From NCBI GenBank assembly GCA_023055505.1, contig JALIRH010000141.1, positions 322,001-386,000 of the forward strand: a stretch of DNA of 64,000 nt. Reading direction: 5' to 3'. The notes under the pieces were generated by a model. That model ran no database searches and was not told the DNA's origin. It worked only from the letters and a program-made list of their open reading frames with translations. The position numbers and the translations under genes are program-made. Positions 1 to 64,000 of the stretch are shown one piece after another (positions within the stretch are counted from its first letter, which is position 1; every line of letters begins with the position of its first letter). Source of the DNA: Callipepla californica brunnescens (taxonomy: Eukaryota > Chordata > Aves > Galliformes > Odontophoridae).

Positions 1-310
1 TAGGGTAAGGGTAGAGTTAGGGTAGGTTTATGGTAAGGGTAGGGTAGTGTTAGGGTAGGGTATGGGTTAGGGGTTAGGGTTAAGGTTAGGGGTTAGGGCT
101 CGGGTAGGGTTAGGGGTTAGGGTTAGGGGCAGGGTTAGGGTTAGGGTAGGGTTGGGGTTAGGGTTAGGGTAGGGTTGGCGTTAGGGACAGGGTTAGGGTT
201 TGGGCTTACGGGTTGGGGATAGGGGTTAGGGTCACGGTTAGGGTAGGGTTAGGTTAGGTTTAGGGTTAGTGTTAGGGTTATGGTTAGGTAAGGGTTAGGG
301 GTTAGTAGCA
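1..310 (+). repeat. degenerate telomere-like (TTAGGG-like) repeat
   Basis: G-rich strand on plus; mixed TAGGGT, TTAGGG and TTAGGGG units with many single-base variants, so an old interstitial or subtelomeric array and not a maintained telomere. The same variant order recurs near 18960-19235, so the two stretches are copies of one another. No gene is seen. Confidence 0.85.
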
Positions 311-3300
311 CTAGCTGCCTCAGTGGTGCCCCAGACGTACCCCATGGCTGCCCCATAGCCTCCCCATAGTTGCCTCACTGGTGCCCCAGATGTACCCCAT
401 GGCTGCCTCATAGCCGCCCCATAGCTGCCCCATTACTGCCCCATAGCCTCCCCATACTTGCCCCATAGCTGTCTCACTGCTGCCCCATAGCCACCCCATA
501 GCTGCCTCCCTGCTCCACCATAGCTTCCCTATGTCTGCCTCATCGCCACCCCATAGCTGCCTCATAACCTCTCGATATCTGCTCCATAGCTGCCCCACTG
601 CTGCCCCATACCTGCCCCATAGCCTCCCCATAGCCGTCCCATAGCTGCCTCACTGCTGCCCCATGGTGCCCAATGGCTGCCTAATAGCCGCCCGATAGCC
701 TTGCCACTGCTTCCCAATAGCTGCCCAATAGCTGCCCCACTACTGCCCCATAGCCGCTCTATAGCTGCCTCATCGGCTTCCCATAGCCTCCTCATAGCTG
801 CCTCATTGCTGCCTCACTGCTGCCCAATAGCTGCCCCATAGCCTCCCCATAGTCTCCTCATAGTTGCCCCACTGCTGCCCCATAGACGCCCCATAGCTGC
901 CTCACTGCTGCTTCATAGCTGCCCCATAGCCTCCCAATTGCCTCCTCTTAGCTGCCACACCGCTGCCCCAGAGCTGCTTGATAAGTGCCTCATACCTGTC
1001 CCATAGCTGCCTCACTGCTGCCCCATAGCCTCCTCATAGCCTCCTCATATCTGCCCCACTGCTGCTCCATATCCGCCCCATAGCTGCCCGACTGCTGCCC
1101 CGTAGCCTCCCCATAGCTGCCTCACTGGTGCCCCAAAACTGCCTCACTGCTGCCCCATAGCCTCCCCATAGCCTCCTCATAGCTGCCCAACTGCTGCCCC
1201 ATAGCTGCCTCACTGCTTCCCCACTACTGCCCCATAGCCTCCTCATAGCTACCTCATAGCTGCCTCACTTCTGCCCCTTACCTGCCCCACTACTTCCCCA
1301 TAGCTGCCCCACTAATGCCCCATAGCTGCCCCATAGCCTCTCCTGAGCCGCCACATAGCTGCCTCACTACTGCCCCATAGCTGCCCAACTGCTGCCTCAT
1401 AGCTGCCAAACTACTGCCCCATAGCCGCCCCAAAGCTGTTTCAAATCTGCTCCATAGCTGCCCCATAGCCTCCTCATAGCTGTTCTATAGCTAGCTCACT
1501 GCTGCCCCATAGCTGCCCCATAGCCTCCCTATAGCTTCCTCTTAGATGCCCCACTGCGGCCCCATAGCTGCAGCACTAATGCCCCATAGCTGACCCACTA
1601 CTGCCTCACTGCTGCCCCATAGCTTCTCAATAGCTACCTCAACGTTGCCACATATCTGCCCCATAGCCTCCCCACAGCCTCTTCATAGCTACCCAATAGC
1701 TGCCTCACTGGTGCACCATAGCTGCCCCAGAGCCTCGCCATAGCCTCATCATAGCTGCTCCACTGCTGCCCCATTGCTACCTCCCTGCTGCCCCATAGCC
1801 GCCCCATGGCTGCCTAATAGCCGCCCAATAGCTGCCCCACTGCTGCCCCATTGATGCCTTATATCTGCCCGACTACTGCCACATAGCCACTATATACCTG
1901 CCCCATAGCCTCCCCATAGCCTCCTCAGAGCTGCCCCATAGCTGCCCTCTAGCCTCCTCATAGCTGTCCCACTGCTGTCCCATAGCTGCCCCGTGACTGC
2001 CTCATAGCTGTCAAACTGCTGCCCTAAAGACGCCCCATAGCTTCCTCACTGATGCACCATAGCTGCCGCACAGCCTCTCCATAGCCTCTTTATAGCTGCC
2101 CAACTGCTGCCCCATAGCTGCCTCACTGCTTCCCCACTACTGCCCAATAGCTACCCCATAGCTGCCTCACTGCTGCCCCATATCTGCCCCACTACTTCCC
2201 CATAGCTGCCCCACTAATGCCCCATAGCTGCCCCATAGCCTCTCCTGAGCTGCCACATAGCTGCCTCACTACTGCCCCAACTGCTGCCCAACTGCTGCCT
2301 CATAGCTGCCAAACTACTGCCCCACAGCCGCCCCAAAGCTGTTTCAAATCTGCTCCATAGCTGCCCCATAGCCTCCTCATAGCTGCCCAACTGCTGCCCC
2401 ATAGCTGACTCACTGCTAACCCATAGCTGCCCCATGGCTGCCTTATAGCCGCACCATAGCTGCTTCACTGCTGCCACATATCTGACCCATAGCCGCCTCA
2501 TAACTGCCTCACTGCTGCTTCATAGCCGCCCCATAGCCTCCTCATAGCCTCCTCATATCTGCCCCACTGCTGCCACATAGCTGTCTTACTACTGCCCCAT
2601 ACCTGCCCCACTGCTGCTCCATATCCGCCCCATAGCTGCCCGACTGCTGCCCCATATCTGCCCCATAGCCTCCTCATAGCTGTTCTAAAGCTAGCTCAAT
2701 GCTGTCCGATAGCTGCCCCATAGCCTCCCCATAGCCTCCTCTTAACTGCCCCACTCGGCCCCATAGCTGCAGCACTAATGCCCCATAGCTGACCGACTAC
2801 TCCCTCATTGCTGCCCCATAGCTTCCCCATAGCTACCTCACCGTTGCCACATATCTACCCCATATCCTCCCCACAGCCTCCTCAAAGCTACCCCATAGCT
2901 GCCTCACTGTTGCACCATAGCTGCCCCATAGCCTCTCCATACCCTCCTCATTGTTGCCCCATAGCTGCCCCATAGCTTCCCCACAGCCTCCTCATAACTG
3001 TCCCATTGGTGCCCCATAGCTGCCCCATGGCTGCCTCACTGGTGTACCATAGCTGCCCCATGGCTGCCTCACTGGTGTACCATAGCTGCCCCGTAGACTC
3101 ACCATAGCCTCATCATAGCTTCCCAACTGCTGCCCCATTGCTACCTCCCTGCTGCCCTATAGCTGCCCCATAGCTGCTCCATAGCCTCCGCATAGCCTCC
3201 TCATAACTGCCCCACTAATGCCCCATAGCTGCCGCACTAATGCCCCATATTTGACTCTCTACTCCCTCACTGCTGCCCCGTAGCCTCCCTATAGCTGCCT

Positions 3301-4190
3301 CACTGGTGCCCCATATCTGCCTCACTGGTGCCCCATAGCTGCCTTACTGGTGCCCCATAGCTGCCCCATAGCTTCCCCACAGCCTCCTCATAGCTGCCTC
3401 ACTACTTCCTCACTACTGCCCCATAGCTTTCTCATAGCTACCCCATAGCTGCCTCACTGCTGCCCCATATCTGCCCCACTACTTCCCCATAGCTGCCCCA
3501 CTAATGCCCCATAGCTGCCACATAGCCTCTTAATAACCGTCCCATATCTGCCCCACTGCTGCTCCATTGCCTCCCCATAACCTCCTCATAGCTGACCCAT
3601 AGCTGCCTCACTGCTGCCCCATACGTGCCCCATGGCTGCCTAATTCCCGCCCCATAGCTGCCCCACTGCTGCCTTATATCTGCCCAACTACTGCCACATA
3701 GGCGCTCTATAGCTGCCCCATAGCCTCCCCTTAGCCTCCTCATAGCTGCCCCATAGCTAGCTCTCTGCTGCCACATAGCTTCCCCATAGCCTCCTCATAG
3801 CTGTCCCACTGCTGCCCCATAGCTGCCAAAATGCTGCCCCAAAGCCGCCCCATAGCTTCCTCACTGATGCACCATAGCTGCCCCATAGCCTCCTTATAGC
3901 TGCCTCACTGCTACTCCATAGCTCCATCACTGCTTCCTCATAGCTGCCCCACTACTGCCTCATAGCTGCTTGATGGCTGCCTAATAGCCGCCCCATACCT
4001 GCCCCACTGTTGCCCCATAACTGCCCCATGGCTACCCTTAGAGCTGCCCCACTTCTGTCCCATAGCTGCCCCATAGCTGCCCCACTGCTGCCCCGTGGCT
4101 GCCTCATTTCTGCCCCATACCTGCCTTACTGCAGCCCCATAGCCACCCCATAGCTGCCTCATATCCTCCCCATAGCCTCCTCATAGATGT
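310..4190. repeat. minisatellite, 11-bp register (CCCCATAGCTG / CCTCACTGCTG)
   Basis: Continuous array of 10-12-bp units alternating CCCCATAGCTG, CCCCATAGCCTC and CCTCACTGCTG variants. Three 11-bp units make 33 bp, so minus-strand frames read as an 11-residue periodic peptide (WGSS..AAMGQL-like). These frames have no domain and stop wherever the register slips, so they are not genes. The array resumes after the SGF29 exon at about 5030. Minisatellites of this kind are frequent in gene-dense bird microchromosomes. Confidence 0.9.
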
Positions 4191-4352
4191 TACAAGTGCT
4201 AGGGGAAAAAAGAGAGCGCCGCGCGGCCCCGGAATCCTGCCCCGCCCCTCCCCCGCTGCCGCTGCCGCTGCCGCTGCCGCTGCCCCTGCCCAGCCCCACC
4301 CCCAAAGCTCACAGTGCCTCCCGTACAGCCGCCGCCGCCGCTCCAACGTGCG

Positions 4353-4366
4353 GTTTCCGCGGCAAC
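4353..4366 (+). promoter_or_regulatory. X-box-like RFX site 1
   Basis: GTTTCCGCGGCAAC fits the imperfect palindrome GTTNCC-NN-GGNAAC bound by RFX factors. It sits about 275 bp upstream of the SGF29 start codon. Binding is inferred from the motif only. Confidence 0.4.
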
Positions 4367-4427
4367 GGAGCCGCCGCCGCCGCCGCCGCTCCAACGCGCG
4401 GTTTCCGCAGTTTCCGCAGTTTCCGCG

Positions 4428-4441
4428 GTTCCCACGGCAAC
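4428..4441 (+). promoter_or_regulatory. X-box-like RFX site 2
   Basis: GTTCCCACGGCAAC, a second X-box-like palindrome produced by the tandem promoter block. The third block copy, near 4485, has lost the GGCAAC half. Confidence 0.35.
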
Positions 4442-4640
4442 GGAGCCGCCGCCGCCGCCGCCGCTCCAACGCGCGTTTTCCGCGGTTTCCGCGGCGCCGC
4501 CACCGCAGCCGCTATAGTACTCCACCGCTCCGTTCATCTGCGGGGGGGGGGGGGGGGACTTCCGTTTCCGGCTTCCGGGACCGGCGCACGCGTAGTGCTA
4601 TTCCCAGAGCCGCGCGCAGTGGGGGTGGGGCTGTTCGGCC

Positions 4641-4716
4641 ATGGCGTTGGCGGGGGGGGAGGTCGCGCAACGTGGAGCTCCTGGGGGAGCTACAGCGGCT
4701 GCTCGCGCACACGCAG
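4641..4716 (+). pseudogene. SGF29: SGF29 first coding exon, with a 1-bp frameshift
   Basis: SGF29 is the SAGA/ATAC-associated subunit that reads H3K4me3 through a C-terminal tandem Tudor domain; its N-terminus is a coiled coil. The exon runs from an ATG in a good context (GGCCATGG) to CACACGCAG followed by the donor GTGGGA at 4717. After the start, MALAGG agrees in position with the vertebrate SGF29 N-terminus, and from about codon 8 the matching frame reads SRNVELLGELQRLLAHTQ, ending at a phase-0 splice site. The exon is 76 bp where 75 bp (25 codons) is expected. The extra base lies in the G run at 4658-4665, so the ATG frame leaves the coding frame there. It may be a homopolymer sequencing error or a true inactivating frameshift. 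The gene identity also rests on the terminal exon at 22635. Confidence 0.75.
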
Positions 4717-5030
4717 GTGGGAAAGGGGAGGGGGGGAGGAGTGGGGTGGCGGAGGGAGAAGGGGGGAATAGGGTGTGGGTGGGGTGGGGCGGAGTTGGGT
4801 GAGGGACGGGGATGTGGGGCTGGGGTTGGGGCTAATGGGGCTCGATGCTCGGTTCTAAGTCCGGGTGCTCAGTTAGGGGTCTGAAGGCTCTGTTATGGGG
4901 CTGGGGCTGCAGATGTGGGGTCGGGGTTGTGGGGCTGGGGCCGTCGATGTGGGGGAGGGATCAGCCAGTCCTCATTGGTGGGCAACCATGGAAGGGGCGA
5001 GGACTCCAACAAAAGAAGCGGGGGGAAACC
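4717..5030 (+). other. GC-rich start of SGF29 intron 1
   Basis: G-rich, weakly repetitive DNA (GGGGCTGGGG, GATGTGGGG motifs) directly after the donor site. A short non-repetitive stretch at about 4955-5030 shows no recognisable exon. Confidence 0.6.
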
Positions 5031-8000
5031 AGCAGCCCCACTGCTGCCCCATAGCCTCCTCATAGCTGCCCCACTGCAGCCCCATAGCTGCCCCATGGCT
5101 GCCCCACTGTTGCCCCGCTGCCACCCCATAGCCACCCCACTGCTGCCCCATAGCTGCCCCACTACTGCCTCATAGTGGCCCCATAGCCTCCTCAGAGCTG
5201 CCCGATAGCTGCCTCATAGCCACCAGATAGCCGCCCCATAGCTGCTCCATAGCCTCCCCATAGCCTCCTCATAGCTGCAACGCTGCTGCACCATAGCTGC
5301 TCCATGGCTGTATAATAGCCGCCCGATAGCTGCCCCACGGCTTCCCAATAGCTGCCCAATAGCTGCCCGACTACTGCCACATAGCCGCTCTATACCTGCC
5401 CAATAGCCTCCTCATAGCTGTCCCACTGCAGCCCCATACCTGCCCCATGGCTGCCCCATTGCTGCCACATAGCCACCCCACTGCTGCCCCATAGCTGCCC
5501 CACTACTGCCTCATAACGGCCTCATAGCCTCCTCAGAGCTGCTCGATATCTGCATCACTGCTGCCTTAGAGCCGCCCCATAGCTGCCCCACTGCTGCCCC
5601 ATTGCTGCCTCACTGCAGCCCCATAGCTGCCAATGGCTGCCCCATAACCTCCTCATAGCTGCCCCACTGCTGCCCCATAGCCGCCCCATGGCTGCCCCAC
5701 TGCTAACTTATAGTTGCCCCACTACTGCCCCATAGCTTCCCCACTGCTGCTCCACAGCCGCCCCAAAGCCTGCTCATAGCTGCCCCACTGCTGCCCCATA
5801 TCTGCCTCATGGCTGCCTCATAGCCGCACCATAGCTGCCCCACTGCTGCCCCGTGTCTGCCTCATAGCCGCACCATAGCTGCCCCACTGCTGTCCCATAG
5901 CTGCCCTATAGCTTCCTCGTAGCTGCCCCACTGCTGCCCCATAGATGCAAAATGGCTGCCTCATAGCCGCTCCGTAGCTGCCCCACTGCTGCCCTATAGC
6001 ATTTCCATAGCCTCTTCATAGCTGCCTCACTGCTGCCCCACAGCTACCCCATGGCTGCCTCATAGCTGCCCCATAGCTGCCTCCTAGCCGCTCCATACAT
6101 GCCCCATAGTCTCCCTATAGCGTCCTCATTGCTGCCCCACTACTGCCCCATAGCTGCCCCACTACTGCGTTATTGCTGCCCCACTGCTGCCCCATAGCTG
6201 CCCAAAACGTCCTCATAGCTGCCCCATAGCTGCCCCATACCTGCCTCACTGCTGCCCAATAGGTGCCCAAATAGCCGCCCCATAGCTGCCCCACTGCTTC
6301 CCAATAGCTGCCTTATATCTGCCCGACTGCTGCCCCATAGCTGCCTCATAGCCTCCCCATAGTCTCCTCATAGTTGCCCACACTGCTGCCCCATAGCCTT
6401 CCCATAGCTGCCTTAGCTGCCCCACTGCTGCCCCATATCTGCCCCATAGCCTCCTCAAGGCCTCCTCATAGCTAACCCATAGCTGCCTCACTCGTGCCCC
6501 ATAGCTGCCCCATAGCCTCCTCATAGCTGCCTCACTGCTGCCCCATATCTGCCCAACTTCTGCCTAATTGCTGCCTCACTGCTGCACCATAGCTGCCCTA
6601 CGGCTGCCTCATAGTTGCCCCATAGCTGTCTCATAGCCACCCGATAGCTGCCTCCATAGCCTTCTCGTAGCTTCCTTACTGCTGCCCCATAGCTGCACCG
6701 TGGCTGCCCCATAACTGCACCGTGGCTGCCTCATAGCCGTTACATATCTGCCCCATAGCCTCCCCATAGCCTCCCCATAGCTTCCTCATAGCTGCCTCAC
6801 TGCTACCCCATAGCTCCCTCGCTGCTTCCCCATAGGTGCCCCATGGCTACCTCATAGCTGCCCCACTGCTGTCCCATAGCTGCCCCATGGCTGCCTCATA
6901 GCCACCCCATAGCTGACCCACTGCTGCCTCATAGCCACCCCATAGCTGACCCACTGCTGCCTCATAGCTGCTCCACTACTGCCCCATAGCTGCCTCACTG
7001 GTTTCTCATACCTACCCCATGGCTGCCTCATAACCTCACCATAGCTGCCCCACTACTGCCCCATAGCCACCCCGTCGCTGCCCCATAGCCTCCCCATACT
7101 TGCCCCATAGCTGTCTCACTGCTGCCCCATAGCTGCCCCATGGCTGCCTCATAGCCGTCCAATAGCTGCCCGACTACTGCCCCATAGCTGCCTCATAGCC
7201 TCCCCATAGTCTCCTCATAGTTGCCCACACTGCTGCCCCATAGCCTCCCCATAGCTGCCTTAGCTGCCCCACTGCTGCACCACATCTGCCCCATAGCCTC
7301 CTCATAGCTGACCCATAGCTGCTTGATAAGTGCCTCATACCTGTTCTATAACTGCCTCACTGCTGCCCCATAGCTGCCCCATAGTTTCCTCAGAGCCTCC
7401 TCATATTTGCCCCACTGCTGCCCCGTAGCTGCCTTACTACTGCCCCATACCTGCCTCACTGCTGCCCCATAGCTTCCCCGTCGCTGCCTCATAGCCGCCC
7501 CATTGCTGCCCCATGGCTTCCCAATAGCATCCTCAAAGCTGCCCCATTGCTTCCCCTTAGCTTCCTCACTGCTGCCCCATAGCTACCCCACTACTGCCCC
7601 ATAGCCGCCCCGTAGCCTCAAAGCTGCCCCACTGCTGCCCCATGGCTGCCTCTTTGTTGCCCCATACCTGCCCCACTGCTGCCCTATAGCCACCCCATAG
7701 CTGCCTCACTTCTGCCCCATAACTGCCTCATATCCTCCCCATAGCCTCCTCATAGATGCCTCACTGCGACACAATAGCTGCCCCACAGCTGCCCCATAGC
7801 TGCCTCACTGCAGCCCCACAGCTACTTTTTGTCTGCCTCAAAGATGCCCCATAGCTTCCTCATGGCCTTCCCATAGTCTCATCATAGCTGCCCCACTGCT
7901 GCCCCATAGCTGCCTTACTACTGCCCCTTGCTGCCCCAAGGCTCGCTTATAGCTACACCATAGCTGTTTCACTACTGCCACATAGCTGCCCCATGGCTGC

Positions 8001-9035
8001 CCCATAGCTGCTCAACTGCTGCCCCATAGTCGCCCCATAGCTGCCCCACTGCTGCCCCATACCTGCTTCATAGCCTCCCCATAGTCTCCTCCTGCTACCC
8101 CACTGCTGCCCCATAGCTGCTCCATAGCCTCTCAAGAGACTCCTCATAGCTGCCCCACTTCAGCCCCATAGCCGCCCCATAGCTGCCTCACTGCTGCCCC
8201 ATTGCCACCCCATGGCTGCCTAATAGCCGCCCCATAGCTGTCCCACTGCTGCCCCATAGCTGCCCCATAGCTGCCTTATAGGTGCCCCACTACTGCCACA
8301 TTGCCGCTCTATAGCTGCCCCATAGCCACCCCATAGCTGCCCCCATAGCCTACTCAATAGCTTCCTTACTGCTGCCCATAGCTGCCCCACTGCTGCCCCA
8401 TAGCTGCACCGTGGCTGCCCCATAGCCTCCCCATAGCCTCATCATAGCTGCCTCACTGCTACCCCATAGCTCCCTCGCTGCTTCCCCATAGCTGCCCCAT
8501 GGCTACCTCATAGCTGCCCCATAGCTGCCCCACTACTGCCCCATAGCCACCCCATAGCTGCCTCACTGCTCCCCCATAGCTACATTTTGTCTGCCTCAGA
8601 GCTGCCCCATCGCTTCCCCATGGCCTTCCCATAGCCTCGTCATAGCTGCCAAACTACTGACCCATAGCTGCTTCACTACTGCCCCATAGCTGCCCAATGG
8701 CTTCCCCATAGCCACCCTATAGCTGCCCAACTACTGCCCCATAGCCTCCCCATAGCTGCCTCACTGCTCCCCCATAGCTGCCCCATGTCTGCCTCATCGC
8801 CGCCCCATAGCTGCCCCATAGCCTCTCGATAGCTGACCCATAGCTGCCCCATAGCCTCCTCATAGCTGCCTCACTGCTGCCTGATTGCTGCCTCACTTCT
8901 GCCCCATAGCTGCCCAATGGCTTCCTCATAGCTGCCCCACTGCTGCCCCATAGCTGCCTTATAGCTGCCCTACTACTGCCCCATAGCTGCCCCACTGCTG
9001 CCCAATAGCTGCCCCATAGCTTCCCCATAGCCTCC
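5031..9035. repeat. minisatellite, 11-bp register, second block
   Basis: Same unit family as 310-4190, with the same strand bias, so the SGF29 promoter and first exon sit as an island inside one minisatellite. The minus-strand frames are the same 11-residue artefact. No exon with flanking splice sites is seen. Confidence 0.9.
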
Positions 9036-11355
9036 TCATACCTTTCTTTTCTCTTATTCTGGCATTCTGACATTCTGACATTGTGACATTCTGAGATACT
9101 CTCATTGTCACATTGCAACATTGTTACATTCTAATATTCTCCCATTCTGAACTTCTGGAATTATGACAACCTGCCGTTGTGACATTCTCCCATTCTGACA
9201 TTATGACATTCTCATATTCTCACATTCTGAAGTTCTGGCATTATGACAACCTGCCCTTGTGCTATTTTCACATTCTGACATTCTGACATTCTAGCATTGT
9301 GACATAGTGACATTCTGGAATTGTGACAACCTGTCATTCTGACATTCTGTCATTGTGATACTCTCACATTCTGCTATTGTGACATTCAGATATTTGGACA
9401 TTCTGAAATTCTGGAATTGTGACATTCTGAAATTCTGGAAATGTGACAATCTGTCATTCTCACATTGTGACAATGCAAAATTCTGATACTGTGAAATTCT
9501 GACTCTCTCTCATTGTGACATTGTGAGATTCTCACATCGTGGCATTGTGGCATTCTCACTTTCTCACGTTCTGACATGTTAACATTGTGACATTCTAACA
9601 TTCTCTCATTGTGATTTTCGGCCATATTTATCATCTGACATTGTGACGTTCTGTCACAGTCATATGTTGTCATTGTGACATTCTATCTTCATGACATACT
9701 GATATTGTGACTTTGTGGCATTGTGATACACTGACATTCTGAAATTGTGGCAATCTGTCATTGTGACTCTGTGACATTCTCCAATTCTGACATTCTCACA
9801 TTCTAACGTTCTCACATTGTGTCATTCGGTCATTGTCATATTCTCACTTTCTGATATTCTCTCATTGTGATATCGTGACGTTGTGACAATTTGACATTCT
9901 GACATTAAGACATTCCGACATCATGAGATTCTCTCTTTCTCTCATTCTGACATTTTGACATTGTGACATTCTCACTTTCTCATATTCTGCCATTCTGATA
10001 TTCTGGCATTGTGACATTCTGAGATACTCACATTGTAACATTGTGACATTGTGACATTCTAATATTCTCACCTTCTGAAGTTCTGGCATTATGACAATCT
10101 GCCATTGTGATATTCTCACTTTCTGATATTATGACATTCTAGCGTTGTGACATAGTGAAATTGTGACATTGTGACATTCAGACATGTTGACATTCTGAAA
10201 TTCTGGAATTGTGACAACCTGTCATTCTCACATTGTGACAATGCAACATTCTGATATTGTGACATGATGACATTGTGACACTGTGACATTCTGAAATTCT
10301 AACTCTCCCTCATTCTGACGTTCAGACATTCTCACATTGTGACATTGTAAAACTCTGACTCTCTCTCATGGTGACATTCAGACATTCACACATTTTGACA
10401 TTCTGACATTCTGACATTCTGGCATTCTGACATTCTCACAATGTGTCATTCGGTCATTGCCATATTCTCACTTTCTGATATTCTCTCATTGTGATATTGT
10501 GACGTTGTGACAATTTGACATTCTGACGTGAAGACATTCTGACATCATGACATTCTCTCTTTCCCTCATTCTGACATTTTGACATTGTGACATTCTGAGA
10601 TACTCTCATGGTGACATTGTGACATTGTGGCATTCTAATATTCTCACCTTCTGATGTTCTGGCATTATGACAATCTGCCATTGTGATGTTCTCACCTTGT
10701 GACATTGTGACATTCTAGCATTTTGACAATGCGTCATTCTGACGTTGTGACATAGTGACATTCTGGAATTTGGAAAATCTTTCATTCTGACATTCTGTCA
10801 TTGTGACATTCTCAGAATCTGACATTGTGACATTCTGATATTTTCACATTCTGAAATTCTGTAATCGTGACAATCTGTCATTCTCCCATTGTGGTATTTG
10901 TGACGTTCTTACACTGTTACATATTGATATTCTGACCTTGAGACATTGCGACATTGTGACATAGTGATATTCTGTCATTCTGACATTTTGACATTCTCAC
11001 ATTCTCACTTTCTTACATTGTGACACTCGGTCATTGTGATATTCTCTCTTTTTCATCTCCTCTTATTGTGACTTTCTGACACAGTCATATTCCCTAATCT
11101 TGTAGTTGTGACACAGTGAAGATTTGACATTCTGACATTAAGACACTCTGACATCATGACATTCTCACTTTCTCCCATTCTGACATGTTGACATTGTTGC
11201 ATTCTAACATTCTCTCATTGCTATATTCTGACATATTTCTATTCTGTCATTGTGACATTCTCTCACAGACACATGCTGCCATTTTGACATTCTATCGTTG
11301 TGACATTCTGACATTGTGACATTCTGAGATACTCTCATGGTGACATTCTGACATT
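9036..11355. repeat. minisatellite, ~9-bp TGACATTCT / TGACATTGT units
   Basis: Abrupt switch at about 9036 to an AT-richer array of TGACATTCT, TGACATTGT, CTCACATTC and related units. Minus-strand frames read SQCHNVRM-like peptides, which reflect the unit. No gene is seen. Confidence 0.9.
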
Positions 11356-11360
11356 CTAAT

Positions 11361-11693
11361 TGTATGGGAACTGTTGAATCATGGCCTGAACCACTGATTG
11401 ATCACCTGAGGCAAGCCCTGAGTCAGCTGCAGGGGCACAAGTGAGTGTGATTGGAAGGGGTGGAGTTTGACTCCACCTCTGCCAAGACCCCATTTAAGGG
11501 CTGACCTCCAGCAGGGAAGGTTCTCTTGTTAGAGATCCCTCCCTTTTGGAGTTATTAGCGAGCCTCGACCATCATCAAGGTGAGCTCCTCTCTTTTCTTC
11601 TTGTTTGTATACCATTTTCTTAAGCCTACCTAAAATATACCGCCTTTCGCACAATTTCCATGGAGTGCTTTTTTGGGGGTTATTTGCCTTATA
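11361..11693 (+). mobile_element. solo LTR-like insertion (333 bp)
   Basis: Non-repetitive insertion within the minisatellite. It begins TGTATGGG and ends CCTTATA, near-inverted ends, with the final CA apparently changed to TA. It is flanked by CTAAT at 11356-11360 and 11694-11698, a 5-bp target duplication. A TATA-like CATTTAAG near 11491 suggests plus orientation. No internal coding region, so it is a solo LTR; I do not recognise the family. Confidence 0.65.
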
Positions 11694-12869
11694 CTAATAT
11701 TCTGACTTTCTCACATCGTGACATTCAGTCACTGTCATAATTCTCACTTTCTGATATTCTCTTACTGTGCTATTGTGGCATTGTGACAAGTTGACATTCT
11801 GACTTCATGACATTCTCTCTTTCCCTCATTCTGACATTGTGACATTGTCACGTTCTGACATTCGGTCGTTGTGATATTCTCACTTTTTCATATTCTCTCT
11901 TTGTGACATTGTGACACAGTCATATTCCCTGATTTTGTAATTCTGATATTCTGACGTTCTGACATTCTGACATTCTCACAATGTGTCATTCATTCACTGG
12001 CATATTCTCACTTTCTGATATTCTCTCATTGTGATATTGTGACTTTGTGACAATTTGACATTCTGACATCATGACATTCTCTCTTTCCCTCATTCTGATA
12101 TTCTGACATTGGGACATTCTCACTTTCTCGTATTCTGACATTCTGATATATCAATAATCTGTAATTGCGACATTCTCTCATTGTGGCATTGTGACATTCT
12201 CTCATTCTGACACTGAAATTCTGAGATTTGTGATATTGTGACGTTCTCATACTGTGACATTCAGGCACTCTCACATTGGTTCATTCTGACATTCTGACGT
12301 TATGACATTTTGATGTTGTGACATTCACTCACTCCCATTCTGGCGTTTTCACATTCTGACATTCTCACAATCTGGCATTCTAAAATTGTGGCCATCTCTC
12401 ATTGTGACATTCACTCATTCTCACATTCTGATAGTTTGACAGTCTCTCTTGGTGACATTTTGAGGTTCTCTCGTTGTGACATTGTGATATTCTGACCTTC
12501 TGATGTTCTGACATTTTGACATTATAGCGTTGTGACACTCTGACATTCTCTCCTTGTGACATTCTGACATTCCGATATTTTGACTTTCTCTCATTACCAC
12601 ATTCTGACATTCTGAAACTGTGGGAATCTGTCATTCTGACATTCTGTCATTGTGATATTTGGACTTTGTGACATTTTGACATTTTGAAGTTCTGACATTC
12701 TGAGATCCTCTCATTGTGACACTGTGACATTGTCATTCACTTGGTGTTATTATCTCTCATTGTGACGTTGTGACATTTTGATATTCCCCGATTTTCTAAT
12801 TGCGACATTCTGACATTCGGTCATTGTGATGTTCTCACTTTTTCATATTCTCTCATTGTGACGTTTTGA
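11694..12869. repeat. minisatellite, ~9-bp TGACATTCT units, continued
   Basis: Same array as on the left of the LTR, with a slightly different mix of CTCTCATTGTGA variants. No gene is seen. Confidence 0.85.
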
Positions 12870-12874
12870 CACAG

Positions 12875-13797
12875 TGTCACGCTCCAAAATAAAGGAGGGA
12901 GATGAGGTTCTTTATATGTATGTGTATACCCGATGGTGAGATTAAAAGGCAATGGTTCAAATTTTAGCCCAACCAGTTTATTACAATAAGTAGTTTTTTA
13001 GGGATATGGGGAAGGGAAGATGGGTGATAGAAAAGAGATGAAAAGCGAAGAGACTTGGCAGAAAGCAAGAAAGAGAAAGAGAGAGCATCAGCACCGTGGA
13101 TCTGTCGAGGTCCGTAGTCCGTTGGTCTCAGGAATTCGTCTGGTCTCCGCGGGGGATGGGAGAAAGCCGGGAAGTTTTGCAGCAAGCAGGCGCTGTGCAG
13201 GGGGGTTCTTCCAAAGAGGTTTTTCCCTCAGGAAAGTCTCTTCTTCAAAGTCTTTGGTTTAGTGGTGTCGAGAAAACCAACTGAGCAACTCGACACACCA
13301 ATGAGTTCTGTCAAGCGGCGCGCTGGGTACATGGGGGATTGCTTCACCAAACATGCGCACGTAAGAGAGAAATGAATAGCTATTTAAAGGTATAGCACAT
13401 GCATATTCATCACGTTCCAGACTCTGGTTATCGAGGGGATTAAACCTAAAGGTCAGTTTTGCTTTAAATTTTCAAACCTTGAAGGAGGAAAGCTCCTCAC
13501 CATTCATGTGGGTGTTTTGTTTTAAGAGAGGCTTGTCTTGTAGGGACAACAGGGTGTCTATCCTGCTTTCTTTAGCTGCCTCCGTGTTCTGGCATTAGTT
13601 TGATTTGTGCCCACCCAACACATCTGGCCCAACAGATAAATCAACAGGAGTAGTACTTTCGGTGCCATACAAGTATTATTGTCCTTTGTGATGATCAGCT
13701 TCTCCAAGCAGTTGTCAATTAGAGTCTTCTAGCCAGAAAGACCTCATGAAGCAAGCTTTGAGACAACAAAAGTCAAAAACAGTTGCTGTCTTTCACA
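12875..13797. mobile_element. LTR-like insertion (923 bp)
   Basis: Unique-sequence insertion in the minisatellite, beginning TGTCACGCTCC and ending CTTTCACA (TG...CA), flanked by CACAG at 12870-12874 and 13798-13802. The 5-bp duplication and TG/CA ends fit retroviral-type integration. Orientation is uncertain: AATAAA occurs near the left end on plus, and a TTTAAATA-type box lies near 13385 on the minus strand. The short frames inside (for example 12964-13185 minus) show no retroviral domain. Confidence 0.6.
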
Positions 13798-14780
13798 CAC
13801 AGTCATATTCCCTGAATTTTAATTGGGAGGTTGTGACGATTTGACATTCTGACATTAAGACATTCTGACATCATGACATTCTCCCTTTCTCACATTCTGA
13901 CATGTTGACATTGTGACATTCTAATATTCTCTCATTGTGACATTGTGACATTCTGACATTCTTATATTCTCACCTTCTGATGTTCTGGCATTCTGACAAT
14001 CTGCCATAGTGACATTCTGACATTGTGATATTGTGATATTATGACATTGTGGCTTTGTGACTTTGTGATATTCTCGCAGTGTCAAATTCTGTGATTCTGA
14101 CATTCTGAGATTGTGACATCGTGGCATTTTGGGAATCTGGCATAGTGATATTGTGATATTCTCACATTTTGTCATTCTGACATTCTGACAATCTGATATT
14201 GTGACATTCTCAGATTGTTACATTGCTGCGTTCTGAAATTCTCTCATTGTGACATTGTGAAGTTGTGAAATTCTGACATTCTGACATTATGATGTGATGT
14301 CTTTGTTACATTCTGAGATTGTGCCAATGTTACATTCTTCTATTCAGATACATTGTGACATTCTCAACTTAGGACATTCTGATATTCTTGCATTCTGACG
14401 TTGTGACATTCTGACATTCTGAAATTCGGACATTCTCACATAATCACATTCTGACATCATTTCGTTCTCACATTCTGACATTCTGTTATTCTGACATTCT
14501 CATATTCTCACTTTGTGACATTGTGACGTTCTGACATCCTCACGTACTGACATTCTGAAAATGCGACCTTCTGACATTGTGACACTGTAATATTCTGACT
14601 GTGAAATTTTTACATTCTGGTATTGTGACAGTCTTTCATTTTTGCATTGTGACATTCTGACACTGTGACATTTTTAGATTCTCACATTGTGATATTTTGG
14701 CATTGTGAAATTCTAACCTTGTGACACTGACATTCTGACATTGTGATACTTTGATATTGTGACTGTCACATTCTGACACC
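13798..14780. repeat. minisatellite, ~9-bp TGACATTCT units, final block
   Basis: Resumes after the LTR-like insertion with the phrase that preceded it, then ends sharply at about 14780, where TTAGGG-like repeat begins. No gene is seen. Confidence 0.85.
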
Positions 14781-14781
14781 G

Positions 14782-17700
14782 TTAGGGTAGGGTTAGGGTT
14801 AGGTTTAAGGGGTAGGGTAGGGATGGGGTAAGGTTAGGGTTAGATAATGGTTAGGGTAAGTATTAGGGTCAGGGTTAAGGGTAGGGTGTGAGGTAGGGTT
14901 AGGGTTTTAGGGTTAGGGTAGGGTTAGGGTTAGGTTAGGGTAGGGTTTAGGGTTAGGGTGTAGGGTTAGGGTAAGGGTAGGGTTAGGGTTAGGGGTTAAG
15001 GTTAGGGGTTAGGGTCAGGGGTTAGGTTTAGGGATAGGGTCAGGGTTAGGGTTAGAATTAGGGTAGGGTTAGGTTTAGGGTAAGGGTTAGGGTAGGGTAA
15101 GGGTTAGGGTTAGGGGTAGGATTACGGGTAGGGTTAGTGTTACAGTTAGGGTCCATCAATAGGGTTAGCAAAGGGTTAGGTGTTAGGGTTAGGTGTTAGG
15201 GTTAGGGGTTAGGGTTAGGGTAGAACTAGGGTCCATCAATAGGGTTATGGTAGGGTTAGGGTTTAGGGTTAGGGTAGGGTTAGGGTTAGAGTAGAATTAG
15301 GGTTAGATTGGAGGGTTAGGGTAGGGTTAGGGTTAAGGGTTAGGGTTAAGGGTTAGGGTAGGGTTAGAGATAGGTAAGGGTTAGGGTAAGGGTTAGGGTT
15401 AGGGATAGGGTAAGGGTTAGGGTTAGGGTAGGGCTAGGGTTAGGGATAGGTAAGGGTTAGGGTAAGGGTTAGTGTAGGGGTAGGGGTATGGGTAGGGTTA
15501 GGGTAGGGTTAGGGTTAGGGTTGGATTAGAATTTTCGGTAAGGGTTAGGGTTAGGAGTTAGGGTCAGTGTCAGGGTTAGGGCTTAGCGTTAGGGATAGGG
15601 TAAGAGTTAGGGTAGGGTTAGTGTTAGGGTTAGAGTTAGGGTAAGGGTAGGGTTAGGGTAGGTTTAGGGTAAGGTTAGGGTTTGGGTTAGGGGTTAGGGG
15701 TTAGGGCTAGGGTAGGGTTAGGTCTAGGGTAGGGCTAGGGTAGGGTTAGGGGTTTGTGTTAGGGTTAGGGGCAGGGTTAGGGTTAGGATTAGGGTAGGGT
15801 TTGGGTTAGGTAAGGGTTTGGGGTTAGGGCTTATGGGTTGGGGTTAGGGGTTAGGGTCACGGTTAGGGTAGGGTAAGGTTAGGGTTAGGGTTAGTGTTAG
15901 GGTTATGGTTAGGGGTTAGGGTAAATGTTAGGGTAGGGTTAGGGTTAAGGGTTAGGGTAGGGTTAGGGTTAGGTAAGGGTTAGGGTAGGGTTAAGGAGGG
16001 TTAAGGGTAGGGTTTGAGTCAGGGGTAGGGTAGGGTTAGGGTTAGGGTTAGGGGTTAGGGGTTAGTGTTAGGGTAGAATTAGGGTTAGATTTGAGGGTTA
16101 GTGTAGGGTTAGGGTTAGGTAAGGGATAGGGTTAGGGTTAGGTGTTAGGGTAGGGTTAGGGTAGGGTTAGGGATAGGTAAGGGTTAGGGTCAGGGATAGT
16201 GTTAGGGTCACTGTTAGGGTTAGGGTATGGTTAGGGTTAGGGCAGGGTTAGGGTAGGGCTAGGGTTAAGGGTTAGGGTTAAAATTAGGGGTTAGGGGTTA
16301 GGGCTAGGGTAGGGTTAGGGGTTAGTGTGAGGGTTAGGGGCAGGGTTAGGGTTAGGGTAGGGTTGGGGTTAGGGGCAGGGTTAGGGTTAGGGCTTAGGGG
16401 TTGGGGTTAGGGGTTAGGGTCACGGTTAGTGCAGGGTTAGGGTTAGTGTTAGGGTAAGGGTTAGGGTAGGGTTAGGGGTTAGGGTAGGGTTAGTTTTAGT
16501 GTTAGTGTTATGGTTAGGTAAGGGTTAGGGGTTAGGGTAAATGTTAGGGTAGTGTTAGGGTTAGGGTAGGGTTAGGGTTAGGTAAGGGTTAGGGTAGGGT
16601 TAGGGTCAGGGTTAAGGGTAGGGTTTGAGTCAGGGTTAGGTTTAGGGTGGGGTTAGGGTTAGGGTAGAATTAGGGTTAGATTTGAGGGTTAGTGTAGGGA
16701 TTGGGTTAGGTAAGGGATAGGGTTAGGGTTAGGGGTTAGGGTAAGTGTTAGAGTAGGGTTAGGGTTAAGGGTTAGGGTAGGGTTAGGGATAGGTAAGGGT
16801 TAGGGTCAGGGATAGGGTTAGGGTCAGGGATAGGGTTAGGGCAGGGTTAGGGTAGGGCTAGGGTTAAGGGTTAGGGTTAAAATTAGGGGTTAGGGGTTAG
16901 GGCTAGGGTAGGGTTAGGGGTTAGTGTTAGGGTTAGGGGCAGGGTTAGGGTTAGGGTAGGGTTGGGGTTAGGGGCAGGGTTAGGGCTTAGGGGTTGGGGT
17001 TGGGGGTTAGGGTCACGGTTAGTGCAGGGTTAGGGTTAGTGTTAGGGAAAGGGTTAGGGTAGGGTTAGGGTAGGGTTAGTTTTATTATTAGTGTTATGGT
17101 TAGGAAAGGTTTAAAGGTTAGAGTAAATGTTAGGGTAGTGTCAGGGTAAGGGTTAGGGTAGGGCTAGGGTCGGGGTTAAGGGTAGGGTTTGAGTCAGGGT
17201 TAGGGTTAGGGTAGGGTTAGGGGTTAGGGTTAGGGTAGAATTAGGGTTAGATTTGAGGGTTAGTGTAGGGTTAGGGGTTAGGGTAAGAGTTAGGGTAGGG
17301 TTCGGGTTAAGGGTTAGGGTAGGGTTAGGGATAGGTAAGGGTTAGAGTAAGGGTTAGGGTCAGGGATAGGGGTAGGGTCAGTGTTAGGGTTAGGGTATGG
17401 TTAGGGTTAGGGTTAGGGTAGGGTTAGGGTTAGGGGTTAGGGTTAAAATTAGGGGTTAGGGCTAGGGTAGGGTTAGGGCGAGGATAGGGCTAGGGTAGGG
17501 TTAGGGGTTAGGGCTAGGGTAGGGTTAGGGCGAGGATAGGGCTAGGGTAGGGTTAGGTGTTAGGGGCAGGGTTAGGGTTAGGGTGGGGTTAGGGCTTATG
17601 AGTTAGGGTTAGGGCTTAGGGGTTGGGGTTAAGGGTTAGGGTTAGGTTTAGTGTTAGGGTTATGGTCAGGTAAGGGTTAGGGGTTAGGGTAAATGTTAGG

Positions 17701-18240
17701 GTAGTGTTAGGGTAGTGTTAGGGTGAGGGTTAGGGTAGGGTTAGGGTTAGGGTACGGTTAGGGTAAGTGTTATGGTTAGGGTAGGGTTAGGGTTAGGTTT
17801 TGGGTCCATCAATAGGGTTAGGGTTAGTTTAGATTAGGGTTAGTGTAGGGTTAGTGTTAGGGTTAGGGGTTAGGGTTAAGGTAGAATTAGGGTCCATCAA
17901 CAGGGTTATGGTAGGATTAGGGTTTAGGGTTAGGGTAGGGTTAGGGTTAGGGGTTAGGGTTAGAGTAGAATTAGGGTTAGATTGGAGGGTTAGGGTAGGG
18001 TTAGGGTAGGGTTAGGGTTAGGGTTAGAGTAGGGTTAGAGATAGGTAAGGGTTAGGGTAGGGTTAGGGTCAGGGTCAGGGTTAAGGGTAGGGTTTGAGTG
18101 AGGGTTAGGGTAGGGTTAGGGTCAGGGTTAAGGGTTGGGTTTGAGTCAGGGTTAGGGTCAGGGTTAGGGTTAGGGTAAGTGTTAGGGTTAGGTTTTGGGT
18201 CCATCAATAGGGTTAGGGATAGTTTAGATTAGGGTTAGTG

Positions 18241-18274
<34 letters not shown>

Positions 18275-20460
18275 TTTAGATTAGGGTTAGTGTAGGGTTA
18301 GTGTTAGGGTTAGGGTTTAGGTTTAGGGGTTACGGTAAGGGTTAGGGTTAGGGGTTAGGGTCAGGGATAGGGTCAATGTTAGGGTTAGGGTAAGGGTTAG
18401 GGTTAGGGGTTAAGTTTAGGGTAGGGTTAGGGTTAGGGTAGGGTTATGGTAAGGAATCAGTAGGGTTAGGGTTAGAGTTAGGGTTAGGGATCTGGTGGGT
18501 TGGGGTTAGGGTTTAAGGTTAGGGTTAGGTTTAGGGTAGGGTTAGGGTAGGGTTAAGGTTTAGGGTTAGGGTTAGGGATAGCTAAGGGTTAGGGTAAGGG
18601 ATAGGGTTAGGGTGAGGGGTAGGGTTAGGGTAGGGCTACGGTTAGGGGTTAGGGTTAGGGGTTAGGGTTAGGGTAGTGTTAGGGTTAGGGTGAGGGGTAG
18701 GGTTAGGGTAGGGCTACGGTTAGGGGTTAGGGTTAGGGGTTAGGGTTAGGGTAGTGTTAGGGTTAGGTTAGGGTTAGGGGTAGGGGTATGGGTAGGGTTA
18801 GGGTAGGGTTAGGGTTAGGGTTGGATTAGAATTTACGGTAAGGGTTAGGTTTAGTGGTTAGGGTCAGTGTCAGGGTTAGGGGTTAGGGTTAGGGATAGGG
18901 TAAGAGTTAGGGTTAGGGTTAGAGTTAGGGTAGGGTTATAGTTAGGTTTAGGGTAGGGTTAGGGTAAGGGTAGAGTTAGAGTAGGTTTAGGGTAAGGGTA
19001 GGGTAGTGTTAGGGTAGGGTATGGGTTAGGGATTAGGGCTAGGGTAGGGTTAGGGGTTAGTGTTAGGTTTAGGGTTAGGGTAGGGTTGTGGTTAGGGTTA
19101 GGGTAGGGTTGGGGTTAGGGACAGGGTTAGGGTTTGGGCTTACGGGTTGGGGATAGGGGTTAGGGTCACGGTTAGGGTAGGGTTAGGTTAGGTTTAGGGT
19201 TAGTGTTAGGGTTATGGTTAGGTAAGGGTTAGGGTAAATGTTAGGGTAGGGTTAGGGTTAGGGTTATGGGTTAGGATTATGGGTTAGGGGTAGGTAAGGT
19301 TTAGGGTAGGGTTAGGGTCAGGGTCAGGGTTAAGGGTAGGGTTTGAGTCAGGGTTAGGGTAGGGTTAGGGTAGGGTTAGGGATAGGTAAGGGTTAGGGTA
19401 AGGGTTAGGGTTAGGGATAGGGTAGGGTTAGGGTTAGGGTAGGGCTAGATGTAGGGGTTAGGGGTAGGGGTATGGTTAGGGTTAGGGTAGGGTTAGGGAT
19501 AGGTAAGGGTTAGGGTAAGGGTTAGGGATAGGGTAGGGTTAGGCTTAGGGTAGGGCTAGATGTAGGGGTTAGGGGTAGGGGTATGGTTAGGGTTAGGGTA
19601 GGGTTAGGGATAGGTAAGGGTTAGGGTAAGGGCTAGGGATAGGGTAGGGTTAGGCTTAGGGTAGGGCTAGATGTAGGGGTTAGGGGTAGGGGTATGGGTA
19701 AGGGTTAGGGTAGGGTTAGGGTTAAGGGTTAGAGTAGGGTTAGGGATAGGTAAGGGTTAGGGTAAGGGTTAGGGTTAGGGTCAGGGATGGTGTAGGGTCA
19801 GTTTTAGGGTTAGGGTATGGTTAGTGTAAGGGGTAGGGTTAGGGTTAGGGTAGGGCTAGGGTTAGTGTTAGGGTTAAAATTAGGGGTTAGGAGTTAGGGC
19901 TAGGGTAGGGTTAGGGGCTAGTGTTAGGGTTAGGGTTGGATTAGAATTTACGGTAAGGGTTAGGGTTAGGGGTTAGGGTCAGTATTAGGGTTAGGGGTTA
20001 GGGTTAGGGATAGGGTAAGAGTTAGGGTAGGGTTAGGGTAGGGTTAGAGTTAGGGTAGGGTTAGTGTTAGGGTTAGGGTACGTTTAGGGTTTGGGTAAGG
20101 GTTAGGGTGAGGGTTGGTGTTAGGGTAGGATTAGGGTTAGGTTCAGGGTTAGGGTAGTGTTAGGGTTTAGGGTTAGGGTTAGGGTACGGTTAGGGGTTAG
20201 GGTTGGGGTAAGGGTTAGGTTAGGGTTAGGGTTAGGGGGTTAGGGTTAGGGGATTAGTGTTAGGGTTAGGGGTTAGGGTTAGGGTGAGGGTTGGTGTTAG
20301 GGTAGGATTAGGGTTAGGTTCAGGGTTAGGGTAGTGTTAGGGTTCAGGGTTAGGGTTGTGGTAAGGTTTAGGGGATTAGTGTTAGGGGTTAGGGTAGGGT
20401 TAGGGTTAGGATTGGGATTAGGTTTAGGTTAGGGTTATGGTTAGGGTTAGGATAGGGTTA
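14782..20460 (+). repeat. degenerate TTAGGG-like array
   Basis: About 5.7 kb of TTAGGG, TAGGG, TTAGGGG and variant units with the G-rich strand on plus. Higher-order copies are visible. A ~0.6-kb segment marked by GTTAAAATTAGGGG recurs near 16277, 16876 and 17451, and again near 19874. A 111-bp unit marked by AGGGCTAGATGTAGG starts at 19441, 19552 and 19663. The non-telomeric phrase GTCCATCAAT occurs five times. Perfect TTAGGG runs are short, so this is subtelomeric. No gene is seen. Confidence 0.9.
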
Positions 20461-20499
20461 ATGTAGGGTTAGGGTTAGTGATAGAGTAAGACTTAGGGT

Positions 20500-20860
20500 T
20501 AGGGTTATGGTAAGAGTTAGGGATTGGGATACGGTTAGATTTAGGGTTAAGAATAGGGTTCGGGTTTGATTAGGGTTAGGGTTAGTGTTAGGAATCAATT
20601 TGGAGGAAGGAAAAGGTTTAGGAATTGGTTCATTGTTAGGGTTAGTCTTCAAGTTAGTAATAGAGTAAGGGTTAGTGTTCGGGTTAGGAATAGGGTTCTG
20701 AATAGGGCGAGGTTTGGGAATAGGATGAAGTTTAGGGTTAGGGTTCGGGTCAGATTTAGCACTATGTTTCAGGTTCCTTTTAGGTTTAGTGATAAGGATT
20801 AGGGGTACGTTTAGGTATTGTACAATGCTAAGTGTTAGCTTCTGGGTGGGGGTTGGGGTT
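20500..20860 (+). repeat. diverged macrosatellite-related segment, left part
   Basis: Matches the G-rich half of the macrosatellite (compare 33468-33645), including AATCAATTTGGAGGAAGG and TACAATGCTAAGTGTTAGC. It is interrupted at 20861 by a solo LTR. Open frames here are repeat artefacts. Confidence 0.8.
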
Positions 20861-21434
20861 TGTCATGGTTTTATGATTTTTTGGTACTGGTATTCCACAT
20901 CATAACATCATGTATTGCATTAGGAGTTGAATAGCTAATACTCCAGCTCCATAGATCATTGATAATTCCAGGTATACCTGTCTGAGAAGAGAAGAAGCAC
21001 TACATTCCCCAGAGGACTTTGCGATGCTTTGTATTTTTACGTGTTTTCCGCTCAGAGGGAACAGATAAAAACCCTCAGCGGTCACGGGACACTCTCTTTC
21101 CTTCGGGATCGACTCAGCAGTGGGTGCTCACTGCCGTATCGCCTTCAGCGTTAGCGTAAGGCCTTCGGTTTATCGGACACTCTCTCTTGCTCATTTTGTT
21201 TGATTCATTAGCCTCAATTCCAATTACATTGTATTATATTGTGTTATTTTGCTTTCTAATATCTTATTTAGTAAATTAGCTTTCCTCCTCAGATCGTTGC
21301 CGCTGTTTTGTTTCTAGGCCCATCTCCCTTTTCCCTTTTCCCTTTTTCCTTGCCCTTTCCTGGGGCGTGGGTCCGTGGGTCCCCGCAGCAATCGTCACGG
21401 AACCGGGCCGATCCAGCCCGGTAAACCGTTGACA
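20861..21434 (+). mobile_element. solo LTR (574 bp) with GGGTT target duplication
   Basis: Begins TGTCATGG and ends CGTTGACA. GGGTT flanks it at 20856-20860 and 21435-21439, and the uninterrupted macrosatellite copies (for example 33637-33650) carry this site once, so the empty site is directly visible. GATAAAAAC near 21064 is a TATA-like box on plus. A pyrimidine-rich downstream region and a GC-rich right end fit R-U5. No retroviral coding sequence remains. I cannot name the LTR family. Confidence 0.85.
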
Positions 21435-22055
21435 GGGTTAGATTAAGGGTGAGGGTTAGGATTAGGACTAGATTTAGGATTAGGTTTAGGAATAGGTTTT
21501 CTTTGATTGTTAGAGTGAGAGAAAGGTTAGGCGTTGGGTTTGTTTTTGGAATAGTTTTGGGTTTCAGAATAGGAATTGGGTTAGTATTTGGAATCTGTTT
21601 TGGTTTAGTATTAGTGTTAGGGTCAGGGTTAGAAGTTAGGTGATGGCTGTGGTAATCTAATGCTTTGTGTTAGGCTTAGGGTTGGGCTTAAATTTGGGGT
21701 TGGTTTTAAGGTCCCATTTAGATTTCAGGTAGAATTGGAGTTAAATTAAGGTAACGGTTAGGATTAGATTTAGGGTTCTGATAAGGGTTAGGTTAGGGTT
21801 AGGGTTTGGTTCCAAGTTGTTTTTAGGGTTAGGGTTAACGTTAGGTTTCAGGATAGGGTTAGGAATATAGCTAGGTGTTAGGTAAGGTTTAATCCTAGGG
21901 TTTCAGTTCGGGTTAGGTGAAGCATTAGTTTTACAGTTAGAAGACATGTTAGGGTTAGGGTTAGGTTTTGGTGTAGATTTAGGTTTAGGGTAAGGGTTAG
22001 GGATGTAGATGAAGGTTTAGTGGAAGGGGTAGGGTTCTCTTTAGTTTTAGGACCC
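21435..22055 (+). repeat. diverged macrosatellite-related segment, right part
   Basis: Continues the macrosatellite match after the LTR (compare 33646-34530). It lacks one copy of a ~295-bp internal duplication that every array unit carries. The similarity ends at TTTTAGGACC near 22052, after which the sequence changes to a C-rich minisatellite. Confidence 0.8.
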
Positions 22056-22634
22056 ACAGCACAGAACCCGGCCCCAAAAGGGCACGAACGGACCCCATAA
22101 CCCAGCCCTATAATGTCGATATCTGACCCCAAAACTCAGCACCAAAATCCTGCAATTCCACCCCAAAATCTCCATTATCAGCCCCAGAATCCGATTATTT
22201 CCCCCAAATGTCAGCCCCAAATCCCATTAGTTCCCCCCTGACCCCACAATTTTCCCCCGACCCCATAATTCCCCCCCATGACCCTATAATTTCCCCCCCA
22301 ACCCCATCAATTCCCCCCTGTGACCCCATTACTTCACCTCCTGACCCTGTTACTTCCCCTATTCCCCCCGACCCTATAATTGCCCTAGAACAGCCGCAGG
22401 ACGATTCCTCGGTGCTGTTTGAGGTCACATCAGCCCAACCCCATTACTTTCCCCGCGTCCCCATAATTCACCTGTTCCCCCCGTGACCCCATTAATTTCC
22501 CCTCTGACCCTATTAGTTCCCCTGTTCCCCCTCCAACCCTTTAAATTCCCCCTGACCCCATAATTCCCCCTGACCCCATTGCTTTCCTCCCGACCCCATA
22601 AATTCCCCCTGACCCCATAATTGCTCTATAACAG
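22056..22634 (+). repeat. C-rich minisatellite at the SGF29 last-intron end
   Basis: Irregular units of ACCCCATAATTCCCCCTG type. Embedded at 22391-22424 is a partial copy of the start of the SGF29 terminal exon. The region ends at the acceptor of that exon. No independent coding region is seen. Confidence 0.75.
22391..22424 (+). pseudogene. partial duplicate of SGF29 terminal-exon start
   Basis: 34 bp that differ at one base from 22632-22665, including the CAGCCGCAG acceptor region and the codons for DDSSVLFE. Upstream flank is shared too (ATAATTGC..TA.AACAG), so a ~50-bp segment was duplicated at a spacing of 241 bp. The match breaks after GTTTGAGG. The decoy acceptor could be used in splicing but would give a truncated exon. 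Confidence 0.85.
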
Positions 22635-22892
22635 CCGCAGGATGATTCCTCGGTGCTGTTTGAGGACACGTTGTACGCTGACGGATATTCATCGCCACTC
22701 AACGTCGCACAGGGCTACGTTGTGGCCTGCAGGGACACCAAGAAGAAGCGACCCCGTGTGGCCGTTTTGGGGCCGTTCCAGGATTTGGGTTTTTTGGGGT
22801 CATTAGGGCCGATTTACGGTCACTTTGGGGTCACTCTGGAGCACTTTGGGGTGCAGTGCTGCATCGTGGCCTGCAGAGACACCAAGAAGTGA
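22635..22892 (+). CDS. SGF29: SGF29 terminal coding exon, stop lost and extended
   Basis: Encodes the end of the second Tudor repeat of SGF29, the H3K4me3-reading SAGA subunit. The residues DDSSVLFEDTLYADGYSS and the following NVAQGYVVAC match the conserved C-terminus of the vertebrate protein closely. The Phe of VLFED corresponds to Phe264 of human SGF29, one of the aromatic-cage residues. The acceptor is AACAG (exon start 22635) or CGCAG (start 22641). Where other SGF29 proteins end after Lys-Lys-Lys, the codon at 22749-22751 is CGA, not TGA. Reading continues 47 codons to TGA at 22890-22892, through a second VACRDTKK that precedes that stop. This is a terminal exon only. Internal exons are not seen upstream, so a full-length product cannot be shown. 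Confidence 0.8.
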   Translation, partial: PQDDSSVLFEDTLYADGYSSPLNVAQGYVVACRDTKKKRPRVAVLGPFQDLGFLGSLGPIYGHFGVTLEHFGVQCCIVACRDTKK

Positions 22893-23039
22893 CCCCATAG
22901 GGGATTTGATATGGTCCTTATGGGGTCGTTATAGGGTTTTGGGGTCACTTTGGGGTCATTTTGGGGCCCTTTGGGGCGCAGCGCTTCCAAGAAGTGTTGG
23001 AAGTAATCTGGGATATTTGGGGTCATTTTGCGTCACATC
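22893..23039 (+). other. GGGGTCACTTT-type low-complexity 3' region
   Basis: Short repeats of GGGGTCATTTTGG downstream of the second stop, including a third weak echo of the exon end near 22976-22997 (GGGGCGCAGCGCTTCCAAGAAG). No AATAAA polyadenylation signal is visible here. Confidence 0.5.
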
Positions 23040-23338
23040 GGGGTCACTTCGGGTCATTGCACGTTGGGGCATGGCTCGAATGCGAGGCTTAACGTTGGCC
23101 ATGCCCACTCGCTTCCCACTGGCTTCCGGTTTCCCACTTCCAGGCGTGCTTCCGCCTCCTTACCCACAATGCCCCGCTCGCTGCCAGAAATCCGCGCTCC
23201 CAGAAGTTTCAGTCATTTCCGGTCATCGTGCCTCGTTCCAGTGGCACTGTTCCGCCTCGCTACCCCACACCCCGCCCTTTCCGCTGCCGATCTGTGCTGT
23301 GATTGGCCGAGCTGTGCCGTGGGGCCGGAAGCGGCCGC
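23040..23338 (+). promoter_or_regulatory. second CpG-rich, TATA-less promoter
   Basis: Non-repetitive stretch with several TTCCGG/CTTCCGG (ETS-type) motifs, an inverted CCAAT box (GATTGGCCGA at 23301), CCGGAAGCGG at 23325 and a NotI-type GCGGCCGC immediately before an ATG. It contrasts with the minisatellite on both sides. I infer the promoter of a second gene reading rightwards. Confidence 0.5.
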
Positions 23339-23371
23339 ATGGTGGAAGCAGAGCTGGAAGCAGAGCACGTG
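23339..23371 (+). CDS. possible first coding exon of an unidentified gene
   Basis: ATG in a strong start context (GCCGCATGG) followed by 11 codons, MVEAELEAEHV, ending at a plausible phase-0 donor (GTG|GTCAGT). The short acidic N-terminus does not identify a family for me. Supporting context is the promoter directly upstream and a candidate phase-0 exon about 860 bp downstream. The intron between would be a TGTGGGGC minisatellite, like other introns in this window. Longer frames overlapping it are minisatellite artefacts. Confidence 0.4.
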
Positions 23372-23380
23372 GTCAGTGGC

Positions 23381-24215
23381 AGGGCGGGAGGGGCGGTTAT
23401 GGGGCCGGGGTCAGGTTATGGGGTTATGGGGCAGGGATTTGGGGCTGGGGTCGTGGGTGTGGGGTCCAGGCTTGGGGCAGAGCTGTGGGGCAGAGTTGTG
23501 GGTCCAGGTGCACTGATTGGGGCAGAGCTGTTGGATGCGGGGCTGAGCTGTGGGGTGGATCTGTGGGGCAGAGCTGTGGCGGTTGGGGGGCGGAGGTGTG
23601 GTGCAGGTATGAGCAGATGTGGGGCTCAGATGCGGGGCTGAGCTGCGGGATGTGAGGCTGATCCATGGGGCAGAGCTGTGGAATGTGGGGCTGATCTGTG
23701 GGGCAGGTAGGTATGTGGGGCAGAGCTGTGGGATGTGGGGCAGGTATGTGCAGATTGGGGTTGAGCCGTGGGGCTGAGGTGTGGGATATGGGGCAGCACT
23801 ATGGGGCTGAGTTGTGGGGTTGAGCCGTGGGGCAGAGCTGTGGGATGTGGGGCAGATCTGTGGGTCCAGGTGTGGGGTTTGGGGCAGATGTGTGGGGCAG
23901 AGCCACAGGGCTGAGCTCTGGGGCCAGGTGTGGGGCGAGGGGCTGAGCTGTGGTGCAGAGCTGAGGGATGTGGGGCTGAGCTGTGGGTCCAGGTGTGGGG
24001 TTTGGGGCAGATGTGTGGGGCAGAGCCACAGGGCTGAGCTCTGGGGCCAGGTGTGGGATGAGGGGCTGAGCTGTGGGATGTGGGGCTGAGCTGTGTGGCC
24101 AGGGGATGAGGGGCAGAGATGTGGGGCAAATGTGTGGGATGTGGGGCAGCGCTGTGGGGCTGAGCTGTGGTGTGGATGTTTGGGGTGAAGGTGTGGGGCA
24201 GAGTTCTGCCCCACA
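23381..24215 (+). repeat. minisatellite GTGGGGCTGAGCTGTGG
   Basis: G-rich units of 10-20 bp (TGTGGGGCAGAGCTGTGGGA). A 122-bp direct repeat is visible, with TGGGTCCAGGTGTGGGG at 23861 and 23983. The long minus-strand frames (to 24724 and 24744) read Pro/Ser/His repeats with no domain. It probably lies inside an intron of the gene starting at 23339. Confidence 0.8.
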
Positions 24216-24230
24216 GAGGTGCTCCCGCAG

Positions 24231-24271
24231 GAGGTGGAGGAGATGCAGTGGCGGCATTCTGAGGGGAATAG
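24231..24271 (+). CDS. possible second coding exon of the unidentified gene
   Basis: A non-repetitive 41-bp segment between an acceptor (CTCCCGCAG) and a donor (AATAG|GTCAGT), reading EVEEMQWRHSEGN plus two bases. Its phase-0 start matches the phase-0 donor at 23371, and both donors are GTCAGT. An alternative acceptor lies at CCCCACAG, ending 24216. No following exon is seen, because a minisatellite and then a retroviral insertion follow. Confidence 0.35.
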
Positions 24272-24945
24272 GTCAGTGCCCCATTGCTGCCCCACAGCTG
24301 CCCCATAGCCACCCCATTGAGATCCACTGAGATCAGTGGAGACCCCATTGAGATCCGTAGGGACCCCATGGAGATCCATGGTGACCCATGGCTGCCCCGT
24401 AGCTGCCCCACATCCGCCCCATAGCTGGGCGTGGCTTCGCTCTGGGCACACCGCCTTCTGCGGGACCCACAGCGACCCACACTGACCCACAGTGACCCAC
24501 ACTGACCCATAGAGACCCACAGCGACCCATAGAGACTCACAGCGACCCATAGCGGGACCCACAGCGACCCAACCGACCCACAGCAACCTATAGGGGGAAC
24601 CACAGCAACCCACAGAGACCGATAGCTCACACAGCGACCCACAGTGACCCACAGCGGGACCCACAGCGACCCATAGAGACCCACAGCGACCCATAGAAAC
24701 ACATAGAGACTCATAGTTACCCACAGCGACTTATAGAGACCCACAGCGACTCACTGAGACCCACAGTGACCTATAGCTGGACCCACAGACACCCACAGCA
24801 ACCCAAAGTGACCCACAGCTTGACCCATAGCGACCCATGCCAGGAACCACAGCGATCCATTGGGACCCATAGCGATCCACAGCGACCCATGGAAAACCAC
24901 AGGGAGCAAGAGGGAGCCACAGAGACACAGCGACATCACGTGAGA

Positions 24946-24960
24946 GCGCCGCCTGGTGTC
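24946..24960 (-). promoter_or_regulatory. CTCF-like motif, block 1 (weak)
   Basis: GCGCCGCCTGGTGTC, a degraded form of the motif in block 2, with a CACGTG E-box at 24937-24942 just upstream. Its core has two departures from the block-2 sequence. Confidence 0.4.
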
Positions 24961-25732
24961 GTGGAGGGGGAACTGCAGCTCCTTAGGAATCTCCTGGGGC
25001 ACATAGAGACCAACAGCGCCTCATAGCAGGACCCACACTGACCCACAGCGAACCATATTGGGACCCACAGCGTAACCCACAGCGACCCGTAACAGACCAC
25101 ATTGACCCATTGCGACGCACTGCAACCCATAGCGACTCATAGAGGCACAGCGACACACAGCCATCCACAGCAACCCATAGCGACCCAGCCGACCCACAGC
25201 AACCTATAGGGGGGCCCACAGCGACTCACAGCAACCCACAGAGACCGATTACAACCAATAGTGACCGATAGCGACCCACCGCGACACACAGCGACCCACA
25301 CCGACCCATAGCAACCCACAGTGACCCACAGAGACCCACTGAGACCCATAGAGACCCAAAGCGACCCACAGCGACCCATAGCAGGACCTAGAGTGACCCA
25401 TAGCGTCCCGAAGAGACCCGTAGCGACTCACTGCGACCCACAATGACCCATAGCTGGACCCACAGACACCCACAGCATGACCCACAGCGACCCATTGCAA
25501 CCCTTAGCAACATGTAGAGACTTATAGCGATCCACATCGACCCATAGCGACCCATGGATACACATAGCAAGACCCACAGTGACCCATAGCGTCCCATAGA
25601 GACCCGCAGCAAAACGTAGCAGCCCACAGAGATCGATAGCGACGCATAGTGACCCACAGCGACCCATAGCGCCCAATAGGAAACCACTGATAGCAATAAG
25701 GAGCCCTAGAGACCCAGCGACATTACGTGAGA

Positions 25733-25747
25733 GCGCCCCCTGGTGGC
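25733..25747 (-). promoter_or_regulatory. CTCF-like motif, block 2 (strong)
   Basis: GCGCCCCCTGGTGGC is the reverse complement of the CTCF core CCACCAGGGGGCGC, so the motif points leftwards. It lies in a block conserved four times within otherwise simple repeat. Occupancy is inferred from the motif only. Confidence 0.65.
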
Positions 25748-25979
25748 GTGGAGGGGAACTGCAGCCCCTTAGGGATCCATTGGGAACCTTAGAGACCCAC
25801 AGAGACCCATAGCAGGACCCACAGCAAACCAAAGCGATCCATAGCAACCCATAGCGATCCACAGTGACCCACAGTAACCCACAGCGAAGCATATTGGGAC
25901 CCACAGCGACACATAGCGCCCAATAGGAAAACACAGAGAGCAATAGGAAGCCGTAGAGACACAGCGACATCATGTGAGA

Positions 25980-25994
25980 GCTCCCTCTGGTGGC
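25980..25994 (-). promoter_or_regulatory. CTCF-like motif, block 3
   Basis: GCTCCCTCTGGTGGC, the same position in the third block copy. Its reverse complement, GCCACCAGAGGGAGC, keeps the CCACCAG and GGG core positions. The E-box of blocks 1 and 4 reads CATGTG here. Confidence 0.5.
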
Positions 25995-26285
25995 GTGAAG
26001 GGGAACTGCAGCCCCTTAGGGATCTCCTGGGGCACGTAGAGACCCATAGCAGGACCCACACCACCCACAGCGAACCCTATTGGGACCCATAGCGTGACCC
26101 ACAGCGACCCACAGCAACCCATAGAGACTCATAGCAAACCACAGCAACCCACAGTGACCCATAGCGAGACCCACAGCGACCCACAGTGACCCACAGCTTG
26201 ACCCAAAGCAACCCATGCCGGGACCCACAGCGACCCATAGAAAACCTCAGAGAGCAATAGGAAGGCACAGAGACATCACGTGAGA

Positions 26286-26305
26286 GCGCCCCCTCCCCTG
26301 GTGGC
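26286..26305 (-). promoter_or_regulatory. CTCF-like motif, block 4, split by 5 bp
   Basis: GCGCCCCCTCCCCTGGTGGC: the block-2 motif with an internal 5-bp CCCCT duplication, preceded by a CACGTG E-box at 26277-26282. The duplication probably weakens a canonical site, although the CCCCTGGTGGC half remains. Confidence 0.35.
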
Positions 26306-26438
26306 GTGGAGGGGAACTGCAGCCCCTTAGGGATCTCCTGGGGCATATAGAGACCCACAGCGACCCATAGCAGGACCCACAGTGACCCACAGCAAACCAT
26401 ATTGGGACCCATAGCGGGACCCAGAGAGAACCACAGAC

Positions 26439-26805
26439 TGTTACAATGAAGGGTCGGGAACCCAGCTTGATGCTAGCTAATGTTCCATTTCTTAAGCAAC
26501 AACTCAAAGCTTAGATAGACAGAGAAGCAGTGTGTGTTAGGATCTAACTGGGGGAAGCTGCAAGGATCTAATTGAGGGAATTTACACTCCTCAGTGTTAA
26601 CAGGTCAAGAATATAAAACACTCCTAGTCATCTAAACAAACAGTTTCTTATTGCTATCCATTACTGTCTTCTGTTTCTTTTCACTCCTTAGACATGGTTG
26701 TCTCAAGCTTATCAGCTTATCTTTACACAGCCTACGTCCAAGGTTTATGGCCTGATTCCTGCTTAGCTAACAGTTCCGTCTGACTCCCACTTTTGCCATC
26801 ACCCA
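26439..26805 (-). repeat. 3' LTR of the ERV
   Basis: On the minus strand it starts TGGGTGATGG, directly after the polypurine tract, and ends ATTGTAACA (TG...CA), 367 bp. A TTTTATATTC box lies in its middle. Host minisatellite follows on its far side, ending ACCACAGAC. A target duplication cannot be checked because the other end of the provirus is lost. Confidence 0.75.
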
Positions 26806-26820
26806 CTTCTCCCCCTTTCT
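26806..26820 (-). other. polypurine tract
   Basis: AGAAAGGGGGAGAAG on the minus strand, abutting the LTR start. It is the plus-strand DNA primer site of retroviral replication and fixes the LTR boundary. Confidence 0.75.
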
Positions 26821-26849
26821 GTTATGAATATTTTCTTTGTAGCATTGTC

Positions 26850-28015
26850 AATCATCTTTTTGCGCACATTGTAAAATGCAAGGAAGTAACAGCAAAAGCG
26901 TTACAACGATCATCGCAATGTAGCACATCATTTTTAAGATACTGTGGAGCCATCCGGTGAGACCCCCATCCCGAGAATAATTTGTCCAACCAGTCCCAAT
27001 CCCTCTGTTCCTGCAGTTTCTTCACTCCATCCCGTATGGTCTTGATACTTGCTTGAATTGAAACGGAATGTTCTGACAGGTTCATGCAGCACATTCCTTC
27101 GAAATCCTCCCAGCCATGGCCTTGCGCCAGAAGTAGGAAATCAGTAGCAGCGCAATTTTGTGGCGCAGCATGTCTGACACTGTCCGCATCAAGTAAAAGA
27201 CCTGTTAAAGCTAAACTAGTGGCATTTCCTTGTTTTGCTAAGCAAGAACCCAGTTTGTTCAGTGTTGCCAAAGCTTTAGCAACAGCAACCTGCGGTGTGA
27301 AAAAGGAAACGGCTCCTATGGTCTCCCTGTTCCAAAACTTCATGTTATCATCACAATCTGATCTGAAGGTGTGGGTCATTCTCCTAAAACGGTGATGAGA
27401 ATATTTCTTTCTCCATTGCAAGACAGTTGTCTCATTTCGGGTAAGGATAGTTAAACGCCCGAGACTACATGGCCCACCTCTAATGTAAGAAGGAATGGCA
27501 GGCCATGCCCGGTCAGCGCAACTACGGAAAACTCCATCTGGTAACTGTAAAGGAGCATTTACTGATTTTGAAAGGCTGGGTGAGGTGTAATTACACCACA
27601 GAGTTTGGTTATTGATGGCTGCGTCTACGGGACTGACATCCCATAGTTTGGTTTTATTTTTTCCAGTAGAATGGAATCTCAGGCAGAAGTCCATTTTTAT
27701 AGATCCTAAGAAATCTATTTCTTGTGGCTCTAATTTGGCAGACGGAAGATATGGAACCCATCCATCCCAATTATCTACTGAATTTGTGCCAGTAAAGATT
27801 GCTCGTGAGGGACCAGGGATTGGCCACTCGTCTATGGGAAAGCCCACCAAGCGGGTAGAGAAGGGATTTTGCGCAGTTGCAGTGGCTAAGCAAAGTGTTT
27901 CCTGATGAGTAATATTAGCAAGTGTAAGCCACACATTCGTTTTTGGGAGGGTAATAAAACCAGTAGAGAGTCCTGACATTTCAAGAAGTCAAGTCCATAC
28001 AGTAGCTGGTCTCAT
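26850..28015 (-). pseudogene. degenerate env (SU-TM) of the ERV
   Basis: Envelope remnant. The probable start ATG at 28013-28015 overlaps the integrase stop (ATGA), but a TGA follows eight codons later; the uninterrupted frame is 26852-27979, 375 codons. Visible parts are an N-glycosylated SU-like region, a basic stretch (HHRFRR) that could be the SU/TM cleavage site, a hydrophobic loop between two cysteines (fusion-loop style of alpharetroviruses), and a TM immunosuppressive/CX6CC-like region. The first Cys of that motif is Trp (HGWEDFEGMCC). The membrane-spanning segment lies in another frame near 26850-26935, so the anchor is disconnected by a frameshift near 26950-26980. The reading frame is shorter than full alpharetroviral Env. 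Confidence 0.8.
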
Positions 28016-28870
28016 CCTTCCTTGGTTGTGTTTTCATCTGTTGTCAACGAAGTCTGTTCCTCCCGGTATGGTTTCACGTTCTTCGCAGGAATCCACCTGG
28101 GGCCTTTTCCTGTGGAGACACAAGCATAACCTCTCCCCCATGTGACAAGAGGATATGGCCCCATTATCATACCTGTTTCTGGGTGGCGAATCAACACCGG
28201 AGCCTTGATTCTTCTTTCCAATGTGATATTCGAACTAAAATGTCGGACTATCGGGGGATTGGTATCTAGCAGAGAAGAATTCAAAAAGTGAAAACATAAA
28301 GAGCTTTATGTAGTCGCTCCTCAGGAGGGGAAGCTCCCATTCCCCCTTTCTGTTGTGCTAATAGACGCTTTAAAGATTGGTGTGACCGCTCAATTGACCT
28401 GGAGGGGAATGAGGGATCGCGGTGATGTGCATAATGCCCCAAGAATCCAGGAAGGCTTTTGTCGCAGCGGAGGTATATGCAGGACCATGATCTGTTTTTA
28501 ATTGGGAAGGGATACCTAATGTAGCAAAAGCACGCAGCAAACGCTTGCGAACATCTCGTGCCTTTTCTCCTGTATGACAAGAGGAAAATAAAGCTCCAGA
28601 AAAAGTATCAATCGAGGAATGTGTATATTTCAGCTTACCAAACCATGGGTAATGTGTGACATCCATTTGCCATAGCTGGAGGCTCTGCAGATGTCTGGGG
28701 TTAACCCCCCCTGCTATTGATGGGAAAGAATGCCTCTGGCAGTCGGGACATACCGCTGTAATGTTTGATGCTTGTTGGGAGGTAAGCCCAGACTGTCGTT
28801 TAAGACCTCCAGCATTCTGATGAAAGAAGGAGTGGCTAAGTTTAGCTTGCGCTATTCGGTCTGGTAAAAC
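28012..28870 (-). pseudogene. broken integrase (end of pol) of the ERV
   Basis: Retroviral integrase joins viral DNA to host DNA. In order: an HHCC zinc finger near 28740-28860 (LSHSFFHQNAGG, then VCPDC); the catalytic core at 28370-28666 with its first Asp in MDVTHYPWFG and second in KTDHGPAYTS; and a C-terminal DNA-binding domain at 28012-28284 (GPRWIPAKNVKPYRE). A frame change between the second Asp and the catalytic Glu (IERSHQSLKRLL, other frame) splits the core, and another break precedes the C-terminal domain. Confidence 0.8.
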
Positions 28871-29811
28871 ACGGACATATCAGCTTGAGATTCCCTTCTG
28901 CCGTGAAACCAGGTAAAGATGTGTGTGAGCGGATGTGCATTACAAAATAAGGATGAGTGCGGGAGTCTAAAAAAAAAAAAGTTCCTGGAACAAAATAAAC
29001 AATGAAGAGTGAGAAATATTGCGTAATATGGATGCTTCTGCTCGCTGAACAATTCCTGCAACAGAAGCTGAGTCGGTAATAGGATTGAAAGGTGTGGACC
29101 ATTTCCAAAAAACTCGGACAACAGCAGCTGGTTCCACTATTTGTGGAGAACCAGAAACAATTTCAATATCCGAATCCCATTGCTTCTGTTGATTATCCCA
29201 CCATCAAATAACTGATTTGTGTGATCTTCCAGACCCATCCGTAATCTGGTAAGGGCCTGCAGCAGCTGATCACTTCTTTTTGGTGTGGATGTGAAGTGAA
29301 CATTGAGGTTCAATAGCTTGTGTGACGGTGCGTGGGAAGTAAGGCTGCCTGTATAGCTTGCCAATGCCATGCTAAAGGCATCTGCTTGCTGATCAAGCCA
29401 TTGTAAATACACATTTGTCACAGGTAAACAACTAGAGGAAAAGTCTACCCCTGATAACATCAGCAAGCGCTGCCTAGCTTTGATTCTCAGGGAAGCAAAC
29501 ATCTCATGCTGTGTCAGGATTGTCTTTGTCAACTGGTTTGGCAAAAAAATCCATTCAATAATGAATAGTGGGTCTGGCCTTTGAAAATCCCACTGAAAAA
29601 TTAGCGCATGAGGTTGTCGAGCAGGGTTGAGGATCATTAGAAAAAAAGGTAACTCCGGGGCACACCGATGAGCTTGTCTGTTAGTGCTAGCTGCAGCAAC
29701 TTTTTGCAAGGCACTAGCCACTTCAGAGCCAAGACGGCAGGGAGAGTGTAAATCAGAATCCCCTTTCAGTAGTTCCAAAAGAGGATACAAGTCTGCATTA
29801 GAGATACCCAA
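28870..29811 (-). pseudogene. broken RT connection / RNase H region of the ERV
   Basis: The frame at 29137-29811 (224 codons) resembles the thumb-connection region of avian retroviral RT. The RNase H remnant follows at about 28880-29130, with NPITDSASVAGI and HIRSHTSLPGF-type motifs in different frames. An A/T homopolymer (28969-28980) coincides with one of the frame breaks. Confidence 0.7.
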
Positions 29812-30640
29812 GAGCGCTCAGACCCAGTTAATTGATCCCAACCATTTTTGTACATCGTGTCAATTTTTCACATCAGTTTGTCTTTGTAAGGGCTAGGGAA
29901 TGATAGTCTGGGCTCTGATGCACCAGCCTAAATATTTCCATGGTGATGTTTTCTGCATTTTTTCAGGCGCAATACAGAAACCTGCCGAATTAACAGCAGT
30001 TGTAAGGAGGGCTACTGCTTCCTCCATGATCTCGTGATGTTGCGCGGCCACTAAGATGTCGTCCATCTAATGATACGATAAAACATTTGGCATTGTGTCT
30101 GGAATGGGGCTAAGCACTTTAGCTACATACCACTGACAAATGGTGGGGCTATTTTTCATTCCTTGTGGCAGCACAACCCACTGGTATCTCTGCAACGGGG
30201 CTTGCATGTTGATGCTTGGAACTGAAAAAGCAAATGGAGGGGCATCCTCAGGGTGTAATGGACTATTAAAAAAGCAGTCTTGAAGATCAGTGCCAGTCAA
30301 ATGCCAGTCTCGGGGAATCATAGTGGGTGACAGGAGGCCTGGTTGAAGGGCTCCCATATTTTCCATAGCATCATTCATTTTTCTGAGGTCATGGAACAAG
30401 CGCCATTGACCAGTTTGTTTCTTAATGACAAATCCAGGTGAGTTCCAAGGATTAGTGGAGGTACAGTATGTCCTTTTGCTAATTGTTCCGCTACCAAGTC
30501 TTGGAGGGCGCCAAGTTTTTCTAGCGGAAGGGGCCATTGATCCACCCATCTAGGGGTATCTGTTTTCCATATTAGCTTAAGGGCGCCGCACCTCTCAATG
30601 GCCCCTCCCGAAAATCTGACTTGATAGTGACTCCCCACTG
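29812..30640 (-). pseudogene. broken reverse transcriptase (finger-palm) of the ERV
   Basis: RT copies viral RNA to DNA. The palm contains the first catalytic Asp motif ([11 protein letters not shown]) in the frame 30067-30549. At the catalytic Tyr-Met-Asp-Asp box the Tyr codon is TAG (30067-30069), immediately before ATG GAC GAC, so the active site is cut by a stop. The N-terminal finger part ([18 protein letters not shown]) is in a different frame, 30375-30638, so there is also a frameshift near 30470-30530. Confidence 0.8.
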
Positions 30641-30808
30641 AACCATAACATCAGGGCCCCATAAATATCATCGGAATTGGCAACACAAACGGTTTGATAG
30701 TAGCTACCCGATCTTCAGGTCCTCTGATTGGAATGAACTCAGCACTTTGCTGGCTGTTCCTTGCACCTCCCACCCCAGCTAATGTATGGGATGATTTGTA
30801 TGATGTAA
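30619..30808 (-). pseudogene. ERV protease-end fragment in unit 1 (continuous with the provirus)
   Basis: On minus it reads GGARNSQQSAEFIPIRGP and onward to VLPIPMIFMGP, the end of a retroviral protease-like domain. Here it continues leftward into the RT of the provirus, so this is the source copy. The other four copies (35274-35455, 39927-40116, 44578-44767 and 49433-49614) begin at the same base but lack the rest of pol. Confidence 0.85.
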
Positions 30809-33221
30809 CCCAAAACCAAACCCCAGGCCTACCCCTTCTCTCACCCTGACACTCCAACCAAACCTCCGCCTAAACCTAACCCTAATATCTAAGCCTAAGC
30901 CTAACCCTTCCAATTGCCCTAGCCCTAACACTAACCCTTTTCCTATACCTAACCCTGACCTCAACCCTGATCCTAACCTTTCCCTAACCCTAACACCAAC
31001 CCGTAACATCATTTGAATCCTAATCCTATTCCAAACCTTAACCCTATCCCAAGGCCTAACCCTACTCTGACCTTTACACTCCAACTAACCCAACCTCGAT
31101 CAATAAATACAAATGGAATCCTAAACCTAAACCTAAACCTAAACCTACTGCTAACACCACAAGTCAGCCTACTTTTCTCCCTAAATCTAATCATAAATCT
31201 CAAAAAATCTTTGTCCCTAACCCTAATCATAAATCCAGTCCAAACTCTGAAACTTTCCCAAAACCTATGCCTATTCCTAACACTTACTCTTACCCTAAGT
31301 CTATCCCTAACACTAATCCTTCTCCCAGACACAACCCTAAAGCCAACACTAATCCTAACCTAATCTTTATCCTAATCCTAAACCTAATCCTAACTCTTAC
31401 CCTAATTCTAACTCTACCCTAACCCTAACTCTGACCCTCAAACCAAACCCACATTTAAGCACAACCCTAATCCCGACACCTAGCATCAGATTACCACAAC
31501 CCTAACGGAACCCTAACCCTAACACTAATGCTATGACTATCCCAAACCCTAACCCAAGTACTAGACCAAACCATACCCCTATCCCTCACTCTAAAACTAA
31601 CAACCCTAACTAAACTCTAACCGTAACCCTATCCCTAATACTAACACTAATCATCTTTTAAACACCAATGTTATTCCTATTCCTAAACCTTACCCAATCT
31701 CCAAATGAAATCCAAGGCCGGTGCCTTCTCACACCCTAACGATCAAACCAAACCTACATCTAAACCTAACCCTAAATCCAATCTTTACCCTAAACCATAC
31801 ACTTGCCCTGGCCTTAACACTAACCCTTTCCCTATACCTAACCCTAACCCTAACCTTAACACTAATTTGAGGCCTATCCCTAGTAGGAACCCAAAACCTA
31901 ATTGGAATCTGAATCCTGTTCTTAACCTTAACCCTAACACGACTTAACTCTACTCTGACCCTAAAAGTCAAATGAACCCTACTCCTTACCCTAAACCTCA
32001 ATCTAAACCTAAACCTAACCCTAAACCTAAACTTCACAAGAACACTCAACCTAATCCTAGCACTAACCTAAACTAAAACTAAAACAACTTTTTTGCTAAC
32101 CCTAATCCTAAATCTAACCCTAACCCCAAAACTCCCCCAAACCTGACCCTAAACCTAATCCACCCCCAAATCCTTACCCTAACCCTAACCCCAAACACCC
32201 TAATACTAGAACTAAAGCAATCCTTCACCCTAACCCTAAAACTAACAATTTAACTTTGACCCTAAAACTCAAATTCACCCTACATACACTTTATGCTACC
32301 TAGGTTAGGGTCAGGCTCAATCTGGGTTTTGTGTTGGGGTCAAAGGGATAGGGTTAGGGTAGAGTTCGAGTTAGGATGAAGGTAATGCTTACAGATATGT
32401 TTAGAGAATGGAACAGGGTTAGGGTTAAGGTTAGGGTAAGGTTGAAGGTTAGGCTCAGGGACAGATTTAGGGTTAGAGTTTGGGTTCCTTTTAGGTTTAG
32501 GGATAGGGTTAGGGTACGGTTAGGTATTGTACAACGCTAAGTGTTAGCTTCTGGGTAAGGGATAGGGTTAGGGTAAGGGTTAGATTCAGGGTTAGGGTTA
32601 GCATTAGCATCAGGGTTAGGGTTATGGTAAGAGTTAGGATAGGGAATGGGATACAGTTAGGGTAAGGGTTAGGAATAGGGTTAGGGTTACATTAAGGTTA
32701 GGGTTAGTGTTTGGATCAGGGGTAGGGTTAGGAATAAAGTTAGAGTAAGGGCTAGGATTAGAGTTAGGGTTAGGGTAGGGATACGGTTAGGGTAGAGTTA
32801 AGGTTAGGGTAGGGTTAGGGTTAGGGTAAGGGTTAGGGTTAGGGTTAGGGTTAGGGTTAGGTTAGGGTTTGGGTTATGGTAAGAGTTAGGATAGGGATTG
32901 TGATACGGTTAGGGTAAGGGTTAGGAATAGGGATAGGGTTTGATTAGGGTAAGGCTTATTGTTTGGATTAGGGGTAGGGTTACGAATAAAGTTAGAGTTA
33001 GGGCTAGGATTAGGGTTACGGTTCGGCATTGGATTAGTGTTAGGGTAAGGAGTAAAGTTAGAGTTAGTGATAGGATTAGGGTTAGGGTAAAGTAGGGTTA
33101 GGGGTAGGGTTAGGGTTAGGGTTAGGGTTAGGGTAGGGTTAGGGTTAGGGTTTGGGTTAGGCTAGGGTTAGGGTAAGGGTTAGGGTTAGGGTTAGGGTTA
33201 GGGTTAGGGTTAGGGTAGGGT

Positions 33222-33292
33222 TAGGGTTAGGGTTAGGGTTAGGGTTAGGGTTAGGGTTAGGGTTAGGGTTAGGGTTAGGGTTAGGGTTAGGG
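33222..33292 (+). repeat. perfect interstitial TTAGGG run
   Basis: About a dozen uninterrupted TTAGGG units, much purer than the surrounding array. Similar runs occur at the equivalent place in units 2 and 3 (near 37872-37945 and 42525-42595) and more broken ones in units 4 and 5. The plus strand is a strong candidate for G-quadruplex formation. Confidence 0.8.
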
Positions 33293-35272
33293 TAGGGTTA
33301 GGGTTAGGGTTAGTGTTAGGGTAGGTTAGGGTTAGGGTATGGTAGGGTTAGGGTTAGGGTAGCGTAAGGGTTAGCATTAGGTTTAGGGTTAGGGTTAGGG
33401 TTAGAGTTAGGTTAGGGCCAGGGTTAGGGTTAGGGTTAGGGTTAATGTAGGGTTAGGGTTAGTGCTAGGAATCAATTTGGAGGAAGGAAAAGGTATAGGA
33501 ATTGGTTCATTGTTAGCGTTGGTCTTCAGGGTTAGGGTTCGGATTTAGCACTATGTTTCAGGTTCCTTTTAGGTTTAGTGATAAGGATTAGGGGTACTTT
33601 TAGGTATTGTACAATGCTAAGTGTTAGCTTCTGGGTGGGGGTTGGGGTTAGATTAAGGGTGAGGGTTAGGGTTAGGACTAGATTTAGGATTAGGTTTAGG
33701 AATAGGTTTTCTTTGATTGTTAGGGTGAGAGAAAGGTTAGGCCTTGGGTTTGTTTTTGGAATAGTTTTGGGTTTCAGAATAGGAATTGGGTTAGTATTTG
33801 GAATCTGATTGCTTTAGTATTAGTGTTAGGGTGGGGGTTAGAAGTTAGGTGAGCGTTGTGGTAATCTAATGCTTTGTGTTAGGCTTAGGGTTGGGCTTTT
33901 ACTTGAGGTTGGTGTTAGGGTCAGCTTTAGTTTGAAGGTAGATTTAGAGTTTAAATTGTGGTCATGCTTTGGATTAGTTTTAGAGTTAGGGTAAGATTTA
34001 GGTTTCCTTTCAGTGTTAGGCTGTGAGAACTGTAGGCTTTGTGTTTTTGGGTTTGTGTTGGGTTTAGGAATTGGAATAGTGTTTGGGATAGTATTAGCGT
34101 TAAGGCTGGGGTTAGAGTTAGGTGATGGCTGTGGTAATCTAATGCTTTGTGTTAGGTTTAGGGTTGGGCTTCAATCTGGGGTTGGTTTTAAGGTCCCATT
34201 TAGATTTCAGGAAGAATTGGAGTTAAATTGAGGTAACGGTTAGGATTAGATTTAGGGTTCTGATAAGGGTTAGGTTAGGGTTAGGGTTTGGTTCCAAGTT
34301 GTTTTTAGGGTTAGGGTTAACGTTAGGTTTCAGGATAGGGTTAGGAATATAGCTAGGTGTTAGGTAAGGTTTAGTCCTGGGGTTTCAGTTCGGGTTAGGT
34401 GAAGCGTTAGTTTTACAGTTAGAAGACATGTTAGGGTTAGGGTTAGGTTTTGGTGTAGATTTAGGTTTAGGGTAAGGGTTAGGGATGTAGATGAAGGTTT
34501 AGTGGAAGGGGTAGGGTTCTCTTTAGTTTTAGGACCAGGGAAGGGTCCTAAAAGGGCCTTGGCTAAGGGTGAGTTTTAGTATTTGATTTAGCGTTGCGTT
34601 CAGGTCTAGGTTAGTTTGAGTGTCAGGCTGAGAGAAGGGGTAGGCCTTGGGTTTGGTTCTGGCTTAGTGTTAGGTTTAGGAATAGGAATAGTTTTGGTGT
34701 TTGGATTGGGTTTGGGGTTAGTAGTAGGGATTGGATTGGGGTTAGTGTTAGGTGAGATCTGCGGTAATCTGATGCTTTCTTTGAGGCTTGAGGTTTGAGC
34801 TTAAACGTGGTGTTGGTTTTAGGGTAGGATTTAGGGCTAGGGTTTGGTTGAGGGTAGCATTAGGTTTAGGTTTAGGGGAAGGGTTTTGGTTAGGGTAGAG
34901 GTTAGAATTCTGGTTTGGGTTAGGAATAGGGTTCTGGACAAGGTAAGGATTTAGTCCTAGGTTTCCAGTTAGGGTAAGGTGAAGTGCTGGTGTTCTAGTT
35001 AGGAGAAGAGTTAGGTTGAGGTTTCGGGTTAGGTTTTTTTGTCGATTTAGGTTTTAGGTAAGGGGTAGATTTTAGACAACATGAGCTTTCTGGTCAGAGT
35101 AGGGTTAGGCCTTAGAATATGGATAAGATTAGGATAAATGTAGGGTTAGTTTCGGGTTTAGGTTAGTTTGAGTGTTAGGCTGAGAGAAGGGGAGGGCCTT
35201 GGGTTTGGGTTTGGTTTAGGGTTAAGATAAGGTTTAGGAATAGGAGTAGGTTTGGGGTTTGGATTGGGTTTG

Positions 35273-38200
35273 GACTTGATAGTGACTCCCCACTGAACCA
35301 TAACATCAGGGCCCCATAAATATCATCGGAATTGGCAACACAAACGGTTGCTACCCGATCTTCAGGTCCTCTGATTGGAATGAACTCAGCACTTTGCTGG
35401 CTGTTCCTTGCACCTCCCACCCCAGCTAATGTATGGGATGATTTGTATGATGTAACCCAAAACCAAACCCCAGGCCTACCCCTTCTCTCACCCTGACACT
35501 CCAACCAAACCTCCGCCTAAACCTAACCCTAATATCTAAGCCTAAGCCTAACCCTTCCAATTGCCCTAGCCCTAACACTAACCCTTTTCCTATACCTAAC
35601 CCTGACCTCAACCCTGATCCTAACCTTTCCCTAACCCTAACACCAACCCGTAACATCATTTGAATCCTAATCCTATTCCAAACCTTAACCCTATCCCAAG
35701 GCCTAACCCTACTCTGACCTTTACACTCCAACTAACCCAACCTCGATCAATAAATACAAATGGAATCCTAAACCTAAACCTAAACCTAAACCTACTGCTA
35801 AGACCACAAGTCAGCCTACTTTTCTCCCTAAATCTAATCATAAATCTCAAAAAATCTTTGTCCCTATCCCTAATCATAAATCCAGTCCAAACTCTGAAAC
35901 TTTCCCAAAACCTATGCCTATTCCTAACACTTACTCTTACCCTAAGTCTATCCCTAACACTAACCCTTCTCCCAGACACAACCCTAAAGCCAACACTAAT
36001 CCTAACCTAATCTTTATCCTAATCCTAAACCTAATCCTAACTCTTACCCTAATTCTAACTCTACCCTAACCCTAACTCTGACCCTCAAACCAAACCCACA
36101 TTTAAGCACAACCCTAATCCCGACACCTAGCATCAGATTACCACAACCCTAACGGAACCCTAACCCTAACACTAATGCTATGACTATCCCAAACCCTAAC
36201 CCAAGTACTAGACCAAACCATACCCCTATCCCTCACTCTAAAACTAACAACCCTAACTAAACTCTAACCGTAACCCTATCCCTAATACTAACACTAATCA
36301 TCTTTTAAACACCAATGTTATTCCTATTCCTAAACCTTACCCAATCTCCAAATGAAATCCAAGGCCGGTGCCTTCTCACACCCTAACGATCAAACCAAAC
36401 CTACATCTAAACCTAACCCTAAATCCAATCTTTACCCTAAACCATACACTTGCCCTGGCCTTAACACTAACCCTTTCCCTATACCTAACCCTAACCCTAA
36501 CCTTAACACTAATTTGAGGCCTATCCCTAGTAGGAACCCAAAACCTAATTGGAATCTGAATCCTGTTCTTAACCTTAACCCTAACACGACTTAACTCTAC
36601 TCTGACCCTAAAAGTCAAATTAACCCTACTCCTTACCCTAAACCTCAATCTAAACCTAAACCTAACCCTAAACCTAAACTTCACAAGAACACTCAACCTA
36701 ATCCTAGCACTAACCTAAACTAAAACTAAAACAACTTTTTTGCTAACCCTAATCCTAAATCTAACCCTAACCCCAAAACTCCCCCAAACCTGACCCTAAA
36801 CCTAATCCACCCCCAAATCCTTACCCTAACCCTAACCCCAAACACCCTAATACTAGAACTAAAGCAATCCTTCAACCTAACCCTAAAACTAACAATTTAA
36901 CTTTGACCCTAAAACTCAAATTCACCCTACATACACTTTATGCTACCTAGGTTAGGGTCAGGCTCAATCTGGGTTTTGTGTTGGGGTCAAAGGGATAGGG
37001 TTAGGGTAGAGTTCGAGTTAGGATGAAGGTAATGCTTACAGATATGTTTAGAGAATGGAACAGGGTTAGGGTTAAGGTTAGGGTAAGGTTGAAGGTTAGG
37101 CTCAGGGACAGATTTAGGGTTAGAGTTTGGGTTCCTTTTAGGTTTAGGGATAGGGTTAGGGTACGGTTAGGTATTGTACAACGCTAAGTGTTAGCTTCTG
37201 GGTAAGGGATAGGGTTAGGGTAAGGGTTAGATTCAGGGTTAGGGTTAGCATTAGCATCAGGGTTAGGGTTATGGTAAGAGTTAGGATAGGGAATGGGATA
37301 CAGTTAGGGTAAGGGTTAGGAATAGGGTTAGGGTTACATTAAGGTTAGGGTTAGTGTTTGGATCAGGGGTAGGGTTAGGAATAAAGTTAGAGAAAGGGCT
37401 AGGATTAGGGTTAGGGTTAGGGTAGGGATACGGTTAGGGTAGAGTTAAGGTTAGGGTAGGGTTAGGGTTAGGGTAAGGGTTAGGGTTAGGGTTAGGGTTA
37501 GGGTTAGGTTAGGGTTTGGGTTATGGTAAGAGTTAGGATAGGGATTGTGATACGGTTAGGGTAAGGGTTAGGAATAGGGATAGGGTTTGATTAGGGTAAG
37601 GCTTATTGTTTGGATTAGGGGTAGGGTTACGAATAAAGTTAGAGTTAGGGCTAGGATTAGGGTTACGGTTCGGCATTGGATTAGTGTTAGGGTAAGGAGT
37701 AAAGTTAGAGTTAGTGATAGGATTAGGGTTAGGGTAAAGTAGGGTTAGGGGTAGGGTTAGGGTTAGGGTTAGGGTTAGGGTAGGGTTAGGGTTAGGGTTT
37801 GGGTTAGGCTAGGGTTAGGGTAAGGGTTAGGGTTAGGGTTAGGGTTAGGATTAGCGTTAGGGTAGGGTTAGGGTTAGGGTTAGGGTTAGGGTTAGGGTTA
37901 GGGTTAGGGTTAGGGTTAGGGTTAGGGTTAGGGTTAGGGTTAGGGTAGGGTTAGGGTTAGGGTTAGTGTTAGGGTAGGTTAGGGTTAGGGTATGGTAGGG
38001 TTAGGGTTAGGGTAGCGTAAGGGTTAGCATTAGGTTTAGGGTTAGGGTTAGGGTTAGAGTTAGGTTAGGGCCAGGGTTAGGGTTAGGGTTAGGGTTAATG
38101 TAGGGTTAGGGTTAGTGCTAGGAATCAATTTGGAGGAAGGAAAAGGTATAGGAATTGGTTCATTGTTAGCGTTGGTCTTCAGGGTTAGGGTTCGGATTTA

Positions 38201-39925
38201 GCACTATGTTTCAGGTTCCTTTTAGGTTTAGTGATAAGGATTAGGGGTACTTTTAGGTATTGTACAATGCTAAGTGTTAGCTTCTGGGTGGGGGTTGGGG
38301 TTAGATTAAGGGTGAGGGTTAGGGTTAGGACTAGATTTAGGATTAGGTTTAGGAATAGGTTTTCTTTGATTGTTAGGGTGAGAGAAAGGTTAGGCCTTGG
38401 GTTTGTTTTTGGAATAGTTTTGGGTTTCAGAATAGGAATTGGGTTAGTATTTGGAATCTGATTGCTTTAGTATTAGTGTTAGGGTGGGGGTTAGAAGTTA
38501 GGTGAGCGTTGTGGTAATCTAATGCTTTGTGTTAGGCTTAGGGTTGGGCTTTTACTTGAGGTTGGTGTTAGGGTCAGCTTTAGTTTGAAGGTAGATTTAG
38601 AGTTTAAATTGTGGTCATGCTTTGGATTAGTTTTAGAGTTAGGGTAAGATTTAGGTTTCCTTTCAGTGTTAGGCTGTGAGAACTGTAGGCTTTGTGTTTT
38701 TGGGTTTGTGTTGGGTTTAGGAATTGGAATAGTGTTTGGGATAGTATTAGCGTTAAGGCTGGGGTTAGAGTTAGGTGATGGCTGTGGTAATCTAATGCTT
38801 TGTGTTAGGTTTAGGGTTGGGCTTCAATCTGGGGTTGGTTTTAAGGTCCCATTTAGATTTCAGGAAGAATTGGAGTTCAATTGAGGTAACGGTTAGGATT
38901 AGATTTAGGGTTCTGATAAGGGTTAGGTTAGGGTTAGGGTTTGGTTCCAAGTTGTTTTTAGGGTTAGGGTTAACGTTAGGTTTCAGGATAGGGTTAGGAA
39001 TATAGCTAGGTGTTAGGTAAGGTTTAGTCCTGGGGTTTCAGTTCGGGTTAGGTGAAGCGTTAGTTTTACAGTTAGAAGACATGTTAGGGTTAGGGTTAGG
39101 TTTTGGTGTAGATTTAGGTTTAGGGTAAGGGTTAGGGATGTAGATGAAGGTTTAGTGGAAGGGGTAGGGTTCTCTTTAGTTTTAGGACCAGGGAAGGGTC
39201 CTAAAAGGGCCTTGGCTAAGGGTGAGTTTTAGTATTTGATTTAGCGTTGCGTTCAGGTCTAGGTTAGTTTGAGTGTCAGGCTGAGAGAAGGGGTAGGCCT
39301 TGGGTTTGGTTCTGGCTTAGTGTTAGGTTTAGGAATAGGAATAGTTTTGGTGTTTGGATTGGGTTTGGGGTTAGTAGTAGGGATTGGATTGGGGTTAGTG
39401 TTAGGTGAGATCTGCGGTAATCTGATGCTTTCTTTGAGGCTTGAGGTTTGAGCTTAAACGTGGTGTTGGTTTTAGGGTAGGATTTAGGGCTAGGGTTTGG
39501 TTGAGGGTAGCATTAGGTTTAGGTTTAGGGGAAGGGTTTTGGTTAGGGTAGAGGTTAGAATTCTGGTTTGGGTTAGGAATAGGGTTCTGGACAAGGTAAG
39601 GATTTAGTCCTAGGTTTCCAGTTAGGGTAAGGTGAAGTGCTGGTGTTCTAGTTAGGAGAAGAGTTAGGTTGAGGTTTCGGGTTAGGTTTTTTTGTCGATT
39701 TAGGTTTTAGGTAAGGGGTAGATTTTAGACAACATGAGCTTTCTGGTCAGAGTAGGGTTAGGCCTTAGAATATGGATAAGATTAGGATAAATGTAGGGTT
39801 AGTTTCGGGTTTAGGTTAGTTTGAGTGTTAGGCTGAGAGAAGGGGAGGGCCTTGGGTTTGGGTTTGGTTTAGGGTTAAGATAAGGTTTAGGAATAGGAGT
39901 AGGTTTGGGGTTTGGATTGGGTTTG
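35273..39925. repeat. macrosatellite unit 2
   Basis: Switch point at 36946-36951. Its ERV fragment has an 8-bp deletion (after CAAACGGTT) shared only with unit 5, and shares the CAGCTAATGTATGGG variant with unit 1. Confidence 0.9.
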
Positions 39926-42900
39926 GACTTGATAGTGACTCCCCACTGAACCATAACATCAGGGCCCCATCAATATCATCGGAATTGGCAACACAAACGG
40001 TTTGATAGTAGCTACCCGATCTTCAGGTCCTCTGATTGGAATGAACTCAGCACTTTGCTGGCTGTTCCTTGCACCTCCCACCCCACCTAATGTATGTGAT
40101 GATTTGTATGATGTAACCCAAAACCAAACCCCAGGCCTACCCCTTCTCTCACCCTGACACTCCAACCAAACCTCCGCCTAAACCTAACCCTAATATCTAA
40201 GCCTAAGCCTAACCCTTCCAATTGCCCTAGCCCTAACACTAACCCTTTTCCTATACCTAACCCTGACCTCAACCCTGATCCTAACCTTTCCCTAACCCTA
40301 ACACCAACCCGTAACATCATTTGAATCCTAATCCTATTCCAAACCTTAACCCTATCCCAAGGCCTAACCCTACTCTGACCTTTACACTCCAACTAACCCA
40401 ACCTCGATCAATAAATACAAATGGAATCCTAAACCTAAACCTAAACCTAAACCTACTGCTAAGACCACAAGTCAGCCTACTTTTCTCCCTAAATCTAATC
40501 ATAAATCTCAAAAAATCTTTGTCCCTATCCCTAATCATAAATCCAGTCCAAACTCTGAAACTTTCCCAAAACCTATGCCTATTCCTAACACTTACTCTTA
40601 CCCTAAGTCTATCCCTAACACTAACCCTTCTCCCAGACACAACCCTAAAGCCAACACTAATCCTAACCTAATCTTTATCCTAATCCTAAACCTAATCCTA
40701 ACTCTTACCCTAATTCTAACTCTACCCTAACCCTAACTCTGACCCTCAAACCAAACCCACATTTAAGCACAACCCTAATCCCGACACCTAGCATCAGATT
40801 ACCACAACCCTAACGGAACCCTAACCCTAACACTAATGCTATGACTATCCCAAACCCTAACCCAAGTACTAGACCAAACCATACCCCTATCCCTCACTCT
40901 AAAACTAACAACCCTAACTAAACTCTAACCGTAACCCTATCCCTAATACTAACACTAATCATCTTTTAAACACCAATGTTATTCCTATTCCTAAACCTTA
41001 CCCAATCTCCAAATGAAATCCAAGGCCGGTGCCTTCTCACACCCTAACGATCAAACCAAACCTACATCTAAACCTAACCCTAAATCCAATCTTTACCCTA
41101 AACCATACACTTGCCCTGGCCTTAACACTAACCCTTTCCCTATACCTAACCCTAACCCTAACCTTAACACTAATTTGAGGCCTATCCCTAGTAGGAACCC
41201 AAAACCTAATTGGAATCTGAATCCTGTTCTTAACCTTAACCCTAACACGACTTAACTCTACTCTGACCCTAAAAGTCAAATGAACCCTACTCCTTACCCT
41301 AAACCTCAATCTAAACCTAAACCTAACCCTAAACCTAAACTTCACAAGAACACTCAACCTAATCCTAGCACTAACCTAAACTAAAACTAAAACAACTTTT
41401 TTGCTAACCCTAATCCTAAATCTAACCCTAACCCCAAAACTCCCCCAAACCTGACCCTAAACCTAATCCACCCCCAAATCCTTACCCTAACCCTAACCCC
41501 AAACACCCTAATACTAGAACTAAAGCAATCCTTCACCCTAACCCTAAAACTAACAATTTAACTTTGACCCTAAAACTCAAATTCACCCTACATACACTTT
41601 ATGCTACCTAGGTTAGGGTCAGGCTCAATCTGGGTTTTGTGTTGGGGTCAAAGGGATAGGGTTAGGGTAGAGTTCGAGTTAGGATGAAGGTAATGCTTAC
41701 AGATATGTTTAGAGAATGGAACAGGGTTAGGGTTAAGGTTAGGGTAAGGTTGAAGGTTAGGCTCAGGGACAGATTTAGGGTTAGAGTTTGGGTTCCTTTT
41801 AGGTTTAGGGATAGGGTTAGGGTACGGTTAGGTATTGTACAACGCTAAGTGTTAGCTTCTGGGTAAGGGATAGGGTTAGGGTAAGGGTTAGATTCAGGGT
41901 TAGGGTTAGCATTAGCATCAGGGTTAGGGTTATGGTAAGAGTTAGGATAGGGAATGGGATACAGTTAGGGTAAGGGTTAGGAATAGGGTTAGGGTTACAT
42001 TAAGGTTAGGGTTAGTGTTTGGATCAGGGGTAGGGTTAGGAATAAAGTTAGAGAAAGGGCTAGGATTAGGGTTAGGGTTAGGGTAGGGATACGGTTAGGG
42101 TAGAGTTAAGGTTAGGGTAGGGTTAGGGTTAGGGTAAGGGTTAGGGTTAGGGTTAGGGTTAGGGTTAGGTTAGGGTTTGGGTTATGGTAAGAGTTAGGAT
42201 AGGGATTGTGATACGGTTAGGGTAAGGGTTAGGAATAGGGATAGGGTTTGATTAGGGTAAGGCTTATTGTTTGGATTAGGGGTAGGGTTATGAATAAAGT
42301 TAGAGTTAGGGCTAGGATTAGGGTTACGGTTCGGCATTGGATTAGTGTTAGGGTAAGGAGTAAAGTTAGAGTTAGTGATAGGATTAGGGTTAGGGTAAAG
42401 TAGGGTTAGGGGTAGGGTTAGGGTTAGGGTTAGGGTTAGGGTAGGGTTAGGGTTAGGGTTTGGGTTAGGCTAGGGTTAGGGTAAGGGTTAGGGTTAGGGT
42501 TAGGGTTAGGATTAGTGTTAGGGTAGGGTTAGGGTTAGGGTTAGGGTTAGGGTTAGGGTTAGGGTTAGGGTTAGGGTTAGGGTTAGGGTTAGGGTAGGGT
42601 TAGGGTTAGGGTTAGTGTTAGGGTTAGGGTTAGGGTTAGGGTATGGTAGGGTTAGGGTTAGGGTAGCGTAAGGGTTAGCATTAGGTTTAGGGTTAGGGTT
42701 AGGGTTAGAGTTAGGTTAGGGCCAGGGTTAGGGTTAGGGTTAGGGTTAATGTAGGGTTAGGGTTAGTGCTAGGAATCAATTTGGAGGAAGGAAAAGGTAT
42801 AGGAATTGGTTCATTGTTAGCGTTGGTCTTCAGGGTTAGGGTTCGGATTTAGCACTATGTTTCAGGTTCCTTTTAGGTTTAGTGATAAGGATTAGGGGTA

Positions 42901-44576
42901 CTTTTAGGTATTGTACAATGCTAAGTGTTAGCTTCTGGGTGGGGGTTGGGGTTAGATTAAGGGTGAGGGTTAGGGTTAGGACTAGATTTAGGATTAGGTT
43001 TAGGAATAGGTTTTCTTTGATTGTTAGGGTGAGAGAAAGGTTAGGCCTTGGGTTTGTTTTTGGAATAGTTTTGGGTTTCAGAATAGGAATTGGGTTAGTA
43101 TTTGGAATCTGATTGCTTTAGTATTAGTGTTAGGGTGGGGGTTAGAAGTTAGGTGAGCGTTGTGGTAATCTAATGCTTTGTGTTAGGCTTAGGGTTGGGC
43201 TTTTACTTGAGGTTGGTGTTAGGGTCAGCTTTAGTTTGAAGGTAGATTTAGAGTTTAAATTGTGGTCATGCTTTGGATTAGTTTTAGAGTTAGGGTAAGA
43301 TTTAGGTTTCCTTTCAGTGTTAGGCTGTGAGAACTGTAGGCTTTGTGTTTTTGGGTTTGTGTTGGGTTTAGGAATTGGAATAGTGTTTGGGATAGTATTA
43401 GCGTTAAGGCTGGGGTTAGAGTTAGGTGATGGCTGTGGTAATCTAATGCTTTGTGTTAGGTTTAGGGTTGGGCTTCAATCTGGGGTTGGTTTTAAGGTCC
43501 CATTTAGATTTCAGGAAGAATTGGAGTTCAATTGAGGTAACGGTTAGGATTAGATTTAGGGTTCTGATAAGGGTTAGGTTAGGGTTAGGGTTTGGTTCCA
43601 AGTTGTTTTTAGGGTTAGGGTTAACGTTAGGTTTCAGGATAGGGTTAGGAATATAGCTAGGTGTTAGGTAAGGTTTAGTCCTGGGGTTTCAGTTCGGGTT
43701 AGGTGAAGCGTTAGTTTTACAGTTAGAAGACATGTTAGGGTTAGGGTTAGGTTTTGGTGTAGATTTAGGTTTAGGGTAAGGGTTAGGGATGTAGATGAAG
43801 GTTTAGTGGAAGGGGTAGGGTTCTCTTTAGTTTTAGGACCAGGGAAGGGTCCTAAAAGGGCCTTGGCTAAGGGTGAGTTTTAGTATTTGATTTAGCGTTG
43901 CGTTCAGGTCTAGGTTAGTTTGAGTGTCAGGCTGAGAGAAGGGGTAGGCCTTGGGTTTGGTTCTGGCTTAGTGTTAGGTTTAGGAATAGGAATAGTTTTG
44001 GTGTTTGGATTGGGTTTGGGGTTAGTAGTAGGGATTGGATTGGGGTTAGTGTTAGGTGAGATCTGCGGTAATCTGATGCTTTCTTTGAGGCTTGAGGTTT
44101 GAGCTTAAACGTGGTGTTGGTTTTAGGGTAGGATTTAGGGCTAGGGTTTGGTTGAGGGTAGCATTAGGTTTAGGTTTAGGGGAAGGGTTTTGGTTAGGGT
44201 AGAGGTTAGAATTCTGGTTTGGGTTAGGAATAGGGTTCTGGACAAGGTAAGGATTTAGTCCTAGGTTTCCAGTTAGGGTAAGGTGAAGTGCTGGTGTTCT
44301 AGTTAGGAGAAGAGTTAGGTTGAGGTTTCGGGTTAGGTTTTTTTGTCGATTTAGGTTTTAGGTAAGGGGTAGATTTTAGACAACATGAGCTTTCTGGTCA
44401 GAGTAGGGTTAGGCCTTAGAATATGGATAAGATTAGGATAAATGTAGGGTTAGTTTCGGGTTTAGGTTAGTTTGAGTGTTAGGCTGAGAGAAGGGGAGGG
44501 CCTTGGGTTTGGGTTTGGTTTAGGGTTAAGATAAGGTTTAGGAATAGGAGTAGGTTTGGGGTTTGGATTGGGTTTG
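39926..44576. repeat. macrosatellite unit 3
   Basis: Switch point at 41607-41612. Its ERV fragment is full length and carries the CACCTAATGTATGTG variant shared with units 4 and 5. Confidence 0.9.
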
Positions 44577-47500
44577 GACTTGATAGTGACTCCCCACTGA
44601 ACCATAACATCAGGGCCCCATAAATATCATCGGAATTGGCAACACAAACGGTTTGATAGTAGCTACCCGATCTTCAGGTCCTCTGATTGGAATGAACTCA
44701 GCACTTTGCTGGCTGTTCCTTGCACCTCCCACCCCACCTAATGTATGTGATGATTTGTATGATGTAACCCAAAACCAAACCCCAGGCCTACCCCTTCTCT
44801 CACCCTGACACTCCAACCAAACCTCCGCCTAAACCTAACCCTAATATCTAAGCCTAAGCCTAACCCTTCCAATTGCCCTAGCCCTAACACTAACCCTTTT
44901 CCTATACCTAACCCTGACCTCAACCCTGATCCTAACCTTTCCCTAACCCTAACACCAACCCGTAACATCATTTGAATCCTAATCCTATTCCAAACCTTAA
45001 CCCTATCCCAAGGCCTAACCCTACTCTGACCTTTACACTCCAACTAACCCAACCTCGATCAATAAATACAAATGGAATCCTAAACCTAAACCTAAACCTA
45101 AACCTACTGCTAAGACCACAAGTCAGCCTACTTTTCTCCCTAAATCTAATCACAAATCTCAAAAAATCTTTGTCCCTAACCCTAATCATAAATCCAGTCC
45201 AAACTCTGAAACTTTCCCAAAACCTATGCCTATTCCTAACACTTACTCTTACCCTAAGTCTATCCCTAACACTAACCCTTCTCCCAGACACAACCCTAAA
45301 GCCAACACTAATCCTAACCTAATCTTTATCCTAATCCTAAACCTAATCCTAACTCTTACCCTAATTCTAACTCTACCCTAACCCTAACTCTGACCCTCAA
45401 ACCAAACCCACATTTAAGCACAACCCTAATCCCGACACCTAGCATCAGATTACCACAACCCTAACGGAACCCTAACCCTAACACTAATGCTATGACTATC
45501 CCAAACCCTAACCCAAGTACTAGACCAAACCATACCCCTATCCCTCACTCTAAAACTAATAATCCCTAACTAAACTCTAACCGTAACCCTATCCCTAATA
45601 CTAACACTAATCATCTTTTAAACACCAATGTTATTCCTATTCCTAAACCTTACCCAATCTCCAAATGAAATCCAAGGCCGGTGCCTTCTCACACCCTAAC
45701 GATCAAACCAAACCTACATCTAAACCTAACCCTAAATCCAATCTTTACCCTAAACCATACACTTGCCCTGGCCTTAACACTAACCCTTTCCCTATACCTA
45801 ACCCTAACCCTAACCTTAACACTAATTTGAGGCCTATCCCTAGTAGGAACCCAAAACCTAATTGGAATCTGAATCCTGTTCTTAACCTTAACCCTAACAC
45901 GACTTAACTCTACTCTGACCCTAAAAGTCAAATGAACCCTACTCCTTACCCTAAACCTCAATCTAAACCTAAACCTAACCCTAAACCTAAACTTCACAAG
46001 AACACTCAACCTAATCCTAGCACTAACCTAAACTAAAACTAAAACAACTTTTTTGCTAACCCTAATCCTAAATCTAACCCTAACCCCAAAACTCCCCCAA
46101 ACCTGACCCTAAACCTAATCCACCCCCAAATCCTTACCCTAACCCTAACCCCAAACACCCTAATACTAGAACTAAAGCAATCCTTCACCCTAACCCTAAA
46201 ACTAACAATTTAACTTTGACCCTAAAACTCAAATTCACCCTACATACACTTTATGCTACCTAGGTTAGGGTCAGGCTCAATCTGGGTTTTGTGTTGGGGT
46301 CAAAGGGATAGGGTTAGGGTAGAGTTCGAGTTAGGATGAAGGTAATGCTTACAGATATGTTTAGAGAATGGAACAGGGTTAGGGTTAAGGTTAGGGTAAG
46401 GTTGAAGGTTAGGCTCAGGGACAGATTTAGGGTTAGAGTTTGGGTTCCTTTTAGGTTTAGGGATAGGGTTAGGGTACGGTTAGGTATTGTACAATGCTAA
46501 GTGTTAGCTTCTGGGTAAGGGATAGGGTTAGGGTAAGGGTTAGATTCAGGGTTAGGGTTAGCATTAGCATCAGGGTTAGGGTTATGGTAAGAGTTAGGAT
46601 AGGGAATGGGATACAGTTAGGGTAAGGGTTAGGAATAGGGTTAGGGTTACATTAAGGTTAGGGTTAGTGTTTGGATCAGGAGTAGGGTTAGGAATAAAGC
46701 TAGAGTAAGGGCTAGGATTAGGGTTAGGGTTAGGGTAGGGATACGGTTAGGGTAGAGTTAAGGTAAGGGTAGGGTTAGGGTTAGGGAAAGGGTTAGGGAT
46801 AGGGTTAGGGTTAGGGTTAGGGTTAGGTTAGGGTTTGGGTTATGGTAAGAGTTAGGATAGGGATTGTGATACGGTTAGGGTAAGAGTTAGGAATAGGGAT
46901 AGGGTTTGATTAGGGTAAGGCTTATTGTTTGGATTAGGGGTAGGGTTACGAATAAAGTTAGAGTTAGGGCTAGGATTAGGGTTAGGGTTAGGGTAGGGAT
47001 ACGGTTAGGGTAGAGTTAAGGTTAGGGTAGGGTTAGGGTTAGGGTAAGGGTTAGGGTTAGGGTTAGGGTTAGTGTTAGGTTAGGGTTTGGGTTATGGTAA
47101 GAGTTAGGATAGGGATTGTGATACGGTTAGGGTAAGGGTTAGGAATAGGGATAGGGTTTGATTAGGGTAAGGGTTATTGTTTGGATTAGGGGTAGGGTTA
47201 CGAATAAAGTTAGAGTTAGGGCTAGGATCAGGGTTAGGGTTCGGGATTGGATTAGTGTTAGGGTAAGGAGTAAAGTTAGAGTTAGTGTTAGGATTAGGGT
47301 TAGGGTAAAATAGGGTTAGGGGTAGGGTTAGGGTTAGGGTTAGGGTTAGGGTAGGGTTAGGGTTTGGGTTAGGCTAGGGTTAGGGTAAGGGTTAGTGTTA
47401 GGGTTAGGGTTAGGGTTAGGGTTAGGGTTACGGTTAGGGTTAGGGTTAGGGTAGGGTTAGGGTTAGGGTTAGTGTTAGGGTAGGTTAGGGTTAGGGTATG

Positions 47501-49431
47501 GTAGGGTTAGGGTTAGGGTAGGGTAAGGGTTAGCATTAGGTTTAGGGTTAGGGTTAGGGTTAGAGTTAGGTTAGGGCTAGGGTTAGGGTTAGGGTTAGGG
47601 TTAATGTAGGGTTAGGATTAGTGCTAGGAATCAATTTGGAGGAAGGAAAAGGTATAGGAATTGGTTCATTGTTAGCGTTGGTCTTCAGGGTTAGGGTTCG
47701 GATTTAGCACTATGTTTCAGGTTCCTTTTAGGTTTAGTGATAAGGATTAGGGGTACTTTTAGGTATTGTACAATGCTAAGTGTTAGCTTCTGGGTGGGGG
47801 TTGGGGTTAGATTAAGGGTGAGGGTTAGGGTTAGGACTAGATTTAGGATTAGGTTTAGGAATAGGTTTTCTTTGATTGTTAGGGTGAGAGAAAGGTTAGG
47901 CCTTGGGTTTGTTTTTGGAATAGTTTTGGGTTTCAGAATAGGAATTGGGTTAGTATTTGGAATCTGATTGCTTTAGTATTAGTGTTAGGGTGGGGGTTAG
48001 AAGTTAGGTGAGCGTTGTGGTAATCTAATGCTTTGTGTTAGGCTTAGGGTTGGGCTTTTACTTGAGGTTGGTGTTAGGGTCAGCTTTAGTTTGAAGGTAG
48101 ATTTAGAGTTTAAATTGTGGTCATGCTTTGGATTAGTTTTAGAGTTAGGGTAAGATTTAGGTTTCCTTTCAGTGTTAGGCTGTGAGAACTGTAGGCTTTG
48201 TGTTTTTGGGTTTGTGTTGGGTTTAGGAATTGGAATAGTGTTTGGGATAGTATTAGCGTTAAGGCTGGGGTTAGAGTTAGGTGATGGCTGTGGTAATCTA
48301 ATGCTTTGTGTTAGGTTTAGGGTTGGGCTTCAATCTGGGGTTGGTTTTAAGGTCCCATTTAGATTTCAGGAAGAATTGGAGTTAAATTGAGGTAACGGTT
48401 AGGATTAGATTTAGGGTTCTGATAAGGGTTAGGTTAGGGTTAGGGTTTGGTTCCAAGTTGTTTTTAGGGTTAGGGTTAACGTTAGGTTTCAGGATAGGGT
48501 TAGGAATATAGCTAGGTGTTAGGTAAGGTTTAGTCCTGGGGTTTCAGTTCGGGTTAGGTGAAGCGTTAGTTTTACAGTTAGAAGACATGTTAGGGTTAGG
48601 GTTAGGTTTTGGTGTAGATTTAGGTTTAGGGTAAGGGTTAGGGATGTAGATGAAGGTTTAGTGGAAGGGGTAGGGTTCTCTTTAGTTTTAGGACCAGGGA
48701 AGGGTCCTAAAAGGGCCTTGGCTAAGGGTGAGTTTTAGTATTTGATTTAGCGTTGCGTTCAGGTCTAGGTTAGTTTGAGTGTCAGGCTGAGAGAAGGGGT
48801 AGGCCTTGGGTTTGGTTCTGGCTTAGTGTTAGGTTTAGGAATAGGAATAGTTTTGGTGTTTGGATTGGGTTTGGGGTTAGTAGTAGGGATTGGATTGGGG
48901 TTAGTGTTAGGTGAGATCTGCGGTAATCTGATGCTTTCTTTGAGGCTTGAGGTTTGAGCTTAAACGTGGTGTTGGTTTTAGGGTAGGATTTAGGGCTAGG
49001 GTTTGGTTGAGGGTAGCATTAGGTTTAGGTTTAGGGGAAGGGTTTTGGTTAGGGTAGAGGTTAGAATTCTGGTTTGGGTTAGGAATAGGGTTCTGGACAA
49101 GGTAAGGATTTAGTCCTAGGTTTCCAGTTAGGGTAAGGTGAAGTGCTGGTGTTCTAGTTAGGAGAAGAGTTAGGTTGAGGTTTCGGGTTAGGTTTTTTTG
49201 TCGATTTAGGTTTTAGGTAAGGGGTAGATTTTAGACAACATGAGCTTTCTGGTCAGAGTAGGGTTAGGCCTTAGAATATGGATAAGATTAGGATAAATGT
49301 AGGGTTAGTTTCGGGTTTAGGTTAGTTTGAGTGTTAGGCTGAGAGAAGGGGAGGGCCTTGGGTTTGGGTTTGGTTTAGGGTTAAGATAAGGTTTAGGAAT
49401 AGGAGTAGGTTTGGGGTTTGGATTGGGTTTG
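44577..49431. repeat. macrosatellite unit 4 (longer)
   Basis: Switch point at 46259-46264. About 200 bp longer than units 1-3 because a ~250-bp piece of the G-rich half (near 46730-46970) is repeated at about 46980-47220. Confidence 0.9.
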
Positions 49432-52400
49432 GACTTGATAGTGACTCCCCACTGAACCATAACATCAGGGCCCCATAAATATCATCGGAATTGGCAACAC
49501 AAACGGTTGCTACCCGATCTTCAGGTCCTCTGATTGGAATGAACTCAGCACTTTGCTGGCTGTTCCTTGCACCTCCCACCCCACCTAATGTATGTGATGA
49601 TTTGTATGATGCAACCCAAAACCAAACCCCAGGCCTACCCCTTCTCTCACCCTGACACTCGAACCAAACCTCCGCCTAAACCTAACCCTAATATCTAAGC
49701 CTAAGCCTAACCCTTCCAATTGCCCTAGCCCTAACACTAACCCTTTTCCTATACCTAACCCTGACCTCAGCCCCGATCCTAACCTTTCCCTAACCCTAAC
49801 ACCAACCCGTAACATCATTTGAATCCTAATCCTATTCCAAACCTTAACCCTATCCCAAGGCCTAACCCTACTCTGACCTTTACACTCCAACTAACCCAAC
49901 CTCGATCAATAAATACAAATGGAATCCTAAACCTAAACCTAAACCTAAACCTACTGCTAACACCACAAGTCAGCCTACTTTTCTCCCTAAATCTAATCAC
50001 AAATCTCAAAAAATCTTTGTCCCTATCCCTAATCATAAATCCAGCCCAAACTCTGAAACTTTCCCAAAACCTATGCCTATTCCTAACACTTACTCTTACC
50101 CTAAGTCTATCCCTAACACTAACCCTTCTCCCAGACACAACCCTAAAGCCAACACTAATCCTAACCTAATCTTTATCCTAATCCTAAACCTAATCCTAAC
50201 TCTCACCCTAATTCTAACTCTACCCTAACCCTAACTCTGACCCTCAAACCAAACCCACATTTAAGCACAACCCTAATCCCGACACCTAGCATCAGATTAC
50301 CACAACCCTAACGGAACCCTAACCCTAACACTAATGCTATGACTATCCCAAACCCTAACCCAAGTACTAGACCAAACCATACCCCTATCCCTCACTCTAA
50401 AACTAATAATCCCTAACTAAACTCTAACCGTAACCCTATCCCTAATACTAACACTAATCATCTTTTAAACACCAATGTTATTCCTATTCCTAAACCTTAC
50501 CCAATCTCCAAATGAAATCCAAGGCCGGTGCCTTCTCACACCCTAACGATCAAACCAAACCTACATCTAAACCTAACCCTAAATCCAATCTTTACCCTAA
50601 ACCATACACTTGCCCTGGCCTTAACACTAACCCTTTCCCTATACCTAACCCTAACCCTAACCTTAACACTAATTTGAGGCCTATCCCTAGTAGGAACCCA
50701 AAACCTAATTGGAATCTGAATCCTGTTCTTAACCTTAACCCTAACACGACTTAACTCTACTCTGACCCTAAAAGTCAAATGAACCCTACTCCTTACCCTA
50801 AACCTCAATCTAAACCTAAACCTAACCCTAAACCTAAACTTCACAAGAACACTCAACCTAATCCTAGCACTAACCTAAACTAAAACTAAAACACCTTTTT
50901 TGCTAACCCTAATCCTAAATCTAACCCTAACCCCAAAACTCCCCCAAACCTGACCCTAAACCTAATCCACCCCCAAATCCTTACCCTAACCCTAACCCCA
51001 AACACCCTAATACTAGAACTAAAGCAATCCTTCACCCTAACCCTAAAACTAACAATTTAACTTTGACCCTAAAACTCAAATTCACCCTACATACACTTTA
51101 TGCTACCTAGGTTAGGGTCAGGCTCAATCTGGGTTTTGTGTTGGGGTCAAAGGGATAGGGTTAGGGTAGAGTTCGAGTTAGGATGAAGGTAATGCTTACA
51201 GATATGTTTAGAGAATGGAACAGGGTTAGGGTTAAGGTTAGGGTAAGGTTGAAGGTTAGGCTCAGGGACAGATTTAGGGTTAGAGTTTGGGTTCCTTTTA
51301 GGTTTAGGGATAGGGTTAGGGTACGGTTACGTATTGTACAACGCTAAGTGTTAGCTTCTGGGTAAGGGATAGGGTTAGGGTAAGGGTTAGATTCAGGGTT
51401 AGGGTTAGCATTAGCATCAGGGTTAGGGTTATGGTAAGAGTTAGGATAGGGAATGGGATACAGTTAGGGTAAGGGTTAGGAATAGGGTTAGGGTTACATT
51501 AAGGTTAGGGTTAGTGTTTGGATCAGGGGTAGGGTTAGGAATAAAGTTAGAGTAAGGGCTAGGATTAGGGTTAGGGTTAGGGTAGGGATACGGTTAGGGT
51601 AGAGTTAAGGTTAGGGTAGGGTTAGAGTTAGGGTAAGGGTTCGGGATAGGGTTAGGGTTAGGGTTAGGGTTAGGTTAGGGTTTGGGTTATGGTAAGAGTT
51701 AGGATAGGGATTGTGATACGGTTAGGGTAAGGGTTAGGAATAGGGATAGGGTTTGATTAGGGTAAGGCTTATTGTTTGGATTAGGGGTAGGGTTACGAAT
51801 AAAGTTAGAGTTAGGGCTAGGATTAGGGTTAGGGTTAGGGTAGGGATACGGTTAGGGTAGAGTTAAGGTTAGGGTAGGGTTAGGGTAAGGGTAAGGGTTA
51901 GGGTTAGGGTTAGGGTTAGGGTTAGTGTTAGGTTAGGGTTTGGGTTATGGTAAGAGTTAGGATAGGGATTGTGATACGGTTAGGGTAAGGGTTAGGAATA
52001 GGGATAGGGTTTGATTAGGGTAAGGGTTATTGTTTGGATTAGGGGTAGGGTTACGAATAAAGTTAGAGTTAGGGCTAGGATCAGGGTTAGGGTTCGGGAT
52101 TGGATTAGTGTTAGGGTAAGGAGTAAAGTTAGAGTTAGTGTTAGGATTAGGGTTAGGGTAAAGTAGGGTTAGGGGTAGGGTTAGGGTTAGGGTTAGGGTT
52201 AGTGTAGGGTTAGGGTTAGGGTTTGGGTTAGGCTAGGGTTAGGGTAAGGGTTAGGGTTAGGGTTAGGGTTAGGGTTAGGGTTAGGGTAGGGTTAGGGTTA
52301 GGGTTAGGGTTAGGGTTAGGGTTACGGTTAGGGTTAGGGTTAGGGTAGGGTTAGGGTTAGGGTTAGTGTTAGGGTAGGTTAGGGTTAGGGTATGGTAGGG

Positions 52401-54326
52401 TTAGGGTTAGGGTAGGGTAAGGGTTAGCATTAGGTTTAGGGTTAGGGTTAGGGTTAGAGTTAGGTTAGGGCTAGGGTTAGGGTTAGGGTTAGGGTTAATG
52501 TAGGGTTAGGGTTAGTGCTAGGAATCAATTTGGAGGAAGGAAAAGGTATAGGAATTGGTTCATTGTTAGCGTTGGTCTTCAGGGTTAGGGTTCGGATTTA
52601 GCACTATGTTTCAGGTTCCTTTTAGGTTTAGTGATAAGGATTAGGGGTACGTTTAGGTATTGTACAATGCTAAGTGTTAGCTTCTGGGTGGGGGTTGGGT
52701 TAGATTAAGGGTGAGGGTTAGGGTTAGAACTAGATTTAGGATTAGGTTTAGGAATAGGTTTTCTTTGATTGTTAGGGTGAGAGAAAGGTTAGGCCTTGGG
52801 TTTGTTTTTGGAATAGTTTTGGGTTTCAGAATAGGAATTGGGTTAGTATTTGGAATCTGATTGTTTTAGTATTAGTGTTAGGGTGGGGGTTAGAAGTTAG
52901 GTGAGCGTTGTGGTAATCTAATGCTTTGTGTTAGGCTTAGGGTTGGGCTTTTACTTGAGGTTGGTGTTAGGGTCAGCTTTAGTTTGAAGGTAGATTTAGA
53001 GTTTAAATTGTGGTCATGCTTTGGATTAGTTTTAGAGTTAGGGTAAGATTTAGGTTTCCTTTCAGTGTTAGGCTGTGAGAATTGTAGGCTTTGTGTTTTT
53101 GGGTTTGTGTTGGGTTTAGGAATTGGAATAGTGTTTGGGATAGTATTAGCGTTAAGGCTGGGGTTAGAGTTAGGTGATGGCTGTGGTAATCTAATGCTTT
53201 GTGTTAGGTTTAGGGTTGGGCTTCAATCTGGGGTTGGTTTTAAGGTCCCATTTAGATTTCAGGAAGAATTGGAGTTCAATTGAGGTAACGGTTAGGATTA
53301 GATTTAGGGTTCTGATAAGGGTTAGGTTAGGGTTAGGGTTTGGTTCCAAGTTGTTTTTAGGGTTAGGGTTAACGTTAGGTTTCAGGATAGGGTTAGGAAT
53401 ATAGCTAGGTGTTAGGTAAGGTTTAGTCCTGGGGTTTCAGTTCGGGTTAGGTGAAGCGTTAGTTTTACAGTTAGAAGACATGTTAGGGTTAGGGTTAGGT
53501 TTTGGTGTAGATTTAGGTTTAGGGTAAGGGTTAGGGATGTAGATGAAGGTTTAGTGGAAGGGGTAGGGTTCTCTTTAGTTTTAGGACCAGGGAAGGGTCC
53601 TAAAAGGGCCTTGGCTAAGGGTGAGTTTTAGTATTTGATTTAGCGTTGCGTTCAGGTCTAGGTTAGTTTGAGTGTCAGGCTGAGAGAAGGGGTAGGCCTT
53701 GGGTTTGGTTCTGGCTTAGTGTTAGGTTTAGGAATAGGAATAGTTTTGGTGTTTGGATTGGGTTTGGGGTTAGTAGTAGGGATTGGATTGGGGTTAGTGT
53801 TAGGTGAGATCTGCGGTAATCTGATGCTTTCTTTGAGGCTTGAGGTTTGAGCTTAAACGTGGTGTTGGTTTTAGGGTAGGATTTAGGGCTAGGGTTTGGT
53901 TGAGGGTAGCATTAGGTTTAGGTTTAGGGGAAGGGTTTTGGTTAGGGTAGAGGTTAGAATTCTGGTTTGGGTTAGGAATAGGGTTCTGGACAAGGTAAGG
54001 ATTTAGTCCTAGGTTTCCAGTTAGGGTAAGGTGAAGTGCTGGTGTTCTAGTTAGGAGAAGAGTTAGGTTGAGGTTTCGGGTTAGGTTTTTTTTGTCGATT
54101 TAGGTTTTAGGTAAGGGGTAGATTTTAGACAACATGAGCTTTCTGGTCAGAGTAGGGTTAGGCCTTAGAATATGGATAAGATTAGGATAAATGTAGGGTT
54201 AGTTTCGGGTCTAGGTTAGTTTGAGTGTTAGGCTGAGAGAAGGGGAGGGCCTTGGGTTTGGGTTTGGTTTAGGGTTAAGATAAAGTTTAGGAATAGGAGT
54301 AGGTTTGGGGTTTTGATTGGGTTTGG
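49432..54326. repeat. macrosatellite unit 5 (last)
   Basis: Switch point at 51106-51111. It shares unit 4's internal duplication (near 51575-52080) and unit 2's 8-bp ERV deletion. It is not followed by an ERV fragment: after GGGTTTGG at 54326 the sequence continues into GTTAGCTTTAGTGC. Confidence 0.9.
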
Positions 54327-54780
54327 GTTAGCTTTAGTGCTAGGTTTTGGTATTGGTTTCGAGTTAGGTGAGGGTTGTGGTAATCTGATGCTTTGTTCAA
54401 GTTTTAGGGTTGGGCTTCAATTTGGGTTTTGGATTAGGATCAGAGTTAGGGATAGCTTGAAGGTAGAGTTAGGATTCGGCTAATAGCTACAGTGATTCTT
54501 ATGGAGACGATTTGGGTCAAGGGTAAGTATTAGGCTTAGCTTTAGATTTAGAGTTAGCTTTAGGTTTAGGATTAGAGTTGTGGTTTTGGTTGGGAGTAGG
54601 GTTAGTGCTAGGTTTGAGGTTAGGGTTAGGGTTAGGTTTAGCATTTCAAGTAAGGCTTAGGGTTATGCTTAGGTTGAGGTTGAGGGTTAGGTTGTGAGTT
54701 AGGGCAAAGATTGTGGATAGGGTAAAGGTTGGAGCTTGGATTAGGTTTCGGGTTAGCAATAGTCTTAGGTGTCATTTCTC
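54327..54780 (+). repeat. single-copy flank of the macrosatellite
   Basis: Continues the G-rich TTAGGG-like style (TTTAGGTTTAGGATTAG) but is not repeated in the array, so it is the native right flank. It ends near GTGTCATTTCTCCTG, where the 591-bp satellite begins. No gene is seen. Confidence 0.7.
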
Positions 54781-55553
54781 CTGTAGACAAATCAGGTGTG
54801 ATTCCACTGCTTCGAAATGTTCAGCAAGAAACCGTATAATCAGAGCATCGCAAAAGCCCCCTTTACCAAGTAGATCACACCAGCAGCGAGCTTTCTGTTC
54901 GAATGGCGCTGATCTGCGAATTCCGATTCTATAGCATCAATCGCGGCTCCTGCGGCTTTTGCCGCTGAAGAAAGACGAGCGTCATCAAGGTGCCGTGCAA
55001 TGAATAGCGGCTTCAAGAATCAGCCGGCAGAGGTCCTAATCAAGCAAATCGCGGTTTCCATGTGAAAGTGACTCCGTTTCAGGAGTTGGAAGTGAATGGA
55101 AGCTGAATCCTAATATTAATGGGAGGGTAAGTTTTGATTCTCATTCTGCTCTGCAACTGTATACAACGTATGTCTGCATCATTCATTCATCTGCGAGCAC
55201 GTTTTCATTCTTTTTCTCTGAGCAGTGTTCTTCTCCTTTTTAGTACCTCTAGATAATACCGACACACCAGTTTTTATGTCGAAGAAACGGATCATTCCGA
55301 TGTTCATTTGGAACGGTATGATATTCAGAGCTAAAGAAGTCAAATAGTAGCGTTGAATACGTCAAGCTGTTTTTTCTACCAAATGCATTGTGTGATTCAA
55401 CCGCTTCGAAATGTTCCCCAAAAACACTGTCATCGGAGCATTGCAAAAGCCTTCTTTAAAAAGCAGAGCAAAACGGCTGCGAGCTTTCTATTTGAAACGA
55501 GAAGAACTGCGTATCAGGCTCGAATCGCATCAATCGCGGCTATTGCTGCTTTT

Positions 55554-55902
55554 GCCGCTGAAGAAAGACGCCAATAAAACGACAGACGTGCACTGAATAG
55601 CGGCATCAATAATTGCCGGTTGCGGTCAAATTTCATCCAATCGCGTCTAACACGTGAAAGTGACTCGGTTTCAGGAGTTGGAAGTGAATGCATGCTGGAT
55701 CCCAAACTTAGTGGGAGGGAAAGATTTGATTCTCGTGTGTGATTCTACCGCTTCTAAATGTTCCTCATAAAACCTTGTCACCGGAGCTTCGTAATGGCTC
55801 CCTTTAAGAAGCAGAGCAAAGCGGCCGAGAGTTTGATGCTCGAACCGCGCTTAGCCGCGGATTCCCATTCAATCGCATCAATCGCGGCTCCTGCTGCTCT
55901 TG
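55554..55902 (+). repeat. shortened satellite monomer (348 bp)
   Basis: About 245 bp are missing near 55735, where GATTTGATTCTC joins GTGTGTGATTCTACC. The lost part contains the ATGCAACGTATGTCTGC and TTTTCATTC segments found in all full monomers. It lies in the irregular edge of the array, before the regular higher-order block. Confidence 0.8.
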
Positions 55903-57479
55903 CCGCTGAAGAAAGACGCCAGTCAGACAGCAGCAGTGCACTGAATCGCGGCTTTTCAATAATCAGCCGGTAGCGGTCCTAATCCAGCAAATCGCGGTTT
56001 ACACGTGAAAGTGACGCCGTTTCTGGAGTTGTAAGAGAATGTGTGCTGGATCCCAGTGTCAATAGGAGGGAAAGTTTTGATTCTCATTCTGCTCTGCTAC
56101 TGAATGCAACGTATGTCTGCATCATTCATTCATCTGCGAGCACGTTTTCATTCTTTTCTCCTACCAGTGTTGGTATCGTTTTTACTTCCACAATCTACCA
56201 CATTCACTTCAATTTTCTTACAATACACGTGGATCGTTCTCATTTTCTCTCAAAAAGGTATGTTTTTCAAACTACGGAAGCAATGGAGAGGAGTTAAGTA
56301 CGAAAATTTAATTCTCCCAATGGTATGTGTGATTCTACAGCTTCTAAATGTTCCCCATAAAACCTTGTCACCGGAGCATCGTAATAGCCCCATTTAAGAA
56401 GCAGTGCAAAGCGGCCGAGAGTTTGATGCTCGAACCGCGCTTAGCCGCGGATTCCGATTCACTCGCATCAATCGCGGCTCCTGCAGCTTTTGCCGCTGAA
56501 GAAAGACGCCAGTCAGCCGGTAAAAGTGCACTGAATCGCGGCATCAATAATCAGCCGGTAGCGTTCCTACTCCAACAAATCGCGGTTTACACGTGAAAGT
56601 GACTCGGTTTCAGGAGTTGTAAGTGAATGGATGCCTGATCCCAGTGTTAGTGAGAGGGAAAGTTTTGATTCTCATTCTGCACTGCTACTGAATGCAACGT
56701 ATGCCTGCATCATTCATTCATCTGCGAGCAAGTTTTCATTCTTTTCTCTGAGCAGTCTTGTTACCTTTTTTAGCACCTCTAGTCACACAAGTTTTTCTTG
56801 CCAAACAAACGGATAATTCCGATTGTCATTTGCAACGGTATGATATTCAGAGCTGAGGAAGTGAAATAGAAGCGTTAAGTACGTCAAGCTGTTTCTTCTA
56901 CCAAATGTATGTTTGATTCCACCTCTTCTAAGTGTTCCCCAAAAACACTGTCAGCGGAGCGTTGCAAAAGCCTTCTTTAACAAGCAGAGCAAACCGGCAG
57001 AGTGTTAATATTCGAACCGCTCAGAACCTCGGATACCGCTCGAATCGCATCAATCGCGGCTCCTGCTGCTTTTGCCGCTGAAGAAAGACGCCAGTCAGAC
57101 AGCAGCAGTGCACTGAATCGCGGCTTTTCAAAAATCAGCCGGTAGCGGTCCTATTCCAACAATTCGCGGTTTACATGTGAAAGTGACTCGGGTTCAGGTT
57201 TGTAAGTGAATGTGTGCTGGATCCCAGTTTTAATGGTAAGGAAAGTTTAGATTCTCATTCTGCTCTGTTACTGAGTGCAACGTACGTCTGAATCGTTCAT
57301 TCATCTGCGAGCACGTTTTCATTCTTTTCTCTGACCAGTGCTGTTATCCGTTTTACCTCCTTAATCTACCACATACACTTCAATTTTCTTACAATACCCG
57401 CGGATCTTTCTCATTCTCTCTCAAAAAGGGATGTTTTTCAGAACTATGGAAGCAATGGAGAGGCGTTAAGTACGGAAAG

Positions 57480-60400
57480 CTGGTTCCTCTCCCAAAGGCG
57501 TGTGTGATTCCACCGCTTCTAAATGTTCCCCAGAAAACCTTGTCACCGGAGCATCGGAATAGCCCCCTTTAAGATGCAGAGAAAAAGCGGCAGAGAATTT
57601 GATGCTCGAACCGCGCTTAGCCGCGGATTCCGATTCAATCGCACCAGTCGCGGCTCCTGCTGCTTTTGCCGCTGAAGAAAGACGCTAGTCAGCCGGTAAA
57701 AGTGCACGGAATCGCGGCTTCAGTAATCAGCCGGTAGCGGTTCTTCTCTAACAAATCGCGGTTTACACGTGAAAGTGACTCGGTTTCAGGAGTTGTAAGT
57801 GTATGTATGTTGCATCCCAATGTTAGTGGGAGGGAAAGTTTTGATTCTCATTCTGCTCTGCTACTGAATGCAACGTATGTCTGCATCGTTCATTCATCTA
57901 CGAGCACGTTTTCATTCTTTACTCTGACCAGTGTTGTTATTCATTTTCGTACTTCTAGTTAATACATGGAAAAACTTTTTCTTGTCGAACACAAGTATCT
58001 TTCGATTCTCTTTTGCAAAAGTATGGTATTCAGAGATAAAGAAGCAAAAGAGAAACGTTTATTACGGAAAGCTGTTTCTTCTACGAATTGCATTGTGTTA
58101 TTGCACCGCTTCTATATGTTCCCCAAAAACACTGTCATCTGAGCATTGCAAAAGCTCCCTTTAACAAACATAGCAAAAAGGCAGCGTGCTAATGTTGGAA
58201 CCGCGGAAAACCGTGAATCATGTTCGAATCGCATCAATCGCGGCTCCTGCTGCTTTTGCCGCTGAAGAAAGAAGCCAGTCAGTTGAAAGACGTGCACTGA
58301 ATTGCGTCTTCAGTAATCAGCCGGCAGCGTTTCTATTCCAACAAATCGCGGTTGAAACCTGAAAGTGACTCCAATTCTGGTGTTGTAAGTGTATGTACGT
58401 TGCTTCCCAATGTTAGTGGGAGGGAAAGTTTTGATTCTCATTCTGCTCTACTACTGAATGCAACGTACGTCTGCATCGTTCATTCATCTACGAGCACGTT
58501 TTCATTCCTTTCTCTGACCAGTCTTGTTATTCCTTTTCCTACCTCTAGTTAATATCGTCACACAAGTTTTTCTTGCCAAACAAACAATTCATTCCCTTTT
58601 TCTTTTGGAACGGTATGGTATTCAGAGCTAAAAAGTCAAATAGTAGCGTTAAGTACGTTAAACTTTTTCTTCTACCAAATGTATGTTTGATTCCACCTCT
58701 TCTAAGTGTTCCCCAAAAACACTATCATCGGAGCTTTGCAAAAGCCTTCTTTAACAAGCAGAGCAAACCGGCAGAGTGTTAATATTCGAACCGCTCAGAA
58801 CCTCGGATTCCGCTCGAATCTCATCAATCGCGGCTCCTGCTGCTTTTGCCGCTGAAGAAAGACGCCAGTCAGACGGCAGCAGTGCACTGAATCGCGGCTT
58901 TTCAAAAATCAGCAGGTAGCGGTTCTTCTCCAACAATTCGCGGTTTACACGTGAAAGTGACTCGGTTTCAGGAGTTGGAAGAGAATGTGTGCTGGATCCC
59001 AGTTTTAATAGGAGTGAAAGTTTTAATTCTTATTCTGCTCTGTTACTGTATGCAACGTACGTCTGAATCGTTCATTCATCTGCGAGCACGTTTTCATTCT
59101 TTTCACTGACCAGTGCTCTTATCCTTTTTACTTCCTTAATCTAATACACTCACTTGAATTTTCTTACAATACCGGCGGATCTTTCTCATTCTCTCTCAAA
59201 AAGGTATGTTTTTCAGAACTATGAAAGCAATGGAGTGACGTTAAGTACGGAAAGATAATTCCTCTCCCAAAGGTGTGTGTGATTCCACCGCTTCTAAGGG
59301 TTCCCCAGAAAACCTTGTCACCGGAGCATCGGAATAGCCCCCTTTAGAAGCAGAGAAAAAGCGGCAGAGAGTTTGATGCTCGAACCGCGCTTAGCCGCGG
59401 ATTCCGATTCAATCGCACCAATCGCGGCTTCTGCTGCTTTTGCCGCTGAAGAAAGACGCCAGTCAGCCGGTTGCCGTGCACTGAATCGCGGCATCAATAA
59501 TCAGCCGGTATCGGTTCTTCTCCAACAAATCGCGGTTGAAACCTGAAAGTGACTCGGTTTCAGGAGTTGTATGTGTATGTATGCTGCATCCCAATGTTAG
59601 TGGGAGGGAAAGTTTTGATTCTCATTCTGCTCTGCTACTGAATGCAACGTATGTCTGCATCATTCATTCATCTACGAGCACGTTTTCATTCTTTACTCTG
59701 ACCAGTGTTGTTATTCTTTTTCGTACTTCTAGTTAATACATGGAAAAACTTTTTCTTGTCGAACACAAGTATCTTTCGATTCTCTTTTGCAAAAGTATGG
59801 TATTCAGAGATAAAGAAGTAAAAAAGAAAAGTTTATTACGGAAAGCTGTTTCTTCTACTAATTGCATTGTGTGATTGCACCGCTTCTATATGTTCCCCAA
59901 AAACACTGTCATCTGAGCATTGCAAAAGCTCCCTTTAACAAACATAGCAAAAAGGCAGCGTGTTAATGTTCGAACCGCGAAGAACCGCGTCTCAGGCTCG
60001 AATCGCATCAATCGCGGCTCCTGCTGCTTTTGCCGCTGAAGAAAGACGCCAGTCATTTGAAAGACGTGCACTGAATTGCGTCTTCAGTAATCAGCCGGCA
60101 GCGTTTCTATTCCAACAAATCGCCGTTGAAACCTGAAAGTGACTCCAATTCTGGTGTTGTAAGTGAATGGATGCTGGATCCCAGTGTTAGTGAGAGGGAA
60201 AGTTTTGATTCTCATTCTGCTCTACTACTGAATGCAACGTATGTCTGCATCATTCATTCATCTACGAGCACGTTTTCATTCTTTTCTCTGACCAGTCTTG
60301 TTATTCCTTTTCCTACCTCTAGTTAATATCGTCACACAAGTTTTTACTTGCCAAACAAACAATTCATTCCCTTTTTCTTTTGGAACGGTATGGTATTCAG

Positions 60401-63400
60401 AGCTAAAAAGTCAAATAGTAGCGTTAAGTACGTCAAGCAGTTTCTTCTACCAAATGTATGTTTGATTCCACCTCTTCTAAGTGTTCCCCAAAAACACTGT
60501 CAGCGGAGCGTTGCAAAAGCCACTTTTAACAAGCAAAGCAAACCGGCAGAGTGTTAATGTTCGAACTGCGAAGAACCGCGTCTCAGGCTCGAATCGCATC
60601 AATCGCGGCTCCTGCTGCTTTTGCCGCTGAAGAAAGACGCCAGCCAGACAGCAGCAGTGCACTGAATCGCGGCTTTTCAAAAATCAGCCGGTAGCGGTCC
60701 TATTCCAACAAATCGCGTTTTACATGTGAAAGTGACTCGGTTTCAGGAGTTGGAAGAGAATGTGTGCTGGATCCCATTGTTACTGGGAAGGAAAGTTTTG
60801 ATTCTCATTCTGCTCTGCTACTGAATGCAACGTATGTCTGCATCGTTCATTCATCTGCGAGCACGTTTTCCTTCTTTTCTCTGACCAGTGCTGTTGTCCT
60901 TTTAACTTCCTCAATCTAACACATTCACTTCAATTTTCTTACAATACCCGCGGATCTTTCTCATTCTCTCTCAAAAAGGTATGTTTTTCAGAACTATGGA
61001 AGCAATGGAGAGGCGTTAAGTACGGAAAGCTGGTTCCTCTCCCAAAGGCGTGTGTGATTCTACCGCTTCTAAGGGTTCCCCAGAAAACCTTGTCACCGGA
61101 GCTTCGGAATAGCCCCCTTTAAGAAGCAGAGAAAAAGCGGCCGAGAGTTTGATGCTCGAACCGCGCTTAGCCGCGGATTCCGATTCAATCGCACCAGTCG
61201 CGGCTCCTGCTGCTTTTGCCGCTGAAGAAAGACGCCAGTCAGCCGGTAAAAGTGCACTGAATCGCGGCTTCAGTAATCAGCCGGTAGCGGTTCTTCTCCA
61301 ACAAATCGCGGTTTACACGTGAAAGTGACTCGGTTTCAGGAGTTGTATGTGTATGTATGCTGCATCCCAATGTTAGTGGGAGGGAAAGTTTTGATTCTCA
61401 TTCTGCTCTGCTACTGAATGCAACGTATGTCTGCATCGTTCATTCATCTACGAGCACGTTTTCATTCTTTACTCTGACCAGTGTTGTTGTTCTTTTTCGT
61501 ACTTCTAGTTAATACATGGAAAAACTTTTTCTTGTCGAACACAAGTATCTTTCGATTCTCTTTTGCAAAAGTATGGTATTCAGAGATAAAGAAGCAAAAG
61601 AGAAACGTTTATTACGGAAAGGTCTTTCTTCTACTAATTGCATTGTGTGATTGCACCGCGTCTAAATGTTCCCCAAAAACACTGTCATCTGAGCATTGCA
61701 AAAGCTCCCTTTAACAAACATAGCAAAAAGGCAGCGTGCTAATGTTGGAACCGCGGAAAACCGTGAATCATGTTCGAATCGCATCAATCGCGGCTCCTGC
61801 TGCTTTTGCCGCTGAAGAAAGACGCCAGTCATTTGAAAGACGTGCACTGAATTGCGTCTTCAGTAATCAGCCGGCAGCGTTTCTATTCCAACAAATCGCG
61901 GTTGAAACCTGAAAGTGACTCCAATTCTGGTGTTGTAAGTGTATGTATGTTGCATCCCAATGTTAGTGGGAGGGAAAGTTTTGATTCTCATTCTGCTCTA
62001 CTACTGAATGCAACGTACGTCTGCATCGTTCATTCATCTACGAGCACGTTTTCATTCCTTTCTCTGACCAGTCTTGTTATTCCTTTTCCTACCTCTAGTT
62101 AATATCGTCACACAAGTTTTTCTTGCCAAACAAACAATTCATTCCCTTTTTCTTTTGGAACGGTATGGTATTCAGAGCTAAAAAGTCAAATAGTAGCGTT
62201 AAGTACGTTAAACTTTTTCTTCTACCAAATGTATGTTTGATTCCACCTCTTCTAAGTGTTCCCCAAAAACACTATCATCGGAGCTTTGCAAAAGCCTTCT
62301 TTAACAAGCAGAGCAAACCGGCAGAGTGTTAATGTTCGAACCGCGAAGAACCTCGGATTCCCCTCGAATCTCATCAATCGCGGCTCCTGCTGCTTTTGCC
62401 GCTGAAGAAAGACGCCAGTCAGACGGCAGCAGTGCACTGAATCGCGGCTTTTCAAAAATCAGCCGGTAGCGGTTCTTCTCCAACAATTCGCGGTTTACAC
62501 GTGAAAGTGACTCGGTTTCAGGAGTTGGAAGGGAATGTGTGCTTGATCCCAGTTTTAATAGGAGTGTAAGTTTTAATTCTTATTCTGCTCTGTTACTGTA
62601 TGCAACGTACGTCTGAATCGTTCATTCATCTGCGAGCACGTTTTCATTCTTTTCTCTGACCAGTGCTGTTATCCTTTTAACTTCCTTAATCTAATACACT
62701 CACTTGAATTTTCTTACAATACCGGCGGATCTTTCTCATTCTCTCTCAAAAAGGTATGTTTTTCAGAACTATGAAAGCAATGGAGAGACGTTAAGTACGG
62801 AAAGATAATTCCTCTCCCAAAGGTGTGTGTGATTCCACCGCTTCTAAGGGTTCCCCAGAAAACCTTGTCACCGGAGCATCGGAATAGCCCCCTTTAGAAG
62901 CAGAGAAAAAGCGGCCGAGAGTTTGATGCTCGAACCGCGCTTAGCCGCGGATTCCGATTCAATCGCACCAATCGCGGCTCCTGCTGCTTTTGCCGCTGAA
63001 GAAAGACGCCAGTCAGCCGGTAAAAGTGCACTGAATCGCGGCTTCAGTAATCAGCCGGTAGCGGTTCTTCTCCAACAAATCGCGGTTTACACGTGAAAGT
63101 GACTCGGTTTCAGGAGTTGTATGTGTATGTATGCTGCATCCCAATGTTAGTGGGAGGGAAAGTTTTGATTCTCATTCTGCTCTGCTACTGAATGCAACGT
63201 ATGTCTGCATCGTTCATTCATCTACGAGCACGTTTTCATTCTTTACTCTGACCAGTGTTGTTATTCTTTTTCGTACTTCTAGTTAATACATGGAAAAACT
63301 TTTTCTTGTCGAACACAAGTATCTTTCGATTCTCTTTTGCAAAAGTATGGTATTCAGAGATAAAGAAGTAAAATAGAAAAGTTTATTACGGAAAGCTGTT

Positions 63401-64000
63401 TCTTCTACTAATTGCATTGTGTGATTGCACCGCTTCTATATGTTCCCCAAAAACACTGTCATCTGAGCATTGCAAAAGCTCCCTTTAACAAACATAGCAA
63501 AAAGGCAGCGTGCTAATGTTCGAACCGCGGAAAACCGTGAATCAAGTTCGAATCGCATCAATCGCGGCTCCTGCTGCTTTTGCCGCTGAAGAAAGAAGCC
63601 AGTCATTTGAAAGACGTGCACTGAATTGCGTCTTCAGTAATCAGCCGGCAGCGTTTCTATTCCAACAAATCGCCGTTGAAACCTGAAAGTGACTCCAATT
63701 CTGGTGTTGTAAGTGAATGGATGCTGGATCCCAGTGTTAGTGAGAGGGAAAGTTTTGATTCTCATTCTGCTCTACTACTGAATGCAACGTACGTCTGCAT
63801 CATTCATTCATCTACGAGCACGTTTTCATTCCTTTCTCTGACCAGTCTTGTTATTCCTTTTCCTACCTCTAGTTAATATCGTCACACAAGTTTTTACTTG
63901 CCAAACAAACAATTCATTCCCTTTTTCTTTTGGAACGGTATGGTATTCAGCGCTAAAAAGTCCAATAGTAGCGTTAAGTACGTCAAGCAGTTTCTTCTAC
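57480..64000 (+). repeat. higher-order repeat: 3-mer (1774 bp) within 6-mer (3550 bp)
   Basis: Monomers fall into three types. A has CTTAGCCGCGGATTCCGATT and CACCGGAGC; B has AAAAGGCAGCGTG and CATCTGAGCATTGC; C has CAAACCGGCAGAGTG. From 57668 the order is A-B-C repeated. A-type anchors at 57668, 59442, 61218 and 62992 are 1774, 1776 and 1774 bp apart. Trimers 1 and 3, and 2 and 4, share extra variants, giving a 3550-bp six-monomer period. Confidence 0.85.

Follow-up and report, generated by a model that had tools for sequence, protein, structure and literature searches.

A tandem array in Callipepla californica brunnescens whose units carry a retroviral protease fragment and degenerate telomere-like DNA, adjacent to the parent provirus

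The truncated provirus and the adjacent array

The window, that is, the whole 64-kb stretch of DNA that was analysed, contains a truncated provirus on the minus strand (26439-30808) in which remnants of protease, reverse transcriptase (RT), integrase, env and one LTR-like end follow one another in order (Table 1). Among the best 120 of 319 RT homologues, all named matches came from birds, the best named one being that of Nothoprocta ornata (76%) and an unnamed one reaching 80%. Among the 74 env matches, those with a name were also from birds except for one tortoise, and the top-scoring named relative stood at 60%. Bird relatives of both pol and env, together with the PR-RT-IN-env order, identify the element as an avian endogenous retrovirus (ERV), and the POK and ERV-K names of its RT relatives suggest class II. 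The 375-aa env frame of this old provirus is still open, although pol is split across several frames.

The block at 26439-26805 reads as an LTR from its sequence features and is regarded as putative. A block search of this LTR-like end found no second copy in the window. A complete provirus would have two LTRs and gag; here the LTR block occurs once, and the sequence past mid-protease is telomere-like. The remainder of the ERV (26439-30617, minus 26841-26851 and 27980-28011) was searched as five blocks, each of which matched only itself, and these tested blocks outside the protease piece are single copy in the window. A 10-bp minisatellite (GACCCACAGC, 24464-26423) directly abuts the LTR-like end; within it a longer non-repeat block recurs at least twice, near 26000 and 26312.

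Self-BLAST of the window returned a single stretch of direct repetition at this locus, in which 30618-49432 pairs with 35273-54326; it corresponds to five head-to-tail units in the assembled sequence (30618-54325). We cut the units at the ERV edge, at positions 30618, 35273, 39926, 44577, 49432 and 54326. All 10 pairs were 99.22-99.78% identical with gaps excluded; the extra length of units 4 and 5 is mainly a 258-bp stretch. Five copies of 4.65 kb at 99% identity need no chance expectation for the array as a whole. The locus thus holds a composite tandem array, with near-identical head-to-tail units and a retroelement-derived part.

These results bear out the original prediction, with refinements. 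It had described units of ~4.65 kb each opening with a common ERV piece and had proposed self-alignment of the window as a check. Its extent of 30619 to 54326 and its piece of ~190 bp were right in essence; the array ends at 54325, and two copies of the piece, those of units 2 and 5, measure 183 bp. The prediction had also called the array a macrosatellite. Macrosatellites are tandem units above ~1 kb, present in tens to hundreds of copies whose number is polymorphic. The unit size (4651-4894 bp) fits this label; five copies within one window make a small tandem array, and a genome-wide, high-copy macrosatellite is not demonstrated.

Table 1 Features of the locus (positions in the window)
Feature	Position	Strand	Remarks
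Older paralogue of a G-rich arm segment (33645-34536)	21435..22054	+	89.2% over 361 bp, 95.4% over 481 bp; left of the ERV
LTR-like end (putative 3' LTR)	26439..26805	-	TG start after polypurine tract 26806-26818, CA end at 26439
env frame, avian gp85 type, 375 aa	26852..27979	-	Pfam PF03708, E 1.2e-9; 74 homologues
Integrase pieces, separate frames	28012..28666	-	Pfam profiles for core and DNA-binding domain
Integrase DNA-binding domain	28012..28284	-	Pfam PF00552, E 2.6e-8
Integrase rve core	28370..28666	-	Pfam PF00665, E 5e-17
pol piece, RT thumb similarity	29137..29811	-	Pfam PF06817, E 4.9e-5, 23.5 bits, below the cut-off of 27.6
Reverse transcriptase piece	30067..30549	-	Pfam PF00078, E 5e-20; 319 homologues
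Protease fragment of unit 1	30618..30808	-	191 bp; continuous with the provirus
Unit 1	30618..35272	+	4655 bp
C-rich (CCCTAA-like) arm, unit 1	30809..32303	+	Up to a sharp strand switch
G-rich (TTAGGG-like) arm, unit 1	32304..35272	+	Hexamer counts versus shuffles
Junction created by the duplication, joining G-rich DNA with pol	35272..35273	.	Recurs at 39925/39926, 44576/44577, 49431/49432
Unit 2	35273..39925	+	4653 bp; protease fragment 35273-35455, with 8-bp deletion
Unit 3	39926..44576	+	4651 bp; protease fragment 39926-40116
Unit 4	44577..49431	+	4855 bp; protease fragment 44577-44767; has the 258-bp stretch
Unit 5	49432..54325	+	4894 bp; protease fragment 49432-49614; has the 258-bp stretch
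Native right edge, telomere-like DNA outside the repeated unit	54326..54770	+	G-rich DNA continues past unit 5

Composition of the unit and its surroundings

Each unit consists of the protease piece, a C-rich arm of ~1.5 kb, a strand switch and a G-rich arm of ~3 kb. The piece makes up ~4% of the unit. Searching the window with the 191-bp copy of unit 1 (30618-30808) recovered five copies at 100, 98.95, 98.43, 95.81 and 94.24% identity, the two least identical being those of units 2 and 5, which share an 8-bp deletion. Further matches in the window were only 15-16 bp long, with E values of 1.4 or worse. A 51-aa frame at 30654-30806(-) matched solved retroviral proteases (best 1nso, E 0.002); against the Pfam RVP profile it scored E 0.036 and 14.8 bits, below the 20.7-bit cut-off. 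The matches are weak because only half a domain survives. They are nevertheless specific and, with the position directly upstream of RT in agreement, argue that the short piece is retroviral protease. The short frame adjoining it, 30575-30667(-), had no Pfam match.

Both arms are decayed telomere-like DNA. The C-rich tract (30810-32250, 1441 bp) has 184 C-strand hexamer positions compared with 11.7 in shuffles, with a longest perfect run of 12 bp; the G-rich tract (32415-35272) has 603 G-strand positions compared with 25.6, with a longest perfect run of 72 bp. In unit 1 the switch from C-rich to G-rich lies near 32303/32304, around an 8-bp palindrome (ACCTAGGT), and no column there varies among units. 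GC skew along the array swings from about -0.77 to +0.86 in 1-kb windows. TAGGGTTA sites number 67-74 on one strand of each unit and 16-17 on its other strand, with none in 26439-30617, and binding of telomere proteins to the units is plausible from these motifs.

The arms stand in inverted orientation to each other and align at 65-72% (best 12 matches). A specific palindrome of the two arms was rejected, since the C-rich arm aligns equally well with the separate telomere-like block at 14781-22060 (65-66% over longer stretches with equally high scores; best 8 matches). Other telomere-like pairs gave 64-68% over long stretches and 66-85% over shorter ones (75-616 bp). We take the inverted-arm similarity as likely to reflect general similarity of telomere motifs. 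The segment touching the ERV, 30810-30908, has an inverted match at 21452-21549 in the left flank, with 80.8% identity across 99 bp, above most such pairs. This match counts against a purely general motif similarity and may mark an old inverted duplication.

The surroundings are also repetitive. Degenerate minisatellites occupy 312-9031 (11-bp unit and multiples, AGCTGCCCCAT) and, in three stretches, 9056-14778 (8-bp unit, TGACATTC). The former is interrupted near 4187-5031 by a GC-rich island (68.7% GC in 4001-5000), possibly a gene or promoter remnant. They are followed at 14781-20592 by 5.8 kb of one-stranded, degenerate TTAGGG-like DNA with 401 exact TTAGGG and no CCCTAA. The paralogue at 21435-22054 is less similar to the G-rich arm than the units are to one another and is therefore older than the array. 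The unit contains two matches to one segment of this paralogue, and so would itself include another small duplication.

Immediately beyond the right end of the array, a satellite with a ~590-bp monomer starts at about 54796 and reaches the window end at 64000. Offsets of ~1765 and ~3540 bp align at 92-93% and offsets of one or two monomers at ~79-80%, which indicates a higher-order period of three monomers. This higher-order satellite is a centromere candidate; a scan of the window with the CENP-B box pattern found no box on either strand. The array is therefore placed between telomere-like blocks and a higher-order satellite.

Proposed birth of the array and probable exchange between its units

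The ERV/C-rich junction (30808|30809) was found in all five units and is therefore older than the duplication. The G-rich/ERV junction falls on the identical base at all four internal boundaries. At the left edge of unit 1 the ERV runs on uninterrupted, and at the right edge the G-rich DNA continues beyond unit 5, so that both outer edges are native. All six boundaries are accounted for, with one new joint, by a single duplication that reached from 30618 in pol to 35272 in the G-rich DNA. At the breakpoint the native edges have 1 bp (G) in common, and homology therefore did not guide the joint. LTR-LTR recombination was rejected as a cause, the LTR block having no copy in the units.

According to the original prediction, the ERV was first joined to telomere-like DNA; the unit then arose by a tandem duplication, one of whose breakpoints lay in pol, and finally expanded. 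Three consequences of that order of events, namely a shared ERV/C-rich junction, an internal junction at one and the same base and native outer edges, were all observed. Continuity of the protease/RT-boundary fragment of unit 1 with the provirus was likewise confirmed at the sequence level, and the parent element does lie next to its amplified derivative, directly left of unit 1.

The following course of events may be proposed. A minus-strand avian class II ERV, cut mid-protease, would already have been joined by its broken end to a degenerate telomere-like block. A non-homologous event, presumably end joining or template switching, would then have connected a position within the G-rich arm back to the ERV, 191 bp from its broken end, and so duplicated ~4.65 kb. 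The two near-identical head-to-tail copies could have grown to five by unequal exchange, the presumed expansion step, which together with gene conversion would have shuffled the variants, the ERV piece being carried along as a passenger. We consider it highly probable that the array arose in this way, by tandem duplication in place followed by expansion to five copies through exchange.

Variation among the units was examined for traces of such exchange. Private substitutions numbered 17 in unit 5, 9 in unit 4, 7 in unit 3 and 2 each in units 2 and 1, and units 4 and 5 have in common the 258-bp length difference and 8 substitutions. Over 19 informative characters, 64 of 171 pairs failed the four-gamete test and the best five-unit tree required 6 extra steps. 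One of these characters is an unsafe 6-bp indel that lies within larger gaps; a hand count that drops it leaves 58 incompatible pairs among 153 and 5 extra steps. The protease piece gives an example: the 8-bp deletion groups units 2 and 5, and at a distance of 75-94 columns two substitutions unite units 3, 4 and 5. Where the 8 bp are present, the reading still aligns with solved proteases, while the unit 2 open reading frame (ORF) through the deletion departs from it, and the deletion is thus the derived state. The conflicting site patterns point to exchange between units as their simplest reading, and recurrent mutation in the telomere-like repeats could mimic part of this signal. At a neutral bird substitution rate, the pairwise differences of 0.2-0.8% would place the last common sequence of the copies some 0.5-2 million years ago; because exchange resets the clock, the array itself may be older.

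Another route to the same structure is excision of the 4.65-kb segment as a circle, rolling-circle amplification and re-insertion by homology at the source. This would leave the same junctions and edges, the two edges being equally compatible with a re-entered circle, and such a route has been proposed for satellites generally in the available text of PMC8122249 and PMC3648361. We found no direct trace of it; it needs more steps than duplication in place, and the conflicting variant patterns do not demand circles. We regard it as improbable. Multiplication of one or two real units by the assembler, which might be suspected in a region where telomere-like repeats and minisatellites surround the array, is more doubtful still, given that all five units are told apart by their private substitutions and that units 4 and 5 share a length difference.

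Truncation of the ERV exactly at a telomere-like tract might suggest chromosome healing, with telomere repeats added to the broken ERV end. In de novo telomere addition the G-strand runs outward from the broken end, giving ERV|TTAGGG and CCCTAA|ERV. Both junctions have the opposite orientation (ERV|CCCTAA-like at 30808 and TTAGGG-like|ERV at 35273), and the C-rich tract is degenerate, as described above. Unless a later inversion is assumed, orientation refutes this explanation, and we consider it very unlikely.

Equally unlikely is that selection kept the ERV piece, for instance as a regulatory or coding part, and that the piece drives the amplification. The piece is present in all five units. 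Minus-strand stops occur in all three of its frames in units 1, 3 and 4; the 183-bp copies of units 2 and 5 each have one minus-strand frame that is stop-free throughout, and in unit 2 it falls within a 109-aa ORF. We read this frame as a probable frame shift, a by-product of the 8-bp deletion, which itself falls in the part alignable with solved proteases. The piece is not less variable than the remainder of the unit (4 variable sites of 191 compared with 47 of 4464; Fisher p 0.16), and the units hold no copy of the LTR block. Five ORFs of at least 90 aa overlap 30810-35272 and appear by eye to be translated repeat or shifted protease. No known RNA family matched in the window at the gathering threshold. 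The array most likely has no selected function, and the ERV piece looks like a passenger in the unit.

Relation to known satellites and significance

Several known repeats resemble this array in part. Sobo of wild potato is likewise a tandem composite monomer of similar size (4.7 kb), with LTR-retrotransposon-related and other sequence (PMC3648361, PMC6947457). In contrast with our array of five copies, with its internal protease piece and adjacent parent element, Sobo is a plant array of ~360 kb that resembles Sore1 LTRs, and the available text of PMC3648361 mentions no telomere-like arms. For maize CRM1TR and CRM4TR, the proposed origin is illegitimate recombination, with non-allelic gene conversion as the primary means of amplification and homogenisation, a route like the one considered here; they derive wholly from LTR/UTR parts of centromeric retrotransposons, whereas retroelement sequence is a minor part of our unit (PMC3648361, as excerpted). 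Rodent RPCS is also a vertebrate satellite similar to retroviral sequence, but has a 348-bp monomer resembling the U3 of an LTR, rather than a protease piece in a unit of 4.65 kb (same source).

In chicken, the centromere core of chromosome 32 contains three tandem full-length Kronos_I ERVs, and that of seven other chromosomes consists of telomeric repeats (PMC9974502, in the portion available). The Kronos_I trio is again bird ERV sequence in tandem, but with whole ERVs, no telomere-like unit and mapped CENP-A. The chicken HinfI and Cen satellites are bird tandem repeats with embedded retroelement fragments, from CR1 rather than from an ERV according to the available text of PMC6947457. Interstitial telomeric sequences share with our array telomere-motif DNA inside chromosomes; here the motif is degenerate, in opposed C-rich and G-rich arms, and part of a 4.65-kb unit with a retroviral piece.

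The original prediction knew of no named satellite of such composition. We found no report of one combining an ERV protease piece with telomere-like arms among the open-licence papers listed, which is weak evidence of absence, and an equivalent array is undescribed in the available text of PMC9974502, PMC4992247, PMC6947457, PMC3648361, PMC9656864, PMC12651973, PMC8122249 and PMC8310711. Composite retroelement satellites as such are already known. The array behaves like these and belongs to the established broad kind of composite satellites with retroelement pieces, rather than to a new class. A 24-base sequence across the G-rich/pol junction had no exact match among viral contigs and prokaryote genomes, a result of little weight.

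The composition of the array and its adjacent parent locus make it a good specimen, a clear example of a familiar route of repeat-array birth, and probably a recent one. Satellite arrays are usually met long after their origin, when the parent sequence and the first junction are gone. In the present case a young array is still accompanied by its parent provirus, the duplication breakpoint and the native edges on both sides, so that a near-blunt joining followed by exchange between units can be read from the sequence. The G-rich/pol junction also provides a ready copy-number probe in a telomere-like context where ordinary probes are expected to cross-hybridise. It is possible, though we hold it only tentatively and think it rather unlikely, that a satellite family has been caught at birth, with a changing seed beside a higher-order satellite, a copy number that varies between individuals and protease-tagged copies elsewhere. 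If so, the ERV piece would date the family and track its spread through chromosome ends or centromeres.
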